From an uncultured Paracoccaceae bacterium (GTDB lineage Bacteria; Pseudomonadota; Alphaproteobacteria; Rhodobacterales; Rhodobacteraceae): a stretch of 64,000 bases of DNA. The notes below the pieces were generated by a model. It was not told where the DNA came from. It did no database searches and saw only the letters and a program-made list of their open reading frames with translations. A program made the translations under genes and the position numbers. This document shows, in pieces, positions 1 to 64,000 of this stretch (the stretch's first letter is position 1; every line of letters starts with the position of its first letter). The stretch lies in NCBI GenBank assembly GCA_947497065.1, contig CANMEQ010000004.1, positions 248,001 through 312,000 on the forward strand, given 5' to 3'.

Positions 1-73
1 GATCAAAAAAGAAGCTGACAAGGTTGTTAAAATGACAATCGCGAAAGCACTGAAAGACAGCGTGAACGGCTAA
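1..73 (+). CDS. C-terminal end of an unidentified protein (partial)
   Basis: Only the last 23 codons and a TAA stop are inside the window, read in the second frame. The tail is Lys-rich and ends KALKDSVNG. A good rho-independent terminator follows 23 bases later, which supports this being a real gene end. The fragment is too short to assign a family. Confidence 0.6.
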   Translation, partial: IKKEADKVVKMTIAKALKDSVNG

Positions 74-96
74 TCGTTCTGCGATCTTCGGATTTG

Positions 97-126
97 AAAG
101 GGTCGTTCTATGGGGCGGCCCTTTTT
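97..126 (+). terminator. Rho-independent terminator after the partial gene
   Basis: AAAGGGTCG (97-105) pairs with CGGCCCTTT (116-124), with one G-U pair, and runs into TTTTT. Open reading through this hairpin (an in-frame ATG at 94) argues against starting the next gene at 94. Confidence 0.75.
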
Positions 127-222
127 CCGTTGGGGGTGTTTTGTACTCGATACATGGTTTTCGTAGCGTTTTTGAGGGGGCTATGTCAGCAGGAGCTATG
201 TGCGGTCACAAGGTATTCCAGC

Positions 223-1101
223 ATGGCGAAAATTGACGGTAAGGCGATCCTGATGGGGGTTGCATTTGGCATCATCTGGGCTTCGGCGTTTACGTCGGCG
301 CGGGTCATTGTTCAGTATGCGCCGCCGTTTTACGCGCTGACCTTCCGGTTTTTGTTTTCGGGGGTGATTGGTGTGGGGCTTGCGCTGGCGATGGGTCAGT
401 CGTGGCGGCTGACGCGGCAGCAGTGGATTGCGACGGTGGTGTTCGGAATCACGCAAAATGCGCTGTATTTGGGTCTAAATTTTTACGCGATGCAAACGGT
501 CGAGGCGTCTTTGGCAACGATCGTGGCGTCGACGATGCCGCTGTTGGTTGGCGTGGCCAGTTGGCTGATTTTCAAGGAGCGGATGGGCGCGTTGGGGGGC
601 GCTGGTTTGTGCATCGGGTTTTTGGGTGTTGCGCTGATCATGGGGGCGCGGCTGCAGGGCGCGGTGGATCTGTTCGGGCTGATGCTGTGCGTGATCAGTG
701 TGCTGTCGCTGACTGTGGCAACCTTGGCTGTGAAGGGCGCGTCGACCGGTGGGAACTTCATGATGGTCGTGGGGCTACAAATGTTGGTTGGTGCCGCGTT
801 TGTGGCTGTGCCTGCGCTGGCGTTGGAGACATTTGAGGTGGATTGGACGTGGCAACTGGGCGTCGCGTTTTCCTACACCGTGGTGTTGCCGGGTTTGGGA
901 GCCACGTTGATTTGGTTCATGTTGGTGGACCGCATCGGGGCGACGCCCGCGGCGGTGTTCCATTTTATGACGCCGTTTTTTGGTGTCAGTATCGCGGCGT
1001 TGCTGTTGGGCGAAGAGCTGGGGTCGATGGATATCATTGGGGTGCTGATTATCACGGCCGGTATTCTGGCCGTTCAGATGAGCAAACAGCGCCCCAGGTG
1101 A
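223..1101 (+). CDS. EamA/DMT-superfamily permease
   Basis: Predicted inner-membrane transporter of the drug/metabolite family, 292 residues with about ten hydrophobic segments. It has the duplicated EamA layout: the N-terminal half contains IIWASAF and FRFLFSG, and the second half contains the typical PFFGVSIAALLLGEEL segment near the C-terminus. Substrate cannot be told; family members export amino acids, metabolites or drugs. The start at 223 is chosen because the longer frame would begin inside the upstream terminator; AAGG lies about nine bases before this ATG. The stop codon directly abuts the stop of aroC on the other strand. Confidence 0.85.
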   Translation: MAKIDGKAILMGVAFGIIWASAFTSARVIVQYAPPFYALTFRFLFSGVIGVGLALAMGQSWRLTRQQWIATVVFGITQNALYLGLNFYAMQTVEASLATIVASTMPLLVGVASWLIFKERMGALGGAGLCIGFLGVALIMGARLQGAVDLFGLMLCVISVLSLTVATLAVKGASTGGNFMMVVGLQMLVGAAFVAVPALALETFEVDWTWQLGVAFSYTVVLPGLGATLIWFMLVDRIGATPAAVFHFMTPFFGVSIAALLLGEELGSMDIIGVLIITAGILAVQMSKQRPR

Positions 1102-2208
1102 TCAGCCGATCTGGCCGCGCACGCCGCCGGTTTGACCGCGGTCGAGCAGAAGGTGATCGAGGATCACGGCGGCCATCATAGCTTCGCCCACAGGAACCGC
1201 ACGGATGCCGACGCAGGGGTCGTGGCGACCTTTGGTGACGACTTCGGTTGGCGAGCCATCCATGCGGATCGAGGCACGGGGGGACAGGATGCTGGAGGTG
1301 GGTTTCACCGCAAAGCGCACGACGATGTCTTGGCCCGTGCTGATGCCGCCTAAGATGCCGCCTGCGTGGTTGGAGGAGTAGACAGGCATACCGTCGTTGC
1401 CCATGAAGATTTCATCGGCGTTGGCGCGCCCTGTCAGGCCGGCAGCGGCCATGCCTTCTCCGATTTCAACACCTTTGACTGCGTTGATGGACATCATTGC
1501 GGCGGACAAATCAGTGTCTAACTTGCCGTAAACCGGTGCGCCGATGCCTGCGGGCACGTTGCGGGCGACGACTTCGATCATTGCGCCGACGGAGTTATGA
1601 TCGTCCTTGCGCAACCAGTTGAGGTAGTCTGTCCATTCGGAGACGGCGCCTGCGTCTGGGCACCAGAAATCATTGCCATCGATGGCGTCCCAATCGAAGC
1701 GGTCACGGTCGATGTGTTTTTCGCCCATCTGCACCATGTAGCCTTTGATTTCGACATTGGGTGCGAGAGATTTGATGGCTTCGCGGGCGACGCCACCAGC
1801 GGCGACGCGGGCGGCTGTTTCGCGTGCGGAAGAGCGTCCGCCGCCGCGATAGTCACGCAAACCGTATTTTTGGTGGTACGTGATGTCGGCGTGGCCGGGG
1901 CGGAAGGTGTTGGCGATATCGCCGTAGTCTTTGGAACGTTGATCGGTGTTTTTGATCATCAGCTGGATGGGCGTGCCTGTTGTGGTGTCCTCGAACACAC
2001 CAGACAGGATTTCGACCGCATCGGGTTCGTTGCGCTGGGTGGTCATTTTGTTTTGACCGGGGCGGCGTTTGTCGAGCCATTGCTGGATCATCGGCGCGGT
2101 GAGCGGCACGCCCGCCGGGCAGCCATCAACGGTGGCGCCCAAGGCAGGGCCGTGGCTTTCACCCCAAGTGGTGACGCGGAATAGATGACCGTAGCTGTTC
2201 ATGCTCAT
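1102..2208 (-). CDS. aroC: Chorismate synthase
   Basis: Cytoplasmic FMN-dependent enzyme that converts 5-enolpyruvylshikimate 3-phosphate to chorismate, the last shikimate-pathway step. The 368-residue product begins [20 protein letters not shown], which is the family N-terminal signature. It carries the RPGQ(N/K)K motif, the [11 protein letters not shown] motif and [15 protein letters not shown] near the C-terminus, all hallmark AroC sequences. Length is normal. The start at 2208 has AGGAG placed well upstream. A longer in-frame extension to 2298 exists, but it would overlap the neighbouring small gene and lacks family similarity. Confidence 0.97.
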
Positions 2209-2263
2209 AAGGGCGCTCCTGATATCGCGCCTGTGCATAAACACGGGCGACGCGGAAGCCAAG

Positions 2264-2536
2264 CTATTCCCGCAGTCTGTCGCGCCGATCTTTGGCATGT
2301 GTTGTGATGAAGGTAACGGTTCGGTCGACCATCAGGACCATAAATGCGGTCAACCAGACGGGCATGTCGTGGGATGTGGCGATGCCGAAACCAAAGTAGA
2401 TGAGCCAGACAAGGCCAAGCTCTAGGCACACAATAATTATACGCGTTCCCCCAAGGGCGCCTCCTTTCTTTACGATTTTGGATATAATGAAAGCATACCT
2501 TAAAGAGGCAGAAAAATCCACTGTGAACTTGCCCAT
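2264..2536 (-). CDS. Small two-helix membrane protein, function unknown
   Basis: A 90-residue protein with two hydrophobic stretches (about residues 32-50 and 57-76) separated by a short polar turn, and a basic C-terminal tail ([11 protein letters not shown]). I do not recognise the family. AAGG lies upstream of the ATG. It sits 55 bases upstream of aroC on the same strand and may be cotranscribed with it. It diverges from the thiamine transport operon, so its promoter region probably overlaps the start of the TPP riboswitch leader. Confidence 0.6.
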
Positions 2537-2560
2537 CTAGGGCCTTTCATCTAGGTAAAT

Positions 2561-2650
2561 TCCTACCTCGGGGGGCTTTTTACAAAGCTGAGATGCCACA
2601 TGGCGGACCCGTTGAACCTGAACCGGTTAAAACCGGCGGAGGGAAGGTAA
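2561..2650 (+). promoter_or_regulatory. TPP riboswitch (THI element) controlling thiBPQ
   Basis: The leader contains the conserved TPP-aptamer blocks in order: CGGGGGGCT, then AAGCTGAGATG, GACCCGTTGAACCTGAACCGG, TTAAAACCGGCGGAGGGAA and a closing strand GGTAA that pairs with TACCTC at the 5' side. A GGGCCA-CGGA-TGGCCC hairpin and a CU-rich tract (CATCCTTTCTCC) lie between the aptamer and the GAGAGGA ribosome site of thiB. That arrangement fits a translational switch, but the exact expression platform is inferred. Known behaviour of the class is to lower expression when thiamine pyrophosphate binds. Confidence 0.93.
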
Positions 2651-2706
2651 CAGGGCCACGGATGGCCCCATCCTTTCTCCGTTCGGCGCATTGAGAGGAT
2701 GATAAA

Positions 2707-3687
2707 ATGCAAAAGACCCTACTCACTGTCGCAGGACTGTTTTGTGCAAGCGTTGCTGCTGCTGAGACACCCGTATTGACAGTTTACGCACCTGATTATT
2801 TCGGGTCTGAATGGGGCCCTGGCCCGTCGATTGAAGAGGCGTTTGAAGCGCGGTGCGACTGTGATCTTCAGTATCAAACGGGCGATCTGCTGCCGCGTTT
2901 GTTGCTGGAAGGTGCGAACACCGAAGCCGATGTTGCCATTGGGTTTAACAGTGATGTGTCGAAACGTGCGCGTGACAGCGGGCTGTTTGCGCCCCACGGT
3001 TTGGATCTGTCGCCACTGACGTTGCCATTGGAGTGGAATGACGACACGTTCTTGCCGTTCAACTACGGGCACACGGCGTTCATTTATGACAACACCAAGC
3101 TGGACGGTTTCGACAGCTTTGAGGCGTTGCTGGATGCGCCGGATGATGTGCGTGTTGTGATCCAAGATCCACGGTCATCGATTTCCGGTTTGGCCTTGGT
3201 TTTGTGGGTGAACGCGGTTTACGGCGATGAGGCGGAAGCCGCTTGGGCGCGTTTGGCCCCGAAGATCGTGACCGTGACGCAGGGTTGGTCTGAATCTTAC
3301 GGGTTGTTCACAGATGGTGAGGCGGATGTTGTTTTGTCTTACACGACATCGCCAGCGTACCACATCATCGCGGAGGAAGACCTGACGAAATCTGCAGCGA
3401 TCTTCGAAGAAGGCCACTATTTCATGGTAGAGACCGCTGCGAAATTGGCGGGCACAGACAATGGCGATTTGGCCGATCAATTCTTGGCGTTCATCTTGAC
3501 CGAAGATTTCCAGACGATGATCCCGACGACGAACTGGTCGTTCCCTGCGGCGTTGTCTGAGGACAAATGGCCAGAGGGTTTCCAAGAGTTGCCGATGCCG
3601 GAAACTGTGTTGTTCTACACTGAGGACGAGGCAGCGGCGCTTCGTGAGCCAGCGATTGAAGCATGGCGCGCAGCGCTCTCTCAATAA
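2707..3687 (+). CDS. thiB: Thiamine ABC transporter, periplasmic binding protein
   Basis: Periplasmic thiamine/TPP receptor of the ThiBPQ importer, 326 residues. A Sec signal peptide covers about residues 1-19 and ends AAAE. The mature start TPVLTVYAPDYF, the QTGDLLPRLLLEG and ADVAIGFN segments, and the late WSFPAAL block are typical of ThiB. GAGAGGA precedes the ATG by six bases. It is the first gene after the TPP riboswitch, which supports the substrate assignment. The 3' end overlaps thiP by 25 bases, suggesting translational coupling. Confidence 0.93.
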   Translation: MQKTLLTVAGLFCASVAAAETPVLTVYAPDYFGSEWGPGPSIEEAFEARCDCDLQYQTGDLLPRLLLEGANTEADVAIGFNSDVSKRARDSGLFAPHGLDLSPLTLPLEWNDDTFLPFNYGHTAFIYDNTKLDGFDSFEALLDAPDDVRVVIQDPRSSISGLALVLWVNAVYGDEAEAAWARLAPKIVTVTQGWSESYGLFTDGEADVVLSYTTSPAYHIIAEEDLTKSAAIFEEGHYFMVETAAKLAGTDNGDLADQFLAFILTEDFQTMIPTTNWSFPAALSEDKWPEGFQELPMPETVLFYTEDEAAALREPAIEAWRAALSQ

Positions 3688-5159
3688 TTGCAGCGCTTGT
3701 CGTTGCGGGGGCGGTTATCGTTCCCGTGGCGGCGGTGTTGTGGCGGGGCGGCGGTGTTGCCGCCCTGTCTGCTGCTGACTGGGCCGCGTTGCGGTTTACG
3801 GTGTGGCAAGCGTTTTGGTCTGCGGCGATCAGCGTCGTGTTGGCTGTGCCTGTGGCGCGCGCGTTGGCGCGGCGGGCGTTTGTGGGGCGATCGGCCCTGA
3901 TTTCAATAATGGGTGCGCCGTTTATCTTGCCTGTGATCGTGGCGATCTTGGGGTTGTTGGCGGTGTTTGGTGGCAACGGATTGGTGAATCTGATCCTGGG
4001 GCCGCTGGGCGTGCCCCGGTTGGACATTTACGGGGCCCATGGGGTGATACTGGCCCATGTGTTCTTTAACCTGCCGTTGGCGGTGCGGTTGATCCTGCAA
4101 GGGTGGCTGGGGATCCCGTCGGAGCGGTTTCAGGTGGCGGCGTCACTGGGCGCGCGATTGTTTTGGCTGTTGGAATGGCCGATGCTGAAACGCATCGTGC
4201 CGGGCGCCTTTGCGGTGATTTTTGTGATTTGTTTGGGGTCATTTGCGGTGGCGCTGACGCTGGGCGGTGGGCCGCGGGCGACCACGGTGGAATTGGCGAT
4301 TTATCAGGCGTTCAAGTTTGATTTTGATTTGAGCAAGGCGGCGTCATTGGCGGTGGTGCAAATGGTGCTGGGCGGTGTCGCTGGGTTGATCGCGCTGGGT
4401 TTGGCGCGCGGGGATATGATGGGCGCGGGTTTGGACCGTGTGGTGCAACGCTGGGATGGATCGCGCCTGTTCGATGCACTTTGGATCGGCGCGGCGGCTG
4501 CGTTTTTGCTTTTGCCTTTGGCCGCCATTTTGGTGGCGGGTTTGCCGGGGCTGTTGGATTTGCCAAGCAGCATCTGGCCCGCGACGGTGCGGTCGGTTTG
4601 TGTGGCGTTGGCAGCGGTTGTTTTGACGATCGCGATAGCCTTGCCCTTGGCCACGAAGGCGGGGGAGGCGGCGTCTTTGTTGGGGATATCGGTTTCTGGG
4701 TTGGTGTTGGGAACGGGGTTGTTTTTGGTGTTGCAGCCTATCGTGCGCCCATCTGATGTGGCGTTGCCAGTGACCTTGTTGGTGAATGTGTTGATGTCTT
4801 TGCCGTTTGTGTTGCGCATTTTGCGGCCCGGGATTGAGGGCGCGCGTGCAGACTTTGGCCGTTTGGGACAGTCTTTAGGGTTACGGGGCTGGGCGCTGTG
4901 GCGGATTGTGTATCTGCCGCGGTTGCGGCGGCCCTTGGGGTTTGCGGCTGGCCTGACGGGGGCGCTGGCGATGGGAGACCTCGGGGTTATCACGTTGTTT
5001 TCGCGACCGGGTGAGGGGACGTTGCCGTTGGTGATGTATCAGTTGATGGGCGCCTATCAGATGGAGGCGGCCTATGGGGCGGCGTTGCTGTTGGTGGCGC
5101 TGTCGTTGGGGTTGTTTTGGCTGTTCGACAAGGGAGGGCGTGTTCATGCTGACGTTTGA
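3663..5159 (+). CDS. thiP: Thiamine ABC transporter, permease
   Basis: Inner-membrane permease of 498 residues with two fused six-helix permease halves, as in ThiP and FbpB-type iron permeases. EAA-loop-like segments are visible in both halves (AASLGARLFWLLEWPMLKRIVPG and a matching GQSLGLRGWALWRIVYLPRLRRP, each containing the EAA-type Gly). The ATG at 3663 lies inside the end of thiB; no alternative start close to the thiB stop in this frame looks better. It overlaps thiQ by 14 bases at its 3' end. Confidence 0.92.
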   Translation: MARSALSIIAALVVAGAVIVPVAAVLWRGGGVAALSAADWAALRFTVWQAFWSAAISVVLAVPVARALARRAFVGRSALISIMGAPFILPVIVAILGLLAVFGGNGLVNLILGPLGVPRLDIYGAHGVILAHVFFNLPLAVRLILQGWLGIPSERFQVAASLGARLFWLLEWPMLKRIVPGAFAVIFVICLGSFAVALTLGGGPRATTVELAIYQAFKFDFDLSKAASLAVVQMVLGGVAGLIALGLARGDMMGAGLDRVVQRWDGSRLFDALWIGAAAAFLLLPLAAILVAGLPGLLDLPSSIWPATVRSVCVALAAVVLTIAIALPLATKAGEAASLLGISVSGLVLGTGLFLVLQPIVRPSDVALPVTLLVNVLMSLPFVLRILRPGIEGARADFGRLGQSLGLRGWALWRIVYLPRLRRPLGFAAGLTGALAMGDLGVITLFSRPGEGTLPLVMYQLMGAYQMEAAYGAALLLVALSLGLFWLFDKGGRVHADV

Positions 5160-5844
5160 AAAGGCGGTGTTTTCGCAAGGATCGTTTGCCTTGGCGGTGG
5201 ACCTGTCTGTTGCGGCGGGTAAGGTGACGGCTGTGATTGGGCCGTCGGGTGCGGGCAAGTCTACGCTGTTGCATGGGGTTGCCGGGTTTGTGCCGCAAAG
5301 CGCGGGGCGGTTGGTATGGCAGGGCACCGCGATTGAGGGGTTTGCGCCGGACAAGCGGCCTGTGTCGATGTTATTTCAGGACAATAATCTGTTTCCGCAT
5401 CTGACGGTTTTGCAGAATGTGGCCTTGGCCCTGTCGCCCAAGCTGCGGCCTGCTGCGGATGTGGTGGAGCGTGTAGAGGATATGCTGGGGCAGGTTGGGC
5501 TGAGTGGCCTGTCGGGGCGCAAGCCAAGTGGGCTGTCAGGGGGGCAGCAAAGCCGTGTGGCCTTGGCACGGGCGCTGTTGATGGACCGTGCGGTGATGTT
5601 GATGGACGAGCCGTTCAGCGCCCTTGGTCCGGCGTTGAAGGATGAGATGCTGGACCTGTCGGTTTCGTTGGCGACGGACCGGACGGTGATTATGGTGACA
5701 CATGACCCGAGCGATGCGGTGCGTATTGCTGATGAGGTGATTGGTGTTGCGGGCGGGCGCGCATGGCCCCCTGTGGAGACGGCTACGTTCATGTCCTCCC
5801 CGCCTGAGGGCATGCGAGACTATTTCAGGCAGTCAGAGGTTTAG
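5146..5844 (+). CDS. thiQ: Thiamine ABC transporter, ATP-binding protein
   Basis: Cytoplasmic ATPase of 232 residues. Walker A GPSGAGKST, Q-loop LFQDNNLFPHLT, signature LSGGQQSRVALARAL, Walker B VMLMDEPFSALG and the switch His in VTHDPSDAV are all present. The start at 5146 is preferred because the family begins close to the first beta strand (MLTFEKAVF); the longer frame would run 72 bases further into thiP. It is the last gene of the operon before a strong terminator. Confidence 0.93.
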   Translation: MLTFEKAVFSQGSFALAVDLSVAAGKVTAVIGPSGAGKSTLLHGVAGFVPQSAGRLVWQGTAIEGFAPDKRPVSMLFQDNNLFPHLTVLQNVALALSPKLRPAADVVERVEDMLGQVGLSGLSGRKPSGLSGGQQSRVALARALLMDRAVMLMDEPFSALGPALKDEMLDLSVSLATDRTVIMVTHDPSDAVRIADEVIGVAGGRAWPPVETATFMSSPPEGMRDYFRQSEV

Positions 5845-5856
5845 CCGCTGAAACGC

Positions 5857-5890
5857 AAAAGGCCCGCCAAAATTGGCGGGCCTTTCGTTT
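5857..5890. terminator. Bidirectional terminator between thiQ and petC
   Basis: AAAAGGCCCGCC-AAAATT-GGCGGGCCTTTCGTTTT is a perfect GC-rich hairpin with A and T tracts on its two flanks. It can therefore serve both convergent genes. Confidence 0.9.
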
Positions 5891-5906
5891 TGGATATGTG
5901 ACTGCG

Positions 5907-6773
5907 TTAGTCTTTACGCTTCGCCGCTGTCTTGTGCGGTGCCCAGAGACGTTTGTTTGTCAGGTACAGCAGAACAGACAGGGCTGTCAGGAAGATAACA
6001 CCTGTGAGGCCAGCTTGCTTGCGGGCCATCATCTTAGGCTCGGCTGTCCACATCAAGAAGGCAGCAATGTCTTCGGAGACGTGTTCCAGATCGTTTGCGT
6101 GATCGTCGTTAAAGGTCAGCTGACCGTCATACAACGGGGGCGCCATTGCGATCCAGGAGCCTGGGTACTTGTGCGAGCCGTCTTCGTAGAGACATTCTTC
6201 TGGGTAACCACCAGCCGCGAAGGCTGTGTTGTAGTGACCTGCGAAGTCGTCAGGTGCGCAAGATGGGGCTTCTTCGTAGCCAGTGAGCAAGGAGGCAATG
6301 TATTCTGGGCCACCCATGCCGTTTACGAACTGGCTGATGCCGGTGCCGTAAGGGCCGTGGAAGCCAGCACGTGCCTTGGCCATGAGGCTCAGGTCAGGTG
6401 CGGTTGCCAGCGCGCTTTCTGGGAACTTGTCTGCAGGTGTTGCTGGGCGGAAGTCGCCCTCGCCGTCAAACAAAGTCTCGTCAAAGACTTCGTAGAATTC
6501 GGCGTAAGCGCGCATCTGCTCTTCTGGCAGGTGAGGGCCACCTTCGTCGGCCAATGTGCGGAAGGCTACGAATTTCAGACCGTGACAGGCAGAGCAGACT
6601 TCGGTGTAGACCTGAAGACCGCGCTGAAGCTGGTTCTGATCGTAGGCGCCGAACGGGCCTTCGAAGGAAAAGTCGAAATCTTCGACGTGTGCGTCGCCTG
6701 CGGCGAATGCAGCGCCCGTGGACAGGCCAAGGGCTGTTGCTGCGGTGAGGGTGAGTTTACGGAACATGTTCAT
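5907..6773 (-). CDS. petC: Cytochrome c1, bc1 complex
   Basis: Periplasm-facing haem c subunit of ubiquinol-cytochrome c reductase, passing electrons from the Rieske centre to cytochrome c. The product is 288 residues: a signal peptide (about 1-25, AAFAAGDA), the haem-binding CSACH (Cys60, Cys63, His64), a Met in the IAMAPPL region as likely axial ligand, and one C-terminal anchor helix (ALSVLLYL) before a basic tail. AAAGGA lies upstream of the start. Third gene of petABC, ten bases after petB. Confidence 0.96.
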
Positions 6774-6783
6774 TTGTCCTTTC

Positions 6784-8127
6784 TCACTCAGCCGGGGATG
6801 CGACGGTTTCACCGGACGCAGCCTTGGAGCCGTAGTGGGCGTTGAAATCATCCTCGATTGTCGCAGGAGGTGTCATCGGCTTTTCGATAACGCCCAGTAG
6901 CGGCAAGATGACGAGGAAGTAAGCGAACCAGTATGTGGCGCCGATCAAAGCGATGATCGGGTAGATGCCTTCGGCTGGCATGGCGCCTGCCCACATCAGG
7001 ACGACGAAGTCGACGACGAGGACAGCGAACCACCATTTGAACATCGGACGGTAGCGACCAGAGCGCACCGAAGATGTATCGAGCCAAGGCACCAGAGCCA
7101 TAACTGCGATCGCACCGAACATGGCCAGAACGCCGAAGAATTTCGCATCGATGATGCCGAAGGAAATCCATTCTGCGAAGATAACGACCCAAACGGTGTT
7201 ATCGAAGGCACGCAGGATCGCGTAGAATGGCAAGAAGTACCATTCAGGAACGATGTGCGATGGTGTGACCAACGCGTTGGCTTCGACGTAGTTGTCTGGG
7301 TGGCCAAGGTAGTTCGGCATGAAGCCTACAACTGCCATGAAGACAGCCAAGATCACGGCCAGCGCGAACAGGTCTTTGATCACGAAGTATGGCCAGAATG
7401 GCAGAGTGTCTTTTTCAGCGTCTGCTTTGGATGTGCGGCGGACTTCAACACCTGTTGGGTTGTTGTTGCCTGTGGTGTGGAACGCCCAGATGTGAACGAT
7501 AACCAGACCCGCAATCACGAACGGCAGCAGATAGTGCAGGGAGAAGAAGCGGTTCAGCGCAGGCTGGCCCACAGCGGATGCACCCAGCAGCCATGTTTGC
7601 AGAGCTTCACCGATGAATGGGATCGCGCCGAACAGGCCGGTGATAACAGCCGTACCGTGGAACGACATTTGGCCCCAAGGCAAAACGTAGCCCATGAAGG
7701 CTGTGCCCATCATCAGCAGGAAGATCAGCATGCCGATGATCCATGTGATTTCACGTGGTGCTTTGTATGAGCCGTAGTACAGGCCGCGGAACATGTGGGC
7801 GTAAACCGCCACGAAGAACAGCGATGCGCCGTTCATGTGGAAGTAGCGGATCATGTGACCGCCGTTTACGTCACGCATGATGTGTTCAACAGAGGCGAAC
7901 GCCATGTCGACGTGTGGCGTGTAGTGCATAACCAGCACGATGCCGGTGATGATCTGCAAGGCCAGTGTGAATGTCAGAACGATGCCCCAGATCCACATCC
8001 AGTTCAGGTTCTTTGGTGTGGGGATCATCAGTGTGTCGTACAAAAGTCCGATAACAGGCAGACGGCTGTCGACCCATTTTTCAATGCCGGACTTGGGTTC
8101 GTAATGGTCGTGGGGAATGCCACCCAT
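6784..8127 (-). CDS. petB: Cytochrome b, bc1 complex
   Basis: Integral membrane core of the bc1 complex, 447 residues with eight expected helices, binding haems bL and bH and both quinol sites. Paired His ligands lie in the helices around [12 protein letters not shown] and in [20 protein letters not shown]. The PEWY motif of the Qo site is present ([16 protein letters not shown]). The start has AAGGAG eight bases upstream. It lies between petA and petC with short gaps, so the three are one transcription unit. Confidence 0.97.
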
Positions 8128-8138
8128 GTGTTTTCTCC

Positions 8139-8723
8139 TTAACCCAGTTCGATTGTTGTGTTGTCAGTCCAGCGTGCCGGCGGAACTTCGAGGTTCTGCG
8201 GCGCTGGGCCTTTGCGAATGCGACCGGCAAGATCGTAGTGCGAGCCGTGACATGGGCAGAACCAGCCGCCGAAGTCGCCTGCGCCGTCGCCCAATGGAAC
8301 GCAGCCCAAGTGGGTGCAAACGCCCATCTGAACGATCCATGCACCTGCGCCTTCGCCTTCGGGAGATGGCATGACGCGGTTCGCATCGGATGCGTCTGCG
8401 GTTTCAGCGACGTTGCCGTTACGCGCGAGCGGGTCGATGAATGTATCGGCCTCTGCGTCTTGCGCTTTCGCGGCTTCAATCTCGGCACCGGTGCGGTGGC
8501 GGATGAAAACCGGTTTACCTTGCCACAGCACTGTAAGCTGCATGCCGGGTTCGACACCGCTGACGTCTACACGAATCGACGCGAGCGCCAAAACGTCTGC
8601 CGACGGATTCATTTGGTTAACAAGTGGCCATACAGCGGCCCCCGTGATGACTGCACCTGCGCCAGCCGTGGCGTAATAGATGAAGTCGCGGCGTGTACCT
8701 TGATGGTCTTCTGGGTTTGACAC
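8139..8723 (-). CDS. petA: Rieske iron-sulfur subunit, bc1 complex
   Basis: A 194-residue subunit carrying the 2Fe-2S cluster. Cluster ligands are in CTHLGC (Cys136, His138, Cys141) and CPCHGSH (Cys156, Cys158, His159). The N-terminus has the twin-arginine-like [16 protein letters not shown] signal/anchor typical of Rhodobacteraceae Rieske proteins. I place the start at a GTG (8723) because the family begins SNPEDHxGTRRDF and GGAG lies eight bases upstream. In-frame ATGs at 8768 and 8750 would add an N-terminus unlike the family. First gene of petABC. Confidence 0.95.
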
Positions 8724-8840
8724 CTTTTCAACTCCGAATTTCGGGGGCATTTGCCCGTCCCATAGCATGAAAGCCCCCGAAAGGAGCGATCAATTAGAGC
8801 GGTGTCTAACTTCATGGGCGTTTCACGTCCAGTATCATTC

Positions 8841-8864
8841 CGCCGCAATTGCTAAACTGCGGCG
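8841..8864. other. Hairpin between petA and the glutathione S-transferase gene
   Basis: CGCCGCA (8841-8847) and TGCGGCG (8858-8864) form a 7-bp stem with a 10-base loop just past the stop of the minus-strand GST gene. No T tract follows on either strand, so this is at best a weak terminator or part of the petA leader. Confidence 0.35.
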
Positions 8865-8872
8865 ATTGGCCC

Positions 8873-9475
8873 TTATTGCGGTGCGGTGGCCTGCATGGAC
8901 ATGCGGGTGGAAAATTCGGCCTGCCACTTAGATAGGGCCTCGTTTCCGTTTCGCCAGCCCCGCGCGTCATGTCGTAGGTCGAGGTAGCCAAGCGCACAAG
9001 ATGTTGCGATTTGGGCGGCGTTTAGGGGGCCGTTGAGGTGGCTCATCCAGCGGCTGTTGATGGCGGAGATGGCGCGATCTGCCTTGCCCCATTGGGCGTT
9101 GAGCCATTCGGTGCTTTGCTGATTTTCGGGGCGCAGGCGTGTCTCGTATACCATACCTACGGTCGCATCCATGATGGCGTCTGCCGTCGCCTCGAGGGTG
9201 AGAATCTCGTAGAGGGCGTGATCGGGGTAGAGATTGCAGGTGCCCAGGTCGTCGAGATAGCGCGAGATCACGCGACTGTCGTAGATCGCCGGGCCATCGT
9301 CGCGCAGCAGAGATGGGATTTTGCCCATGGGGTTGCCAGAGAGCGCATCGGCGGTGGAGGCGATGGGGGAGGTGGCAATCTCGACCTCTTCGACGCGATC
9401 AATCATGCCGGTTTCGCGCAACAGGACACGGATTTTGCGGGCGTAGGGGGAGGCGGTGGCGGTGAGCAGTTTCAT
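8873..9475 (-). CDS. Glutathione S-transferase family protein
   Basis: A 200-residue GST-fold protein. The thioredoxin-like N-terminal domain begins MKLLTATASPYARKIRVLL, with the SPYARK segment where GSTs place their catalytic Ser or Cys. The GKIPSLL cis-proline motif and AIYDSRVISRYLDD glutathione-binding segment follow. The all-helical C-terminal domain carries the GYLDLR block. Substrate is unknown. The start at 9475 is chosen by family alignment. The gene lies four bases after a PaiB-like gene and may be cotranscribed with it. Confidence 0.88.
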   Translation of the reverse strand: MKLLTATASPYARKIRVLLRETGMIDRVEEVEIATSPIASTADALSGNPMGKIPSLLRDDGPAIYDSRVISRYLDDLGTCNLYPDHALYEILTLEATADAIMDATVGMVYETRLRPENQQSTEWLNAQWGKADRAISAINSRWMSHLNGPLNAAQIATSCALGYLDLRHDARGWRNGNEALSKWQAEFSTRMSMQATAPQ

Positions 9476-9479
9476 CGGG

Positions 9480-10097
9480 TTACTCCGGTGGGGTCCGCAT
9501 GAGGGCGGCGAGTTGCGTGGTTTCGGTGCCGATGCCGGAGGTTGCCATGGCATCGGCCGCGCGCAGGCGCACGTCGTCGGGTTTGTTCTGGTTCAATTTG
9601 AAGGTGGATTGAATGTCAGTGATGGTAATCTGGCAAGGCACGATTTGGCGCATCATTTTTTCCAGCACCTCGGGCGTCATTTTTGCGGTCGTCCATGGGG
9701 GTTTGGGCAGCTGGGATTCGAAATGGGCAGATTGGCGGTCGAGGACATCTCGAATCTGATCTTGAGGGAGCTTTTCAAGCGTCCCGTGAAGGTGAACGGC
9801 GGCGTAATTCCACGTGGGTACTTGATCATCGACGCCGTACCAATCGGGGGAGACGTAACCATCGGGGCCGGTGATCGCCAGCAAGATGGGCTGCGGATCA
9901 CTGAGGTGACGCAGGATCGGGTTGGAGCGGACCAAATGTAAATCGAGGGTCGCTGCGTTGTCAGACAAAAGCACAGGCACATGGGCCGCAAGCAGTCCAT
10001 CGGGGCTGTTCATTGTGAGCTGCCCGAAGGCACGGTCACGGACAAAGGCGATTGCGCGATCGTGAGGCGTGCGGCGGTAGGTTTGGTTCGGGTGCAT
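9480..10097 (-). CDS. PaiB-like FMN-binding protein
   Basis: A 205-residue protein matching the FMN-binding negative transcriptional regulator (PaiB/Pai2) family, which has a flavin-reductase-like split beta-barrel. Diagnostic segments are the N-terminal MHPNQTYRR, FGQLTMN, HAPV-like LLAAHVPVLL, the DWYG motif, VPTWNYAAVHLHGT and the late IVPCQITITDIQSTFKLNQNK. Members are named for repression of sporulation and protease genes in Bacillus, but their role in proteobacteria is not established. It is flanked by two GST genes on the same strand. Confidence 0.88.
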   Translation of the reverse strand: MHPNQTYRRTPHDRAIAFVRDRAFGQLTMNSPDGLLAAHVPVLLSDNAATLDLHLVRSNPILRHLSDPQPILLAITGPDGYVSPDWYGVDDQVPTWNYAAVHLHGTLEKLPQDQIRDVLDRQSAHFESQLPKPPWTTAKMTPEVLEKMMRQIVPCQITITDIQSTFKLNQNKPDDVRLRAADAMATSGIGTETTQLAALMRTPPE

Positions 10098-10180
10098 TGG
10101 GTGTGATCCTCATCGCGGTTTGCGCTGAGGGTAGAGGGCGTGTTGGAAAAGGCGGACCGAAAAATTGTGATCCGTACAAT

Positions 10181-10822
10181 TCAGGCAGTCGGAGGGAAAA
10201 CGATCGGCGCATCGCCGTTTTGCCACGGGGTGTATTTCGTCATGATGCTTGCGAAACGATCCGATGCCTTGAAGGTTGCGAGCCAGGCTTGGGCATGAGG
10301 GTAGGGCTGGGCGTCCCACCAATCGATGTCTGTATGGGCGAACTGGCGCACAAAGGGCAGGATCGCGAGATCGGCCATGCAGGGTTTGTCGCCGAAGAGC
10401 CACGGTTTGCCATCCAATTGCGCGTCAAGCTTGGCGATGAAGTCAGCGGCGGTGGCGCGGCTGACGGCGGGGTCGGCTTCAGGGTGGCGCACTGCGTATT
10501 TGGTGAGGTCGAGTGCTGTTTTGAATGGCCCGTCAGATTCTTCGATGAGGGCATAGGCCGCGTCAGTCATGCCATCCAGCAGGCCTTCGGGGTCGGATTG
10601 GGCAAGCGCCCAGTTCATGATGTCGAAGGATTCATCAATCACGGTGTCGGTGTCGGTGACGAGAACGGGGACGGTTGCCTTGGGGGAGGCTTCGATCATC
10701 TCTGCGGGTTTGTTGCGCAGGGTGATTTCGCGCAGGTCTACCGAGATGCCCGCGCTGGCCAGGCCGAGGCGCGCACGCATGGCGTAGGGGCAGCGGCGGA
10801 ATGAATAGAGGATCGGCTGCAT
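10181..10822 (-). CDS. Glutathione S-transferase
   Basis: A 213-residue GST. The active-site region is FRRCPYAMRARL, a CPYA motif (Cys11) typical of glutaredoxin-like/omega-class enzymes. ATVPVL carries the cis-proline and DESFDIMNWAL the glutathione gamma-glutamyl contact. The C-terminal domain has KPWLFGDKPCMADLAILPFVRQF, a normal N-capping region. It ends one base before the mtaB stop codon (mtaB lies upstream), so it is probably the last gene of a dapF-mtaB-GST unit. Substrate is unknown. Confidence 0.9.
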   Translation of the reverse strand: MQPILYSFRRCPYAMRARLGLASAGISVDLREITLRNKPAEMIEASPKATVPVLVTDTDTVIDESFDIMNWALAQSDPEGLLDGMTDAAYALIEESDGPFKTALDLTKYAVRHPEADPAVSRATAADFIAKLDAQLDGKPWLFGDKPCMADLAILPFVRQFAHTDIDWWDAQPYPHAQAWLATFKASDRFASIMTKYTPWQNGDAPIVFPPTA

Positions 10823-10823
10823 G

Positions 10824-12077
10824 CTAGGCCGTGAGTTGCTGGCCGGAAATGCCAGTGATTTTTGCGGTCACGATTTGGGATTCGGGTTGATCGCTTTCGA
10901 AGGTGACTTCGGTGAATTGTTCAGTGCGCCCCATGCGAGGGTTTTCCATCAAGATGTGATGGGTTTTGCCCTGTTGCGCGGTGAGGTGGTTGGCGACGGC
11001 GATATCACCGGCGGCGCGCAGGCGTGCGGCGCGGGCTTTGATGTCTTTGCCATTCACGGCGGGCATGCGGGCGGCGGGGGTGCCTTGACGCGGAGAGTAG
11101 GGAAAGACGTGCAGCCACGTGAGCGCGCAGTCCTCGACCAATTTGAGCGAGTTTTCGAAGGCGGCTTCGGTTTCTGTGGGAAAGCCTGCGATGATATCTG
11201 CGCCGAATGTCATATCGGGGCGCAGTTTGCGGGCGTCTTCGGAGAATTTGATCGCGTCGTCGCGCAGGTGGCGGCGTTTCATGCGTTTGAGGATCAGATC
11301 ATCGCCATGTTGAAGTGACAGGTGCAGGTGCGGCATCAGGCGCGGTTCGGTTGCGATGGCCTGCATCAGGTTTTCGTCAACCTCGATGGAATCGATTGAG
11401 CTGATCCGCAGGCGCGGCAGGTCGGGGACCAGTTTGAGGATGCGCATCACCAGATCGCCAAGTTTCGGCATGGCAGGCAGGTCGGCGCCCCAAGAGGTGA
11501 GGTCGACGCCGGTGAGGACGACCTCGTTATAGCCTTTGTCCACCAGACGTTTGATTTGATCGACCACGACGCCCGCGGGCACCGAGCGGGAATTGCCGCG
11601 ACCGTAGGGGATGATGCAGAATGTGCAGCGGTGATCGCAGCCGTTTTGAACCTGCACATAGGCGCGGGAGCGGGTGCCGAACCCGTCGATCAGATGGCCT
11701 GCGGTTTCGGTGACGGACATGATGTCGTCGACCTGCACAGGTTCGGTTGTGCCGATCAGGTCGGGGGCCATGCCTTCCCATGTGCCGGCCTGCATCTTTT
11801 CCGTGTTGCCGATGACCTTGGTCACCTCGGGCATGGCGATAAAGGTTTCCGGTTCGGTTTGGGCGGCGCATCCGGTGACGATGAGGGGGGCATCAGGGTT
11901 TTCGCGCCGCAGCTTGCGGATTTCTTTTTTGGCTTTGCGCACGGCCTCGGCGGTGACGGCGCAGGTGTTGACGACGACCGCGTCGCGCACGCCCGCCTGG
12001 GCGGCGAGTTCTTTCATTGCTTCGGTTTCGTAGGCGTTGAGCCGACAGCCGAGGGTGGTGAATTTAGGCGCGCTCAT
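10824..12077 (-). CDS. mtaB: tRNA t6A37 methylthiotransferase MtaB
   Basis: Radical-SAM methylthiotransferase of 417 residues that converts t6A37 of ANN-decoding tRNAs to ms2t6A. The N-terminal UPF0004 domain has its cluster cysteines (GCRLNAYE, NTCAVT, VTGCAAQ). The central radical-SAM motif is CDHRCTFCIIPYGRGNSRS. A C-terminal TRAM domain ends the protein. The GCRLN and VNTCAVT spelling separates MtaB from MiaB and RimO. The start at 12077 overlaps the dapF stop as ATGA, indicating coupled translation. Confidence 0.93.
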   Translation of the reverse strand: MSAPKFTTLGCRLNAYETEAMKELAAQAGVRDAVVVNTCAVTAEAVRKAKKEIRKLRRENPDAPLIVTGCAAQTEPETFIAMPEVTKVIGNTEKMQAGTWEGMAPDLIGTTEPVQVDDIMSVTETAGHLIDGFGTRSRAYVQVQNGCDHRCTFCIIPYGRGNSRSVPAGVVVDQIKRLVDKGYNEVVLTGVDLTSWGADLPAMPKLGDLVMRILKLVPDLPRLRISSIDSIEVDENLMQAIATEPRLMPHLHLSLQHGDDLILKRMKRRHLRDDAIKFSEDARKLRPDMTFGADIIAGFPTETEAAFENSLKLVEDCALTWLHVFPYSPRQGTPAARMPAVNGKDIKARAARLRAAGDIAVANHLTAQQGKTHHILMENPRMGRTEQFTEVTFESDQPESQIVTAKITGISGQQLTA

Positions 12078-12892
12078 GAATGCCACACGGCGGTAAAGAC
12101 GTGGGCGGTGGGGCCTGTCATCCAGACGCCATCATCGCGCCAGTCGATGTGGATTGTGCCGCCGTCGAGATCGATTTGGACTTTGCGGCCCGTGAGGCCA
12201 GAACGATGCGCCGCAACAGCGGTGGCACATGATGAGGAGCCGGAGGCGAGGGTGACGCCAACGCCACGTTCCCAGACGCGCATGCGCAGGTGGTTTTCGC
12301 CGATAAGCTGGGCGAATTGCACGTTGGTACGTTCGGGATAAAGCGGGTGGTGTTCGATTTCTGCGCCGCGCGCTTCGAGGTTGATGGACGCGACATCATC
12401 TACAAAGAAGGTGCAGTGGGGGTTGCCCATGCCCGTGGCCAGCGGTGCGCCGTCTATTGGCAGGGCGTTTATATCTACGTATTTGGCAAGCGGGATAGAT
12501 TGCCAGTCGAGAAGAGGGGCGCCCATGTTGACGGAGGTGTGGCCATTGCCAGCATCGCGGGCGAACAATGTGCCACGGTCGGTGGTGATGGTCAGGTCGG
12601 ATTTTCCAGATTCTTCGATCAGGTGGCGGGCGATGCAGCGGGTGGCATTGCCACAGGCCGCAGCCTGTGAGCCATCGCTGTTGTAGAATGTTAGGTGCAC
12701 ATCCGCGCCATCGCGTTTTGAAAGCACCGCTAATTGGTCGTAGCCAACGCCGCGGTGGCGGTCAGCCATGGCCATAACCAAGGTTTCATCGACGCGCGTG
12801 ATTCCATCGCGTTCGTCAATTACGACAAAGTCGTTGCCGAGGCCGTGCATTTTCATAAATGGCACGCCAGTGTGTGAAGAATTTTGTGTCAT
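12074..12892 (-). CDS. dapF: Diaminopimelate epimerase with a Cys-to-Ser change at a catalytic site
   Basis: A 272-residue protein of the DapF family, which interconverts LL- and meso-diaminopimelate for lysine and peptidoglycan. MKMHGLGNDFVVID, SDGSQAAACGNATRC, GNPHCTFFV and MTGPTAHVF are family motifs. The first catalytic Cys (AACGN) is present. The second, normally in ACGSGAC, reads ASGSSSC: the codon is TCC (Ser), followed later by the non-catalytic Cys. The start at 12892 (MTQNSS) is inferred. It overlaps mtaB by four bases. Confidence 0.88.
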   Translation of the reverse strand: MTQNSSHTGVPFMKMHGLGNDFVVIDERDGITRVDETLVMAMADRHRGVGYDQLAVLSKRDGADVHLTFYNSDGSQAAACGNATRCIARHLIEESGKSDLTITTDRGTLFARDAGNGHTSVNMGAPLLDWQSIPLAKYVDINALPIDGAPLATGMGNPHCTFFVDDVASINLEARGAEIEHHPLYPERTNVQFAQLIGENHLRMRVWERGVGVTLASGSSSCATAVAAHRSGLTGRKVQIDLDGGTIHIDWRDDGVWMTGPTAHVFTAVWHS

Positions 12893-12988
12893 GAACCGCC
12901 ATATAGGTGAGGCTTTCACATGAATCCAGATATTGTCGCGATTTAGGGGTTGACCCCATGCGCGTTGGTTTCTAAATGCAGCCCTCGT

Positions 12989-13064
12989 GGGCCGTTAGCT
13001 CAGTTGGTAGAGCAACTGACTTTTAATCAGTAGGTCGATGGTTCGAACCCATCACGGCTCACCA
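12989..13064 (+). tRNA. tRNA-Lys (anticodon TTT)
   Basis: A 76-base cloverleaf with a 7-bp acceptor stem (GGGCCGT with ACGGCTC, one G-U), D-arm GCTCAGTTGGTAGAGC, anticodon loop CTTTTAA, T-arm GGTTCGAACCC and an encoded CCA end. Confidence 0.97.
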
Positions 13065-13170
13065 CACACTCCCAAATGATTGATTGAGCGTTGGATTTGC
13101 AGTCTAACCGTTGGCATGGACTACCTGTGCGCCGCATCGGCGCAGGTTTTGGCTTTGGGTTTTGATCTGC

Positions 13171-13899
13171 ATGCTTTCACGTATTCTGAATCGGTTTCAA
13201 CGAACGGCGTTTGATATGGCGTTGATTGCGCCGGATGCCGATTTGGTTGTGGTGGGTGATGTGCATGGCCGTGCGGATTTGCTGGTGCGTGTTTTGGAGC
13301 GGGCAGGGTCGGCGCAGATCGTATGCGTTGGTGATTATGTAGACCGGGGGCCAAACAGTGCTGGTGTGCTGCGGTGTCTTCAGGATCGCGCAGACATCGT
13401 ATGTTTGGGTGGGAACCATGAAGAGATGATGCAGCGGTTTCTGGAGGACCCTCAAGGAAAGGGTGCGCGGTGGCTTAAGCATGGCGGTGTTCAGACCTTG
13501 GAGAGTTTTGGAATAACGCGCCACGAAGATGCCCGTGATGCGCGCGATGCGCTGGTTACGGCGATGGGGACTGAGTTGGTTGCCTGGCTAAGAGGGCTAC
13601 CTGATCGATTTGTGTCGGGCAATGTTGCTGTGGTGCATGCTGGGGCTGATCCTTTGGTTGCGATTGCGGCGCAAAAGGGCGCGACGTTGCGTTGGGGGCA
13701 CCCGCGATTCCAGACGCAGGCGCGCAAAGATGGTGTTTGGGTTGCCCATGGTCACACGGTTTATGCCCAAGGGGCCGTGCAGCAAGGGCGAATCGCGGTA
13801 GATTCGGGGGCCTATGCCACGGGTCGGCTTACATTTGCCCGCATTTCTAAAGGTGATGTTCGATTTGAGGTGGTTGAGGATGGCCGCCCCAACGCCTGA
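13171..13899 (+). CDS. Calcineurin-like metallophosphoesterase (PPP type)
   Basis: A 242-residue protein-phosphatase-like enzyme. The metal-binding motifs appear in order: GDVHGR, GDYVDRGPNS, LGGNHEE, a later VVHAG and WVAHGHTVY. This layout matches bacterial serine/threonine phosphatases and Ap4A hydrolase-like phosphoesterases; substrate is not resolvable. I take the ATG at 13171 because the upstream extension (from 13111) is not family-like; no strong ribosome site is visible. It follows the tRNA gene and precedes a long non-coding region. Confidence 0.85.
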   Translation: MLSRILNRFQRTAFDMALIAPDADLVVVGDVHGRADLLVRVLERAGSAQIVCVGDYVDRGPNSAGVLRCLQDRADIVCLGGNHEEMMQRFLEDPQGKGARWLKHGGVQTLESFGITRHEDARDARDALVTAMGTELVAWLRGLPDRFVSGNVAVVHAGADPLVAIAAQKGATLRWGHPRFQTQARKDGVWVAHGHTVYAQGAVQQGRIAVDSGAYATGRLTFARISKGDVRFEVVEDGRPNA

Positions 13900-14235
13900 A
13901 TGCGCCCGATGCCCGGCGAAATGAGACATTTGTGTGAACTTGTCTAAAAGTCGTCCCAATGTGCGACACACGCAATGCGTGTTTTTGATTTAGTTTCTTT
14001 GAAAACAAGTGATTTGTGGCGTTTCTGGCGCGCGCATTTGGCCGCAATTGTTTGAAATTCGGGAATCATTGCGGTCACAAAATCATCCAAATTCGTTCTC
14101 AAATTTGACCTGACTGGACGGTTAATTCTTGTTCAACGGATCAACGACAATTCGAAATTAATTATTGTTAATTTAACGACTTGGCAAGAAATCCGAAACA
14201 ATTTGGCTACTACTCAGCGGGCATTGGAGCGTCAC
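13900..14235 (+). promoter_or_regulatory. 336-base AT-rich intergenic region upstream of the EPS priming transferase
   Basis: No gene is apparent. The region contains a palindrome ACACGC-AAT-GCGTGT (13968-13982) followed by TTTTGATTT, which may end the phosphatase transcript or act as an operator. TTAA-N7-TCAA (14122-14136) and TTAA-N6-TTAA-T-TTAAC (14158-14177) resemble, but do not exactly match, the CtrA box TTAA-N7-TTAA. The size and low GC suggest that this is the main promoter region of the downstream gene. Confidence 0.45.
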
Positions 14236-14925
14236 ATGAAGGATTTTTCACAAGGGTTATACGCCGACACGGTCGCCGTTTCTTCCTATGTTGATGCGCC
14301 TGCAGATTTTGGTCTTTATTCAAACGTCATCAAACGGGCTTTGGACCTTGTTGTTGCGATTGCAGTGCTGCCATTTTTGGCGCCAGTGATCTTTTTGATG
14401 TGGCTTTTGGTGCGACGCGATGGCGGTTTTGGCTTTTACTCGCAGACGCGCATTGGCCAAGACGGACAAGAGTTCCAGTGCTGGAAGTTGCGCACCATGG
14501 TGATGGACGCGGATCGCGTGTTGAAAGAGATGTGCGATGCAGATCCGAAGTTGGCGCATGAATGGTATACGAACCAGAAGCTGGAAAATGATCCACGGAT
14601 TACGCGGATTGGTCGGTTTTTGCGGGCCACCAGCATGGATGAGCTGCCACAGATTTGGAACATCATTTGTGGTCACATGAGCTTTGTTGGGCCGCGCCCA
14701 TTCATGGCAAATCAGGCGTTTTTGTATAATGCTGCAGGCGGTAGCGCGTACTACACCGTGCGTCCGGGTATCACAGGCCCATGGCAAGTGTTTGGTCGCG
14801 GTACGACAACTTTCACGGACCGCGTGAAATATGACACCGAGTACTGCGAAGACCTGAGCCTGTTGAATGATGTGAAATTCGTTTGGAAAACATTCGGTGT
14901 CGTGCTTCGCTGCACAGGTAGCTAA
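14236..14925 (+). CDS. EPS priming sugar-phosphate transferase (ExoY/PssA type)
   Basis: Membrane-associated polyprenyl-phosphate sugar-1-phosphate transferase of 229 residues that would load the first sugar of the repeat unit on undecaprenyl phosphate. It has one N-terminal hydrophobic segment (LVVAIAVLPFLAPVIFLMWLLV), then the catalytic core: FQCWKLRTMV, DPRITRIGRFLRATSMDELPQ with the Asp-Glu pair, FVGPRPF and RPGITGPWQV. It lacks the large N-terminal region of WbaP-type enzymes, as ExoY does. The ATG at 14236 has GGAG six bases upstream; an in-frame TTG at 14203 is the alternative. It marks the left end of the polysaccharide locus. Confidence 0.93.
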   Translation: MKDFSQGLYADTVAVSSYVDAPADFGLYSNVIKRALDLVVAIAVLPFLAPVIFLMWLLVRRDGGFGFYSQTRIGQDGQEFQCWKLRTMVMDADRVLKEMCDADPKLAHEWYTNQKLENDPRITRIGRFLRATSMDELPQIWNIICGHMSFVGPRPFMANQAFLYNAAGGSAYYTVRPGITGPWQVFGRGTTTFTDRVKYDTEYCEDLSLLNDVKFVWKTFGVVLRCTGS

Positions 14926-14952
14926 GCCAAAACGGTTGAGACTTGATAGGCT

Positions 14953-14982
14953 GGGGGCGTTCTGCGCCCCCGGTTTTGTTTT
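14953..14982 (+). terminator. Rho-independent terminator after the priming transferase
   Basis: GGGGGCG-TTCTG-CGCCCCC followed by GGTTTTGTTTT. It overlaps the stop codon of the convergent gene. Confidence 0.9.
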
Positions 14983-15937
14983 ATGGGCCGATGCTGATGG
15001 TTGCGCGTAGCCCGAGGTGGTTTGATCCTAGATCATGCCCCCATGTGGACAGGCCGGTGATGGATGCGGGGCCACGGGTCAGGATGTGGTCGATGGCCAA
15101 ACCAAAGGGCCCGGCCTGGGCGGGCCAAGTGGACAGGGGGCGGGGATAGGTTTGCAGCCCGTGCACCTGCGTGAGATGGGTGAGCTGTCTGCTCCATGGG
15201 GTGGCGTTGAAATCGCCCATGACGATTAGGGGCGTGTTGCGATCCCCCGACAAAACGGCATTCATCCAGTCATCACCAGTTTCCGTGAGGCCAAGATACC
15301 AGGGTTTAATCCGGTGGGCAGCTACCACGGTGACGGGGTTTTGGTTGGGGGGGCGGACCTGAAACCGTGCGAGGCGCTGCGGCCCGAATGCGGTGGTTTC
15401 GAAGGTGATAGGACCTAAAGGATGCTGGGATAGGATGAGGAGTTCGCACTGATCTTGCGCGACACATCCTTCGCGGAACGGGTATGCCTGCGCCAATGCG
15501 GGAAGGGCGGCAAATGCGGGTGCGGCTTCTGCGAGGACGATGACCGCAGCGTTAGAACTTTGCAGGGCTGTGCTGAGCTGATCCGGCGTGATGGGATTGT
15601 CTTTGAGGACATTGAACCACAGCACTTCCATTTGGTGCGATACAGATTGAAGGGGCGGGGCAATGCGTTGGCGATGGTCGAGGACCATCCAAAGCCCGCC
15701 AAATATGCTGGCTACGGCAATCAGGAGGGCAGTTTTGGGCATGCGTGAAATCGCTAAGACAGCGGCGCCGCATAGGGCCAAACCCAACAGATGGGGGCGG
15801 AAGTTGTCGAGCATACGGGAGAGGACGCCGAGGCCCTGAAAGGTATCAGGAATGTGGTGACCAAACAGCCCGAAGAGGAGCGCAATTGCGGTGAAGAGAA
15901 GAACGATGCCTTCCAGTCGATGTGTCCAAGCGCGCAT
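14981..15937 (-). CDS. Membrane-anchored endonuclease/exonuclease/phosphatase family protein
   Basis: A 318-residue protein with two or three N-terminal hydrophobic helices (about residues 10-27 and 50-85) and an exterior EEP domain. Catalytic motifs are present: WFNVL (Asn), VLAEAAP (Glu), HRIKPW, GDFNATPWS, AIDHIL and GSNHLGL. This architecture is common in proteobacteria and may cleave nucleic acid, phosphodiesters or sphingolipid-like substrates; none is proven here. It sits 26 bases after the glycosyltransferase at 15964 on the same strand, so it may be the last gene of that EPS operon. Confidence 0.87.
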   Translation of the reverse strand: MRAWTHRLEGIVLLFTAIALLFGLFGHHIPDTFQGLGVLSRMLDNFRPHLLGLALCGAAVLAISRMPKTALLIAVASIFGGLWMVLDHRQRIAPPLQSVSHQMEVLWFNVLKDNPITPDQLSTALQSSNAAVIVLAEAAPAFAALPALAQAYPFREGCVAQDQCELLILSQHPLGPITFETTAFGPQRLARFQVRPPNQNPVTVVAAHRIKPWYLGLTETGDDWMNAVLSGDRNTPLIVMGDFNATPWSRQLTHLTQVHGLQTYPRPLSTWPAQAGPFGLAIDHILTRGPASITGLSTWGHDLGSNHLGLRATISIGP

Positions 15938-15963
15938 TCAATGATCCTATCTGATGCGATGCC

Positions 15964-16917
15964 TTAGTAGCTTTTGAGCCATTCGCGGCGTGCGGCCCAA
16001 ATGTCTGCCCATTTTTGAGCGGCGTCTTTTTTGCGACCTGTTGCGCGAGATAGGGCGGCGAGACCGAGGGCGCGGCTGCCAGCCCAAAAGAGCAACGTGG
16101 CCCGTCCGAAGGGGACCTGCCATGCGGGCCAATGGTCTTGCATCAGGGTCATCCGTGCTTTTGCGCTGAGGGTGTATTTACGGGCCACGGTTTTGGAGGC
16201 CGCCCCGACGAGGTGCATGATTTCGGCGTTTGGTGTGATCATGGGGGTGTAGCCTTTGGCGCGGGCGCGCAGGCACAGGTCGGCTTCTTCGCCGTACATG
16301 AAATAGCGCAGATCGAAGCCGCCCAAGTCTTCCCACAGGCTGCGGCGGATCATCAAAAAACAACCGACGACGATGTCGACTTCGCGGATGCTGTCGCGTT
16401 GCCAGCCGCCGATGCCTTCTGGGTTGAAGACAGTGGTGGTTTTGAAAATGGAAGACAGGCCTGTGGCCTTACAAAAGGCGGACCAGGGTGTGATTTGCTG
16501 CCAACAGGATGCGACGTTGAGTGAGCCGTCGGGGAATGTGGTGCGACCGCCTGTGATGCCTGCCGATGGGTTGGATTTTGAAAACGACAGAAGGTTGTCG
16601 ACTGCGCCAGCGTGACATTCTGTGTCCGGGTTGAGCAGCAAGAGCCATTCGGTTGTGGCGGCGGCCGCGACGACGTTGTTGGCTTTGGCGAAGCCGAGGT
16701 TTTCATCTGATGCGATGACCTCGACCTGCGGAAAGGCTTGGGCGATTGCTTCGGCTGAGCCATCTGCGGAGGCATTATCGTACACGACTGTGCGGAACCG
16801 TGTTTTTTGGGTGGTCGCGTAGAGGGTTTCGATGGCCTTTAGGGTGAGGTCGCGCGTGTTGTAGCTAACGATGATGACGGTCAGCTCTGCATCGGTCATG
16901 GGGGTGGGGTCAGACAT
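15964..16917 (-). CDS. Family 2 glycosyltransferase
   Basis: A 317-residue GT-A enzyme. VIIVSYNTRDL starts the nucleotide-binding fold, VVYDNASADGS follows, DENLGFAKANN is the signature of the rhamnosyltransferase-like GT2 subgroup, and LLNPDTE holds the metal-binding acidic motif. MYGEEADLCLRARAKGY is the usual catalytic ED region. No transmembrane helix is obvious apart from a weak hydrophobic stretch near the C-terminus. The start at 16917 gives an eight-base overlap with the upstream acyltransferase. It probably adds one sugar to the EPS repeat. Confidence 0.92.
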   Translation of the reverse strand: MSDPTPMTDAELTVIIVSYNTRDLTLKAIETLYATTQKTRFRTVVYDNASADGSAEAIAQAFPQVEVIASDENLGFAKANNVVAAAATTEWLLLLNPDTECHAGAVDNLLSFSKSNPSAGITGGRTTFPDGSLNVASCWQQITPWSAFCKATGLSSIFKTTTVFNPEGIGGWQRDSIREVDIVVGCFLMIRRSLWEDLGGFDLRYFMYGEEADLCLRARAKGYTPMITPNAEIMHLVGAASKTVARKYTLSAKARMTLMQDHWPAWQVPFGRATLLFWAGSRALGLAALSRATGRKKDAAQKWADIWAARREWLKSY

Positions 16918-17971
16918 GTGTGTGTTCAGCTTTCGCGCGGCGCAGGGATGGTTCGAGGGTGCGCCCATAGGCGATGAGGGGTGCTTCGATCCAGCGCCAT
17001 GATAGGGCGGCTGCGACCCAAGTGAGCGCCAGGGTGAGGACCATCAAAAAGTAGGGTTGCAAGGGCAGGCCTGCTGCATTGAACAGCACGTCGAGCCCGA
17101 AGAGTGTGAAGTAGTGGAACAGGTACAAAAAGTAAGCCAGCCGCCCAAAGGAGGCGAGGATGCGGGTGGGTCTGGATTTGAAATCTGGCAGGTAGAGGTA
17201 TATTGCGCAGATCGCGAATGAGGTGGTCGCAGCGATACCGGGGTAGAGCACCACGTGAAACAGGGACGGCCAGACATTGGCGATACCAACACAGAGGGCG
17301 GTTGTAAGCGCCAGCAGGACCAGCGCCGTGGTGCTCTGCGCGCGGCGGACTGCGATGGCGGTGAGGGCCCCGATGATGACGGAATCGAGGCGGGCCGGTG
17401 GATAGCTGTAGACCAAGTTGGGGGCTGTGCCTTGAGACAGGAGAACGACCTTAACCGCCAGTGAAATGGCGGCGATAAAGAGCAGGGCCCACGTGATGTT
17501 GCGTTTGATCCAAAGGAAGGCAAAGCCACATAGGATGTAAGCGAATTCTTCGACCGAGAGGGACCATGTGATTGTGAAAGGGACGGCGTCTTTTCCATCG
17601 ATTAAGATCATCCAGCCGGTCAGGAACAGAGCGGTGATCCATGCGCGTTCGACGCCGGGGTCTGTTTGGGTGAGCTCTGCGGCTGTAAAATAGAGGGCGA
17701 TGGCGAGAAAATAGATCGGAATGATCCGAAAGACGCGACGTGTGAAGAAGACCTTGAGGTCGGGCCACGTGTTGCGCTGCACCAGATACAAGGTGATCAG
17801 AAAGCCGGAGAGAGGGAAGAAAATATCGACCCCTAGAAACCCAAAGCGCGCGAACCATTGGCCCAGTGGGTCGAGTTGAGATGGGTCGAAGTGGACGCCG
17901 ACGTGGTAGCCAATGACGAGAAAGATCGCCAGCGCGCGAATGACGTCGAGCAGTTCATAACGTTCGCGCAT
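16910..17971 (-). CDS. Membrane acyltransferase family 3 (OafA/ExoZ type)
   Basis: A 353-residue inner-membrane protein with about ten helices. It has the family N-terminus LLDVIRALAIFLVIGYHVG, which contains the R-A-x10-H pattern for acyl transfer, and FGFLGVDIFFPLSGFLI. Members O-acetylate or otherwise acylate exported sugars using cytoplasmic acyl-CoA. The gene overlaps its neighbours on both sides (8 and 17 bases), so it belongs to the polymerase-acyltransferase-glycosyltransferase operon and most likely decorates this EPS. Confidence 0.92.
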   Translation of the reverse strand: MRERYELLDVIRALAIFLVIGYHVGVHFDPSQLDPLGQWFARFGFLGVDIFFPLSGFLITLYLVQRNTWPDLKVFFTRRVFRIIPIYFLAIALYFTAAELTQTDPGVERAWITALFLTGWMILIDGKDAVPFTITWSLSVEEFAYILCGFAFLWIKRNITWALLFIAAISLAVKVVLLSQGTAPNLVYSYPPARLDSVIIGALTAIAVRRAQSTTALVLLALTTALCVGIANVWPSLFHVVLYPGIAATTSFAICAIYLYLPDFKSRPTRILASFGRLAYFLYLFHYFTLFGLDVLFNAAGLPLQPYFLMVLTLALTWVAAALSWRWIEAPLIAYGRTLEPSLRRAKAEHTHV

Positions 17972-19376
17972 ATTGGGGCTTTCTTAGGTCGGTCTGTTCT
18001 GTGGTGGCGGATGCGGGGGCATCTTGGGGTGTTTTACCCGCTGGGAAACGGGTGAACACCATTTCGGTTGAGCGGTGTGTTGTAGGCGTGGGGATGTGCC
18101 CTTGGTCCATGTCCTCTTTTGGGATGTATCCAAAGAACACACCAGACCCCATGAGGAAAAACACCAGCGACGACATTTCTCCCCAGACGGCAACGGTGGC
18201 CAGGGTGAGGATCAGGCCGCTCATGGAGATCATCCAGGCACGGCGGGTGTCTTGGAGCAGTTGGCTGTGCGAGAAATCCTGCCGCGAGGCTTTGATCATC
18301 GGGTAGGCGAAGGCGCTGGCGAGGAAAACGAAGGCGGGGATGCCGTAGACCAGTGCGGTGAGCAGCCAGTAATTGTCGAGGCTGCCGGTCATCCAAGGGG
18401 GCAGGCCCCAATCGTTATATCCGATGCCCCAGACGGGTGTTTTGCCGATTTGATCCATCCCGAAATCAAGAAGAACCATGCGCACGTTTGCTGTGGAGGC
18501 GTTGAACGCGAGGCGGGAGGCGATTGCGTAATAGGCGGGACGGTCAGACAGAATGTCGAGCACGATGTAGGACAGCACGCCGATGATGATCAGGGCGGGC
18601 CAGTGGTAGGGCACCGAACGAAACAGCCGCCAATACAGCAGCAACATGGCCTGTGCGATGACCGCGAGAAACGGGCCGGAGGAGACGGATGTGAAGCAGG
18701 CAACGCCGATGAAAAAGCCAAGCAGGAGCCTTTTGTGGGCGCTCCAGAATGTGCGAAAGCCGGTCAGGACCATTGCGAACCCGAGGCTGGTAAACAGGCC
18801 CCAATGAATGGGGTGATCGAAGACAACCTGCGCGCGGTCCAGTCCGAACCTGCGTTCGTAGTTTACATCGATCCGGCTGAAAATTCCGGGCAGTTTTTCG
18901 ATGAGGCGCGGGATTGGGGCTTGGGTGCTGATGGATTCGAAAATGGCCAGAGGTGTGAGGACCAGAATACAGATTGCGAGGAATTTATAGAGCCGCACGA
19001 AGTCGCTGGCGCTGCGAATGTAGCAGCGGGCGGTGAGGTAGCCGCCCAGGAAGAGTGCTGCGTTGGAGCCTACAAATGTCACCAGTGCTGCTGGGTTGTT
19101 GCGTGCGATGGAAAGCGCGATCCAGATTAAAAACAGGAAGACGCAGGCGTCTACTTTGCGAAACCCACCGAGGCGGCCCATTGCGAGGTTGGCCAGCAGA
19201 TAAGGGACTAAGAGGAGGTAGGCAAAACGGGCCGTTGTCATGAACAAGGGGCCCAGGTTGAACAAGACGGGAATGAGCAAAGCCAATATCGAAAGCTTCG
19301 CAATCCGAAGGTCGTGGGTGGTATCGATATGGGCTGTGGTCAGTTCGGTCGACTGAGCCGATAGGGTGCGGTTCAT
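17955..19376 (-). CDS. O-antigen ligase/polymerase-like membrane protein (probable EPS polymerase, Wzy role)
   Basis: A 473-residue protein with about eleven hydrophobic helices and a large periplasmic loop between roughly residues 270 and 330 (NASTANVRMVLLDFGMDQIGKTPVWGIGYNDW). The position and the arginine-bearing pattern match Wzy/WaaL proteins. The G-x-G-x(N)-x(W) motif is typical of that loop. The C-terminal 60 residues are polar. The assignment rests on topology and on being the only polymerase candidate in a locus that also has flippase, chain-length and export genes. Confidence 0.82.
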   Translation of the reverse strand: MNRTLSAQSTELTTAHIDTTHDLRIAKLSILALLIPVLFNLGPLFMTTARFAYLLLVPYLLANLAMGRLGGFRKVDACVFLFLIWIALSIARNNPAALVTFVGSNAALFLGGYLTARCYIRSASDFVRLYKFLAICILVLTPLAIFESISTQAPIPRLIEKLPGIFSRIDVNYERRFGLDRAQVVFDHPIHWGLFTSLGFAMVLTGFRTFWSAHKRLLLGFFIGVACFTSVSSGPFLAVIAQAMLLLYWRLFRSVPYHWPALIIIGVLSYIVLDILSDRPAYYAIASRLAFNASTANVRMVLLDFGMDQIGKTPVWGIGYNDWGLPPWMTGSLDNYWLLTALVYGIPAFVFLASAFAYPMIKASRQDFSHSQLLQDTRRAWMISMSGLILTLATVAVWGEMSSLVFFLMGSGVFFGYIPKEDMDQGHIPTPTTHRSTEMVFTRFPAGKTPQDAPASATTEQTDLRKPQYARTL

Positions 19377-19394
19377 GGGTGCTGACCCGTTTGG

Positions 19395-20618
19395 TTATTC
19401 ATCGGTTTGATCCAGCCCGGGAAGTTTCACGGGGTTAAAGGAGGACGGTGCGCTATTTAGCGTTTCGGCGAACAGATCATCGTAGAGGGTGGTTCTGGCG
19501 TTTTGCACCAAGGTGTTGGTTTGGATTTTCCAGTCGTTTTGCGACGGGGCAGGGAAATGGTAGGCGGCATTGCCAACAATTGTGACGTGCTCGCTGTCTT
19601 GTGCGACATGGACACGTGGTGAGGCGAGGGTGTCGGACATGCCGTTCTCTTCGGAGTTGCGGTTCCGGATGAGGATGTTGTTGCTGATGGTCAGGGTGTC
19701 GGTTTCACCGGCATAGATGCCGTTTGCATGGGCGTTAAGGACAAGGTTTTGCTCGATCTCGATGTCGCGGTAGAACATGGCACGGCCTGCTTCGCCTTTA
19801 TCGACGCGTTCGTTGCGGAAGAAAATTGTCTGGCTCCAGGGGCCGTGGCCGGAGTTGAAAACATTTTGGCGTACAGACACACGCTCGGAGGGTTGGGTCG
19901 TTCCGCCTGTCCACATTTGGATCATATCGGGGTGATCGTCGAAGGCGAACGAGCGGTTGAAGGCGCCGAAGTAATTTCCTTCGATGACCACATCGCGAAC
20001 TTGCGTGAGGGTCACGACGTCTTTGCGCATACCGTGCAGATAGCTTTCGCGGAGGGTGAAATTGTGGCTGTTGGCCACGGAAAGCCCAACCCAAAAGCCT
20101 TGCACGATGCTGTCGGAAATCTCGACGTCTTGGGTGCGCTCAAAATGCAGGCCGCGCCCGGCTGGATATCCGTCGCCGTCTGTTCCGGTTCCGGCCATCA
20201 GCGCACCATCGACAGTGATGCCGTTGAAGCGCAGACGTTGTGCGTTTTCAAACCTGAACGCGCTGGCCCATATTTCGTCGGTGCCTGTTTCAAACCGGAA
20301 ATCGAACACAAGATTTTCGAAGGAAAGATCTGTGCTGTTGTGCACCTCTAGCCCCAAAATTTCCGGTGGCGCGTTCGGGTTTTCTGCCGTGAACCACAGG
20401 GGGACGGTGGAGTTTTCGATCACGATTGGGGGGTATTCCCCCTGTGCGAGACGAAAGACTGTTGGGGTGTTGGTGATGCGCAGGGCGGCTGTAAGGTGGA
20501 CGGGGGATAAGACGGTGATGGTGCGCGTGCCCGCATCTTGTGCTGATGCTTGATCGCAAGCGGCTGTCAGGGATAAGGCCAACAGGAGGCTCATCAGTCT
20601 GAGGGCGTCAAATTTCAT
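19395..20618 (-). CDS. Beta-helix lipoprotein, possible EPS lyase or epimerase
   Basis: A 407-residue right-handed parallel beta-helix protein. The start at 20618 gives a lipoprotein signal (LLLALSLTAACDQ, lipobox Cys about residue 21). Repeated ladder motifs such as VVIEGNYFGAF, VSVRQNVF, IEIEQNLVLNAHANGIY and LTISNNILIRNRN are seen. It shares a distinctive HPDMIQMW segment and flanking repeats with the 22483 gene, so the two are paralogues. Given the AlgD-like dehydrogenase in the locus, uronate lyase or C5-epimerase activity is possible but not shown. It lies 18 bases after the polymerase gene. Confidence 0.8.
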   Translation of the reverse strand: MKFDALRLMSLLLALSLTAACDQASAQDAGTRTITVLSPVHLTAALRITNTPTVFRLAQGEYPPIVIENSTVPLWFTAENPNAPPEILGLEVHNSTDLSFENLVFDFRFETGTDEIWASAFRFENAQRLRFNGITVDGALMAGTGTDGDGYPAGRGLHFERTQDVEISDSIVQGFWVGLSVANSHNFTLRESYLHGMRKDVVTLTQVRDVVIEGNYFGAFNRSFAFDDHPDMIQMWTGGTTQPSERVSVRQNVFNSGHGPWSQTIFFRNERVDKGEAGRAMFYRDIEIEQNLVLNAHANGIYAGETDTLTISNNILIRNRNSEENGMSDTLASPRVHVAQDSEHVTIVGNAAYHFPAPSQNDWKIQTNTLVQNARTTLYDDLFAETLNSAPSSFNPVKLPGLDQTDE

Positions 20619-20811
20619 TGTCACAAACGTCCGACCATTTGGATTGCACGAGCCACGAAGTGACTTATCAATGCCATATTTAAACGCTTTAAGCACGTGA
20701 AGTTTAGGAAGATTGGTTCAGACGTCTGAACATTTAATTTTGTGTTGTATATTTTGTATTGGTTTCATTTTTATACGTTTTCGTTCGGTCGCATTTAGGC
20801 AAAGATCTGGT

Positions 20812-22461
20812 ATGAAACTCATTTGGTTCGTCTGTTGCCTGTTGTGGATGCAGGTTGGAATGGTGTCTGCGGACACGTTGTCCATTGACGAGTTTTCCCG
20901 CGATCGAGTGCTGTTTGATGTTGGGGCTGCGTTTGGGCGCGATGCTGCGATGGTTCGTGTCGCGGGCACTGGCGTACCGCAGGCGCAGGTCGACTTGCGT
21001 TTGGTGAACGACCGCACAGGTGGATGGAGCCAATGGCGCGCTGTGGCGCAAGTGAATGCCGATGGGCGCTGGGCGGGTGCGCTCACCCTAAATGCGCGCC
21101 AAGATTGGTTTCGGATCGAGGTCCGGAGCCAAGGAGAGACGGCGGCAACCCGCTACCGTTTTGGGACAGGCGATGTTGTGGCTATTCTCGGCCAATCGGA
21201 GTTTGAGCGTCTTTGGCTGCCTGGCTTTGATGCTTTGGGGGCTGGGTCAAGCCCTGCGGCGCATTCGGATCAGGTTCAGTTTACATTGAGGCGCCCTCAT
21301 ACGGGCGTGACGCATCATTTTACAGATGCAACAGCGACGCAGGCGATGAATGCTTTGGCCACGTTTTGGATTGCCAATGCGCCGCCTGGCCGAAAATTGC
21401 ACGTTGTTGATTTGGCTGAATCCGGCACGACGCGGTTGCAGCTGCAAGATGACGCGGATGATCGGCGCAAGTGGTCGGATTTGGCCGACGTGTTGGCGTT
21501 TCTTGCACGGGATCACGTTCATGTCGGGTTGGTTTTGGAAAGCTGGTTTGCAGGTGAGCGAAGCGTTGGATTGGATTGGGCTGAGGTGTTTATGCCGCTG
21601 TATGCGGGTGTGACACTGCGCGGGCAGGATGTGGTGCGTGGGTCGCGGGGGCGAAATGGCATCTCGTTCGATAACTTTTTGTGGGATGTTTCTGGTGGGG
21701 ACGAGGGCGTTTTTGAGGTTGGCGAGACCGCACTTGGGATTTTTGGACCGCACCGTTTTGACAGTGATGCACGGCTGACGGGGGCTGTCGTGAAGGCGGA
21801 TGGCGAAATGGAATATGGGTTACTTGCGATTGAGCGGTCCCGGGCCGGTGTTGCGGCGTTTCGGCAGGCCGCGCCGATGCAGGATATTTTTGTGGATGTC
21901 GTGCTGCCCCAGCCGCTGGATTATGCGAATGGTTTCGTGGACACCGCGACGGGGGCTTTTATCGACAGTTCGCATCCGTCGTACGTGACGGCGGATGGGC
22001 AGCAGCGGCTCGCCAAACATACGGCCAATGCGGCGTTGGTGGCTTTGGGGCATCAGCGGTACGACATTCCTACGTTCGATCAGATCAGCTGGCGTAGAGG
22101 GGGGATTGAGGTTTCTAGCAGTGCGGGACCGATTACCACGGCGCGCCGGGTGCGGGGGCTGCCCCCGTTGGGTGATGCGTTGCCCCATTGGACAGATGTG
22201 TTGGGGTTTGAGGTAAACGGCCGTGCGATTGAGCGCGCGGAGATCACCCGACACGGCGCTGTCATGCTGTATCCCGCGCCGGACACTGTGTTTAAACGTG
22301 GAGATGTGGTGTCGTTCGGGAAGGGCGGCGCAGGCGGATTTATGCAGCCGGTTCAAGACTGGTTGGCGGCGGCCTATTTGAATTATCCAATCGTTGATGT
22401 TGGGTTGGTGGGACTGGAAGGTGTTGCGGTGACCCCCGGTCTGAGTGTGACGTTAAGGTGA
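20812..22461 (+). CDS. Secreted SGNH/SASA-like putative polysaccharide esterase, paralogue of the GTA spike fibre
   Basis: A 549-residue protein with a Sec signal peptide (about 1-20, ending VSA). A beta-rich region comes first, then an SGNH-like domain with GQSE (Ser129) as block I and D-S-S-H-P (Asp385, His388) as block V. The region after the hydrolase (HWTDVLGFEVNG to NYPIVDVGL) matches the equivalent part of the protein at 26976 nearly segment by segment. Known SASA-type enzymes remove O-acetyl groups from sugars, so an EPS de-acetylase is plausible. The start at 20812 is chosen for the signal peptide; the frame is open upstream. Confidence 0.75.
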   Translation: MKLIWFVCCLLWMQVGMVSADTLSIDEFSRDRVLFDVGAAFGRDAAMVRVAGTGVPQAQVDLRLVNDRTGGWSQWRAVAQVNADGRWAGALTLNARQDWFRIEVRSQGETAATRYRFGTGDVVAILGQSEFERLWLPGFDALGAGSSPAAHSDQVQFTLRRPHTGVTHHFTDATATQAMNALATFWIANAPPGRKLHVVDLAESGTTRLQLQDDADDRRKWSDLADVLAFLARDHVHVGLVLESWFAGERSVGLDWAEVFMPLYAGVTLRGQDVVRGSRGRNGISFDNFLWDVSGGDEGVFEVGETALGIFGPHRFDSDARLTGAVVKADGEMEYGLLAIERSRAGVAAFRQAAPMQDIFVDVVLPQPLDYANGFVDTATGAFIDSSHPSYVTADGQQRLAKHTANAALVALGHQRYDIPTFDQISWRRGGIEVSSSAGPITTARRVRGLPPLGDALPHWTDVLGFEVNGRAIERAEITRHGAVMLYPAPDTVFKRGDVVSFGKGGAGGFMQPVQDWLAAAYLNYPIVDVGLVGLEGVAVTPGLSVTLR

Positions 22462-22482
22462 ATGCGCGAGGTTTCGGTGCGC

Positions 22483-25152
22483 CTAGCCGAAGTCGAAGAA
22501 TTGATCTGAAATGTTGGTCATCATCGCAAAGTCATCGATTTCGCCCTGAAAACTGTTGCCCCATCGGTCCCCTATTTCGAGACCCCAATAGGATTGCTCA
22601 AGGGTTTGGCCGACGGCTTCGGTGGAGGCAACGCTGGTCCCGTCGACAAAGATTTGAAGGTAGCCGATATCGCTGGAGTAGCCGATTTGGACATTGTGCC
22701 AGCCACCGTCTTCGAGCAGGTGACCAGTTGTTTGAAGTACAAATGTCCCTTCCGTTGTGGTGAGGCGGAAAGATAGGTCATTGTTGATGACGTCCAGGCG
22801 GCTTGATTGATGAATGCCAAAAACAGATCGGCCGTCGGACGTGTCGCTGCGCATGTCGAAGTCGAAAACAAAGTCATCAAGCTGGAAGATGTTTTGGTAG
22901 GATCGATCGACGGACAGCGCGAAGCTGTCGTTGATGGTGACGGTGCCGTTTTCAGTGTGGTCGGTTGGGTTAGGGGCGGTGGATGCTGAGATTTGGTTCA
23001 CGCTGACATTGTTGCCTGAGGTATCGAGGATTTCGGTATCGTCGAAGTCGAGGAAAATGAGGGTATCGGACTGGTTTGGGGCGCTCACGGCTAGATCGAC
23101 AGCGGTGTCAGTGGGTGGGGTGAGAGTTGGAGTTGCATCGATTGCATCTGACAGTGTGGAGGGCTCGTTTAGGATGTAGATGTCGCGCACGCGCGCATCG
23201 GCGGCTGTCTCCCATGTGGCGCCGACAGTGAGGCCCCAATAGGAGGATGCGGGGGTGGTTCCAGATGCAGGTGTTGTTGCATCGATCTGACCATCGACCA
23301 TTAGGCTAAGGGTTTGTGCCGCTCCATCGTAGAGAAAATTGAGGTCGTGAACCCCGGCATCTGCGAAGATCGCTGAGGTGCTGGTGAGGGTGAATGTGCC
23401 GTCTTGGGTGGTCAAGCTGACCTCAAGCTGGCCTGTTCCGATAAGTTTGGCATCCAACGTTTTGGGCAACTGGAGAAGGTAGCCTTCGGTTGTGGGGGCT
23501 GCATCGACCGTGAGGCCGATGTTGAAGTCATTCAGGTTGAAGAGGTTCGCGGTGTCGCGGGTCACCTCCAGCCTATCGCGGCCGCCGATGGTGAGCCAGC
23601 CGTCCTCGATCATGGGATCGTCGTGGAGTATAATTTCGGCGGCGAGACTGGGGGGCGTGACCAAGGAGGCGCCCTCAAAATCGATCATCGAGATGAGGGG
23701 GCTTTCGATGTCGAGTGTTCTGGAAATTTGATCCGATGTGCCATCCGGCAGGGTGACGATGAGGTCGTACGTGTGCTGGCAGGCCTGACCGAAGTCGTGC
23801 TGGAGGGTTGGGCCGCTTGCGGTGCTGCCGTCGGCGAAGTGCCAGGTGAACGTGACGCCTTGGTCGATGAGGTAGCCATCGGGACCGCGTGAGAGGCTGG
23901 CATCCAAGGTAAAGAGGGATCGGTCGTGGGGCGCGGCGGTGACTGTGCCGACGGCGGTTGTCGTGTCGGCGGTGTCTGTGCTCCAGGTGAGCCAGCTTCC
24001 GAAGGTGCCGTTGAGCGGGCTGTCGGGAAGGAGCATAAGGTCGCGCAGGTCGCCCGAACCCCCTGCTTCGATGTTGGTGAAATGGGTGCGGTAATCGGAT
24101 TGTTCGAAGGCCGAGGTGTTGGTGAGGACAGCATTGGCAGTTTGGTCGTCAACGACTTGGGCGATGTTGTTTTCGATGGTGGTGTTGGTGCCGCTGATGT
24201 GAATTCTGGTGTCCATATCGCTGGTGGTTTGGGACCCATCGGCAAGCACGGTATAGGCATCTGGGTTATAGATGACGGTGTTGTGGGCCACGGTGGTGTT
24301 GTTGGTGTCTTCCAGTGAAATGGAATTCGCATGGGCGCCGAAAAGCACGTTGCCTTCGATGGTGATGTTGTCGAAGACGAAGCCGTTTTCTGCGCGGTCG
24401 CTGTTGTGACCGAAGATCATTTGGTAGTTTGCACCGTTGCCGGTATCGAGGATGTTTTCGCGGATGCTGATGTTTTGCGTGTTGATCATGGTGTTCGTGC
24501 CCCAAATTTGGATCATGTCCGCGTGATTTGCCGCTTGGGTGGCGCCGAGGAAATCGTAGAGGTGGTTGCCTTCGATGTGCATGCCGTCGACGCCGGCGAG
24601 CCGAATACCGTCGCCCTGCAAGGCGGTCATGGTGTTGCCTAGAACATCGATATTGTGACTGTCCATGAAGGTTAGGCCATGGTTGAAGCCGCTGACGGTG
24701 TTGTTTTCAAAAGTGATGCCGCTGCTGTCGCGGATGATGGCCAAGTTTGCGGCGGACTCTGGCGTGTCGACCGTGCCTAGGGCGCTTGTTGCATCTGACG
24801 TCAGTGTTGAGTTCCGAATAGTGATGCCGGTGCTGTTGGTGAGGACGATGGCGACATCGTTGTAGGATGTGGGGTCGCCATCCATGTGCAGGAGAACAGT
24901 GTCTAACGTGAGGTTTTCGGCCCCTGTGAGGTGGATTGCGCTGAGTGTTGCGGGGCTGTTTGGGTTTGCCGATTGGATGATAACAGCGGCGTCTATGTTG
25001 TTTTGGCCATCAAAGGAGGACAGCTCGAAAGGCTCTTCGCCATCAAGAAGGATGGTGCCGCCTGACCCTGACTTTAGGGTTTGGTAAGCCTCTTGCAGCT
25101 CTGCCGAGGTTGAGACTGTCAGGGTTGGGGTTGCCGAAACGGAGGCGTTCAT
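22483..25152 (-). CDS. Large beta-helix protein with PKD-like and two LamG-like domains
   Basis: An 889-residue acidic protein. Residues about 10-370 form a right-handed beta-helix with many N-N/N-T ladder positions, including the NHADMIQIW segment shared with the lipoprotein at 19395. A PKD-like domain follows (VTFTWHFADGSTASG, about 425-480). Two concanavalin/LamG-like domains come last (about 490-680 and 715-889), related to each other through SYWGLTVG and SYWGLEIG. No signal peptide, lipobox or RTX nonapeptide repeats are seen, so its export route is unclear. It may act on or bind the EPS. Confidence 0.78.
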   Translation of the reverse strand: MNASVSATPTLTVSTSAELQEAYQTLKSGSGGTILLDGEEPFELSSFDGQNNIDAAVIIQSANPNSPATLSAIHLTGAENLTLDTVLLHMDGDPTSYNDVAIVLTNSTGITIRNSTLTSDATSALGTVDTPESAANLAIIRDSSGITFENNTVSGFNHGLTFMDSHNIDVLGNTMTALQGDGIRLAGVDGMHIEGNHLYDFLGATQAANHADMIQIWGTNTMINTQNISIRENILDTGNGANYQMIFGHNSDRAENGFVFDNITIEGNVLFGAHANSISLEDTNNTTVAHNTVIYNPDAYTVLADGSQTTSDMDTRIHISGTNTTIENNIAQVVDDQTANAVLTNTSAFEQSDYRTHFTNIEAGGSGDLRDLMLLPDSPLNGTFGSWLTWSTDTADTTTAVGTVTAAPHDRSLFTLDASLSRGPDGYLIDQGVTFTWHFADGSTASGPTLQHDFGQACQHTYDLIVTLPDGTSDQISRTLDIESPLISMIDFEGASLVTPPSLAAEIILHDDPMIEDGWLTIGGRDRLEVTRDTANLFNLNDFNIGLTVDAAPTTEGYLLQLPKTLDAKLIGTGQLEVSLTTQDGTFTLTSTSAIFADAGVHDLNFLYDGAAQTLSLMVDGQIDATTPASGTTPASSYWGLTVGATWETAADARVRDIYILNEPSTLSDAIDATPTLTPPTDTAVDLAVSAPNQSDTLIFLDFDDTEILDTSGNNVSVNQISASTAPNPTDHTENGTVTINDSFALSVDRSYQNIFQLDDFVFDFDMRSDTSDGRSVFGIHQSSRLDVINNDLSFRLTTTEGTFVLQTTGHLLEDGGWHNVQIGYSSDIGYLQIFVDGTSVASTEAVGQTLEQSYWGLEIGDRWGNSFQGEIDDFAMMTNISDQFFDFG

Positions 25153-25344
25153 TGGGTGTCCTTTTGGGGCGTATGTGTGAAGCGATCAAAGGACAAAGAT
25201 TTTGTTTTTAAAGCGGTTCGAAACTGTGAAGAAACTGGGGAGTATGCCAAAACTTTGTTGCAAATCGAGGGCATGTGACTGACGTCTGTTCAAAGGGAGG
25301 CATCGCACGTAGGTTGCTGAAAACGAGAGGTTCAGGGGTAGATC

Positions 25345-25854
25345 ATGACCGACAGCACAATTGAAACGAAACCACTGAAAGCGAAACGACGTGGGCTGAA
25401 CCGGTTGTCGGCCTTGCGCAATGTTTTGGTGAAGGCGCGTTGGTTGGGCCTGACTAAGATTTGGAAAATGGATCTGCACCCGACAGTCAAAATGTCTTTG
25501 TCGGCAAAGTTTGATCGGACGTTTCCCATTGGCGTGCATGTTGGGGCACAGTCCTACGTGGCGTTTGAGGCGCGTATTTTGACCCATGACCGGACGCGCG
25601 GTTTGTATTTGCACACCCGTGTCGGTGAAAACTGTTTTATCGGTGGGCGGGCTTTGATCCTTCCGGGTGTTGAGATTGGTGATAATTGTGTTGTGGGGGC
25701 TGGGGCCGTTGTGACGAAATCGGTCCCGCCGCGGTCGATTGTGGCGGGGAACCCTGCGCAGGTTATCCGGTCTGATATTGAAGTGGGTCCCTACGGGCGG
25801 TTTTTGACGGCGGATGCGACGGAAGCTGCGCTGGCGGCTGCGGGCAAGGCCTGA
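25345..25854 (+). CDS. Left-handed beta-helix acyltransferase (WcaF/hexapeptide type)
   Basis: A 169-residue cytoplasmic O-acetyltransferase with isoleucine-patch hexapeptide repeats: [46 protein letters not shown], the classical C-terminal block of the CysE/LacA/NodL/WcaF group. A basic N-terminal tail (residues 8-40) precedes the coil region. AGGGG lies before the ATG. The gene is four bases upstream of an SGNH hydrolase gene, so acetyl addition and possible removal are encoded together. The acceptor is likely an EPS sugar. Confidence 0.87.
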
Positions 25855-25857
25855 TTG

Positions 25858-26571
25858 ATGCGCAAGCGTTTGGCGCTTGGGGTTTTGGTGGCCTGTGGGC
25901 TGATGATTTGGGGCCTGCAGCCGCGGGAATTGGCCGTTCAGGATCGTGGTGTTGATCTGGCGTTTATTGCGGATATTCCCGTGGCCCGCCCGCTGCGGAT
26001 CGCGGTTTTGGGCACGAGTTTGTCGCACGGTGAGATGTGGCCGGATGCTTTGGCGGAACGGTTGGCTGGGTGTTTGGAACGCCCTGTGCAGGTGGAGGTT
26101 ATTGCGCGGCCGGGGGCGAGTGTTGTTTGGGGGACGCAGACTATTGGCGCCGTTGCACTGACGGATCCGGACATTGTTTTGGTGGAATTTGCGACGAATG
26201 ATGCCGATGTGTTTGACGGTGTTTCTTTGCGTCGGTCGCGGCAATTGTATGCTGATCTGAGTGAGGGGCTCGGCGCGGCTGTGCCTGAGGCAGCAGTGAT
26301 TTTGATGACGATGAACCCAGTGGTTGGCATAAGGCGGATGCAACGCCCGTGGTTGCGGGCGCAAAACCGACAGTACAAAGATTTTGCGGTGACCTATGAC
26401 GTTGGGCTGATCGACCTGGCGCCACGGTGGGATGCATTTGAGGGACAGGTTTGGACCAAAGATGGTCTGCATCCTGAGCCTGAGTTTGCGGCGCAATTGA
26501 TTGGCCCTGCTATCGCCGATTTTATCCTTCGCGAGAGCGGAGCGCCGCAGTGTTCAAGCCCAAGCTTGTGA
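25858..26571 (+). CDS. SGNH/GDSL-type hydrolase
   Basis: A 237-residue protein with an N-terminal hydrophobic signal or anchor (about 5-20), then an SGNH hydrolase domain. Block I is LGTSLSHGE (Ser54), block II Gly is in ARPGAS, block III is FATND (Asn114) and block V is DGLHP (Asp202, His205). The complete catalytic set suggests an active periplasmic esterase. It follows the acetyltransferase at 25345 with a four-base gap, and is less similar to the 20812 and 26976 proteins than those are to each other. The ATG at 25858 directly follows an in-frame TTG. Confidence 0.85.
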   Translation: MRKRLALGVLVACGLMIWGLQPRELAVQDRGVDLAFIADIPVARPLRIAVLGTSLSHGEMWPDALAERLAGCLERPVQVEVIARPGASVVWGTQTIGAVALTDPDIVLVEFATNDADVFDGVSLRRSRQLYADLSEGLGAAVPEAAVILMTMNPVVGIRRMQRPWLRAQNRQYKDFAVTYDVGLIDLAPRWDAFEGQVWTKDGLHPEPEFAAQLIGPAIADFILRESGAPQCSSPSL

Positions 26572-26715
26572 CACGATAGATAGCGCCACATTTCGAATTT
26601 GAAGCGTGATTGCAGGCGATATCGTCCGCAACGTTCGGTGGCTTTGTAGTTTCGTAGGGTTCGTGACCGATTTTGCCTGTCTCTGGAACGTTCAGTGTAC
26701 ATCAAAGGAAAAGCC

Positions 26716-26976
26716 ATGATCGACCCTTTTGAAAACTATGCCGCTTCGCTTGAAGGCCCTGCGGAACATCATTTTGCTATTGCGCCCAGTGATACGACCG
26801 ATCTGGTTCGACGCCCGCGCGCGATCCGGATTGGGGGTGAGGGTATTGTTGTGCTGCGAGATGTGGCGGGCGTGGATGTGGCTTATGCCGTCGCAGCCGG
26901 AGAGATTCTGCCGATCAGATGTGTGCGTGTTCTCGCGACAGGAACCACGGCGACGAACATCACAGGTTGGTCCTGA
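26716..26976 (+). CDS. GTA head-spike base protein homologue (Rcc01079/GhsA family)
   Basis: An 86-residue protein starting MIDPFENYAASLEGPAEHH, with the small beta-barrel pattern PSDTTDLVRRPRAIRIGG and AAGEILPIRCVRVLATGTT. This matches the spike-base family named after Rhodobacter capsulatus Rcc01079, whose product anchors the capsid head spike of the gene transfer agent. AAAGGA precedes the ATG; a GTG at 26695 is an alternative. The stop overlaps the next start as TGATG, so the two proteins are probably made in coupled amounts. The match is from memory of the family pattern; no search was run. Confidence 0.82.
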   Translation: MIDPFENYAASLEGPAEHHFAIAPSDTTDLVRRPRAIRIGGEGIVVLRDVAGVDVAYAVAAGEILPIRCVRVLATGTTATNITGWS

Positions 26977-28997
26977 TGCTGGGGGGCGGGTTTGGCCTGT
27001 CTGTTTCGCGGGTGCTATCGGGGGCGCGGCTGGACGGGGCGGTGCGCCCCGATTTGCCTGATGTGCCCGTCGTGCCTGATGTCCCCCCTTTTGTGACAGC
27101 GATTTGGGGGCAATCCGAACATCAGCATATTCTGCTGGAATTTGACGATGTTTTAGCAAAGGAGGAATTGGTTGATCAGGATCGAGTCACGTTTTGGTGG
27201 CACGACAGGACAACGGGTGGCGCGGGTGGTGTGCATTCGGTCACGTTGAATGACACCACGCGGGCGACGGCAACGGTGACGGCGGCGATGGTTGCGATGG
27301 GCAACACATTCATGCGCCAAATTCCGGATCGCGACATTAAAATCATCATGCATACGCAATCTGGCACGACGCCAGAAGAGATTATGGATGACAGCTATGT
27401 CGCTACGAACTTGGATGGTGCGCCAGCCCGTCGGTGGCAGGATGATTGGGCGCTGAATGCGGCGGCAACCGCCGATGGCTATGTTGTGGATCATCCATGG
27501 CATTCATGGTTTGCGGCGCCTGGGTCCTGGGGGACTGACTATGGGCAGAATATGTTCGCGTTTATCAAAGGGCGTGACCACCTCACGGGTGCTGATTTGG
27601 TGTATTCCTCGGGGTCGCCGCTGGTCATGAATGGTATTTCGGTGTCGCGCACGTTGCGTGACCTTTACCCGCATGAGCCAAGCTGGATTGCTACATCTGG
27701 GGCACATGTGTCTCTTCCGACGGAAGATTTAAGCAATGCGATTACCTTGTCGTCGGGCGGGGGGCAGGCGTCTTTGTTGAACAAGCAGACGTCGACCGAG
27801 AGTTGGCGCGAGGTGATCCGCAACCCGGCCTTGGCGACGCATTTCAGCGATGAGGTTTTTGCGTTGAATGGCTATGCGAATGGTGCTGATGACGGGGGTG
27901 TCTGGACCGATCAATCTCACCCGACAGGGCTGATTGATGCAGGTATCAACCGGATGGCACGGCAGATGGCCCATGCGATTATGCGGGGTGCGCAGGTTAC
28001 CGCGTTTGATGTGCCTATGATCACACATGCCGAGTGGCAGCCGGATGGATCGTATATGGAGTTCTGGTCTGATGCTGGAGCTATCACGACCTACCGGGGT
28101 GGCACCGGTGGTGCGGGCAATACGTTTGATCATTGGACTGATGTTGTGGGGGTGGAGATTGACGGAGTGCCGGCCCATCGTGCGGAAATTCAACCCAATG
28201 GTCGGGTGCGAGTTTATCCGAACACGGGCGTGTTTACGAACACCAGCTTGATCCAGTTCGGGCGCGGTGGTGCGTCTGGGTGGGTGCGCCATGACGAGGA
28301 TGCCTATGCCGGTTTGTGGGATGACTATCCGATTGTGGATGTGGGGCTGCCTGATTTGGCGGGTGTGCCTCTTGCGACGTTGCCTGATCCGGTCATGTTG
28401 GAAAGTACGATCGTTGGCGTGACGTCTTTCCAGACCAGCAATGCGGGGCCGCAATTTGTCGATACGAGCAACGTGCCAGCCAACACCAGCGCGTTGACGT
28501 TTCGTGCCGTGCTGGTGATGGATGCCGACACGGCATCGAATACGCCAGATGTTTTGACGATTGGTGGGTTGCAGTTGCGTTTGGCGACGATTGTTTCGCA
28601 GGGGCGGTTGAGGCTTACGATCAAAGACAATGCGAACACGACGTTGCTGAACAATGTGGGGACAGCGATGAATGTGTTTCCCGCGTCTGTGCAGCATGAG
28701 GTGCTGATGAAAGTGGATTTGGCCGCAGGGCGTGCATTGATCTACCTCAACGGTGAGGCTGTTCCGGTGTTGGATCAGACCTTCACGGCGAGTGATCCGC
28801 GTTGGTCCACGTCGCGCACGATTGCGATGTTAGGGGGTGTTCAATTTAAGGGGGCGGTTGAGAGCTTGCAGTTGTGGCTGAATGAGGCGTCTTTGGACAA
28901 TGTCGTGCCGTCTACCGTGCCGTATAAGGTGGTTTCTGGCACTGCCGCTGCGGTAAACGCGGATCCTTGGAAAACGGGTTCTGATGCTGTGGCGTAA
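26976..28997 (+). CDS. GTA head-spike fibre-like protein (Rcc01080/GhsB type) with SGNH/SASA-like and LamG-like domains
   Basis: A 673-residue protein with no signal peptide. The short N-terminal segment (MLGGGFGLSVSRVLSG) could attach to the base. A Pro-rich linker follows (about 25-38), then an SGNH-like domain with GQSE (Ser47) and D-Q-S-H-P (Asp312, His315). A jelly-roll-like module (HWTDVVGVEIDG to YPIVDVGL) is shared with the 20812 protein, and a C-terminal LamG-like beta-sandwich (about 490-650) follows. In R. capsulatus the fibre contacts the cell capsule. Here it may bind and perhaps de-esterify the EPS encoded around it. Confidence 0.75.
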   Translation: MLGGGFGLSVSRVLSGARLDGAVRPDLPDVPVVPDVPPFVTAIWGQSEHQHILLEFDDVLAKEELVDQDRVTFWWHDRTTGGAGGVHSVTLNDTTRATATVTAAMVAMGNTFMRQIPDRDIKIIMHTQSGTTPEEIMDDSYVATNLDGAPARRWQDDWALNAAATADGYVVDHPWHSWFAAPGSWGTDYGQNMFAFIKGRDHLTGADLVYSSGSPLVMNGISVSRTLRDLYPHEPSWIATSGAHVSLPTEDLSNAITLSSGGGQASLLNKQTSTESWREVIRNPALATHFSDEVFALNGYANGADDGGVWTDQSHPTGLIDAGINRMARQMAHAIMRGAQVTAFDVPMITHAEWQPDGSYMEFWSDAGAITTYRGGTGGAGNTFDHWTDVVGVEIDGVPAHRAEIQPNGRVRVYPNTGVFTNTSLIQFGRGGASGWVRHDEDAYAGLWDDYPIVDVGLPDLAGVPLATLPDPVMLESTIVGVTSFQTSNAGPQFVDTSNVPANTSALTFRAVLVMDADTASNTPDVLTIGGLQLRLATIVSQGRLRLTIKDNANTTLLNNVGTAMNVFPASVQHEVLMKVDLAAGRALIYLNGEAVPVLDQTFTASDPRWSTSRTIAMLGGVQFKGAVESLQLWLNEASLDNVVPSTVPYKVVSGTAAAVNADPWKTGSDAVA

Positions 28998-29015
28998 GGA
29001 TCAACGATAGAATTG

Positions 29016-29047
29016 GGGGCGGGCTGCGAAAGGGTCCGCCTTTTTTC
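29016..29047 (+). terminator. Rho-independent terminator after the spike genes
   Basis: GGCGGG pairs with TCCGCC (one G-U) around a CTGCGAAAGGG loop, followed by TTTTTT. It separates the spike pair from the acyltransferase downstream. Confidence 0.75.
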
Positions 29048-29146
29048 GTTCGCGTTGATAAATAGGTGGAATTGTGATGGCCCAGGTGGGGGTGTCTCCG
29101 GTATCAAACGCAAGAGACGTGCAGTTGACCGAGGAGTTTGGGGCCA

Positions 29147-29716
29147 ATGGAAGATAAAGTCGCTTACAAAACTGAAAAGACCCGTGGGCAGCGATTTGTG
29201 CGGCTTTTGAAATCTGTCGTGAACCCGAAAGCCTGGGCGCATCTGATTAAGATCGTGAATTATTACAACACGACCCATGTGGTTGAATTGGCGAAGGCGC
29301 AAAAGGGAACCGGTGGCGGGATCAGCCCGACTGCGAGTTTTGCCAATGGTCACAATTTGATTTTGGGAGACAGGGTTCGGATTGGATCTGGGTCTTGTCT
29401 TTGGGCCGGAAACGGGAATGCAAAGATTGTTTTGGGCGATGATGTAATGTTGGCGCCGAATGTGATGATTACGGCCGCCAATTACCGGTTTAACGATGGC
29501 GGGCCCGTTCATGCGCAAGCGATGAATGAGGCCGATATCAACATTGGGCGGGATGTTTGGATTGGCTATGGCGCGGTCATTCTACCTGGTGCGCAAATTG
29601 GTGAGGGCGCGATTATTGGCGCGCGTGCCGTTGTTCGGGGGACAGTAGCCCCCTACGCCATCGTTGCCGATGCGCCGTCGGTTCAGGTTGCTGAACGGCA
29701 GCACCCCAAACCTTAA
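29147..29716 (+). CDS. Left-handed beta-helix O-acyltransferase
   Basis: A 189-residue hexapeptide-repeat enzyme. The coil region runs from NLILGDRVRIGSGSCL through IVLGDDVMLAPNVMIT. It ends INIGRDVWIGYGAVILPGAQIGEGAIIGARAVV, with a His-bearing loop in between (NDGGPVHAQ) where acetyltransferases place their catalytic His. This is the wcaF/vat-like layout. The ATG at 29147 has GAGGAG about ten bases upstream; a TTG at 29138 is in frame. It is monocistronic and convergent with the GT4 gene. It likely O-acetylates an EPS sugar or lipid-linked intermediate. Confidence 0.87.
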   Translation: MEDKVAYKTEKTRGQRFVRLLKSVVNPKAWAHLIKIVNYYNTTHVVELAKAQKGTGGGISPTASFANGHNLILGDRVRIGSGSCLWAGNGNAKIVLGDDVMLAPNVMITAANYRFNDGGPVHAQAMNEADINIGRDVWIGYGAVILPGAQIGEGAIIGARAVVRGTVAPYAIVADAPSVQVAERQHPKP

Positions 29717-29728
29717 CGGCGCACCGAT

Positions 29729-30973
29729 TTATTTTTCCATCACACGTTGATAGGCGGCGATCAGGGTGTCGACCTGATAGGCCCAGCTGAGTTCTGTTTC
29801 GATGCGCGTGCGGCCGATGCGGCCCATCTCTGCGCAGCGTTCAGGATCGTCGAGGAGTTCCAAGATTTTGGCGGCCATGTCACGGGTGTCGTTTGAGGCG
29901 GCATAGAGCGATGCCTCAGCCGCGGAATAACGCCCTTCGGTGACATCGAATTGCACGATGGGTTTGGAAAACGCCATGTATTCCAAGATTTTGTTCATCG
30001 TTGATTTGTCGTTCATCGGGTTTACGCGATCTGGGTTGACGCACACATCCGACGAGGACAGCACCGAGAACAGATCGGCGTCTGGAGCGCGACCTGTGAA
30101 GGTCACGTGGTCGGACAAGCCCATGTCTTTGGCCATCTCTTTGAGGGAGGCTAAGGCTGGACCGCCGCCGACCAAAACCAGCTGCACATCGCGGCCTTCG
30201 TCGAACACGATATGGTGCAGGCTTTCCAAGAGAAGGTCGATGCCTTCTTGGTCGCCCATCACGCCGACATAGCCCAGCATGTGGTCACGGCCATTGCGCC
30301 ATTTTGTGTCTGGGTCCACCAGTTGGAGATTGTCGAGATTGGGGCCCGAGCGCACGACGAACACGTCTTCAGATGCGACGTTGCCGCGTGTCATGGCGAT
30401 TTCGCGGTAGGATTTATTGGTTGAAATCACGACCTGTGCGGCGCGGAACGTCCAACGTTCGAACAAGACCATCAATTTCCAAAAGAGGCCACGTTTGTTG
30501 AATTTGGCTTCATACAGTTCTGGATTGATGTCGTGGTGGTCAAAGATAAATTTCACGCCTCGGAACCATTTGAAGGGCAAGGCGACGAGGAACATCAGGT
30601 CGGGTGGGTTGCAGGCTTGGATCGTATCGAACCCGCCTTTGCGCCAGATTTTCAAAGCCAAACGGAATTCGTGCCAAAGTGCTGCTGAATATTCCAGCAG
30701 GTAACCTGAGGCGCCTTTGGCGTCGAGCGGTAGGTTGTGGCGGTAGATGTGGATGCCATCGATTTCTTCGTATGGCGCTTCGAACCCTTTGCCTGTGGGG
30801 CAGATCACCGAGACCTCGGCGCCTGCGGCGTGCAGGGTTGTGCTTTCATGCCAGACACGGCGGTCGAAGGGCAGGGGCAGGTTTTCGACCAGGATAAGAA
30901 TGCGGCGCCCTGCGAGAGGGCGTTCGGCGCGCAGGCGGTCGAAAACGTCAGAGACTTCTACTTTGGTGGTCAT
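29729..30973 (-). CDS. Family 4 glycosyltransferase
   Basis: A 414-residue GT-B enzyme. The N-terminal Rossmann half begins ILILVENLPLPFDRRVWHE and contains IFDHHDINPELYEAK. The C-terminal half has GYVGVMGDQEGIDLLLES, LVLVGGGPALASLKEMA and the catalytic E-x7-E-like NPMNDKSTMNKILEYMAFSKPIVQFD. The spelling is close to WbuB/WcaL-type transferases often paired with UDP-sugar dehydrogenases. It starts two bases after the stop of the dehydrogenase gene. It probably transfers a uronate or hexose to the growing repeat. Confidence 0.92.
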   Translation of the reverse strand: MTTKVEVSDVFDRLRAERPLAGRRILILVENLPLPFDRRVWHESTTLHAAGAEVSVICPTGKGFEAPYEEIDGIHIYRHNLPLDAKGASGYLLEYSAALWHEFRLALKIWRKGGFDTIQACNPPDLMFLVALPFKWFRGVKFIFDHHDINPELYEAKFNKRGLFWKLMVLFERWTFRAAQVVISTNKSYREIAMTRGNVASEDVFVVRSGPNLDNLQLVDPDTKWRNGRDHMLGYVGVMGDQEGIDLLLESLHHIVFDEGRDVQLVLVGGGPALASLKEMAKDMGLSDHVTFTGRAPDADLFSVLSSSDVCVNPDRVNPMNDKSTMNKILEYMAFSKPIVQFDVTEGRYSAAEASLYAASNDTRDMAAKILELLDDPERCAEMGRIGRTRIETELSWAYQVDTLIAAYQRVMEK

Positions 30974-30975
30974 GA

Positions 30976-32268
30976 TTATTCTGCCGCTGTTGATGTGATG
31001 TCGGACAACCGATCGAGATAGACGATTTCGGTATCGGCTGGCAGATCGAGCAATTTGACCGTTGCGTTGGTTGCGATCACGCGGTCGTAGCTGCCGCCTT
31101 CGGCTGTGTCTTTGTCGACGAGCAATTTTTGAAGTTTTGGAAGTTGTGAATAGGCATACCCAAGGTTCGCACCCACCAGTTTTCCAGCATCGACCGAGGG
31201 GTCAAAAATATCGACGTCGTAGCCAGCGGAGAGCATTTTACGGGCGAGATCCACGTTCGGGCTTTCGCGCAGATCGTCGGTGTCTGCTTTGAAGGCGACC
31301 CCGGTCAGAAGGACGCGCGCGTTTGGTGCGAGGTCTTTGACGGCGTGGACAAAGAGGCGATGTTTGTGTGCTTCGTTCGAGTGCAAAAGACTGTCGATTA
31401 GCTGGGTGCTGGTGCCGATATCGCCTGCGATGTGCTGCAAGGCGCGCACGTCTTTTGGCAGGCAGGACCCGCCGAACGCGCCGCCCGGACGCAAGTAATA
31501 AGGGGAGACGTTGAGCTTGGTGTCCGATACAAAAATTTCGTGAATTTCAGCGGGCGGAATACCAAGATCGAGACAAATCCGGCCCAATTCGTTCGCGTAG
31601 GACACTTTCACCGCATGCCATGTGTTATCGGCAAATTTGGTGAATTCTGCGGTCCGGTAGCTGGCGTGAAATACGGGAGCTTCGATTTGGGCGTGCAGGG
31701 CATCCATGTTTTTCGACGGTTGTTTGTCGTGGGTGCCGACAACGATTTTCGGTGGGGCAAAGTAATCGTCAACCGCAGATCCTTCGCGCAGGAATTCGGG
31801 GTTATACACGATTTCAATTTTGGTCTGCCAGTCGTCGCCAAGTTGGGCTTCTAGAATGGGGATCAGCAGGTCTTCGACGGTGCCGGGCCGGAATGTAGAG
31901 CGGTAGGCGATGGTGAGGATTTTATCGCGGCCTTCGGGGAGGGCTTCGGCGATTTGACGTGTCACATCGACGATGTAGCGCATGTTGTGCGAGCCGTCTG
32001 GGCCGGAGGGCGTGCCCACACAAACGATGGCGACATCGGCGTTCGCCAAATGGTCGCCAATGGCGGTATCGACTTTCAAGTTACCCGAGGCCAATGCGGC
32101 GTTCATCATGCCTTCGATTTTGGGTTCAATAATTGGGGGGATACCGGCCCGGATTTCCGCAACTTTTTTCGAGCTGACGTCAATGCCGGTCACTGTGTGA
32201 CCCTCGCTCGCGATGCAGCATGCGGCGGTAAACCCCACATAGCCGATGCCCAAAATGACGATGTCCAT
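30976..32268 (-). CDS. AlgD-type nucleotide-sugar 6-dehydrogenase
   Basis: A 430-residue NAD-dependent enzyme that oxidises a nucleotide sugar at C6 to a uronic acid. The NAD-binding site is ILGIGYVGFTAACC with Asp30 after the second strand. NPEFLREGSAVDD contributes the catalytic Glu, and FGGSCLPKDVRAL carries the nucleophile Cys269. The LPKDVRAL spelling, not FPKDTLAL, is that of GDP-mannose dehydrogenase (AlgD) rather than UDP-glucose dehydrogenase, so GDP-mannuronate is the likely product. This would make the polymer acidic and fits the two beta-helix proteins nearby. GAGGGA lies upstream. Confidence 0.9.
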   Translation of the reverse strand: MDIVILGIGYVGFTAACCIASEGHTVTGIDVSSKKVAEIRAGIPPIIEPKIEGMMNAALASGNLKVDTAIGDHLANADVAIVCVGTPSGPDGSHNMRYIVDVTRQIAEALPEGRDKILTIAYRSTFRPGTVEDLLIPILEAQLGDDWQTKIEIVYNPEFLREGSAVDDYFAPPKIVVGTHDKQPSKNMDALHAQIEAPVFHASYRTAEFTKFADNTWHAVKVSYANELGRICLDLGIPPAEIHEIFVSDTKLNVSPYYLRPGGAFGGSCLPKDVRALQHIAGDIGTSTQLIDSLLHSNEAHKHRLFVHAVKDLAPNARVLLTGVAFKADTDDLRESPNVDLARKMLSAGYDVDIFDPSVDAGKLVGANLGYAYSQLPKLQKLLVDKDTAEGGSYDRVIATNATVKLLDLPADTEIVYLDRLSDITSTAAE

Positions 32269-32455
32269 TGCTCAGATCCCTCGTGTCGTTTTTTGTTTTG
32301 GATTGCAGATTCGATAGCAGCAATCCGGGTGTGCGAAAACAAAACCGAAAGCGCTGTGTCGGATAAATTGGAGGTGATTCAATCTTGCATCAGGCCAAGA
32401 GCAGAGCGTGACGTTTGGGGTATTACCTAGGGTTGATTGAGGGGTGTTTCAGCGG

Positions 32456-33334
32456 TTAGCGCCCGGCAGAGCGGCCTGTTGCGGATTGGCTGATCATCCA
32501 GAGCATACGGCTAAAACGCAGGCGGGTTAGGGTCGAAATACCGGCCCACCGTTCCGCAGAAGTGTTGAGGGACGGGTGGCGCAGTATTTTGAGACTGTGT
32601 GGCAGAATGCTAGGGAGCATCAACGCCCCTTTCATCGCCCACCGAAGGCGTGCGCGTGGTGTGGTGCCGTTTAATGTGAAGCCTTCGTGGGTCATGCGGC
32701 GCCATTTTTTGCGCAAGGCGGGCCAGTCTGAACGTGATGGGTGAGAGACATGCAGGTCGGCGCAATAGGCCAGTGTGTAGCCAGACGCGGTTGCGCGACG
32801 GCACCAATCGACGTCTTCGGATTTGCTGCCATCAAAGGGCCCGGTTGCAGCAAACACATCGCGGAAGGTCAAAAGGTTTGCGGTCACCGAGAAGCCTTTG
32901 GTGTTGACGTAGGATTCATTGTCGAAGGCAAAAACGGTTTCAAAAATTTCCGCACCGCTGCGGGGGGGCGGCGTTTCGTCAAAGACGGAAACTGCGCCAC
33001 CGATGACATCTGCGTTTGTGCGATGGTCGGTTTGCGCCAAGGCGGTGCTGACCCAATTTTCGGCCGGCACACAATCGGCATCGATGAAGAACAGGCGAGG
33101 GCTGGTTGTGTTTGCGACGCCGCTGTTGCGGGCGGGGGCTGCGCCGGATTGCGGCTCTGTGAGGAGACGCACATCGGGGTAGGTGGTGCGAATGGGGTTG
33201 AGATCTTCGGTTGATGCATTGTCGACAACGATCAGTTCCACACGGTCGCTGAGCTGCGGTTGCAAAGCAGAAAGACACCGCATGAGGCGGGTAACATCAT
33301 TGTAGTGGGGGATGATTATTGCGGCGTCAGGCAT
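32456..33334 (-). CDS. Family 2 glycosyltransferase
   Basis: A 292-residue GT-A enzyme: IIIPHYNDVTRLMRCL, LIVVDNASTEDL, GAAPARNSG and FFIDADCVP (metal-binding D-x-D). The later GPFDGSKSEDVDWCRRATASGY gives the catalytic ED motif. A weakly hydrophobic basic C-terminal region could associate with the membrane. It lies 32 bases downstream of the exosortase on the same strand, so it is probably in the same operon. Sugar specificity is unknown. Confidence 0.9.
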   Translation of the reverse strand: MPDAAIIIPHYNDVTRLMRCLSALQPQLSDRVELIVVDNASTEDLNPIRTTYPDVRLLTEPQSGAAPARNSGVANTTSPRLFFIDADCVPAENWVSTALAQTDHRTNADVIGGAVSVFDETPPPRSGAEIFETVFAFDNESYVNTKGFSVTANLLTFRDVFAATGPFDGSKSEDVDWCRRATASGYTLAYCADLHVSHPSRSDWPALRKKWRRMTHEGFTLNGTTPRARLRWAMKGALMLPSILPHSLKILRHPSLNTSAERWAGISTLTRLRFSRMLWMISQSATGRSAGR

Positions 33335-33366
33335 TCTGTGTCGCTTTTTCGGACTGAGGTGTGGAG

Positions 33367-34965
33367 TTATTCTGGGATGTAGTCTGGCAATTGCTGCAAG
33401 GCCTGCGCCATGAAGGTTTGCAAGCGGGCGTCTGCGTCGGCAGGGTCTTCGTCCTGACCAATCTGGGTGACAAACCGAACAAGCGCGCCGTCGGTCCGGC
33501 CCAGTGTGATGCCGTCGCGTAGAACGCTGAGCTTGGCGGCCACATCATTCGTCATGCGGGTGCCGCGCTGTTCAAACCAGTAATACACCAGCTGCTGTTC
33601 GAAGTCTTTTTCGATTATGGCGCGGTTTACGGTGAAGGTTTCGTAGGCTGTGTTGGGGATTGTCACACTTTGTTTGTCGAGTTGAAAAATTTCCCAACCG
33701 CCCGCGGGGAGGCAAACTTCGGGGGAGTGGATGCCTTCGCCTTCTGTTTGGCTTGCGTACCAAGCTGAAAAGAACTGTACGGGGTGTGCGGCTGAAGGCG
33801 CGGTGTAGATGCTGTTGATGTAGTCATTCGCGCCCAGAACCTCTTCGACCTGCTGGTCGAGAACAAAGGTCGTGCCGGTCCAATCCTCTAGCTGGGTAGG
33901 AAATGCAATGAAATCTGTGCGTTGGGGGGGCGGCACGTCGCGCCCTGGTAGGATGACAAAGGCCGTCGCCACGGCAGCTACGAACAGGGTTGCCACCATG
34001 GGACTGGGCGTAAGTTTAATGTGGAGGATGCGTTTGGCGTGATCGCCCAATCCCGCGAAGTCGAAATCGATCACGTCTGACAGCGACCTCGCGCCGCCTG
34101 TGGTGCGTTGGAGAACCAAAGCGGTCAAAAACAGGATCGCGATACAGGCGCCGAAGATGACCCAGCCCTCGAAGAAGTGCAAAAACCCTTCGGCTTGATC
34201 GATGCCGTAGGAATTGACCAAAACGCCGATCACGCCGATCCGAAAGGAATTCATGAGCACGGTGAGCGGGGCGGCCATGATGAACAACGCAACTTTGTGC
34301 CAATAGGGGCCGCGATACAGGATCGCCATCAGGTAGCTGAACGACAAAATCGGAAACAGGTACCGCAGGCCTGAACAGGCCTCGGCCACGAGGAGCTGGT
34401 AGGGGCCAAGGTCGATGATGTTCCCGTCGAGAAAAACAGGAATTCCGGCAAAGCGGATGACCATAACGCCCAATTCCGAGGAAACGCCTTGGAGAAAAAC
34501 GGTCATTTTCCAGTAGACGTATTGGGGGAGGGGCAACATGAAAACCAAGTGAAGAACGGGCAATTGGTGGCGTTTGCCCTCGGCCCATCCCATGCAGAGC
34601 AAAACGAGGCCAGCGACCCAAATGATAAATGCATAGGTCGCGATATCGGGGATGCTGGCGAGGTTTCCCAAAACGGCCATGCCGCTTCCCAGTGCGATCA
34701 CGGCGACGCCGGGCCAACGATTGCAGGGGGTGCCATTTGGCAGGTCGGTCTTGCCGCGCAATTCGCGCAAAAACAGGTAGAGCGAGATCAGCGGAATGAG
34801 CGGGCCATGGCTGTATTCAGGGGTGGTCCAAGCGCGACCAAGGGCGGCAAACCCGATCCAGAACAGGGGCGCAGAGATGACGATCAGCGCGAGAAACCCA
34901 AGTAGGGAGGGGTTTACGAGCAGCCGTTTCGGCAGTGTCGGGGCAGTTTGATCGATGGTGTTCAT
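33367..34965 (-). CDS. xrtD: Exosortase fused to an EpsI domain (XrtD type)
   Basis: A 532-residue protein. The N-terminal part is an eight-helix exosortase with catalytic ACSGLRY (Cys197), NSFRIG (Arg242) and HFFEGW (His263). The C-terminal part (about 325-532) is the EpsI-like domain with VCLPAGGWEI and a YYWFEQRG segment. This fusion and its neighbours fit XrtD, which in Rhodobacteraceae processes proteins with a VPLPA-CTERM tail. No such tail occurs on any product in this window, so its substrates lie elsewhere. The start at 34965 (MNTIDQ) is inferred. Confidence 0.88.
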   Translation of the reverse strand: MNTIDQTAPTLPKRLLVNPSLLGFLALIVISAPLFWIGFAALGRAWTTPEYSHGPLIPLISLYLFLRELRGKTDLPNGTPCNRWPGVAVIALGSGMAVLGNLASIPDIATYAFIIWVAGLVLLCMGWAEGKRHQLPVLHLVFMLPLPQYVYWKMTVFLQGVSSELGVMVIRFAGIPVFLDGNIIDLGPYQLLVAEACSGLRYLFPILSFSYLMAILYRGPYWHKVALFIMAAPLTVLMNSFRIGVIGVLVNSYGIDQAEGFLHFFEGWVIFGACIAILFLTALVLQRTTGGARSLSDVIDFDFAGLGDHAKRILHIKLTPSPMVATLFVAAVATAFVILPGRDVPPPQRTDFIAFPTQLEDWTGTTFVLDQQVEEVLGANDYINSIYTAPSAAHPVQFFSAWYASQTEGEGIHSPEVCLPAGGWEIFQLDKQSVTIPNTAYETFTVNRAIIEKDFEQQLVYYWFEQRGTRMTNDVAAKLSVLRDGITLGRTDGALVRFVTQIGQDEDPADADARLQTFMAQALQQLPDYIPE

Positions 34966-35024
34966 ATTCGAATACTGCCCCTTCTGCTGCGGTCTAACCT
35001 GCTGTGTTACGCGCTGTGCGCCGC

Positions 35025-36311
35025 TTATCGGCCTGCCACCCAATCGCGCCCGATGCTAAAGAACAACCCTTGCGATGAAGCGTTGTCTAGCCCGGTTTCA
35101 CGCCGTGTGGTGTGATCCGCGCCGACGGACACGCGCCAGTCTTGGGTCAACTGGCGGTTCAGCTGCACCTTGGCGGAAAGCTCTGATTCAGTTGTATCTG
35201 TGCTGAGGTTTTCTTGTTCCACGAAGGAGGCATTCAGCGACAGGGATGTGGCTGAGGTGAGGTCAAAATTCGCGCCGACAATTGCAGCGGTGTTCAAAAC
35301 CACATCATCATCATTTGACTCTGTTACTGCGGAGTTGAACTGGATTGAATAGCTGGACGTGCTTGTCGGTTGCACCTGATACTGCAGCCCGCCTGTTAGC
35401 CGGGTGTCGAAGCCATCGGACAGTGTCGCACCTACATCGAAGCGAAGGCTTGACCGTGCGGTCGGCGTCGCGGTGAGGCCGCCGGAGATGGTAAACCGGT
35501 CATTGTTGCTTTCAGGGGCGGAGTAAAACAGCTGACCACGTACCGATAGGTTGTCAGACCGTACAGCGGTGGCCCCGAGGCGGAGGTTCAATGTAGAGGA
35601 TTGATTTGTTGTGTCCGTCTCGCGCTGGGTTTGGCTGATCATCGTGTCGATCTGGATCGTCGGCGAGATATCGAGGTGTGCGTTGAGAGCGGCGGTGACG
35701 GATGTGCCGTCGACCAGATCTAGATTGCTGACGTCATCGTAGTTCAGCTTTGCGCCGGACACTGTTGCGCCCCATCCGAAGGGGCCGTTTTCGTTGGTCT
35801 GAAAGCCAAGCCGATACTGAAAGGCTTCGCGCGTGCCTGTGCCGGATGTGTCGCCGAAGTCATCGGATAATGTGGTGTGTTCATCGTCGATCAGGTCGCT
35901 TGAGTCGATAAAACTGATGTCGTCGCGACTGTAGGCGGCTGTCAGGAATGTTCGCACGTTGGGCGCAAGGTTGGTGTAGGAAAACCCGAGCGTTTCATCT
36001 CCAAAGGTTAGGTCTTCCGAGCCAGAGGTGTCATCGCTGAACACATAGCGGAGTGTGCCGCTGGCGCTCAATTCAATCTCCGACCGGCGGGTTTCCGATT
36101 TTAGAACATACCCCAAATCGGTGCTGGTGAATGTGCGGCTGTCGGAATTGCCGGGTGTTTGGGATGGATTTTGCGTGGAACGCAGGCTTTGATCAACCGA
36201 GAAGGTTGACGTCAGGCCGGTTGGGGTTTGCGCCAAAGACGGCAAAGCAACACTGGCAAAGATTGCCAGCGCTGATGCTCCGCCGATAGCCGATTTTTTC
36301 TTGGTATTCAT
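35025..36311 (-). CDS. EPS-associated outer-membrane beta-barrel protein
   Basis: A 428-residue protein with a Sec signal peptide (about 1-27, ALPSLAQ) and then alternating amphipathic beta strands rich in T, S, D and N. It ends in a strand with an aromatic near the C-terminus (QGLFFSIGRDWVAGR). It looks like the outer-membrane beta-barrel proteins (BBP2 type) found beside exosortase/EPS genes. A role in passing polymer or sorted proteins across the outer membrane is likely but inferred. It lies 30 bases after the export protein gene. Confidence 0.8.
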   Translation of the reverse strand: MNTKKKSAIGGASALAIFASVALPSLAQTPTGLTSTFSVDQSLRSTQNPSQTPGNSDSRTFTSTDLGYVLKSETRRSEIELSASGTLRYVFSDDTSGSEDLTFGDETLGFSYTNLAPNVRTFLTAAYSRDDISFIDSSDLIDDEHTTLSDDFGDTSGTGTREAFQYRLGFQTNENGPFGWGATVSGAKLNYDDVSNLDLVDGTSVTAALNAHLDISPTIQIDTMISQTQRETDTTNQSSTLNLRLGATAVRSDNLSVRGQLFYSAPESNNDRFTISGGLTATPTARSSLRFDVGATLSDGFDTRLTGGLQYQVQPTSTSSYSIQFNSAVTESNDDDVVLNTAAIVGANFDLTSATSLSLNASFVEQENLSTDTTESELSAKVQLNRQLTQDWRVSVGADHTTRRETGLDNASSQGLFFSIGRDWVAGR

Positions 36312-36341
36312 ATGTGCCCCGGGCATTTGGGTGTCGTGAGA

Positions 36342-36965
36342 TTATTCAAAAAGGCGACGTGCGGGGACAACAATGACGTCACCGTCCACCATCTGAGACA
36401 GGCCAACATCGCTTTGACCATCCAGAATTTGCTGGAAGTTCACGCTGTACACAGTGTCGCGCCCGTTAACGGCACGGCGCAATTGCACACGTTTCAAAGC
36501 GGCAAAATCGGTCATGCCACCAGCAAGCGAGAGTGCCTGAAGCAGTGTAATCGTCTCTTCGGTTTGAACCAAACCGGGGTTGTTCACTTCGCCGATGACA
36601 TAGATGTTCGTCACGATCGGGTCAGGCTCCGGTGCGGGTGCCGCTGGGACGACTTCGCGCAGCTCGATCAGGGACACCAACACCGTGGGTCGTGTGGCAA
36701 AGTTGCTTTCAAGACGGTTCGTCAGCACACGTTGTGCTTCGGTGATGGAGAGGCCCGCCACGCGGACGTTTCCCGCCAAGGGCATAGAAACACGACCATC
36801 AGGGGCCACAAGAACATCGCGGTCGATGGAAGAATCTTCTAGCACTTCAACGCGCAAAAGATCGCCAGAGCGAATTTTGAACGTTTGGGCAGAGGCGGAT
36901 GTTGCAAACAGGCTCGCAGCCAATACTAATAATACTACTAAAAAGCGTATATTTTTCATGATCAT
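36342..36965 (-). CDS. Wza-like polysaccharide export protein
   Basis: A 207-residue periplasmic or outer-membrane auxiliary protein with a signal peptide (about 1-26, ATSASAQ). A Poly_export domain follows (IRSGDLLRVEVLEDSSIDRDVLVAPDG, PLAGNVRVAGLS), then a SLBB domain (IYVIGEVNNPGLVQTEETITLLQALSLAGG). There is no lipobox, so it differs from classical Wza; short non-acylated forms are usual in exosortase-type EPS loci. An Ala/Pro linker (PAAPAPEPDP) separates the domains. The in-frame ATG at 36959 is an equally good start. Confidence 0.9.
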   Translation of the reverse strand: MIMKNIRFLVVLLVLAASLFATSASAQTFKIRSGDLLRVEVLEDSSIDRDVLVAPDGRVSMPLAGNVRVAGLSITEAQRVLTNRLESNFATRPTVLVSLIELREVVPAAPAPEPDPIVTNIYVIGEVNNPGLVQTEETITLLQALSLAGGMTDFAALKRVQLRRAVNGRDTVYSVNFQQILDGQSDVGLSQMVDGDVIVVPARRLFE

Positions 36966-37099
36966 TTCATTCTTGTTTTTTGGGGCGTCTGCTCGACTTA
37001 AGCGCCCGATTGCAAGAATCGTAGCAGCAAAGGGCTTTGCGGCTCTAGCTGGTTCGAAGAATTTATTCCGTAGCGTGTTTGAACAGTAACACTCGGGTC

Positions 37100-39535
37100 T
37101 TACCCGTCGTTCGCCGCAAGCAATGTCGCGTAGAGGGTGCGTGCCTCATCGAGCTTGGGAACAATTGAAAGACCTTGCGCTAAATCAAAGCCGCGTTCGA
37201 ACTCGTTCCGGGCCTCATCTACGCGCCCGCTTTGTGCGTATGCTGTGGCCAAGTTGAAGGCCAAGGTGGGGTTTTCGGGGAGGGCACGGGCGGCGGTGAC
37301 GAAGTTTAAAATCGCGTCGTCGAGCGCGCCTTGCCGCAATTGGATGTAGCCTAGAGTATCTAGAAACGCGGGTTCGATTGACCCCTTCAACGGGCCAGAA
37401 ATACGATCGGCAAGGGCCAGCGAATCTGCATCATCGGTGTAGTAGGCCAACATGCTGGCGTAATTGTTGATCACGACAAGATCTGTCGGGTCTGCCGCAT
37501 AGAGGGCGGCGTAATTGGCGAGGGCCGCTTCATACTGACGCGCCTGTTCTTGCTCAAGCGCGCGCAGCAGGATCAGCGGGCGGGCATCTGGTTGGCGGGC
37601 CAAAGACGATTGCAACAGGGCCGATGCGGCGTCAGCATCGCCTGTTTGTTGCAATAGCCCGTACAAGCGCTGGATCGCGATCAGTTGATCCGGGTCTGTT
37701 TCTAGGGCGGCTTCGAACAATGCGATCGCGTCTTCGGTGCGCCCTTCCATGGACAGCAGGTTGGCCTCAATTACGGGCAGGGCCTCGCTGTCGGGAAAGC
37801 GGTCGCGCAGCGCGCTGAGTTGGGTGTGTGCTTCGTCAAAGCGACCGGTGAGCATTTGGATGCGCAGCAATTGTAGCTCGGTGCCGAGGTCATCGGTGCC
37901 GTCACCGTCTTCGTCCAATGTGTTGCGCAAGAAGCTGAGGCTGTCTTCGATCTGGTTTTCGTTGAACAAGATGTTCACTTGCAGGCTACGGGCCAGTGCG
38001 TTGGCATCAGGATTTGTGCTGTTGGCCAGTTGCGCGACCAGATTGCGCGCCGCATCCATATTGCCTTGTTGCAGCAGGATTTGCGCGCGTAGATCGGCGG
38101 CTTCGACGGAGAAGACATTGGCGAGGCTATCGTTCAAAACCCGATCGGCAGCCGATAGATTGCCGCGCCTGATTTGGAACTGGGCAAAGGGTATCGCGCT
38201 TTGGGGGGCTGCGTCGCTGAACTCCACGGCCTGCGCGAGACGCTGTTCGGCCAGTGCCACATTGCCCAAAAGCTGATGGGCATTGGCGAGCAACAACAAG
38301 GCAGCGGTGTTGCGCGGTGCTTGATCCAGAACGGTGCGCAGGTCGCTCACGGCGCTGGAGGGATCGTTGTCGCGCAAATGAAACGATCCGCGGATGACCA
38401 AGGCTTCCACGTGAGAGGGATCGCGCGCCAAAACTTCGTCATTGAGGGCTTCGACTTTTGCAGGGTCGCCCAGCACGCGGTACATATTGGCGAGAACGAT
38501 TTGCGCATCATTTTTAATGCCGATGTCGGTTATCTTTTCAACGATATCAGCCATGGCTGCCGGATCGCGGGTTTCGCCAGTTTCAAAACGAATGGCTGCG
38601 GCTTGGGCGGCGTAACGCAGGCCTAGGTCGGTCTCGCCATTAGCCTGTTGAAGCCTGTCCAATTCTGCGAGCGCGGTTGGAATGCCACGGGTTTGGGCCA
38701 AAAAATCTACGACGTTTAGATGGCCATCCGCGGGGCTGTCATCCGCACCGGCGCGTGCGCGTAGGAAAGTTTCGGCGGCTGCCAAATCATCGCGGGAGAC
38801 GAACCACGTCAACAGCATGCTTGCGATCTGTTCGTCATCGGGGGCCAGATCATGCAGGGCACGCAGGGTTTCACCCACATCTTCATCGCGGCCTGCGGCC
38901 TGTAATGTGCGCACGCGTGCCATCATCAGGGAGTGAGACGATGGGTGACGAGACAGCAGGTTGTCGATGTAAGGCAAAGCGCTTGCAGGATCGGGGCCTG
39001 TCGCGTGCCAGTCGACCAGAAGTCTTAGGGCTGTGTCCAATTCAGGATTGGCAGCGAGCAGGGCAAGTGCGTCTTCTGCGGTTTGCGCTGCTGTAATGTC
39101 GTCATTGCTTTGGCGTGCTGCGAAATAGGTTTGCATCAATCCCAAGGCCTGATGCGCGGGCAGGCTTGGGTCCATTTCGATGGCTGCTGCGCTGTGACGT
39201 TCAAATTCGCGGCGGTTGCCTGTGTCGAGGGAAAGCTCGGCCAACAAACGGCGGATTTCGACTGTGTCGGGATATTGTTCGATCAGGCGTAGATATTGCG
39301 CATAGGCCCCTTCCATGTCGCCTTGCGCCAACAGTGTTTCGGCTATCAATTTCCGGCCTTCGAAATGTTGCCCGTCATTTTGCAAAACGTTGCGGAGTTC
39401 TACCATCGCGCGGGCGTCGTCTCCGTCATCGAACAATGCAAGCGCGCTTTCGAAATGCTCTTGGGCGCGCTCTTGTTTATCGTAGCACCCCGTGAGGAAA
39501 ACGAGACTGGCACAGAGTAAAAAGGGAAAACGCAT
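37100..39535 (-). CDS. TPR lipoprotein of the exosortase/EPS system (PrsT-like)
   Basis: An 811-residue protein with a lipoprotein signal (FLTGC, Cys17) followed by about 18-20 tetratricopeptide-type helical hairpins from residue 25 to the end; typical units include ALVIRGSFHLRDNDPSSA and LDTLGYIQLRQGALDDA. Size, lipobox and position match the PrsT TPR proteins that accompany exosortases and EPS export. It probably scaffolds the periplasmic assembly machinery. It is the first gene of the leftward export/exosortase group and diverges from the ATPase-Wzz-kinase operon. Confidence 0.85.
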   Translation of the reverse strand: MRFPFLLCASLVFLTGCYDKQERAQEHFESALALFDDGDDARAMVELRNVLQNDGQHFEGRKLIAETLLAQGDMEGAYAQYLRLIEQYPDTVEIRRLLAELSLDTGNRREFERHSAAAIEMDPSLPAHQALGLMQTYFAARQSNDDITAAQTAEDALALLAANPELDTALRLLVDWHATGPDPASALPYIDNLLSRHPSSHSLMMARVRTLQAAGRDEDVGETLRALHDLAPDDEQIASMLLTWFVSRDDLAAAETFLRARAGADDSPADGHLNVVDFLAQTRGIPTALAELDRLQQANGETDLGLRYAAQAAAIRFETGETRDPAAMADIVEKITDIGIKNDAQIVLANMYRVLGDPAKVEALNDEVLARDPSHVEALVIRGSFHLRDNDPSSAVSDLRTVLDQAPRNTAALLLLANAHQLLGNVALAEQRLAQAVEFSDAAPQSAIPFAQFQIRRGNLSAADRVLNDSLANVFSVEAADLRAQILLQQGNMDAARNLVAQLANSTNPDANALARSLQVNILFNENQIEDSLSFLRNTLDEDGDGTDDLGTELQLLRIQMLTGRFDEAHTQLSALRDRFPDSEALPVIEANLLSMEGRTEDAIALFEAALETDPDQLIAIQRLYGLLQQTGDADAASALLQSSLARQPDARPLILLRALEQEQARQYEAALANYAALYAADPTDLVVINNYASMLAYYTDDADSLALADRISGPLKGSIEPAFLDTLGYIQLRQGALDDAILNFVTAARALPENPTLAFNLATAYAQSGRVDEARNEFERGFDLAQGLSIVPKLDEARTLYATLLAANDG

Positions 39536-39816
39536 TTACAGAAGTCCTTGGAAGACGTGAGATGAGGGCGGATAAAAGTGCAAAGCCTAGCCGCTACCGT
39601 ACCTTCGGTTGAATGCGAATGGCCAGTACATCACACCGAAAACTGTTCAACAGATGTTTGAATGCAATAGCGCGACAGTTTGTTTTGTTTGATTTGGAGT
39701 ATCGATTGCTTGCGAGGGTGAATTTTACTATGCCAGTAAAAAAACAAATTCAGCCGTGACAATCACGTGCGATAGAGCAGTAGGCCTGCACCTTCAGTCA
39801 GGCAACAGGAGCATCC
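39536..39816. promoter_or_regulatory. Divergent control region between the TPR lipoprotein and the EPS ATPase operon
   Basis: 281 bases without a gene. Two inverted repeats are visible: TTTTACT-ATGCC-AGTAAAA (39723-39741) and CGTGA-CAA-TCACG (39755-39767). They lie 50-95 bases before the ATPase start, where an operator would be expected. AGGAG sits just before that ATG. No regulator binding either repeat can be named. Confidence 0.4.
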
Positions 39817-40707
39817 ATGAGTTTGATCCTTCAAAGCGTTCTGGACCATTTTGGGCTGGATAGGCGCCCGTTCACGTTGCTGCCTGACCCTCAGTTTCTG
39901 TACATGTCGCGGCAGCATTTGAATGTGCAGTCAATTTTAGACTACGGCATTGCATCCTGTGCGCCAATTACATTGGTGACCGGTAAAATCGGGACAGGCA
40001 AAACAACACTGCTGCGGGATCATTTGACGCGCACGCCTGACAATATTCACCTAGGGCTGATCGCGAATGCGGCGCCAGCTGACCGGGTTGAGATGCTGCG
40101 CCTTGTTTTGTTTGCCTTGGGGCAAGACGCGCGGGACACTGAAAGCTACGCGGTGCTGTATGGGCAGCTCGAGTCGTTTGTGGTGGATGAATATCGGGCA
40201 GGTCGTCGTGTCGTTTTGGTGTTTGATGAAGCGCAGAATTTGGATGCCAATTCGCTAGAGCATTTGCGCATGTTGACGAACATCAACTTCGCAGATCATG
40301 AGCTGATCCAATTGGTTCTGATAGGTCAGCCGGAATTGCTAGAGACGGTGACGCGCCCCGAGTTGCGCCAGCTCGCCCAACGTATTTCTGCCAATGTATC
40401 GCTGACCAACCTCTCGGAAGCAGATATTGAGCCCTACATCCGCCGGCGGATGTCGGCCTGTGGCGTTGAGAATGAGGTGTTTGAGCCGCAAACGTTTAAG
40501 CGCATCTATGAGATTACCGAAGGTGTGCCGCGCATTGTAAATCAGGTTTGCGACTATGCTTTGCTCTATGCGTACAGCAATGAAGAGGCGACCGTCGGTC
40601 TTGAGATCATAGAGAAAGTGTTTACTGATGGCTTTATCTTAAGTGTCGGTCCTGACGCGCCGTTCCAATTGGGACAGCCGCTGTCGGACCAGACGCTGGA
40701 AAGTTAG
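39817..40707 (+). CDS. AAA ATPase of the exosortase/EPS system (ExeA-like)
   Basis: A 296-residue cytoplasmic ATPase. FGLDRRPFTLLPDPQFLYMS is the conserved N-terminus of the XrtA-associated/ExeA group. Walker A is GKIGTGKTTL, Walker B is VLVFDEAQNLD, followed by a sensor region (LIGQPELLETV) and an arginine-finger-like LAQRISANVSL. Such proteins accompany EPS chain-length genes, where they are thought to energise or regulate export; the exact role is unknown. First gene of a five-gene rightward operon. Confidence 0.9.
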   Translation: MSLILQSVLDHFGLDRRPFTLLPDPQFLYMSRQHLNVQSILDYGIASCAPITLVTGKIGTGKTTLLRDHLTRTPDNIHLGLIANAAPADRVEMLRLVLFALGQDARDTESYAVLYGQLESFVVDEYRAGRRVVLVFDEAQNLDANSLEHLRMLTNINFADHELIQLVLIGQPELLETVTRPELRQLAQRISANVSLTNLSEADIEPYIRRRMSACGVENEVFEPQTFKRIYEITEGVPRIVNQVCDYALLYAYSNEEATVGLEIIEKVFTDGFILSVGPDAPFQLGQPLSDQTLES

Positions 40708-40719
40708 GGTGAGAGTTTA

Positions 40720-42291
40720 ATGGACTTCTCCATTTATTGGCAGCTCTTCCGGCGCCGCATTCCGATGATACTTTTGTTGGTGACCATTGGCGGTGCAGCA
40801 GGGCTTTGGCTGGCGCTTTCTTTGCCACCGCAATTTCGCACAGAAGCGGTGCTGATTGTTGAGTCGGGTCAAATCCCGGATGAATTGGCGGCAAGCACTG
40901 TTCAAACGGGTGAGATTGAAGCGCTTCAGATCATTCGCCAACGCATCATGAGCCGAGAAGTGTTGCTAGAGATGGCGAATGATGTTGGCATTTACGCTGA
41001 CAATCCCGGTCTGGGCGCCGATGAAAAGGTCGCTGATTTGCGGGCGCGGATCGGCATTGAAACGCGGGGCGGGCCGGTGCGCCGCACGGTGGCCGATGCC
41101 ACAATTGTAAATGTCAGTTTTACGGCGCCAACAGCGCGAATGACGGCGGATACTGTCAACCAGATCGTGACCTTGATTTTGCAAACCAACGTTGAAATGC
41201 GCACATCTGTTGCGCGGCAAACGTTGGATTTCTTCAATCAAGAAGTGGAACGGTTTGAGCAAGAACTGACGCAAGTGAGCAGTCAGATTTTGAACTTTCA
41301 AGAAAGCAATCTTGAAGCGCTCCCCGACAGCTTGGAGTTTCGCCGCAACCGCCAAGCTGGATTGCAGGAGCGTCTGATCCAGCTTGAACGAGAGCAAGCC
41401 ACGCTGCAGGATCGTCGTGCGCAGCTTGTCACGTTTTTTGAAACAACGGGCAGCACGCTGATTGATGGACCCGGAAACACACAACGTAGCGTGGCGATCC
41501 GTCTGCGGCCCGAAGAGCAGAATTTGGCTGATCTGCAGACTGAGTTGGCGTCGCTGTCGGCGGTGCTGTCTGAAAACAACCCGCGGATTGTTTTGCTGCG
41601 CTCGCGGATTGAAGCGGCCGAAGCCTTGGTTGCGAATTTGCCGTCGCTTGATGAAGAAGATGGCACGAGCGGCGAAACCGAGACATCGTTATACGATGTG
41701 CAGTTGGCCGATCTTGATGCGCAGATCCTTTATATTGAGGATCAAAAAAGTGCCACCGAAGCACAGATGAACGAAATCAACCGCACTATTCAGGCGACGC
41801 CGGGAAATGCCGTGACCTTGTCATCGTTGGAGCGGACCTACGCAAACCTGCAAGAACAGTACAATCAGGCGGTCGCCAACAAAGCGCGCGCCGAAACGGG
41901 CAGTATGATTGAAGCATTGTCGCGGGGGCAGCGTATCACGGTTGTTGAGCAAGCGGTGCCGCCTGCGCAACCGTCCAGCCCGAACCGTCCGCTTATTTTG
42001 GCGGGTGGCATTGGGTTTGGGTTGTTTTTGGCTTTGGCCATCGCATTGCTGCTGGAGCTTTTGAACCGTACGATCCGGCACCCGAACGATTTACAAAAGG
42101 GGTTGGGGATCGAGGTTTTTGCAACGGTGCCTTACATCGTCACCCCGCGTGAGGCTGCCAATACGCATTTGCGACGTGTGCTGACGGGATTGTTTTTTGC
42201 CTGTGTTGTGGGTGGTGGGCTTTGGTTCATTGATCAAAACGTGACGCCTTTGGTTCCTTTTGTTCAAAGACTGCTTGGAACTGGGCTGTAA
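40720..42291 (+). CDS. Polysaccharide chain-length determinant protein (Wzz/PCP-2a-like)
   Basis: A 523-residue inner-membrane protein with a TM helix at about 15-33 and another at about 425-447, plus a third hydrophobic segment near 485-505. The long periplasmic part contains two coiled-coil stretches (about 165-240 and 270-385). The N-terminal Wzz domain (FRTEAVLIVESGQIPDELA) and the GNVF-like block before the second helix (VVEQAVPPAQPSSPNRP) are standard. It lacks a fused kinase, which is supplied by the next gene. It sets polymer length together with the polymerase. Confidence 0.92.
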   Translation: MDFSIYWQLFRRRIPMILLLVTIGGAAGLWLALSLPPQFRTEAVLIVESGQIPDELAASTVQTGEIEALQIIRQRIMSREVLLEMANDVGIYADNPGLGADEKVADLRARIGIETRGGPVRRTVADATIVNVSFTAPTARMTADTVNQIVTLILQTNVEMRTSVARQTLDFFNQEVERFEQELTQVSSQILNFQESNLEALPDSLEFRRNRQAGLQERLIQLEREQATLQDRRAQLVTFFETTGSTLIDGPGNTQRSVAIRLRPEEQNLADLQTELASLSAVLSENNPRIVLLRSRIEAAEALVANLPSLDEEDGTSGETETSLYDVQLADLDAQILYIEDQKSATEAQMNEINRTIQATPGNAVTLSSLERTYANLQEQYNQAVANKARAETGSMIEALSRGQRITVVEQAVPPAQPSSPNRPLILAGGIGFGLFLALAIALLLELLNRTIRHPNDLQKGLGIEVFATVPYIVTPREAANTHLRRVLTGLFFACVVGGGLWFIDQNVTPLVPFVQRLLGTGL

Positions 42292-42312
42292 TGGGAAGAG
42301 GGGGATATAGGT

Positions 42313-43125
42313 ATGGAACGTTTACAAGCCGCTATCGAAAAAGCCCGGCGTGAACAGCCCAAAGCGGTTGCACGGCAGGGAACGTCTGCCGATGCGTTAT
42401 GGCAAGCATTGCCGATGATGCAGCTTGATCCTGCGGTTTTGACCCGCAACCGTGTATTCACGGCAAGCGCCTCTGCCGACGAGGCTGTGTCGTTTGATAT
42501 TTTACGCACACGTACGCTGCGCATGATGCAAGAAAAAGGCTGGCGGCGTTTGGCGATCACTTCCCCGACTGCATCATGTGGGAAAAGCACGTTGACGCTA
42601 AACCTTGCGATGAGCCTCGTGCGACAGCGGGACGCGCGCGCGATCCAGATCGAAATGGACATGCGCCGACCGAGCCAAAGCCGATTGATGGGGTTGGGTT
42701 TATCTGCGGATGAACTCTCTCGTTCGAACGTCGAAAGGGTGATGACGGGGCAGGCGCGTTTCGAAGAGGCGGCGCAACTTATCCAACCTGGTTTGGCAAT
42801 TTTGAACAGCGCGAAATCCGTTTCAAACGCGTCCGATATTTTGTTGGACCGAAATGTGCCTGATGTCCTCAACGATATTGAAGCACGCTACAAACCGGAT
42901 GTGATGTTGTTCGATATGCCGCCTGCTTTGTTGAACGATGATACGGCGGCATTTCTAAAACACGTGGATTGCGTGCTGATTGTTGCGGCTGCGGAGCAAA
43001 GCACTGTCAGCGAAATTGATCGGTGCGAGCGTGAAATTGCGGCTCAGACAAATGTTATGGGCGTAGTTCTCAACAAGCTGCATCTCAAGACATCTGAATA
43101 TGGCAGCTACGCCTATTACACCTAA
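42313..43125 (+). CDS. CpsD/CapB-like BY-kinase partner of the chain-length protein
   Basis: A 270-residue cytoplasmic ATPase of the bacterial tyrosine-kinase family. The P-loop is ITSPTASCGKSTLTLN, lacking the first glycine as in several BY-kinases. Walker A' is in IQIEMDMRRPS and Walker B in VMLFDMPPA. The tail ends with four tyrosines (SEYGSYAYYT), a short version of the autophosphorylated Tyr cluster. It follows the chain-length gene by 21 bases. Phosphorylation cycles of such proteins control EPS polymerisation and export. Confidence 0.9.
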   Translation: MERLQAAIEKARREQPKAVARQGTSADALWQALPMMQLDPAVLTRNRVFTASASADEAVSFDILRTRTLRMMQEKGWRRLAITSPTASCGKSTLTLNLAMSLVRQRDARAIQIEMDMRRPSQSRLMGLGLSADELSRSNVERVMTGQARFEEAAQLIQPGLAILNSAKSVSNASDILLDRNVPDVLNDIEARYKPDVMLFDMPPALLNDDTAAFLKHVDCVLIVAAAEQSTVSEIDRCEREIAAQTNVMGVVLNKLHLKTSEYGSYAYYT

Positions 43126-43145
43126 CGTAATTAGTTTGGACGCAT

Positions 43146-43916
43146 ATGCCATTTTTTAAAATCGATGAACGGCTGGTTTACTACGCGCATGTACCTAAAT
43201 GCGGCGGGTCTTCGATTGCGCATTATATTCGGGACAGATTTGGTCCATTGGCGTTTCACGACAATGCATACATGCACCAAGAGGCGGCCCAACGGTGGAC
43301 TGCTTCTTCGCCACAGCATGTGGATGCAGCGACACTGGATCGCCTGATCCCGTTGTCATTCTTCGATGCCGCTTTTGCAATTGTGCGTCATCCGGTCGGT
43401 CGCGCAGTGAGCACCTACCATTTTCAGCTTGAAGTCGAACAGTCTATTCAACCGACGACCAGTTTTTCGGATTGGTTGCAGGCTCTTTCCGAACCGCACG
43501 ACACCGCGCCCTTTAGATATGACAACCACACCCGACCTATGAGCGAGATCGTCCCAGACGGGGCTACGGTTTTTCATATGGAGCATGGTCTGGATGCTTT
43601 GGTGCCTTGGTTCGACGGTTTGGCGGGCACGCAAAGCAAGCCGCGCGCGATTATTCCTGAAAACGTTCGCGGTGATTACGTTACCGTTGATAAGCCACGG
43701 GTTTCGCCCTCTAATTCGGATCTCGACATGATCGCGACGTTGTATGCTGTCGATTTTGAACGGTTTGGCTACCAAATTGATGCACCCGAACCTGCAGCAA
43801 CAGCGCCTGTCGTTTCTGATGCTTTCATCGCCCAGCGAGACCGTGCATTGGCCGCAGCGGCGAGTCCTTGGGGCCGATTGAAGCGCAAGGCCCTGCGTAA
43901 GTTTTCAAAGCTTTGA
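43146..43916 (+). CDS. Sulfotransferase family protein
   Basis: A 256-residue protein. YYAHVPKCGGSSI is the 5'-phosphosulfate-binding loop and AIVRHPVGRAVSTYHF is the 3'-phosphate-binding motif, both near canonical. The C-terminal 50 residues are basic (LKRKALRKFSKL). Its place between the kinase and flippase genes suggests it adds sulfate, from PAPS, to a sugar of this polymer, which would make the capsule strongly anionic. No sulfate-activation genes are in the window. The acceptor is inferred. Confidence 0.85.
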   Translation: MPFFKIDERLVYYAHVPKCGGSSIAHYIRDRFGPLAFHDNAYMHQEAAQRWTASSPQHVDAATLDRLIPLSFFDAAFAIVRHPVGRAVSTYHFQLEVEQSIQPTTSFSDWLQALSEPHDTAPFRYDNHTRPMSEIVPDGATVFHMEHGLDALVPWFDGLAGTQSKPRAIIPENVRGDYVTVDKPRVSPSNSDLDMIATLYAVDFERFGYQIDAPEPAATAPVVSDAFIAQRDRALAAAASPWGRLKRKALRKFSKL

Positions 43917-43929
43917 CAGGCTAGAACGG

Positions 43930-45339
43930 ATGCTGCGCAAAATCGTTTTGATCCTATCGGGCAATGCTGCAGCATCATTGATGTTGTTGGCCCGCAACCT
44001 GTTGGTCGCCCGTTTGATCCCGGTTGAGGACTACGCGATTGCTGCGACGTTTGCCGTTGCGATGGCCTTTGTGGAAATGGCGTCTCAATTGGGGTTGCAG
44101 CAGATGATCGTGCAGGCCCGCGATGGCAACGACCCGAAATTCCAAGCGGCCTTGCAAGGGTTTCAGGTGCTACGCGGTATCATTTCTGGTGTGGCATTGT
44201 TTGTTTTCGCCCAAGCTTTTGCCACGTTTTTGCGCATACCAGACGTGGCGTGGACGTACCAAGTTATGGCGTTGGTGCCTGTGTTAAATGCATTGCAACA
44301 TTTCGACATCCATCGCTTGAACCGCGAAATGCGGTTTTTGCCAATGGTTTTAACGACAGCCGTGCCTGCGTTTATCTCGTTGGTTTTGGTCTGGCCGCTG
44401 GCCATTTGGATGAACGATTATCGCGTGATGCTTTACGCGTTGATTGCGCAGGCCGTTGTTGCAACGGTGACATCCCACCTGACTGCGGAGCGTCGCTATG
44501 CACTATCACTAGACCGCGTGATCATCGGGCAAGCCTTGTCGTTCGGGTGGCCGCTTTTGATCAACGGGTTGCTTTTGTTTGCGGTATTTCAAGGGGATAA
44601 AATTATCGTCGGACGAGAGCTGGGGCTGGCGCCACTGGCGATCTTTGCGATGGGCGTGACGTTGACGCTAACGCCGACGTTGGTTTTGTCTAAATCCGGG
44701 CAAAATTTGTTTCTGCCGAACCTCAGCCGTTTGGCGAAAACGCGGGTAGATCAGCCGCAGCCGTTTTTTCAAATGTCCCATGCGATGGTGCAATTTGCCG
44801 TCGTGAATGGTGCATTGGTCGTTGTGGCGATTTTGCTGTTTGGGCCTTGGCTGGTGTCGAGCGTTCTGGGGGACAAATATGCGGCTTTGATCCCGCTGCT
44901 TATATTGTTTGCGGTGCAACAGGGGGTGCGGGTCTGGAAGACCGGGCCCAATGTTGTTGCGTTGGCCTGTGGCAATACTGTGAATGCGATGCTTTCAAAT
45001 CTGGTCCGCGTGCTGAGCCTGCCGTTGGCGTGGTGGGTGGTTGTAAACGGGGCCGGCGATGCAGGCTTGGTGACGTTGTTGTTTATCGGGATTGCCGCTG
45101 AGATTTTGGGGTTCCTCGTCTCTGCCATTCAGGTGAAATGGCGATACGGATTTTCCTACCGCCGGAGTGCGGCGGCGATTGGGGTGAGTGGGTTGGTGAT
45201 GATCACTGCTGCAATGACAGTGTTGTCGAATGATCCGGCCGTTGCTCGTGCGGCCTATTGGGTCAGCCCAGCGCTTTTTGCGGGGCTCTGTGCTGTTGTT
45301 CCGGATCTAAGGCGGCTGGTGTTTGACAAGGTCGGCTAG
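43930..45339 (+). CDS. Oligosaccharide flippase (Wzx)
   Basis: A 469-residue membrane protein of the MOP/PST superfamily with about 12-14 helices. The N-terminus ([32 protein letters not shown]) and the central FQGDKIIVGRELGLAPLAIFAMG segment are typical of Wzx. It would flip the undecaprenyl-linked repeat to the periplasm for polymerisation. Last gene of the rightward operon. Its TAG overlaps the stop of the convergent regulator gene, leaving no room for a separate terminator. Confidence 0.92.
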   Translation: MLRKIVLILSGNAAASLMLLARNLLVARLIPVEDYAIAATFAVAMAFVEMASQLGLQQMIVQARDGNDPKFQAALQGFQVLRGIISGVALFVFAQAFATFLRIPDVAWTYQVMALVPVLNALQHFDIHRLNREMRFLPMVLTTAVPAFISLVLVWPLAIWMNDYRVMLYALIAQAVVATVTSHLTAERRYALSLDRVIIGQALSFGWPLLINGLLLFAVFQGDKIIVGRELGLAPLAIFAMGVTLTLTPTLVLSKSGQNLFLPNLSRLAKTRVDQPQPFFQMSHAMVQFAVVNGALVVVAILLFGPWLVSSVLGDKYAALIPLLILFAVQQGVRVWKTGPNVVALACGNTVNAMLSNLVRVLSLPLAWWVVVNGAGDAGLVTLLFIGIAAEILGFLVSAIQVKWRYGFSYRRSAAAIGVSGLVMITAAMTVLSNDPAVARAAYWVSPALFAGLCAVVPDLRRLVFDKVG

Positions 45340-46040
45340 ACCATTCGAATTACGTCTTTATCGATTGCCAGCATGTAGCCGCGGCGGGCAATGTTGCGGA
45401 CCAACAATTCAGAAATCATCTGGTTCCCCAAGGTGTCACGCAACCGTTTGATGCGGGTGGCCCCAGCGGCTTCTTCGCAATCGGATGCCGCGCGGCCAGA
45501 AATGACCCCTTCAATCTCGGCGCCGGAGAGAACTTCATCGTCCATACGGGCTTCCGCTAGAACGGAGAGGGTTTCGATTGCGGCATCAGTCAGCTTGAAT
45601 TCGAAATTATTCAGATAAACCATGTTCTGGTCGCGCGAAATCAACAGTGAGTTCACCTCGATACCCTTGCGCTCGATTTGCCCCATGCGCCGGTTCATTC
45701 CGATCAACATGACCAAAAACGCGACTGCCGCGATCAGAAGGGCGGTCGCAAAGACCAGCAACACGAAGATCACGAAGCGGTAGCTATCGAGCGTTGCTGA
45801 GAAGGCTGTGCCAGATTGCGCGAGAATTTCCAAAAGTCGGATTTCGCTTTGCCCGGTCAGGTCGGCGTTTTCGACGAACAACTGCTCTACGCGCATATTA
45901 AAGGCGTTGGCATCGGGTAAGTTCATGAACAACAGCACAGCCGCCGTCGCCAGAATGACGACGATTGCAGCAATGCCACCTACAACAATGCGGTTGCCGG
46001 TTTGGCGCGCTTCAATAGCGGAGGTAGTAGGCTCCTGCAC
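45336..46040 (-). CDS. Two-helix membrane protein with a C-terminal OmpR-like winged helix
   Basis: A 234-residue protein with TM helices at about 17-39 and 88-115 enclosing a periplasmic loop of about 48 residues. A cytoplasmic C-terminal domain (about 140-224) ends ATRIKRLRDTLG...RNIARRGYML, which resembles the recognition helix and wing of OmpR/PhoB DNA-binding domains. ToxR and CadC have the reverse order, with DNA-binding first. I place the start at a GTG (46040) because GAGGAG lies ten bases upstream. ATGs at 46085 and 46070 are in frame but lack a ribosome site and overlap the upstream gene more. It may control the adjacent EPS locus. Confidence 0.65.
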   Translation of the reverse strand: MQEPTTSAIEARQTGNRIVVGGIAAIVVILATAAVLLFMNLPDANAFNMRVEQLFVENADLTGQSEIRLLEILAQSGTAFSATLDSYRFVIFVLLVFATALLIAAVAFLVMLIGMNRRMGQIERKGIEVNSLLISRDQNMVYLNNFEFKLTDAAIETLSVLAEARMDDEVLSGAEIEGVISGRAASDCEEAAGATRIKRLRDTLGNQMISELLVRNIARRGYMLAIDKDVIRMV

Positions 46041-46293
46041 TCTCTCTTCTCTCCTCAAGTCCGGCATCATCGAAGACGCCTTCAATACTCAGCAGTTGCC
46101 AATCATCTTGTGCCAACCGCGGTGTCAGTTCGTTTGCCGCCGCCGATGCGGTGCATTCGCCCCGTACTTCGACGACACCGTAGTGCAGTCGTAGGGGATC
46201 GTCACGCTTGGCTTTATAATCCGCAAAGCAGGCTGCTTGGGCAGATCCGGCGAGGGCCAGTATCGTGGCTGTATATAGGAGTGTGCGTTTCAT
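46012..46293 (-). CDS. Small secreted protein, function unknown
   Basis: A 93-residue protein with a signal peptide (about 1-20, GSAQAAC). The mature part holds two cysteines (CFADYKAKRDDPLRLHYG and GEC) that could form a disulfide, and ends GAYYLRY. The pattern C-x-ADYKAK-x-DDPLRLHYG recurs, to my recollection, in many Rhodobacteraceae genomes, but no function is known to me. It overlaps the start of the membrane regulator gene, so the two may be coupled. Confidence 0.7.
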   Translation of the reverse strand: MKRTLLYTATILALAGSAQAACFADYKAKRDDPLRLHYGVVEVRGECTASAAANELTPRLAQDDWQLLSIEGVFDDAGLEERRESAGAYYLRY

Positions 46294-46458
46294 GGGGTGA
46301 CCATGGCCTGAGAGCGGCTGTTATTCAATATCCACCGCCCCAGAATGCGCGCCATCCGATAACAGCTCACTGATATTGAGCGGCATGACGTCTGTTGGCC
46401 AATGTTGCTCCAGACCTCGTCAGCACAGGCTGGCGGCTAACACAAAGGATCATAACAG

Positions 46459-46908
46459 ATGGCTATGAAAACACTGACGGCTGGCGTTCTTGCTGCAACG
46501 CTCTCTTTTACATCTATGGCGCCTACAACGGCTGCCGCAGAATTCTCTCGCGATGATGCGCTTGTGGGGATCACCGCGTTGCTGCTTTTGGGGGCTGCGA
46601 TCCATCACAATCGTGATGATAACTCAAACTCCACTCCCGCACGGTCTACGCCCCGTGCCACACCTCGTACGCAACCGCGTAATGACGCATGGCGCGTTCT
46701 TCCGGCGCAGTGTCTCACCCAAGCGACGCGCCGCAATGGGGACAGAGTGCGGTTCTTTGGGCAACGCTGCATGAGCAATAATTACCGGGCTGTAAATCGT
46801 TTGCCACAGGCGTGTCGCGTTGAATTCCGCACACGTGATGGCGGCGTGCGTAGAGGCTACCGCGCGTCTTGTCTGCGCGATCAAGGGTTCCGCACAACCC
46901 GGCAATAA
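46459..46908 (+). CDS. Secreted basic protein, function unknown
   Basis: A 149-residue protein with a signal peptide (about 1-27, TTAAAE), a hydrophobic segment (VGITALLLLGAAI), a Ser/Thr/Pro/Arg-rich linker (about 53-75) and a C-terminal Cys-bearing domain with four cysteines (CLTQ, QRCM, ACRV, SCLR). The composition suggests a disulfide-stabilised periplasmic or surface domain. I do not recognise the family with certainty. A terminator follows. Confidence 0.7.
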   Translation: MAMKTLTAGVLAATLSFTSMAPTTAAAEFSRDDALVGITALLLLGAAIHHNRDDNSNSTPARSTPRATPRTQPRNDAWRVLPAQCLTQATRRNGDRVRFFGQRCMSNNYRAVNRLPQACRVEFRTRDGGVRRGYRASCLRDQGFRTTRQ

Positions 46909-46955
46909 GGTCGGCGCGGATGTAAAGACGCGCCACCCACTTGGTGCGTCTCGCG

Positions 46956-46989
46956 AGGCAGGGGGAGGACATGGGCCCCCTGCCTTTTG
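46956..46989 (+). terminator. Rho-independent terminator
   Basis: GGCAGGGGG and CCCCCTGCC form a 9-bp stem around AGGACATGGG, followed by TTTTGCGTTTT. Confidence 0.85.
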
Positions 46990-47097
46990 CGTTTTGCAAA
47001 TAGCGCATGGCGGTAATGCAGTTCTAAACCTAACACCGTCCAGATAGGTCAGCTATATTGACACATAGGGAGCTGATTTAGACAAAAGGACGTAGAC

Positions 47098-47253
47098 ATG
47101 ATCCAAGATCGTTTGACCGCCAAATTTCTGAAAAACAAAACGGCTGCCCCACAAGCCAAAGCAAAGAAGCCAGCAGCTAAGGCATATCGCGCACCTCGCC
47201 CCGTTGATGTTCGGTTGTCCATCGGGAACCGCAGCACGACTGTATGGCTCTAA
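47098..47253 (+). CDS. Small basic protein, 51 residues, function unknown
   Basis: An ATG with AAGGA eight bases upstream opens a 51-codon frame. Ala, Lys and Pro dominate the first half (KTAAPQAKAKKPAAKAYR), followed by a more regular end (VDVRLSIGNRSTTVWL). The strong ribosome site and histone-tail-like composition suggest a real small nucleic-acid- or membrane-associated protein, but I know of no family. It is 40 bases upstream of rnhB. Confidence 0.55.
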   Translation: MIQDRLTAKFLKNKTAAPQAKAKKPAAKAYRAPRPVDVRLSIGNRSTTVWL

Positions 47254-47293
47254 ACCCTTGCAGGTCAGTGGTGGGTCTGGTTCATCATGATCC

Positions 47294-47902
47294 ATGACAA
47301 CTGGACCTGATTTTACATTTGAAGAAAATTTAACGGCCCGCGGTGCATTGCATATCGCGGGCGTTGATGAAGTTGGACGCGGCCCATTGGCGGGTCCCGT
47401 CACCGCCGCAGCGGTCATCCTAGACCCGCAAAATATCCCTGACGGATTGAATGACAGTAAAGCGTTGACCAAACGCAGGCTGGCCATTTTGGAGCCGCTG
47501 ATCATGGATTGCGCGCAGGTGTCTATCGCCCATGCATCAGTCGAAGAAATAGATGAGATCAATATCTTACAGGCATCGCATCTTGCGATGATGCGTGCGG
47601 TGGATGGTCTTGATCGCGTCGATCATGCGTTGATTGATGGCAACAAAATTCCTCACGATTTGAAATGTCCTGCAACATCCGTGATCAAGGGAGACGGTCG
47701 AAGTTTGTCGATTGCTGCGGCTTCAATTGTGGCAAAAGTATGTCGCGATCGGATCATGGTTGAATTGGCGCAACAGTACCCGGGCTATGGGTGGGAGACG
47801 AACGCCGGATATGGATCAAAAAGTCACATATCTGCACTTCAAAATTTGGGGGTTACCCCACACCATAGACGATCGTTCAAACCGGTCCACAATATGTTGT
47901 GA
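47294..47902 (+). CDS. rnhB: Ribonuclease HII
   Basis: A 202-residue enzyme that cleaves the RNA strand of RNA-DNA hybrids and single ribonucleotides in DNA. The active site begins IAGVDEVGRGPLAGPV (Asp25, Glu26). LNDSKALTKRRL, LIDGNKIP and AAASIVAKVCRDRIM (third carboxylate) follow, then the YGWETNAGYGSKSH motif and H-R-R-SF-KPV near the end. Length is normal. Immediately downstream lies the ccrM promoter region; the rnhB-ccrM order is common in the family. Confidence 0.95.
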   Translation: MTTGPDFTFEENLTARGALHIAGVDEVGRGPLAGPVTAAAVILDPQNIPDGLNDSKALTKRRLAILEPLIMDCAQVSIAHASVEEIDEINILQASHLAMMRAVDGLDRVDHALIDGNKIPHDLKCPATSVIKGDGRSLSIAAASIVAKVCRDRIMVELAQQYPGYGWETNAGYGSKSHISALQNLGVTPHHRRSFKPVHNML

Positions 47903-47924
47903 CAAGCAAAAATCGTAACCTACT

Positions 47925-49125
<1,201 letters not shown>

Positions 49126-49194
49126 ACTTAACTATTCTCCAGAATTTACGATTACCGCCTGTGCCTGCGGCCCTATAGCCGTGGCACCACTTTC

Positions 49195-49236
49195 CCCCCG
49201 TCGGTCCCCAAGACCTGGCGGGGGTTTTTTCTTATT
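49195..49236 (+). terminator. Rho-independent terminator after ccrM
   Basis: CCCCCG pairs with CGGGGG, enclosing an inner GGTC-CCCAA-GACC hairpin, and is followed by TTTTTTCTTATTT. Confidence 0.85.
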
Positions 49237-49298
49237 TGTTCCCCCGTGACGTTGTGGCGCCAGCAGGCCATAAGGGGCTATGCGTTTTAGGAACTGTT

Positions 49299-50303
49299 AT
49301 GGTTAAAATTCTTCTTACTGGTGGAGCGGGCTACATCGGGTCGCATACCTATCTGGCCCTTGTTCAAGCTGGATTTGATGTCGTTATTTTTGACAATTTT
49401 TCGAACGCTAAAGAGGACGTGCCGTTACGACTGCAGGACCTTTGCGGGCACACCGTTGACGTTGTCAAAGGGGATGTTCTGGACCGACGCGATATAGCAG
49501 ATGTTTTCAACGCACATGATATCGACGGTGTGGTGCATTTCGCGGCGAAAAAAGCCGTGGGCGAAAGTGTCGAGCAACCGCTAGACTATATTCACACGAA
49601 CGTTGGCGGTTTGTTGAACCTGCTCGCTGCCATGGATGACGCTGGCGTGCGCCGGATTGTGTTTTCTTCGTCGGCCACGGTTTATGGGGATACGGACGTT
49701 CAGCCCATTCCCGAAGATCACCCGCGGGCCTATACCTCGCCCTATGCGTACACCAAGATTGCGGGTGAGCAGATTTTAGAACAGCTCAGCGATGATTGGG
49801 CTGTCGGGATTTTGCGGTACTTCAACCCGGTTGGTGCGCATCAATCGGCCATGATCGGTGAAGATGCAGAAGATATTCCAAACAATTTGATGCCGTATAT
49901 TGCAAAGGTCGCGACCGGTCAGTTGGAGGAACTATCGGTGTTCGGCGATGACTATGCCACACCAGACGGCACCGGTGTCAGGGACTATATTCATGTTGAA
50001 GATTTGGCAGATGGCCATGTTTTGTCGATGAAGTCCCTTCTTGAGACCAATCAAAGCCACACAGTTAACCTCGGGACCGGTGAGGGATCATCGGTGTTAG
50101 ACGTGGTGGGCGCCTATGCTGAAGCGTGCGGTCAGGACCTGAAGTATAAAATTGCGCCGCGCCGCGACGGTGATGTTGCTGTGCTGACAGCCCGACCTGA
50201 CAAAGCGAAGCAAGAGCTTGGCTTTGAAGCGAAGCGTAGCCTTTCAGACATGTGCAAATCGTCGTGGGCTTGGGTGAGTGGCCAGCGCCGGAACGTGAAG
50301 TAG
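49299..50303 (+). CDS. galE: UDP-glucose 4-epimerase
   Basis: A 334-residue short-chain dehydrogenase-fold enzyme interconverting UDP-glucose and UDP-galactose. NAD-binding is by LLTGGAGYIGSH, VVIFDNFSNA provides the adenosine-ribose site, FSSSATVYGD carries the catalytic Ser/Thr and SPYAYTKIAGE the Tyr-x3-Lys pair. YFNPVGAH and GTGVRDYIHVEDLADGH are family motifs. AGGA lies seven bases before the ATG. It may supply UDP-galactose to the EPS locus some 4 kb upstream, although it is separately transcribed. Confidence 0.94.
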   Translation: MVKILLTGGAGYIGSHTYLALVQAGFDVVIFDNFSNAKEDVPLRLQDLCGHTVDVVKGDVLDRRDIADVFNAHDIDGVVHFAAKKAVGESVEQPLDYIHTNVGGLLNLLAAMDDAGVRRIVFSSSATVYGDTDVQPIPEDHPRAYTSPYAYTKIAGEQILEQLSDDWAVGILRYFNPVGAHQSAMIGEDAEDIPNNLMPYIAKVATGQLEELSVFGDDYATPDGTGVRDYIHVEDLADGHVLSMKSLLETNQSHTVNLGTGEGSSVLDVVGAYAEACGQDLKYKIAPRRDGDVAVLTARPDKAKQELGFEAKRSLSDMCKSSWAWVSGQRRNVK

Positions 50304-50304
50304 G

Positions 50305-51453
50305 CTAGCGGGGCATGGGGTTGGTCGCTGTTTTGTACGGCGTCCAATCCTCGATCTCTGGGTAGTATTTTTTACGCCATGCGCGAACCTGTGGGTTCAT
50401 GTACCGTCGCCATAGTGGCGGGATCATCGCCAGCATGGTCATTATGGGATAGCCATAGGGCAGCTGCGGCGCGTCGTCTTCGCTGTAGGTCTGGAGCATT
50501 GGGAACCGCCGATCTGGTTTGTAGTGATGATCTGAATGACGTTGCAGGTTGATCAGCAACCAATTGGACGCCTTTTGCGAGGCATTCCACGAATGCCGTG
50601 GCAGCACGTGCTCGTATTTTCCATCGCCAAGATGTTTGCGTGTCAGGCCGTAGTGTTCGACATAATTCACCAATTCAAGCTGCCAGATTGCAATGAAAGC
50701 CTGCCAGGCGAACAAGGCAAGGCCGACAAATCCGCCGACAAGGATCGCGCATAAGATCATTATGAGTTGCAGAAGCGCATACCGCCAAAACGGGTTCGAC
50801 GGGTGATGCCACTCCAATTTCTTGCGTGCCAACATTGCCTGTTCTGCCTTAAACGCGGAAACAGGTTGCTGCCGGAGAACGCGTGGAAAGTAGCGGTGGA
50901 ACCCCTCGTTGTAGCGGGCGGTCACAGGGTCGCGCGGGGTGCCAACATAACGGTGGTGCACCAAAAGATGTTCGCTGCGGAAATGGGAATACAGCGCCAT
51001 AGAAAGCAAAATATCACCCAGCCAACGTTCAAATTTTGGTTTCTGGTGGCACAGTTCATGGGCGTAGGTGATGCCAATAGTGCCGGACACGACACCCATG
51101 CCGAAGAACAATACAATCTGTTCTAAACCGCTTAAGTGACCTGTCGAGGTTACGTACCAGATGACACCAAACAGCGTGATGAACTGCATTGGAGCCCAAA
51201 GGATGGTGATGGCGCGGTACCAAAAAAGATCGCTATCGGGCGTATCAAGATCAGCATTGTCTTCAAATGTGCCCGCGACTGCATCGATGGCTGAAAACAA
51301 ATACCATGTTGCGATGGGCATCAAAATGACCGTCCAGCCCCCGAAAATCGCGCCGACCCATGCCAATGGGATCAATCCTGCGGATAGCCAAAAAGGGGCA
51401 GCCCGGCTTGCTTTCGCCATTTGAGTACGTGGAATAATTGGAAACGACGACAT
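50305..51453 (-). CDS. alkB: Alkane 1-monooxygenase (AlkB-type, non-haem di-iron)
   Basis: A 382-residue inner-membrane hydroxylase that oxidises medium- or long-chain n-alkanes at the terminal carbon. The eight-histidine ligand set is visible: HELCH (YAHELCHQK), SEHLLVHHRYVGTPRDP and LQRHSDHHYKPDRRFP. The NYVEHYGL block, characteristic of AlkB, is also present. About six hydrophobic helices. AGGAG precedes the ATG. No rubredoxin gene is adjacent, so electron donors are elsewhere. It is convergent with galE, one base between stops. Confidence 0.92.
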   Translation of the reverse strand: MSSFPIIPRTQMAKASRAAPFWLSAGLIPLAWVGAIFGGWTVILMPIATWYLFSAIDAVAGTFEDNADLDTPDSDLFWYRAITILWAPMQFITLFGVIWYVTSTGHLSGLEQIVLFFGMGVVSGTIGITYAHELCHQKPKFERWLGDILLSMALYSHFRSEHLLVHHRYVGTPRDPVTARYNEGFHRYFPRVLRQQPVSAFKAEQAMLARKKLEWHHPSNPFWRYALLQLIMILCAILVGGFVGLALFAWQAFIAIWQLELVNYVEHYGLTRKHLGDGKYEHVLPRHSWNASQKASNWLLINLQRHSDHHYKPDRRFPMLQTYSEDDAPQLPYGYPIMTMLAMIPPLWRRYMNPQVRAWRKKYYPEIEDWTPYKTATNPMPR

Positions 51454-51499
51454 GGGCTACTCCTGATCTTTGAACAGTATAGCCGAAAGCTGGGCCCGC

Positions 51500-52561
51500 T
51501 CAAACTGTCCGTAAGGTCGCGGCGGCTGCGATGGCGTGGGCCTTTCGCATAACGGTCGGTAGCGAGGTTGGCGTAAACTCATCCTCTGAAACAAAGTGTC
51601 CGCGATTGGGCTGGGCATTTTTAGGTAGCCAAACCGTTTGAACGGACAAGACAAGATGAAAATGGGTGAAGGTATGCAACGCGGGATCGTTTATGGCTGT
51701 CCAGTCTGCGTCAATTGGGGGCGCAGGTGTCGGATCATCTGACCAATCGGTTGTAGGCCACCCCAACATCCCCCCGAGTAAGCCTTTCTCTGGCCGCGTT
51801 TCGAGCAGCCAAGCTCCATCTGTCCGCCGCGCGATATAGGCAATACCATGGCGTGTGGGTTTGGGCTTCTTTGGTGTCTTTTTCGGCAGTTCTAACTGGG
51901 TTCCGGCGATACGGCCTTCACATGGGTCGCGCAGGGGGCAGATCCCACAGGCGGGGTTTTTCGGGGTGCAGAGTGTTGCCCCAAGATCCATCACGGCCTG
52001 AGCATAATCACCGGGTCGGCTGTGCGAGGTGTGCTTTTCCGCATAGGTCATGAACACCGGTTTTGCACCGGGCAGAGGAGTGTCATCGTTGTAAAGCCGA
52101 GACATCACACGCTCGACGTTTCCGTCTAGCACAGTCGAAGGCTCGTCAAAGGCGATGGCTGAAATTGCTGCGGCTGTGTAGGGGCCAATACCGGGCAGGG
52201 TTATTAAAACGTCGTAACGTTGCGGGAAGCTGCCGCCATGGTCAGACACCACAGCGCGCGCGCATTTCAGCAGGTTTCGTGCCCGTGCATAATACCCTAG
52301 TCCAGCCCACGCCGCCATGACGTCAGCATCCTTGGCTGCGGCCAAATCACCAACGGTGGGCCATAGCTGTGTAAACTTTAGATGATAGGCCCGAACAGCA
52401 GCGACCGTTGTTTGCTGCAGCATCACTTCAGAGAGCCAAACAAAATACGGATCAGGGCGTACGCCAGCTTTGCGATCTGATGGCATCACACGCCACGGCA
52501 TTTCGCGGGCATGTACATCATACCAGTCGAGTAACGCTGTTGTGACTGAAGTTTTCCCCAA
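51500..52561 (-). CDS. mutY: A/G-specific adenine DNA glycosylase
   Basis: A 353-residue base-excision enzyme removing adenine opposite 8-oxoguanine. WLSEVMLQQTTV is the family signature with the catalytic Glu. LPGIGPYTAAAISAIAF is the helix-hairpin-helix, DLGATLC gives the catalytic Asp, and C-x6-C-x2-C-x5-C (CTPKNPACGICPLRDPC) binds the 4Fe-4S cluster. A Nudix-like C-terminal domain completes it. I place the start at a TTG (52561) because GAGGA lies eight bases upstream and the family begins about here; the longer frame would run through the divergent dciA promoter. Confidence 0.92.
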   Translation of the reverse strand: MGKTSVTTALLDWYDVHAREMPWRVMPSDRKAGVRPDPYFVWLSEVMLQQTTVAAVRAYHLKFTQLWPTVGDLAAAKDADVMAAWAGLGYYARARNLLKCARAVVSDHGGSFPQRYDVLITLPGIGPYTAAAISAIAFDEPSTVLDGNVERVMSRLYNDDTPLPGAKPVFMTYAEKHTSHSRPGDYAQAVMDLGATLCTPKNPACGICPLRDPCEGRIAGTQLELPKKTPKKPKPTRHGIAYIARRTDGAWLLETRPEKGLLGGMLGWPTTDWSDDPTPAPPIDADWTAINDPALHTFTHFHLVLSVQTVWLPKNAQPNRGHFVSEDEFTPTSLPTVMRKAHAIAAAATLRTV

Positions 52562-52628
52562 GATTGTGATCCTCAATAGGCAGAATTGCTGGTGTTGCTG
52601 TGTCAGAGGTTTAGAGTAGTGCAGAGAA

Positions 52629-53141
52629 ATGAAACAGCCACGATCATATAACGGAAAGCGCGGATTCTCTCGCGCGGCGACCTTGATGCAAAAAAGCATT
52701 CGAGGCGCGACCGAAACCCGTGGCTTCGCGCAGACGCGCGTTCTAACCCATTGGCCAGAGATTGTTGGCGAAGGCATCGCCAAAATCGCAAACCCGGTGG
52801 ATGTGAGCTACGCCAAGGGCGGTTTTGGCGCGACGTTGACTGTTTTGACGTCTGGCGCACAGGCCCCCATGCTGGAAATGCAAAAGGAGCAGATCCGCGA
52901 GAAGGTAAATGCCTGTTACGGCTACAACGCCATTGCCCGTGTCCGAATTACGCAGACCGCGCGGACCGGATTCGCCGAAGGCCAACTAGCGTTCGAACAT
53001 CGGCCCAAAAAAACCAAAGGCCCAAAACCCGAGGCAAAAGTTGCTGCGCAACATCTTGCCGCACCCGTCGAAAATGATGAATTGCGTCTTGCGCTTGAAG
53101 CGCTGGGCGCCAATGTCATCTCCAAACGTCCCGATACCTGA
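52629..53141 (+). CDS. dciA: DciA-type (DUF721) helicase-loading protein
   Basis: A 170-residue protein of the DUF721 family. RGFAQTRVLTHWPEIVGEGIAKIANP is the conserved core with the invariant W-x-x-I/V-V-G motif. The following beta strands (ATLTVLTSGAQAPMLEMQKEQIREKVNACYGYNAIARVRI) complete the KH-like fold. A disordered, Lys/Pro-rich tail ends the protein. Known members load replicative helicase DnaB in bacteria lacking DnaC. It is divergent from mutY and 11 bases upstream of the DsbA-like gene. Confidence 0.85.
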   Translation: MKQPRSYNGKRGFSRAATLMQKSIRGATETRGFAQTRVLTHWPEIVGEGIAKIANPVDVSYAKGGFGATLTVLTSGAQAPMLEMQKEQIREKVNACYGYNAIARVRITQTARTGFAEGQLAFEHRPKKTKGPKPEAKVAAQHLAAPVENDELRLALEALGANVISKRPDT

Positions 53142-53152
53142 AAGAGATCCTG

Positions 53153-53818
53153 ATGAAAAAATCTATCCTCGCCTCTGTTGCCGTTGTCGCGGTTGCTGCT
53201 GTTGCTGGCGGTGCATGGTTCATGAACCAATCATCGGCACAGGCCCAAACATCTACTGATACGGCCGCTACTGAAGCTGCATCATTTGATGTTGTTGAAA
53301 TGGTCCAAGGCAACCCGGATGCTGCTGTCGAACTGATCGAATACGCGTCTTACACCTGCCCGCACTGCGCGGCGTTTCACAGCAACCAATATCAAGAGAT
53401 CAAAGAGAACTACATCGATACTGGGCTGATCAAGTTTGTGTATCGTGAAGTCTATTTCGATCAACCCGGTTTGTGGGCGTCGATGATTGCGCGGTGTGGT
53501 GGCGAAATGCGGTTCTTTGGCATCTCCAATCTGCTGTATGAAGGCCAGCAAGATTGGGCGCGTGCAGGCGATGGCGCTGCTATTGCCAATGCTCTGCGCA
53601 ACATCGGTAAAGTTGCAGGCATCACTGACGAGGAGCTGGATGCGTGCATGAGTGACGGTGACCAAGCGCAAGAGCTGATGGCATGGTACCGCGCCAATGC
53701 AGAGGCCGACGAAGTAACCGGCACGCCAAGCTTTGTGATCAACGGTGAGAAATACGCAAACATGAACTACGCGGATTTTTCCGAGGTACTGGATGAGAAG
53801 TTGGCCGAGGCCAATTAA
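53153..53818 (+). CDS. DsbA-family thiol-disulfide oxidoreductase
   Basis: A 221-residue periplasmic protein with an N-terminal signal or anchor (about 4-30). A thioredoxin fold carries the active-site motif TCPHC (Cys75 and Cys78), and the cis-Pro loop is GTPSFVINGEKY. The helical insert between them is the DsbA/DsbG-like type (thioredoxin_4 group). It could oxidise or isomerise disulfides in exported proteins, such as the cysteine-bearing secreted proteins of this genome. A strong terminator follows. Confidence 0.9.
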   Translation: MKKSILASVAVVAVAAVAGGAWFMNQSSAQAQTSTDTAATEAASFDVVEMVQGNPDAAVELIEYASYTCPHCAAFHSNQYQEIKENYIDTGLIKFVYREVYFDQPGLWASMIARCGGEMRFFGISNLLYEGQQDWARAGDGAAIANALRNIGKVAGITDEELDACMSDGDQAQELMAWYRANAEADEVTGTPSFVINGEKYANMNYADFSEVLDEKLAEAN

Positions 53819-53842
53819 GTCGCACCCACTTTTTTCTTAAAC

Positions 53843-53876
53843 AAAAAGGCCCGTCAAAATTTGGCGGGCCTTTTTA
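53843..53876. terminator. Bidirectional terminator between the DsbA-like gene and lpxK
   Basis: AAAAAGGCCCGTC-AAAATTT-GGCGGGCCTTTTT hairpin with A and T tracts on the two sides. It reaches the lpxK stop codon. Confidence 0.9.
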
Positions 53877-54866
53877 TTTCTGAGTTTGGCCAAGCCCCAG
53901 TGAAGCGAATTTGGCATCCAACGCAGCCCAATCTTGCACGTTCAAACGAACAGGGATCGTCGTGACTTTGCTTCGAAAACCAGCAGGCAAACGCACGGCG
54001 TCTTTTTCTGTGGTCACCATGTGCAGCCCGCGTGCTTTGGCCTCGGTTTCGAGCCGCAATAACAGGCTGTCGGTCAGGGGCTGATGGTCGTCCAATGCTT
54101 CGCCACGCACAACATCCGCGCCGAGGCCTCGCAGCGTGGCAAAAAACTTCTCAGGATGGCCAATGCCCGCAAAAGCCAGAACGGGAAGCCCGTTTAACGG
54201 CATGCCGGTGGGCAGCGGGTCAAGTCGGCCCTCTAAACGGATGCAGGTGGCTGGCAGGTTCGGCTTGAAGTTTGATCGTGCCGTGTCGTGGCCGATCACC
54301 ATCAATGCGTCCGCGCGTGCGAGCCCTTTTCCGACCGGCTCGCGCAGGGGGCCTGCTGGAATGCTGCGGCCGTTCCCAAAGCCCTTCACCGCATCAACCA
54401 CCACGATTTGAAGGTCTTTGTGCACGCTCGGGTTTTGGAACCCATCGTCCATCAAGATCACGGATGCACCGGCAGCTTCTGCAGCTTGCACACCGGCGGC
54501 TCGGTCTTTCGCGACCCATGTGGGCGTGAATGCCGCCAACAAAAGCGGCTCATCACCCACATCGTTTGCGTCGTGCGCTGTCGGGTCCACTTGAACAGGC
54601 CCCTCTTGCGTGCCGCCATAGCCGCGGCTGACGATGTGGACGTTTTGCCCCAATGCGTTGAGGCGGATGGCCAGCGCAATTGCCGTTGGCGTTTTGCCCG
54701 TTCCGCCTGCGTTTATGTTTCCGATGCAAATGACTGGAACTGCTGCACGGTGCGATGGCGCGCGCGCGACGCGCCGTGCAGTTGCTGCCGCATATAGCGC
54801 GCCTATTGGCGCGAGAAGTGCCGCGCGAAGGCTGTTATTTTTGTACCAGAACAGAGGCGGTTTCAT
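53874..54866 (-). CDS. lpxK: Lipid A 4'-kinase
   Basis: A 330-residue inner-membrane-associated kinase that phosphorylates the 4' position of the lipid A disaccharide precursor. The N-terminus [27 protein letters not shown] contains the membrane-associated helix, followed by P-loop [17 protein letters not shown]. The conserved [29 protein letters not shown] and [10 protein letters not shown] motifs are present. The start at 54866 overlaps the waaA stop as ATGA. The neighbouring KDO-transferase-like gene places it in a lipopolysaccharide core operon. Confidence 0.95.
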
Positions 54867-55987
54867 GGGGTCCCTCGGGCTAAATCGACGCAATCCTGTG
54901 CGTGTTGCACCAATCCATTGATGATATCAGCGGAACGGGTGAGCTCTTCCCAGCCCGCCAAGGACATGCGCGCGCATTGCTCTGGTGATGACAGCGTTGC
55001 AATTGCAATGCCTAGTTCGGCTGCTGATCTGATTTCGCGGCTTGCTTCGACGCTTGCGAGCCGTTCAAACCGTGTTTCGTGCGGATATTTACGGGTCCCG
55101 TGAACGACAGCAGAGCCGAGGATGATTGGGTCGTAGGGTGAGGCAACTTTGCCCGCGCGCAACGTTCCCCCAATGAAGGTGAGAGGTGCGATGCGATACC
55201 AAAGCCCTAGCTCATCCGGAAGATCAGCGATGTAGGCCTGCATATCTGGAAGCGGATCGTCACCCTCTGATCGGATACCCGTGTGCAAACCTGCGTCGCG
55301 CAACACCTCAGCAACCTGCGGCCCGCTGTCGATATCGGACGGAGTAAGGATCATCATCATCCGGTGGCTTTTACGGCTAGCTGCCAGATGTGCCTTGGCC
55401 AGATGCGTGATTTCCGCAGCACTGACATTTGCGGCAAGCCAAACTGGGCGCGAGCCCACCGCCTCGGCCATCACGGTGTATTCGTTGGAATTGTAGGGCA
55501 ACGGTAATGTGTCTTCTAGGATTGGCCCTGTTGCCTCTACCCGTTCAGACGGTACGCCCCCGCGGCGCAGACGGGTCGCAGTCGCCCCATCTTTTGTAAG
55601 AATGCGGTCGAAGGCCTTTACTGCGTTTCGTGTGGCCCTGGGCAACCAGCCAGCGCCGTTTCCTAAAATGCCTGAAACGTTCGCATTGATGAGCGTGGCG
55701 GGGAGATCTGCCCGGTGAACATATCGAAGCAGGACTGGCCTAAGCGTGCCGCCGTTCCAGATTAGGTGATCTGGTTTCCAGTCTTCAAGAAACACATGGA
55801 CCCGATGGGGAGTGTCCGCAGGCAATGCTTCCGCCTCGACCATTTTTGGGAGGGGCTGCAGCATATCCAGAACGGAGGGGTCTGCCGTCACGAGAACACT
55901 CGTATCCGGCATTTGTTGCGAGAGGCGCGCGATCAAGGACTGGGTCGAGCTGACGCAGTTTGCGTCGCCGCAATGAACCCAAATCAT
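54863..55987 (-). CDS. waaA: KDO-transferase-like protein lacking the usual anchor and catalytic Glu
   Basis: A 374-residue GT-B protein similar to WaaA (KdtA), which adds KDO to lipid A. The C-terminal half is typical: [42 protein letters not shown]. It begins directly at the first fold strand, without the N-terminal membrane helix of classical WaaA. Aligned with W-F-H-A-A-S-V-G-E, it reads W-V-H-C-G-D-A-N-C, so the catalytic Glu is replaced by Cys11. Its tight coupling to lpxK suggests a lipid A role, but activity may differ or depend on another copy. Confidence 0.8.
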
Positions 55988-56002
55988 CCCGCGCGCCCGT
56001 TC

Positions 56003-56245
56003 TTAACCGAGTTCTTCAGTCGCCGAAGCTGCGGCTTCTTCATCACGCAGGCGGTGAATGTGCGCAATAAAGTACCGCATGTGGGCATTGTCTACGGTCC
56101 GCTGTGCTTCAGCTTTCCAGGCGTTAAATGCGGTTTCATAGTTGGGAAACATACCGACGATGTGAATGTCGTTCACGTCCTTGAATGCGTTCTTGGTCGG
56201 ATCGATGAGCTCGCCACCGAAAACAAGATGTAGGCGTTGGGTCAT
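56003..56245 (-). CDS. DUF4170 protein
   Basis: An 80-residue soluble alpha/beta protein beginning MTQRLHLVFGGELIDPTKNAFKD, with FPNYETAFNAWKAEAQRTVDNAHMRYFIAHIHRL. This pattern is the DUF4170 family, conserved in alphaproteobacteria beside lipid A genes. No biochemical function is known to me. It lies 15 bases upstream of the KDO-transferase-like gene, so it is in the same operon and may act in lipopolysaccharide assembly. Confidence 0.85.
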   Translation of the reverse strand: MTQRLHLVFGGELIDPTKNAFKDVNDIHIVGMFPNYETAFNAWKAEAQRTVDNAHMRYFIAHIHRLRDEEAAASATEELG

Positions 56246-56324
56246 TTAGGTACCTATGCAAAATTTTTCTGGCCTGACCCTAGGACGTGGCGATGCTGGC
56301 GTAAAGCAGATCGGGCCAAATGGG

Positions 56325-57098
56325 TTAGGCGAGGGCGGCGATAATCTGGTGGTGGACGCCACCGGCTGCCACCATTCCGTGCAATTGCGGATGTGCGTTG
56401 TTGAAGCCGGGCAGCTTGCCGGCCTGATCGGACACTGTACCGCCTGCCTCGGTTACGAGAAGGCTTCCAGCGGCCACATCCCATTCCCATGTTGGCCGCA
56501 AGGTGAGCATCGCGTCAAACTGTCCTTGGGCGACCAAGGCAAGCCGGTAGGCTAACGATGACCTGAAAACGCGTTGGAATGGAGGCGCCTCATCGGCCCA
56601 GAATTTAGGGTCCATGTTGGGCTTGGCGGTTAGGACGGTCGCGGCCTCGATAGGTTTGTCTTTGGTGGTGGAGAGTGGCACGCCGTTGCATTGCGCGCCT
56701 TGCCCCAACTGGGCGGTGTACATCAGATCGCGCATGGGCAGATAAACGACGCCCACGGTCACGATGCCGTTTTCAACGATCGCCAATGAATGCGCCCAGT
56801 CTTCGCTGCCTTGAATGAACGATCGTGTACCGTCTATCGGGTCTACGACAAACAGCCGGTCTGTTGCTTGTCGTGCATCGCCATCCTCGGTCTCTTCAGA
56901 AAGCCAACCATAGTCTGGTCGCGCCGCTTGTAGGTCAGCCTCAAGTTGGCGATTTACGTGTAGGTCGGCTTCTGTAACGGGGCCTTGGCCGCCCGACTTT
57001 TCCCATACTTCGGGGGTTGCGTTGAAATAGCCGGTGGCAATTTCGCCGCTGGTGCGGGCGGCTTGGATAAGCAGGTCAAGATCAGGCGAATTAGGCAC
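56325..57098 (-). CDS. cysQ: Inositol-monophosphatase-family enzyme, probable 3'(2'),5'-bisphosphate nucleotidase
   Basis: A 257-residue Mg-dependent phosphatase. GPVTEADLHVNRQLEADL, LSEETED (metal Glu pair), VVDPIDGTRSFIQG and the late WEWDVAAGSLLVTEAGG are the family motifs. CysQ-type enzymes remove the 3'-phosphate from PAP left over by PAPS use, which would fit the sulfotransferase in the EPS locus; inositol phosphate activity cannot be excluded. The start is placed at a GTG (57098) overlapping the pmbA stop by eight bases; a TTG at 57104 is the alternative. Confidence 0.82.
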   Translation of the reverse strand: MPNSPDLDLLIQAARTSGEIATGYFNATPEVWEKSGGQGPVTEADLHVNRQLEADLQAARPDYGWLSEETEDGDARQATDRLFVVDPIDGTRSFIQGSEDWAHSLAIVENGIVTVGVVYLPMRDLMYTAQLGQGAQCNGVPLSTTKDKPIEAATVLTAKPNMDPKFWADEAPPFQRVFRSSLAYRLALVAQGQFDAMLTLRPTWEWDVAAGSLLVTEAGGTVSDQAGKLPGFNNAHPQLHGMVAAGGVHHQIIAALA

Positions 57099-58437
57099 CG
57101 GCAAGCGTCATCTTATCGATCATCAGGCTGGGGATGACGCGGCTCAGATGCGGCTTTGCATCATTGGCGGGGATAATGCGCGCCAACATGTCGTGCAGAT
57201 TGCCAGCCACCGTGCATTCATTCACAGGGTAGGCAATCTCGCCATTCTCGATCCAAAATCCAGATGCCCCGCGCGAGTAATCACCGGTGTTTGGGTTTAT
57301 CGTGGACCCGATCATTGATGTGATCAAAAGGCCGGTGCCCATTTCGCGGATAAGATCATCGCGTGTTTGGTTGCCTTGGGTCAAAGTCATGTGCGTGTTG
57401 GAGGGCGATGGCGGCCCGGATGTTCCGCGGGATGCACTTGCCGTGCTTGTCAAACCCAGTTTGCGCGCGGTCGCGAGGTCTAGCGTCCATCCGGTAAGCA
57501 CGCCGTCATCAATAATTTTGCGATCTTGTGTTGGCAGGCCTTCGCCATCAAACAGCCGCGATCCAGATACACGCGCACGGTGCGGTGTTTCGATAAGGTC
57601 GATCCCCGCTGGCAACACGCGCTCGCCCACTTTGCCCATCAACCAAGATGAGCCGCGGGCAATTGCGGCCCCATTGCTGGCGGACAAGAGATGACCAATT
57701 AGGGACGATGCAACGCGTTCGTCAAACAGCACAGGGTATGTGCCTGTTTGTGGCTTTTGTGCGCCATGGCGGGCCACTGCGCGTTCACCTGCGATGCGAC
57801 CGATTTCAGCAGCGTCGCGTCGATCTGATAGGTGGATACGGCTGTCAAAATCATAGTCCCGTTCCATCTCTGTCCCGGTGCCTGCAATTGCGACAGTGCT
57901 CAACGTATGCCCCGTGCTTTCGTAGCCGCCTGAAAACCCGTTCGTTGCTGAAAGGTGAACCTGGCGTCTGCCATAGGCCGCCGTTGCAGATTGGGCTTGC
58001 GCGACACCGTTCACGGCCAAGGCAGCAGCTTCAGAAACTCGGGCTTGTTCTTCCATCCACGCGGGGTCCGGTTCTGGCGTGTTATCGACCAAATCCAAGC
58101 GCGTGGGGTCCAACTGTGTTGCCAATTGCGAGGGGTCAGCCAAACCAGCGTGTGGATCTTCCGGTGCCACGCCTGCCATTGCGACAGCGCGTACCGCCAT
58201 CTCTTCGATGGTGCGGTCAGATGTATCAGACGCCGAGACATTGGCGGAACGATTGCCCACAAACACCCGCAACCCAATGTCTGTCCCTTCAGATCGCTGC
58301 GCTTCTTCTAAAACTGAATTGCGAACGTCGATAGAAACGGACGTGCCTGCAATGGCGACAGAATCGGCGGCGTCTGCACCAGCGGCTTTGGCGGCTTCAA
58401 TGAGGCGATGGGTTAAATCAGCGAGCGATTGGGTCAT
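57091..58437 (-). CDS. pmbA: TldD/PmbA-family peptide maturation protein
   Basis: A 448-residue protein of the metalloprotease-like TldD/PmbA family; PmbA (TldE) is the non-metal partner of the TldD protease. Conserved stretches include RNSVLEEAQRSEGTDIGLRVFVG, YDFDSRIHLSDRRDAAEIG, PVLFDERVASSLIGHLLSASNG and GDYSRGASGFWIENGEIAYPV. It lacks the HExxxH motif of TldD, as expected. The ATG at 58437 has AAGGA seven bases upstream, while the ATG at 58443 is too close to it. A tldD gene is not in the window. Confidence 0.9.
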   Translation of the reverse strand: MTQSLADLTHRLIEAAKAAGADAADSVAIAGTSVSIDVRNSVLEEAQRSEGTDIGLRVFVGNRSANVSASDTSDRTIEEMAVRAVAMAGVAPEDPHAGLADPSQLATQLDPTRLDLVDNTPEPDPAWMEEQARVSEAAALAVNGVAQAQSATAAYGRRQVHLSATNGFSGGYESTGHTLSTVAIAGTGTEMERDYDFDSRIHLSDRRDAAEIGRIAGERAVARHGAQKPQTGTYPVLFDERVASSLIGHLLSASNGAAIARGSSWLMGKVGERVLPAGIDLIETPHRARVSGSRLFDGEGLPTQDRKIIDDGVLTGWTLDLATARKLGLTSTASASRGTSGPPSPSNTHMTLTQGNQTRDDLIREMGTGLLITSMIGSTINPNTGDYSRGASGFWIENGEIAYPVNECTVAGNLHDMLARIIPANDAKPHLSRVIPSLMIDKMTLAGA

Positions 58438-58475
58438 GAACATTCCTTTAGCTTGCTGAGGAGGTAGTCCTAGTC

Positions 58476-58503
58476 GGGGCGGCCCGCAAGGGTGGGCCGC
58501 CCC
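58476..58503 (-). terminator. Hairpin after the first DUF2125 gene
   Basis: GGGGCGGCCC and GGGCCGCCCC form a perfect 10-bp stem with an eight-base loop, seven bases past the stop of the minus-strand gene. No T tract follows, so it may be a stabilising or attenuating structure rather than a classical terminator. Confidence 0.55.
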
Positions 58504-58509
58504 AGAAGG

Positions 58510-60012
58510 TTATTGAAGACGTTGGCCATTGGCCAAAAGGTGGCCTTCTTCGTTCACTTCGATCACGGTTTCCAACTGGTCATTCCCAACTTGTGTCGCG
58601 AACATGCCCATCATCATGCGTGGCATCATCAGATCTTCCGCAGGGATGAAGCCCATCTCAACCAAAGTATCCATCAACGCGTTTGCGCCGTTAAGGTTGA
58701 TGGTGACTGCGCCTTCTGGACGCGGGAAGCCGGCGAAGGTTTCAAGGTCGGTCCAGTCTAACGTCATTGATCCCTCGGCCGTCGCCTGCGCGCCAACAGC
58801 CGCGATGTTCAGGTTTTCGATCGTCACTTCGTCGATCTGCACCGGTGGCGGGCCGAAGATTTGGCCCATCGCTGCGAAATCAAGAAGGTCGAGGCCGCTG
58901 GTACCCATACCCGTAATATCAAACGTCACCTCCGCAGGATCGCGGGGCAGCTGTGATGCGGGATCAAACATGTTCCAAATCGTCTCGCCCATTGTGATGC
59001 CTTGCAGTGATGTTGCGATGCGGAAATCTTGTGCCGCGTCTGATGCGTTCAACGGCAAATTGTAGGCCGCAGTTATAGCGTCGATGGCGAACTCCAATGG
59101 CGCAGGAAACAGCAACGGATCGTTGAACGCCATGCTGAAGCCGTCTGCATCTGCCGTAAGGCTCAGGCCATCCTCGCCCAGCACGATTGACGCTGTTTGT
59201 GCGCCGGTGGTTGTTTCTTGCGAATTGAGGATATCGCCGTTCAACGTTGTAACGGTGGACGATGCACTGCCCGCGCCTGTGCTTTCGATAGCGATGTTGA
59301 GGCCGTCTCGCATGGCTTGGCTCAGGTTCATGAGGTCAGACCCGCCGACCGGCAACGTCGCCGCAACCGCGGCTGTGATGGGCTGCGATGTTTGCGTTGA
59401 TGTCGATGTCACGTTGTCGACGTTGAAGGTGAATTCGGCGTTGCTTGTGCCGGTTTCGGATTGGGCCGTGTAGGTGATCAAATTGCCTTCGGTCACACGA
59501 GAGACGTTCGTGAACGTGTCCAATGTCATGCCGCCCGTGATGCTCACTGCTTCACCCTGAGCGTCATCAACGGTCACGTTAACCACCTCGACCTGCCAGT
59601 TCGTGGCCTCTGTATCATATTCGATATCGCCTGCGTCGCCGGTCGCGGTTGATGTATAGCTGTCATTTTTTGCGGTCAGTTCGGCTGTAAATGTCCCCTC
59701 GCCGGAGATGCCACCAGCGACCAATATCGTCATGGGCGATGGCCAGGTGATCGTCACGCTACCGTCGTTATTCTCGTCCAGCGTGATGGGGTCCATCTTG
59801 ATCTGCAGGCTTCCGGCCCCTTCTGGCAGGATAAAGTTTACCTCTGGGCTGACGGCGCCTTCAGGTGTCATTTCACCGCTGAGTGTTCCGCCAAAAGCCG
59901 CATAAAGGGCCTGTTGGTTCGACCAAACATCAGCGGCTGTAACATCTGCCAATGCCGGTGTGGCGAGTGCGGCTGAAATTGCCACCAGACTGGTCGTTAA
60001 TTTGAGGGTCAT
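58510..60012 (-). CDS. DUF2125 periplasmic protein
   Basis: A 500-residue secreted protein with a signal peptide (about 1-23, ATPALADVT). It is rich in T, D, A and beta-strand patterns, with no catalytic motif evident. The C-terminal third is the DUF2125 signature (FPRPEGAVTINLNGAN, MPRMMMGMFATQVG, EGHLLANGQRLQ). Role unknown; the family is common in Rhodobacteraceae envelopes. The start at 60012 is preferred, because AGGAG is seven bases upstream of it and only one base from the ATG at 60018. It is a tandem paralogue of the next gene. Confidence 0.85.
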   Translation of the reverse strand: MTLKLTTSLVAISAALATPALADVTAADVWSNQQALYAAFGGTLSGEMTPEGAVSPEVNFILPEGAGSLQIKMDPITLDENNDGSVTITWPSPMTILVAGGISGEGTFTAELTAKNDSYTSTATGDAGDIEYDTEATNWQVEVVNVTVDDAQGEAVSITGGMTLDTFTNVSRVTEGNLITYTAQSETGTSNAEFTFNVDNVTSTSTQTSQPITAAVAATLPVGGSDLMNLSQAMRDGLNIAIESTGAGSASSTVTTLNGDILNSQETTTGAQTASIVLGEDGLSLTADADGFSMAFNDPLLFPAPLEFAIDAITAAYNLPLNASDAAQDFRIATSLQGITMGETIWNMFDPASQLPRDPAEVTFDITGMGTSGLDLLDFAAMGQIFGPPPVQIDEVTIENLNIAAVGAQATAEGSMTLDWTDLETFAGFPRPEGAVTINLNGANALMDTLVEMGFIPAEDLMMPRMMMGMFATQVGNDQLETVIEVNEEGHLLANGQRLQ

Positions 60013-60082
60013 GCCCATACTCCTGCTAGTTATAAGCTGCGGCCTTGGTCTAAGCCGCGCTATTCAATTGATTTTCGCTAAG

Positions 60083-61618
60083 TTAGCGCAGCCGCTGGCC
60101 ATTTGCGAGAACATGCCCCTCGCGGTTCACTTCGATGGTCGAGGTGAGCATATCTTCGCCGACAGAGGTGGCGAACATGCCCAACATCATGCGCGGCATC
60201 AGGGCATCATCGGCGGGGATGACCCCCATTTCGATTAGGCTGTCGACCAATCCGTTGACCCCGTTGATTGCAAATTCAACCGTGCCTTCGGGGCGCGGGA
60301 AACCTCCGAATGTTTCCAGATCATCATTGTCGAACGTTAACGCGCCATTGCCGGTTATTTCCGCGCCTGCGCCTCGTACCGTCAGGTCAGTGAGTTGCAC
60401 GCCGTTTAATTCGCCAGGCACATCCGTCATCCTCAAGGATTCTTGTTGGTCAGGGTCCATCACATCAAAGAACGGGGTGACCTGTGCCTCCAGCCCCAAT
60501 GCAACGGTAAACGCATCGCGCGGGAGGCTCTCGGTAGGATCAATCAGGCGCCAGATATCGTTGTTGAAGGCCAAATCAGTGAAGTTAAACGCAAACCGTG
60601 CGTCGCGCGGTCCATCTTCGCCTTGGCTGAGAGGCAAGCGGATATCAAACCCGTAACGTGCCATCGCAGCTTCGATGGCAAAGGGAACTTCGTTGGGTAC
60701 CCAAAGGCTGAAATCGATCCCACGGGAGCCCCCAGTGTAGATCAATTCATCATAGTTGAACGCAAACCCCAGCTCGCCGGCTTCAACGGTCGCCTTGCCA
60801 GATGCTGTTTCGCCATCGGCATTCGCATCAAATGCGTACCGCAAAGCGCCGAAACTATACCCACCTTGCAGTGCTAAGCCGTCATCAAAGGGGGGATAGT
60901 CGGCCTCGAGGTCTAAATCTGTCGGAAGAGCTAAGTCCGCAAATGCAAAGATGTCCGCGATGTCAGCTGTTGCCTCAATTATACCTTCGCCATCAATTTC
61001 GGATAGCAACAGATCGACATCCAAAGCGCCGAGATCGAATTTGTAGGAAACGCGCGTCATGTCGTCTTCACTGACGGAATATTGGCCCGACAGATCACGC
61101 AGTGCGATTGTTGCATCTTCGATCGCAACCTCATCTGCTGCGCCACCTTCCACGCTGTCGATCGTCATCGCGTATCGGTCAGCCGTGAGATCATAGGTCA
61201 TCGCGTCGGGGGTCCCTGCGACCGTTAAATTCAGGCCAGTCTGGCTGACACTGAGGTTGATGATCGAGGGCGTTTCAAGGTCTGGCGTTAACTCCACCGT
61301 AATTGGGTAAGTATCAGAGATCGTGACGCCCACCGTCCCGTCATCATTTTCTGTTAACACGATATCGCCCAGCGCCGCAGTGACAGATGCCTCTTCGTCG
61401 GACAGTGCGATTTTCACGTCAGACACTGTGAGCGTATTGCCGGACAGTGTTTCGCCACCTGTTGTGAACCCATCGCCGTAGATGGCCATTTGACCCGTCC
61501 AATTGTCCCAAACTTGTTGGGCCGTGACATCGGCCTGGGCCGCGGTGGTCGACACCAGAAGGCCCCAAACGCTGATGTTCAATGGCGATGAAATGCGCGC
61601 CTTGTCAAACCATGCCAT
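60083..61618 (-). CDS. DUF2125 periplasmic protein, paralogue of its neighbour
   Basis: A 511-residue protein with a signal-like hydrophobic stretch (about 13-29, VWGLLVSTTAAQADVT). It has the same architecture as the 58510 gene and near-identical C-terminal blocks (GGFPRPEGTVEFAINGVNG, MPRMMLGMFATSVG, EGHVLANGQRLR). The middle is more diverged. GAGGG lies before the ATG at 61618. It sits 70 bases upstream of the paralogue on the same strand, so the pair probably arose by tandem duplication. Function unknown. Confidence 0.85.
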   Translation of the reverse strand: MAWFDKARISSPLNISVWGLLVSTTAAQADVTAQQVWDNWTGQMAIYGDGFTTGGETLSGNTLTVSDVKIALSDEEASVTAALGDIVLTENDDGTVGVTISDTYPITVELTPDLETPSIINLSVSQTGLNLTVAGTPDAMTYDLTADRYAMTIDSVEGGAADEVAIEDATIALRDLSGQYSVSEDDMTRVSYKFDLGALDVDLLLSEIDGEGIIEATADIADIFAFADLALPTDLDLEADYPPFDDGLALQGGYSFGALRYAFDANADGETASGKATVEAGELGFAFNYDELIYTGGSRGIDFSLWVPNEVPFAIEAAMARYGFDIRLPLSQGEDGPRDARFAFNFTDLAFNNDIWRLIDPTESLPRDAFTVALGLEAQVTPFFDVMDPDQQESLRMTDVPGELNGVQLTDLTVRGAGAEITGNGALTFDNDDLETFGGFPRPEGTVEFAINGVNGLVDSLIEMGVIPADDALMPRMMLGMFATSVGEDMLTSTIEVNREGHVLANGQRLR

Positions 61619-61731
61619 ATGCGAACCCTCTCGTTCAAATTGTTGAGAATAGCTTTTCAATTCCTGTGCGGGGGGTCAAGGTCGGGAAAACGTGACGCAA
61701 ACGGTGTCGCACGCCATTGGGAAAGGGATGC

Positions 61732-62484
61732 ATGATGGATTTGACAGGGAAAGTGGTACTGATCACCGGCGCGAGCAGAGGTATTGGCGCTGCGAGTGCA
61801 GTGGCCTTCGCCGAGGCTGGCGCCAAAGTCGCATTGGTTGCGCGATCAGCAGATCAAATTGAGGCTTTGGCGCAAGACATTGGTGACGCTGCGATTGCGA
61901 TCACCTGCGATGTTGCGTCCTACGCCGATGTGGTTGCGGCCATTGATCAAACAGAAGCCGCTTTTGGCCCGCTCGATATTTTTGTTGGCAACGCGGGTCT
62001 ACTCGACCCGATCAGCCATTTGGCAACGGCCGACCCAGACGCATGGGGCAAGACAATTGATGTTAACCTGAAGGGGGTGTTCAACGGAATGCGCGCAGCA
62101 ATGCCCGGCATGATCGAACGCGGCGCTGGCACAATCATAACGGTCTCTTCAGGGGCGGCTCATGGACCTGTCGAGGCTTGGTCGTCTTACTGTTCCTCCA
62201 AGGCAGGTGCGTTCATGTTGACCCGCTGTGCGGATAAAGAGGCGCGCGACAAAGGGTTGCGTGTAATGGGACTTTCACCGGGGACGGTGGCGACCGACAT
62301 GCAGCGCGATATCAAAGCCTCTGGGATTAACCCGGTGAGCCAGTTGGAATGGTCCGATCATATTCCACCAGAATGGCCCGCGCAGGCCTTGGTTTGGATG
62401 TGCTCATCCGATGCAGACGAATTTTGTGGAACAGATATTTCTTTGCGGGATGAAGACATTCGCCGTCGGGTGGGGCTGACGTGA
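61732..62484 (+). CDS. Short-chain dehydrogenase/reductase
   Basis: A 250-residue NAD(P)-dependent oxidoreductase. The cofactor motif is ITGASRGIGAAS, followed by CDVAS, the structural FVGNAGLL and the catalytic Ser (TVSSGAAHG) with YCSSK (Tyr-x3-Lys). SPGTVATDMQRDI is the usual nicotinamide-proximal loop. Substrate cannot be assigned. The 3' end overlaps the crotonase gene as GTGA, suggesting a shared pathway, possibly acyl-CoA or hydroxyacid metabolism. ATGs at 61732 and 61735 are equivalent. Confidence 0.9.
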   Translation: MMDLTGKVVLITGASRGIGAASAVAFAEAGAKVALVARSADQIEALAQDIGDAAIAITCDVASYADVVAAIDQTEAAFGPLDIFVGNAGLLDPISHLATADPDAWGKTIDVNLKGVFNGMRAAMPGMIERGAGTIITVSSGAAHGPVEAWSSYCSSKAGAFMLTRCADKEARDKGLRVMGLSPGTVATDMQRDIKASGINPVSQLEWSDHIPPEWPAQALVWMCSSDADEFCGTDISLRDEDIRRRVGLT

Positions 62485-63086
62485 TTGATGCGCATACCGC
62501 AGACGGTTGTTTGACCGTCACGATCAACAGGCCCGAAAAGGCAAATGCCCTCACTGAGGCAATGCTGTCCGAAATTGCAGGCCTTGTCGAAGACACTCAC
62601 GCACAGGTTCTGGTTTTAACCGGGGTGGGCAACGTGTTCAGCGCGGGCGCCGATTTAGATGACGTGCGCGGTGGGACGCTCGCCACAAGTGATCAATGGG
62701 AGCGGCTATCAACGGCGGTCGCGGCGTTTGAAGGCCTGAGCGTTGCGGCGCTTAATGGGACGGCCGCTGGTGGATCTTTGGGCATGGTCTTGGCCTGTGA
62801 TCTGCGCCTGTGTGTGCCATCGGCACAGTTTTTCTACCCTGTCGTTAAAATGGGCGTGCTGCCCCAACCATCTGATCCGGCGCGGTTGGCTGCATTGGTT
62901 GGGCCTTCCATGGCCAAGCGGATATTGATGACCGGTGCAAAGATATCCTCCGCCGAGGCGCTGACCGCCGGTTTGATCGATGTCATCAGCGATGGCGATT
63001 TGGGCACAGATGTGGCTACATTGATCGCCCCGGCGTTGAATGCGCCACGCCGACAGCTGGTGGCGATCAAATCGTTGATTGGCTGA
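62481..63086 (+). CDS. Crotonase-fold protein without the catalytic Glu pair
   Basis: A 201-residue protein of the enoyl-CoA hydratase/isomerase family, shorter than the usual 255-260. CoA-binding and oxyanion-hole segments are present (GNVFSAGADLDDVRG and NGTAAGGSLGMVLACDLRL). The positions of the two hydratase Glu residues hold Gly (in SLGMVLACD) and Val (in FYPVVKMG), so a standard hydratase reaction is unlikely. The C-terminal trimerisation helices are truncated. A GTG start overlaps the SDR stop by four bases. Confidence 0.82.
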   Translation: MIDAHTADGCLTVTINRPEKANALTEAMLSEIAGLVEDTHAQVLVLTGVGNVFSAGADLDDVRGGTLATSDQWERLSTAVAAFEGLSVAALNGTAAGGSLGMVLACDLRLCVPSAQFFYPVVKMGVLPQPSDPARLAALVGPSMAKRILMTGAKISSAEALTAGLIDVISDGDLGTDVATLIAPALNAPRRQLVAIKSLIG

Positions 63087-63137
63087 TCGGCGCAGTGTAA
63101 CCCGATAAAAAAGCTTGAACTGGCGTTAGGGACGAAA

Positions 63138-64000
63138 ATGGAAAACATTCTGGAAACCGCAAAAGGCTATGCGATGACGGCCTTTGATGTGGCGTTCGCA
63201 TGGATTATCGACCCGGCCAATTGGGTCCAGTTTGCGCTGTTGGTCGGTTCCTATCTTGCGGCGGTTCTGATCACGAAAAAGCTAAACCCGAAAATCGTTC
63301 AGCTGCTTACCCCCGCCGAAGGCAGTGAAACAATCTTGGCAAAGGTGCGCAGGTTCGTCCTGCTGTTTCTGCCATTGTTGTTGCCGTTGTTGGCGTTTGG
63401 CCTGACGGCGATTGGTGAACAGGTCACGCGTTCGATCTTTGGCGCAGGCGAGGTGATCGCATTTGGTAAGCGCGTTTTCCTGTTCCTTGCTGTGCGCACT
63501 TTCGCACGGGATATGCTGACCGATCCGTTGCTCAAAATGCTGGGGAAAATGGTCTTGGTGCCTTTGGCGGCATTTTATGCATTGGGCTTCCTCGATCCTT
63601 TGCTCGCGTGGTTGGAAGCAACAATTGTACCGCTGGGCAATATGTCGTTCTCGTTGTTGGGATTGCTGCGGTTCTTTATCGTGGCCTCGGTCATGTTCTG
63701 GTTGGGCCGTTGGTCAAACGATCAAAGTGCGACGATCATTCACAAACAAGAAATGCGCCCAGCAACGCGGCAATTGGCGGCGAAAGCTGCTGAGATTGCC
63801 ATCTTTGGTGTGGCCTTTCTGGTTGCGATGAATATTGCGGGCATCCCGCTCTCGTCATTGGCGGTTCTTACAGGTGCCTTGGGTGTTGGTATCGGTTTTG
63901 GTCTGCAAAAGATCGCGTCAAACTTTGTGTCCGGCGTGATCTTGTTGCTCGAAGGGCAAGCCACCGTGGGGGACTATGTGGAATTGGACGGAGGCGAGAC
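63138..64000 (+). CDS. MscS-family mechanosensitive channel (partial, cut by window end)
   Basis: The frame stays open to the window edge, giving 287 residues. Several hydrophobic helices precede the conserved pore-lining TM3, [22 protein letters not shown], and the start of the cytoplasmic beta domain ([20 protein letters not shown]). The pattern is that of larger MscS/MscK-like channels with extra N-terminal helices. It would release solutes on hypo-osmotic shock. The C-terminal cytoplasmic cage is outside the window. Confidence 0.9.

What the first reader, a model, noticed from the sequence alone, without database searches (positions are those of the whole stretch)
26716..28997. GTA head-spike base and fibre genes embedded in an EPS/capsule locus
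The 86-residue protein matches the Rcc01079 spike-base pattern and is translationally coupled (TGATG) to a 673-residue spike-fibre-like protein. In Rhodobacter capsulatus these products form the GTA head spikes that contact the capsule, and to my knowledge the genes also lie apart from the main GTA cluster and beside a capsule gene. Here they sit between EPS acyltransferases, glycosyltransferases and putative esterases. The suggestion is that particle receptor-binding protein and receptor polysaccharide are inherited as one unit, allowing strain-specific co-evolution of DNA exchange.
Basis: partly seen in the sequence, partly recalled or inferred. Interest (0 to 1): 0.85.

Follow-up and report, generated by a model that had tools for sequence, protein, structure and literature searches.

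The report
GTA spike genes inside polysaccharide locus
A bacterium keeps the genes for the spike of its DNA-carrying particle inside the gene cluster that makes its own slime coat; the same arrangement turned up in most of the relatives sampled, with spike type and coat genes changing together, which could steer DNA exchange towards kin.

Summary
Window 26716-26976 encodes an Rcc01079-family head-spike base (NF048002 110 bits, cut-off 28; 61% identical to the base in PDB 6tb9). It overlaps by one base a 673-aa fibre. The genome has a GTA structural cluster on another contig. The pair sits in a ~31-kb exosortase/Wzy-type EPS locus.
Added here: (1) Of 100 spike-base loci examined, 83 have an EPS/CPS gene within 5 kb, against 2 of 40 control regions from the same genomes. 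(2) Coupled fibres share a ~10-residue alternating hydrophobic/small N-terminus, the 'plug' that docks on the base in RcGTA; their bodies fall into about 20 BLAST families. (3) Fibre family and EPS genes change together: within a genus, same-fibre pairs share 75% of EPS genes, different-fibre pairs 20%. (4) This fibre's body folds like a CE20/SIAE carbohydrate acetylesterase plus a LamG domain; Ser47, Asp312 and His315 are invariant in 33 of 33 aligned relatives. A secreted-looking paralogue lies in the same EPS locus, and a phage carries the body at 72% identity.
Capsule genes beside the spike genes were already known in R. capsulatus. Catalysis, EPS binding and particle incorporation are inferred.

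The parts
26716..26976 (+). GTA head-spike base protein, 86 aa (Rcc01079 family)
   Evidence: NF048002 110.4 bits; PDB 6tb9_E3 E=1.2e-27; phrog_12296 E=5.5e-28
26976..28997 (+). GTA head-spike fibre, 673 aa, coupled to the base by TGATG
   Evidence: model pLDDT 86.8
26976..27005 (+). N-terminal docking plug, residues 1-10 (MLGGGFGLSV)
   Evidence: Same alternating hydrophobic/small pattern as RcGTA fibre residues 2-10 (passage); pattern across coupled fibres; residues 1-33 have pLDDT under 50
27090..28394 (+). SGNH carbohydrate-acetylesterase-like region, residues 39-473, with Ser47, Asp312 and His315
28419..28994 (+). LamG/pentraxin-like beta-sandwich, residues 482-673
20812..22461 (+). Paralogue of the fibre body with a signal-peptide-like start (judged by eye), no plug and no LamG part; the longer mechanical ORF starts at 20713
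   Evidence: 30% identity over a 443-column alignment to the fibre; 34% over 543 columns to the L139 fibre; only other match in the genome
25855..26571 (+). GDSL lipase/acylhydrolase next to the spike genes
   Evidence: PF13472 E=3.9e-15
29138..29716 (+). Hexapeptide-repeat acyltransferase
   Evidence: NCBIfam matches, the 25 shown all below their curated cut-offs, best 4.9e-17
29729..30973 (-). GT4 glycosyltransferase
   Evidence: PF13692 E=1.3e-24
30976..32268 (-). UDP-sugar dehydrogenase
   Evidence: TIGR03026 E=1.8e-113
32456..33334 (-). GT2 glycosyltransferase
   Evidence: PF00535 E=1.9e-20
33367..35043 (-). Exosortase XrtD
   Evidence: TIGR04152 671 bits, cut-off 400
36342..36965 (-). 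Polysaccharide export protein
   Evidence: PF02563 E=9.1e-18
40720..42291 (+). Wzz-like chain-length determinant
   Evidence: PF02706 E=3.4e-5, just under its cut-off
43146..43916 (+). Sulfotransferase
   Evidence: PF03567 E=5.5e-12
43930..45339 (+). Polysaccharide flippase
   Evidence: PF13440 E=2.3e-35
14203..14925 (+). Sugar-phosphate transferase (left end of the EPS locus)
   Evidence: PF02397 E=2.4e-58
15964..16968 (-). GT2 glycosyltransferase
   Evidence: PF00535 E=9.4e-19
16910..17971 (-). Membrane acyltransferase
   Evidence: PF01757 E=7.8e-25
17955..19376 (-). Wzy/O-antigen-ligase-type polymerase
   Evidence: PF04932 E=1.4e-8

Best explanation
The pair encodes the head spike of this bacterium's Rcc01687-type gene transfer agent. 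A pentamer of the 86-aa base sits on capsid vertices. The fibre's first ~10 residues (L-G-G-G-F-G-L-S-V) plug into the pentamer and hold a flexible, exchangeable carbohydrate-recognition body. Here the body is an SGNH (CE20/SIAE-like) carbohydrate esterase fused to a LamG domain, which would bind, and probably de-O-acylate, the EPS made by the surrounding locus. In the order the spike genes mostly live inside surface-polysaccharide loci, and base, fibre and EPS genes are replaced together as one cassette, so the particle's receptor-binding module stays matched to the coat of its kin. Shown: base identity, plug pattern, linkage, co-variation, predicted fold, conserved Ser/Asp/His. Inferred: assembly on particles, EPS as receptor, esterase activity, any benefit of kin-directed transfer.
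Against: No proteomics or binding data for this species. Four of 12 genomes without GTA_TIM still carry a base match (one of them partial), against 116 of 280 with it, so base presence does not track GTA_TIM in that sample. In one search, 21 of 100 base loci have no coupled ORF of at least 200 aa and two more (L038, L050) have one that I judged spurious: 23 without a coupled fibre. Six of these 23 have a fibre of the window's family elsewhere in the locus, one of them (L061) broken; one (L148) ends 140 bases after the base. 13 of 88 full-flank loci have no EPS gene within 5 kb. Related species share whole loci, so loci and pairs are not independent; relatedness was controlled only by genus and base identity, and same-fibre species within a genus may simply be closer kin. 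In the lowest base-identity stratum the single same-family pair shared no EPS gene. No 6-8-base word upstream of the base exceeded the highest counts in shuffled sets, so co-regulation is unsupported here. In R. capsulatus the capsule-less strain 37b4 still bound about 45% of the tagged fibre (PMC10218006 passages).
Confidence: 0.75

Rival explanations
1. The genes are a phage or prophage remnant that happened to land in the EPS locus and do not serve the GTA.
For: Base-plug pairs occur in ordinary phages, a viral contig carries the fibre body at 72% identity, and four genomes without GTA_TIM have a base match.
Against: No phage structural family was seen among the window ORFs scanned apart from the pair itself. 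The only PF05065 capsid gene found in the genome is the GTA one. The base is 61% identical to Rcc01079 and 53% to its best phage match, RcapNL. EPS linkage recurs in 83 of 100 loci.
Confidence: 0.1
2. The 673-aa protein is an ordinary EPS-modifying esterase of the EPS locus that only overlaps the base gene; it is not a particle fibre.
For: It has an EPS-locus paralogue and an esterase-like fold.
Against: Unlike the paralogue it starts with the docking plug. 77 coupled ORFs with mostly unrelated bodies tend to share that plug. Many family members in other genomes also begin with plug-like sequences (not counted).
Confidence: 0.07
3. Linkage and co-variation only reflect common descent of whole loci; there is no functional match between spike and polysaccharide.
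For: Base identity is higher in same-fibre pairs (56.5% against 37.9%), and whole-locus replacement would give the same pattern.
Against: EPS loci that share hardly any close EPS orthologue (0.08 per pair for different fibre families) each carry a base, so the association arose or was kept repeatedly; same-genus species with different fibres mostly have different EPS genes. Functional matching remains unproved.
Confidence: 0.25

Closest known systems
RcGTA head spikes GhsA/GhsB (Rcc01079/Rcc01080) of Rhodobacter capsulatus
   Same: Base family; N-terminal plug of the fibre; genes outside the main GTA cluster and beside capsule genes rcc01081-01086 (PMC10218006).
   Different: Fibre body of another type (SGNH esterase plus LamG, 673 aa) against the 325-aa Rcc01080 (length); EPS locus is of exosortase type; body not detectably related to RcapMu58, my stand-in for Rcc01080.
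RcGTA tailspike TspA (Rcc02623), preprint PMC13420450
   Same: A GTA-borne protein that degrades biofilm polysaccharide and aids transfer (abstract and passages).
   Different: TspA is a baseplate tailspike kept in the same genome module in different Rhodobacterales (passage); the head-spike genes instead follow the EPS locus.
Base-plug pairs of phages RcapNL, Pben1, immuto and P8625
   Same: Small base gene followed by a plug-bearing variable protein.
   Different: They lie in phage genomes among phage genes, not in host polysaccharide loci; that they are head spikes is inferred.
CE20 / SIAE SGNH carbohydrate acetylesterases (7kmm, 9ega, 8f9p)
   Same: Fold over residues 25-473 and conserved Ser, Asp, His.
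   Different: Sequence identity 7-15% in the listed rows; carries a docking plug and a C-terminal LamG domain; activity untested.

Membership tests
GTA head-spike base, Rcc01079 family | Score over the curated NF048002 cut-off | tested here: met
   110.4 bits against 28
GTA head-spike base, Rcc01079 family | Capsid-contact residue equivalent to Glu12 kept | tested here: met
   Glu13 aligns with Glu12 of 6tb9 (alignment; role of Glu12 from passage)
GTA head-spike base, Rcc01079 family | Forms jelly-roll pentamers on GTA capsid vertices | not testable with these tools
   Only sequence similarity to the solved structure
GTA head-spike base, Rcc01079 family | Genome encodes a GTA structural cluster with an Rcc01687-type capsid | tested here: met
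GTA head-spike fibre (Rcc01080 type) | Gene directly downstream of the base | tested here: met
   One-base overlap TGATG
GTA head-spike fibre (Rcc01080 type) | N-terminal alternating hydrophobic/small plug | tested here: met
   LGGGFGLSV against IALGLGLGL; four of five hydrophobic positions kept
GTA head-spike fibre (Rcc01080 type) | Body homologous to Rcc01080 | tested here: inconclusive
   No similarity to RcapMu58, a stand-in; Rcc01080 itself was not compared
GTA head-spike fibre (Rcc01080 type) | Present on particles and binds the capsule | not testable with these tools
   Needs proteomics and binding assays
CE20/SIAE SGNH carbohydrate acetylesterase | SGNH fold | tested here: met
CE20/SIAE SGNH carbohydrate acetylesterase | Catalytic Ser and Asp-x-x-His | tested here: met
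   Ser47, Asp312, His315 in 33 of 33; their role as a triad is inferred, geometry not measured
CE20/SIAE SGNH carbohydrate acetylesterase | Sequence family membership (Pfam SASA or GDSL) | tested here: not met
   No Pfam family at E 0.01 for this fibre; five of 64 scanned fibres match SASA
CE20/SIAE SGNH carbohydrate acetylesterase | Deacetylase activity | not testable with these tools
   Needs an enzyme assay

The most novel reading that the evidence does not exclude
GTA head spikes of Rhodobacterales are a self-recognition (greenbeard-like) module. One mobile EPS island encodes both the cell-surface polysaccharide and the spike that recognises it, and the spike is built by placing a short docking plug on a carbohydrate-active body. 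Here that body is shared with a secreted-looking protein of the same EPS locus, whose signal peptide occupies the plug's position. GTA-mediated DNA exchange would then be channelled to cells wearing the same coat, and acquiring a new coat brings the matching delivery key.
Probability: 0.45. Interest if true: 0.9.

Novelty: new variant of a known kind. Interest (0 to 1): 0.75.

Why it matters
Why domesticated GTAs are kept, and who receives the DNA, are open questions. If the particle's receptor-binding module is physically linked to the receptor's biosynthesis locus across an order, GTA exchange has a built-in kin filter that can be tested directly. The plug also gives a simple signature for finding head-spike proteins of any body type next to base genes in GTAs and phages; in the five phage records that I opened, the base genes are annotated as hypothetical or tail fibre proteins and the genes after them as hypothetical or tail proteins.

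Tried and rejected
Body homology by sequence: none for the 673-aa fibre in Pfam, NCBIfam or PHROGs, and no credible PDB sequence match. Shared promoter motif in 160 bases upstream of the base, one sequence from each of 50 genera: no 6-, 7- or 8-base word exceeded the highest count in 30 shuffled sets. Linking base presence to GTA presence: 116 of 280 genomes with GTA_TIM against 4 of 12 without, no association, but only 12 lack GTA_TIM. A strict computer pattern for the plug missed many evident plugs and was replaced by the tests. L038 and L050 'fibres' were judged spurious and dropped before counting; L050's likely fibre lies elsewhere in the locus. GC content does not mark the EPS locus as foreign. 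Foldseek rows for the C-terminal domain include many proteins with a concanavalin-like fold, toxin binding domains among them; these were set aside as a common fold. Literature: in the listings I saw no paper whose title or abstract start reports an order-wide linkage or the plug as a general signature; passages or sections of five papers were read. Hynes 2016, Brimacombe 2013 and Westbye 2016 are not held and could contain part of it.

Full report
What is there. Window 26716-26976 (+) encodes an 86-aa protein and 26976-28997 (+) a 673-aa protein; the stop of the first and the start of the second overlap as TGATG. The small protein is a clear member of the Rcc01079 spike-base family (110.4 bits, cut-off 28) and aligns over residues 3-85 with the base in the solved RcGTA structure 6tb9, E=1.2e-27, 51 of 83 columns identical. 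It is the only family member found in the genome. The genome carries a GTA cluster on contig C2 with terminase, portal, prohead protease, capsid, connector, tail completion, tail tube, hub and NlpC/P60 genes and the GTA_TIM protein. Its capsid matches Rcc01687 at E=4e-179 and is the only PF05065 capsid gene found in the genome.

Surroundings. From about 14.2 to 45.3 kb the window holds a surface-polysaccharide locus: sugar-phosphate transferase, glycosyltransferases, acyltransferases, Wzy-type polymerase, UDP-sugar dehydrogenase, exosortase XrtD, export protein, chain-length determinant (just under its Pfam cut-off), sulfotransferase and flippase. A GDSL hydrolase ORF ends 144 bases upstream of the base gene.

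Is the neighbourhood more than chance? The family occurs in 120 of 292 sampled genomes of the order, GTA_TIM in 280 of 292. With local profiles seeded from the window's EPS genes, an EPS/CPS gene lies within 5 kb of the base in 83 of 100 loci and within 5 kb of the centre of 2 of 40 controls; two or more in 59 of 100 and 0 of 40. By genus, 42 of 50 genera have at least one linked locus and in 35 of 50 all loci are linked; of 88 loci with full 5-kb flanks (window not counted) 75 are linked and 13 are not. The Fisher values treat loci as independent and are only indicative.

The plug. [quoted passage not shown] The window fibre begins M-L-G-G-G-F-G-L-S-V. Downstream of the base, 79 of 100 loci have a coupled ORF of at least 200 aa; two (L038, L050) I judged spurious and dropped. 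Of the 77 left, 61 fit a strict alternation in fixed register and 71 in any of three registers, against 46 and 114 of 417 ORFs found by the local EPS profiles, whose starts are mechanical; within-sequence shuffling of one fibre per genus (39 genera) never reached the observed contrast in 2000 trials. The 77 bodies fall into 20 BLAST families (also 20 with five fibres added). I scanned 64 of the 77 with Pfam, leaving out 13, mostly of genus g4: SASA carbohydrate esterase matched 5, LamG 4, GDSL 3, with single CBM6, CBM5/12 and beta-helix matches. Phages RcapNL, Pben1, immuto and P8625 show a base followed by a plug-bearing protein; RcapMu's is weaker.

Co-variation. Between genera, pairs with the same fibre family share 0.91 EPS orthologues (at least 45% identity) against 0.08 for pairs with different families (186 of 2233 pairs are same-family). 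The difference holds in four of five base-identity strata; the lowest has one same-family pair, with none shared. In label permutation over 35 genera, none of 300 permutations in any of 20 draws of representatives reached the observed value. Same-fibre pairs also have more similar bases (56.5% against 37.9%), so shared ancestry contributes. Within genera, same-fibre pairs share 75% of EPS genes (96 pairs; 81% in 18 pairs without the large genus g4) and different-fibre pairs 20% (17 pairs from five genera).

The window's own genus. G214 has an unrelated fibre and a largely different EPS locus (exosortase 45%, one sulfotransferase 38%, GT4 and GT2 23-26% identical), while G236 of another genus (contig of the same length as one of Limimaricola pyoseonensis) has a related fibre and, of the loci compared, the most EPS orthologues with the window. 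In the window dapF and a DNA methylase gene (Pfam) lie about 35 kb apart with the EPS locus between them. Their relatives are 5.8 kb apart in same-genus G095 and 21 kb in G061, neither of which has a spike-base, fibre or exosortase match; 66 kb in G214 and 26 kb in G236, where base and exosortase lie on other contigs. This fits an exchangeable island, though I did not read the sequence between those genes in the other genomes.

Secreted-looking paralogue and phage relative. Window 20812-22461 encodes a protein with a signal-peptide-like start (judged by eye) and the same body (30% identity to the fibre, 34% to the L139 fibre). In the alignment that start lies where the L139 fibre has its plug. 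Which form came first is unknown. Two viral contigs, of 139.6 and 15.6 kb, encode a 1063-aa protein with the window body at 72% and, after a long insert, 51% identity; in L218 a portal gene follows.

How it most likely works. Base pentamers sit on the GTA capsid, the fibre plugs in by its N-terminus, and the esterase-lectin body engages and perhaps deacetylates the EPS of neighbouring kin, holding particles near recipient cells. The assembly step rests on RcGTA homology. Binding of tagged fibre to capsulated cells has been measured in R. capsulatus, where capsule-less strain 37b4 still bound about 45% (PMC10218006 passages). Esterase activity, particle incorporation and benefit are inferences.

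Known or new. [quoted passage not shown] capsulatus (PMC10218006 introduction). A GTA tailspike that degrades biofilm has just been described (PMC13420450 abstract and passages). In the listings of searches I saw no report of the order-wide linkage, the fibre-EPS co-variation, or an esterase head spike; three key papers are not held.

Noticed in passing
window 20812-22461: Paralogue of the GTA fibre body with a signal-peptide-like start within the EPS locus; a second secreted-looking homologue is in L216.
   Followed up: partly
L217 and L218, 4875-8066: Viral contigs whose 1063-aa protein carries the window fibre body (72% and 51% identity) split by a long insert; in L218 a small 99-aa ORF overlaps its start and a portal gene follows.
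   Followed up: partly
window 22483-25152 and 19395-20696: Beta-helix proteins, the larger with PKD and LamG domains, flanking the paralogue; possible EPS lyases or adhesins.
   Followed up: no
window 12989-13064: tRNA-Lys gene lies just outside the left end of the EPS locus, a possible integration site; an integrase was not searched for.
   Followed up: no
   Followed up: no
L070, L083, L086, L091, L145, L147: Base genes with no coupled fibre placed tightly beside polysaccharide genes (for example a UDP-sugar dehydrogenase or sugar transferase); where their fibre is encoded is unknown.
   Followed up: no
G095: Same-genus genome without a match to the spike base, GTA_TIM, the fibre or the exosortase, with a short dapF-methylase interval.
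   Followed up: partly
L208 5592-9890: 1432-aa protein with the fibre body in its C-terminal part, no base or EPS gene found in the fetched stretch; may be a phage protein.
   Followed up: no
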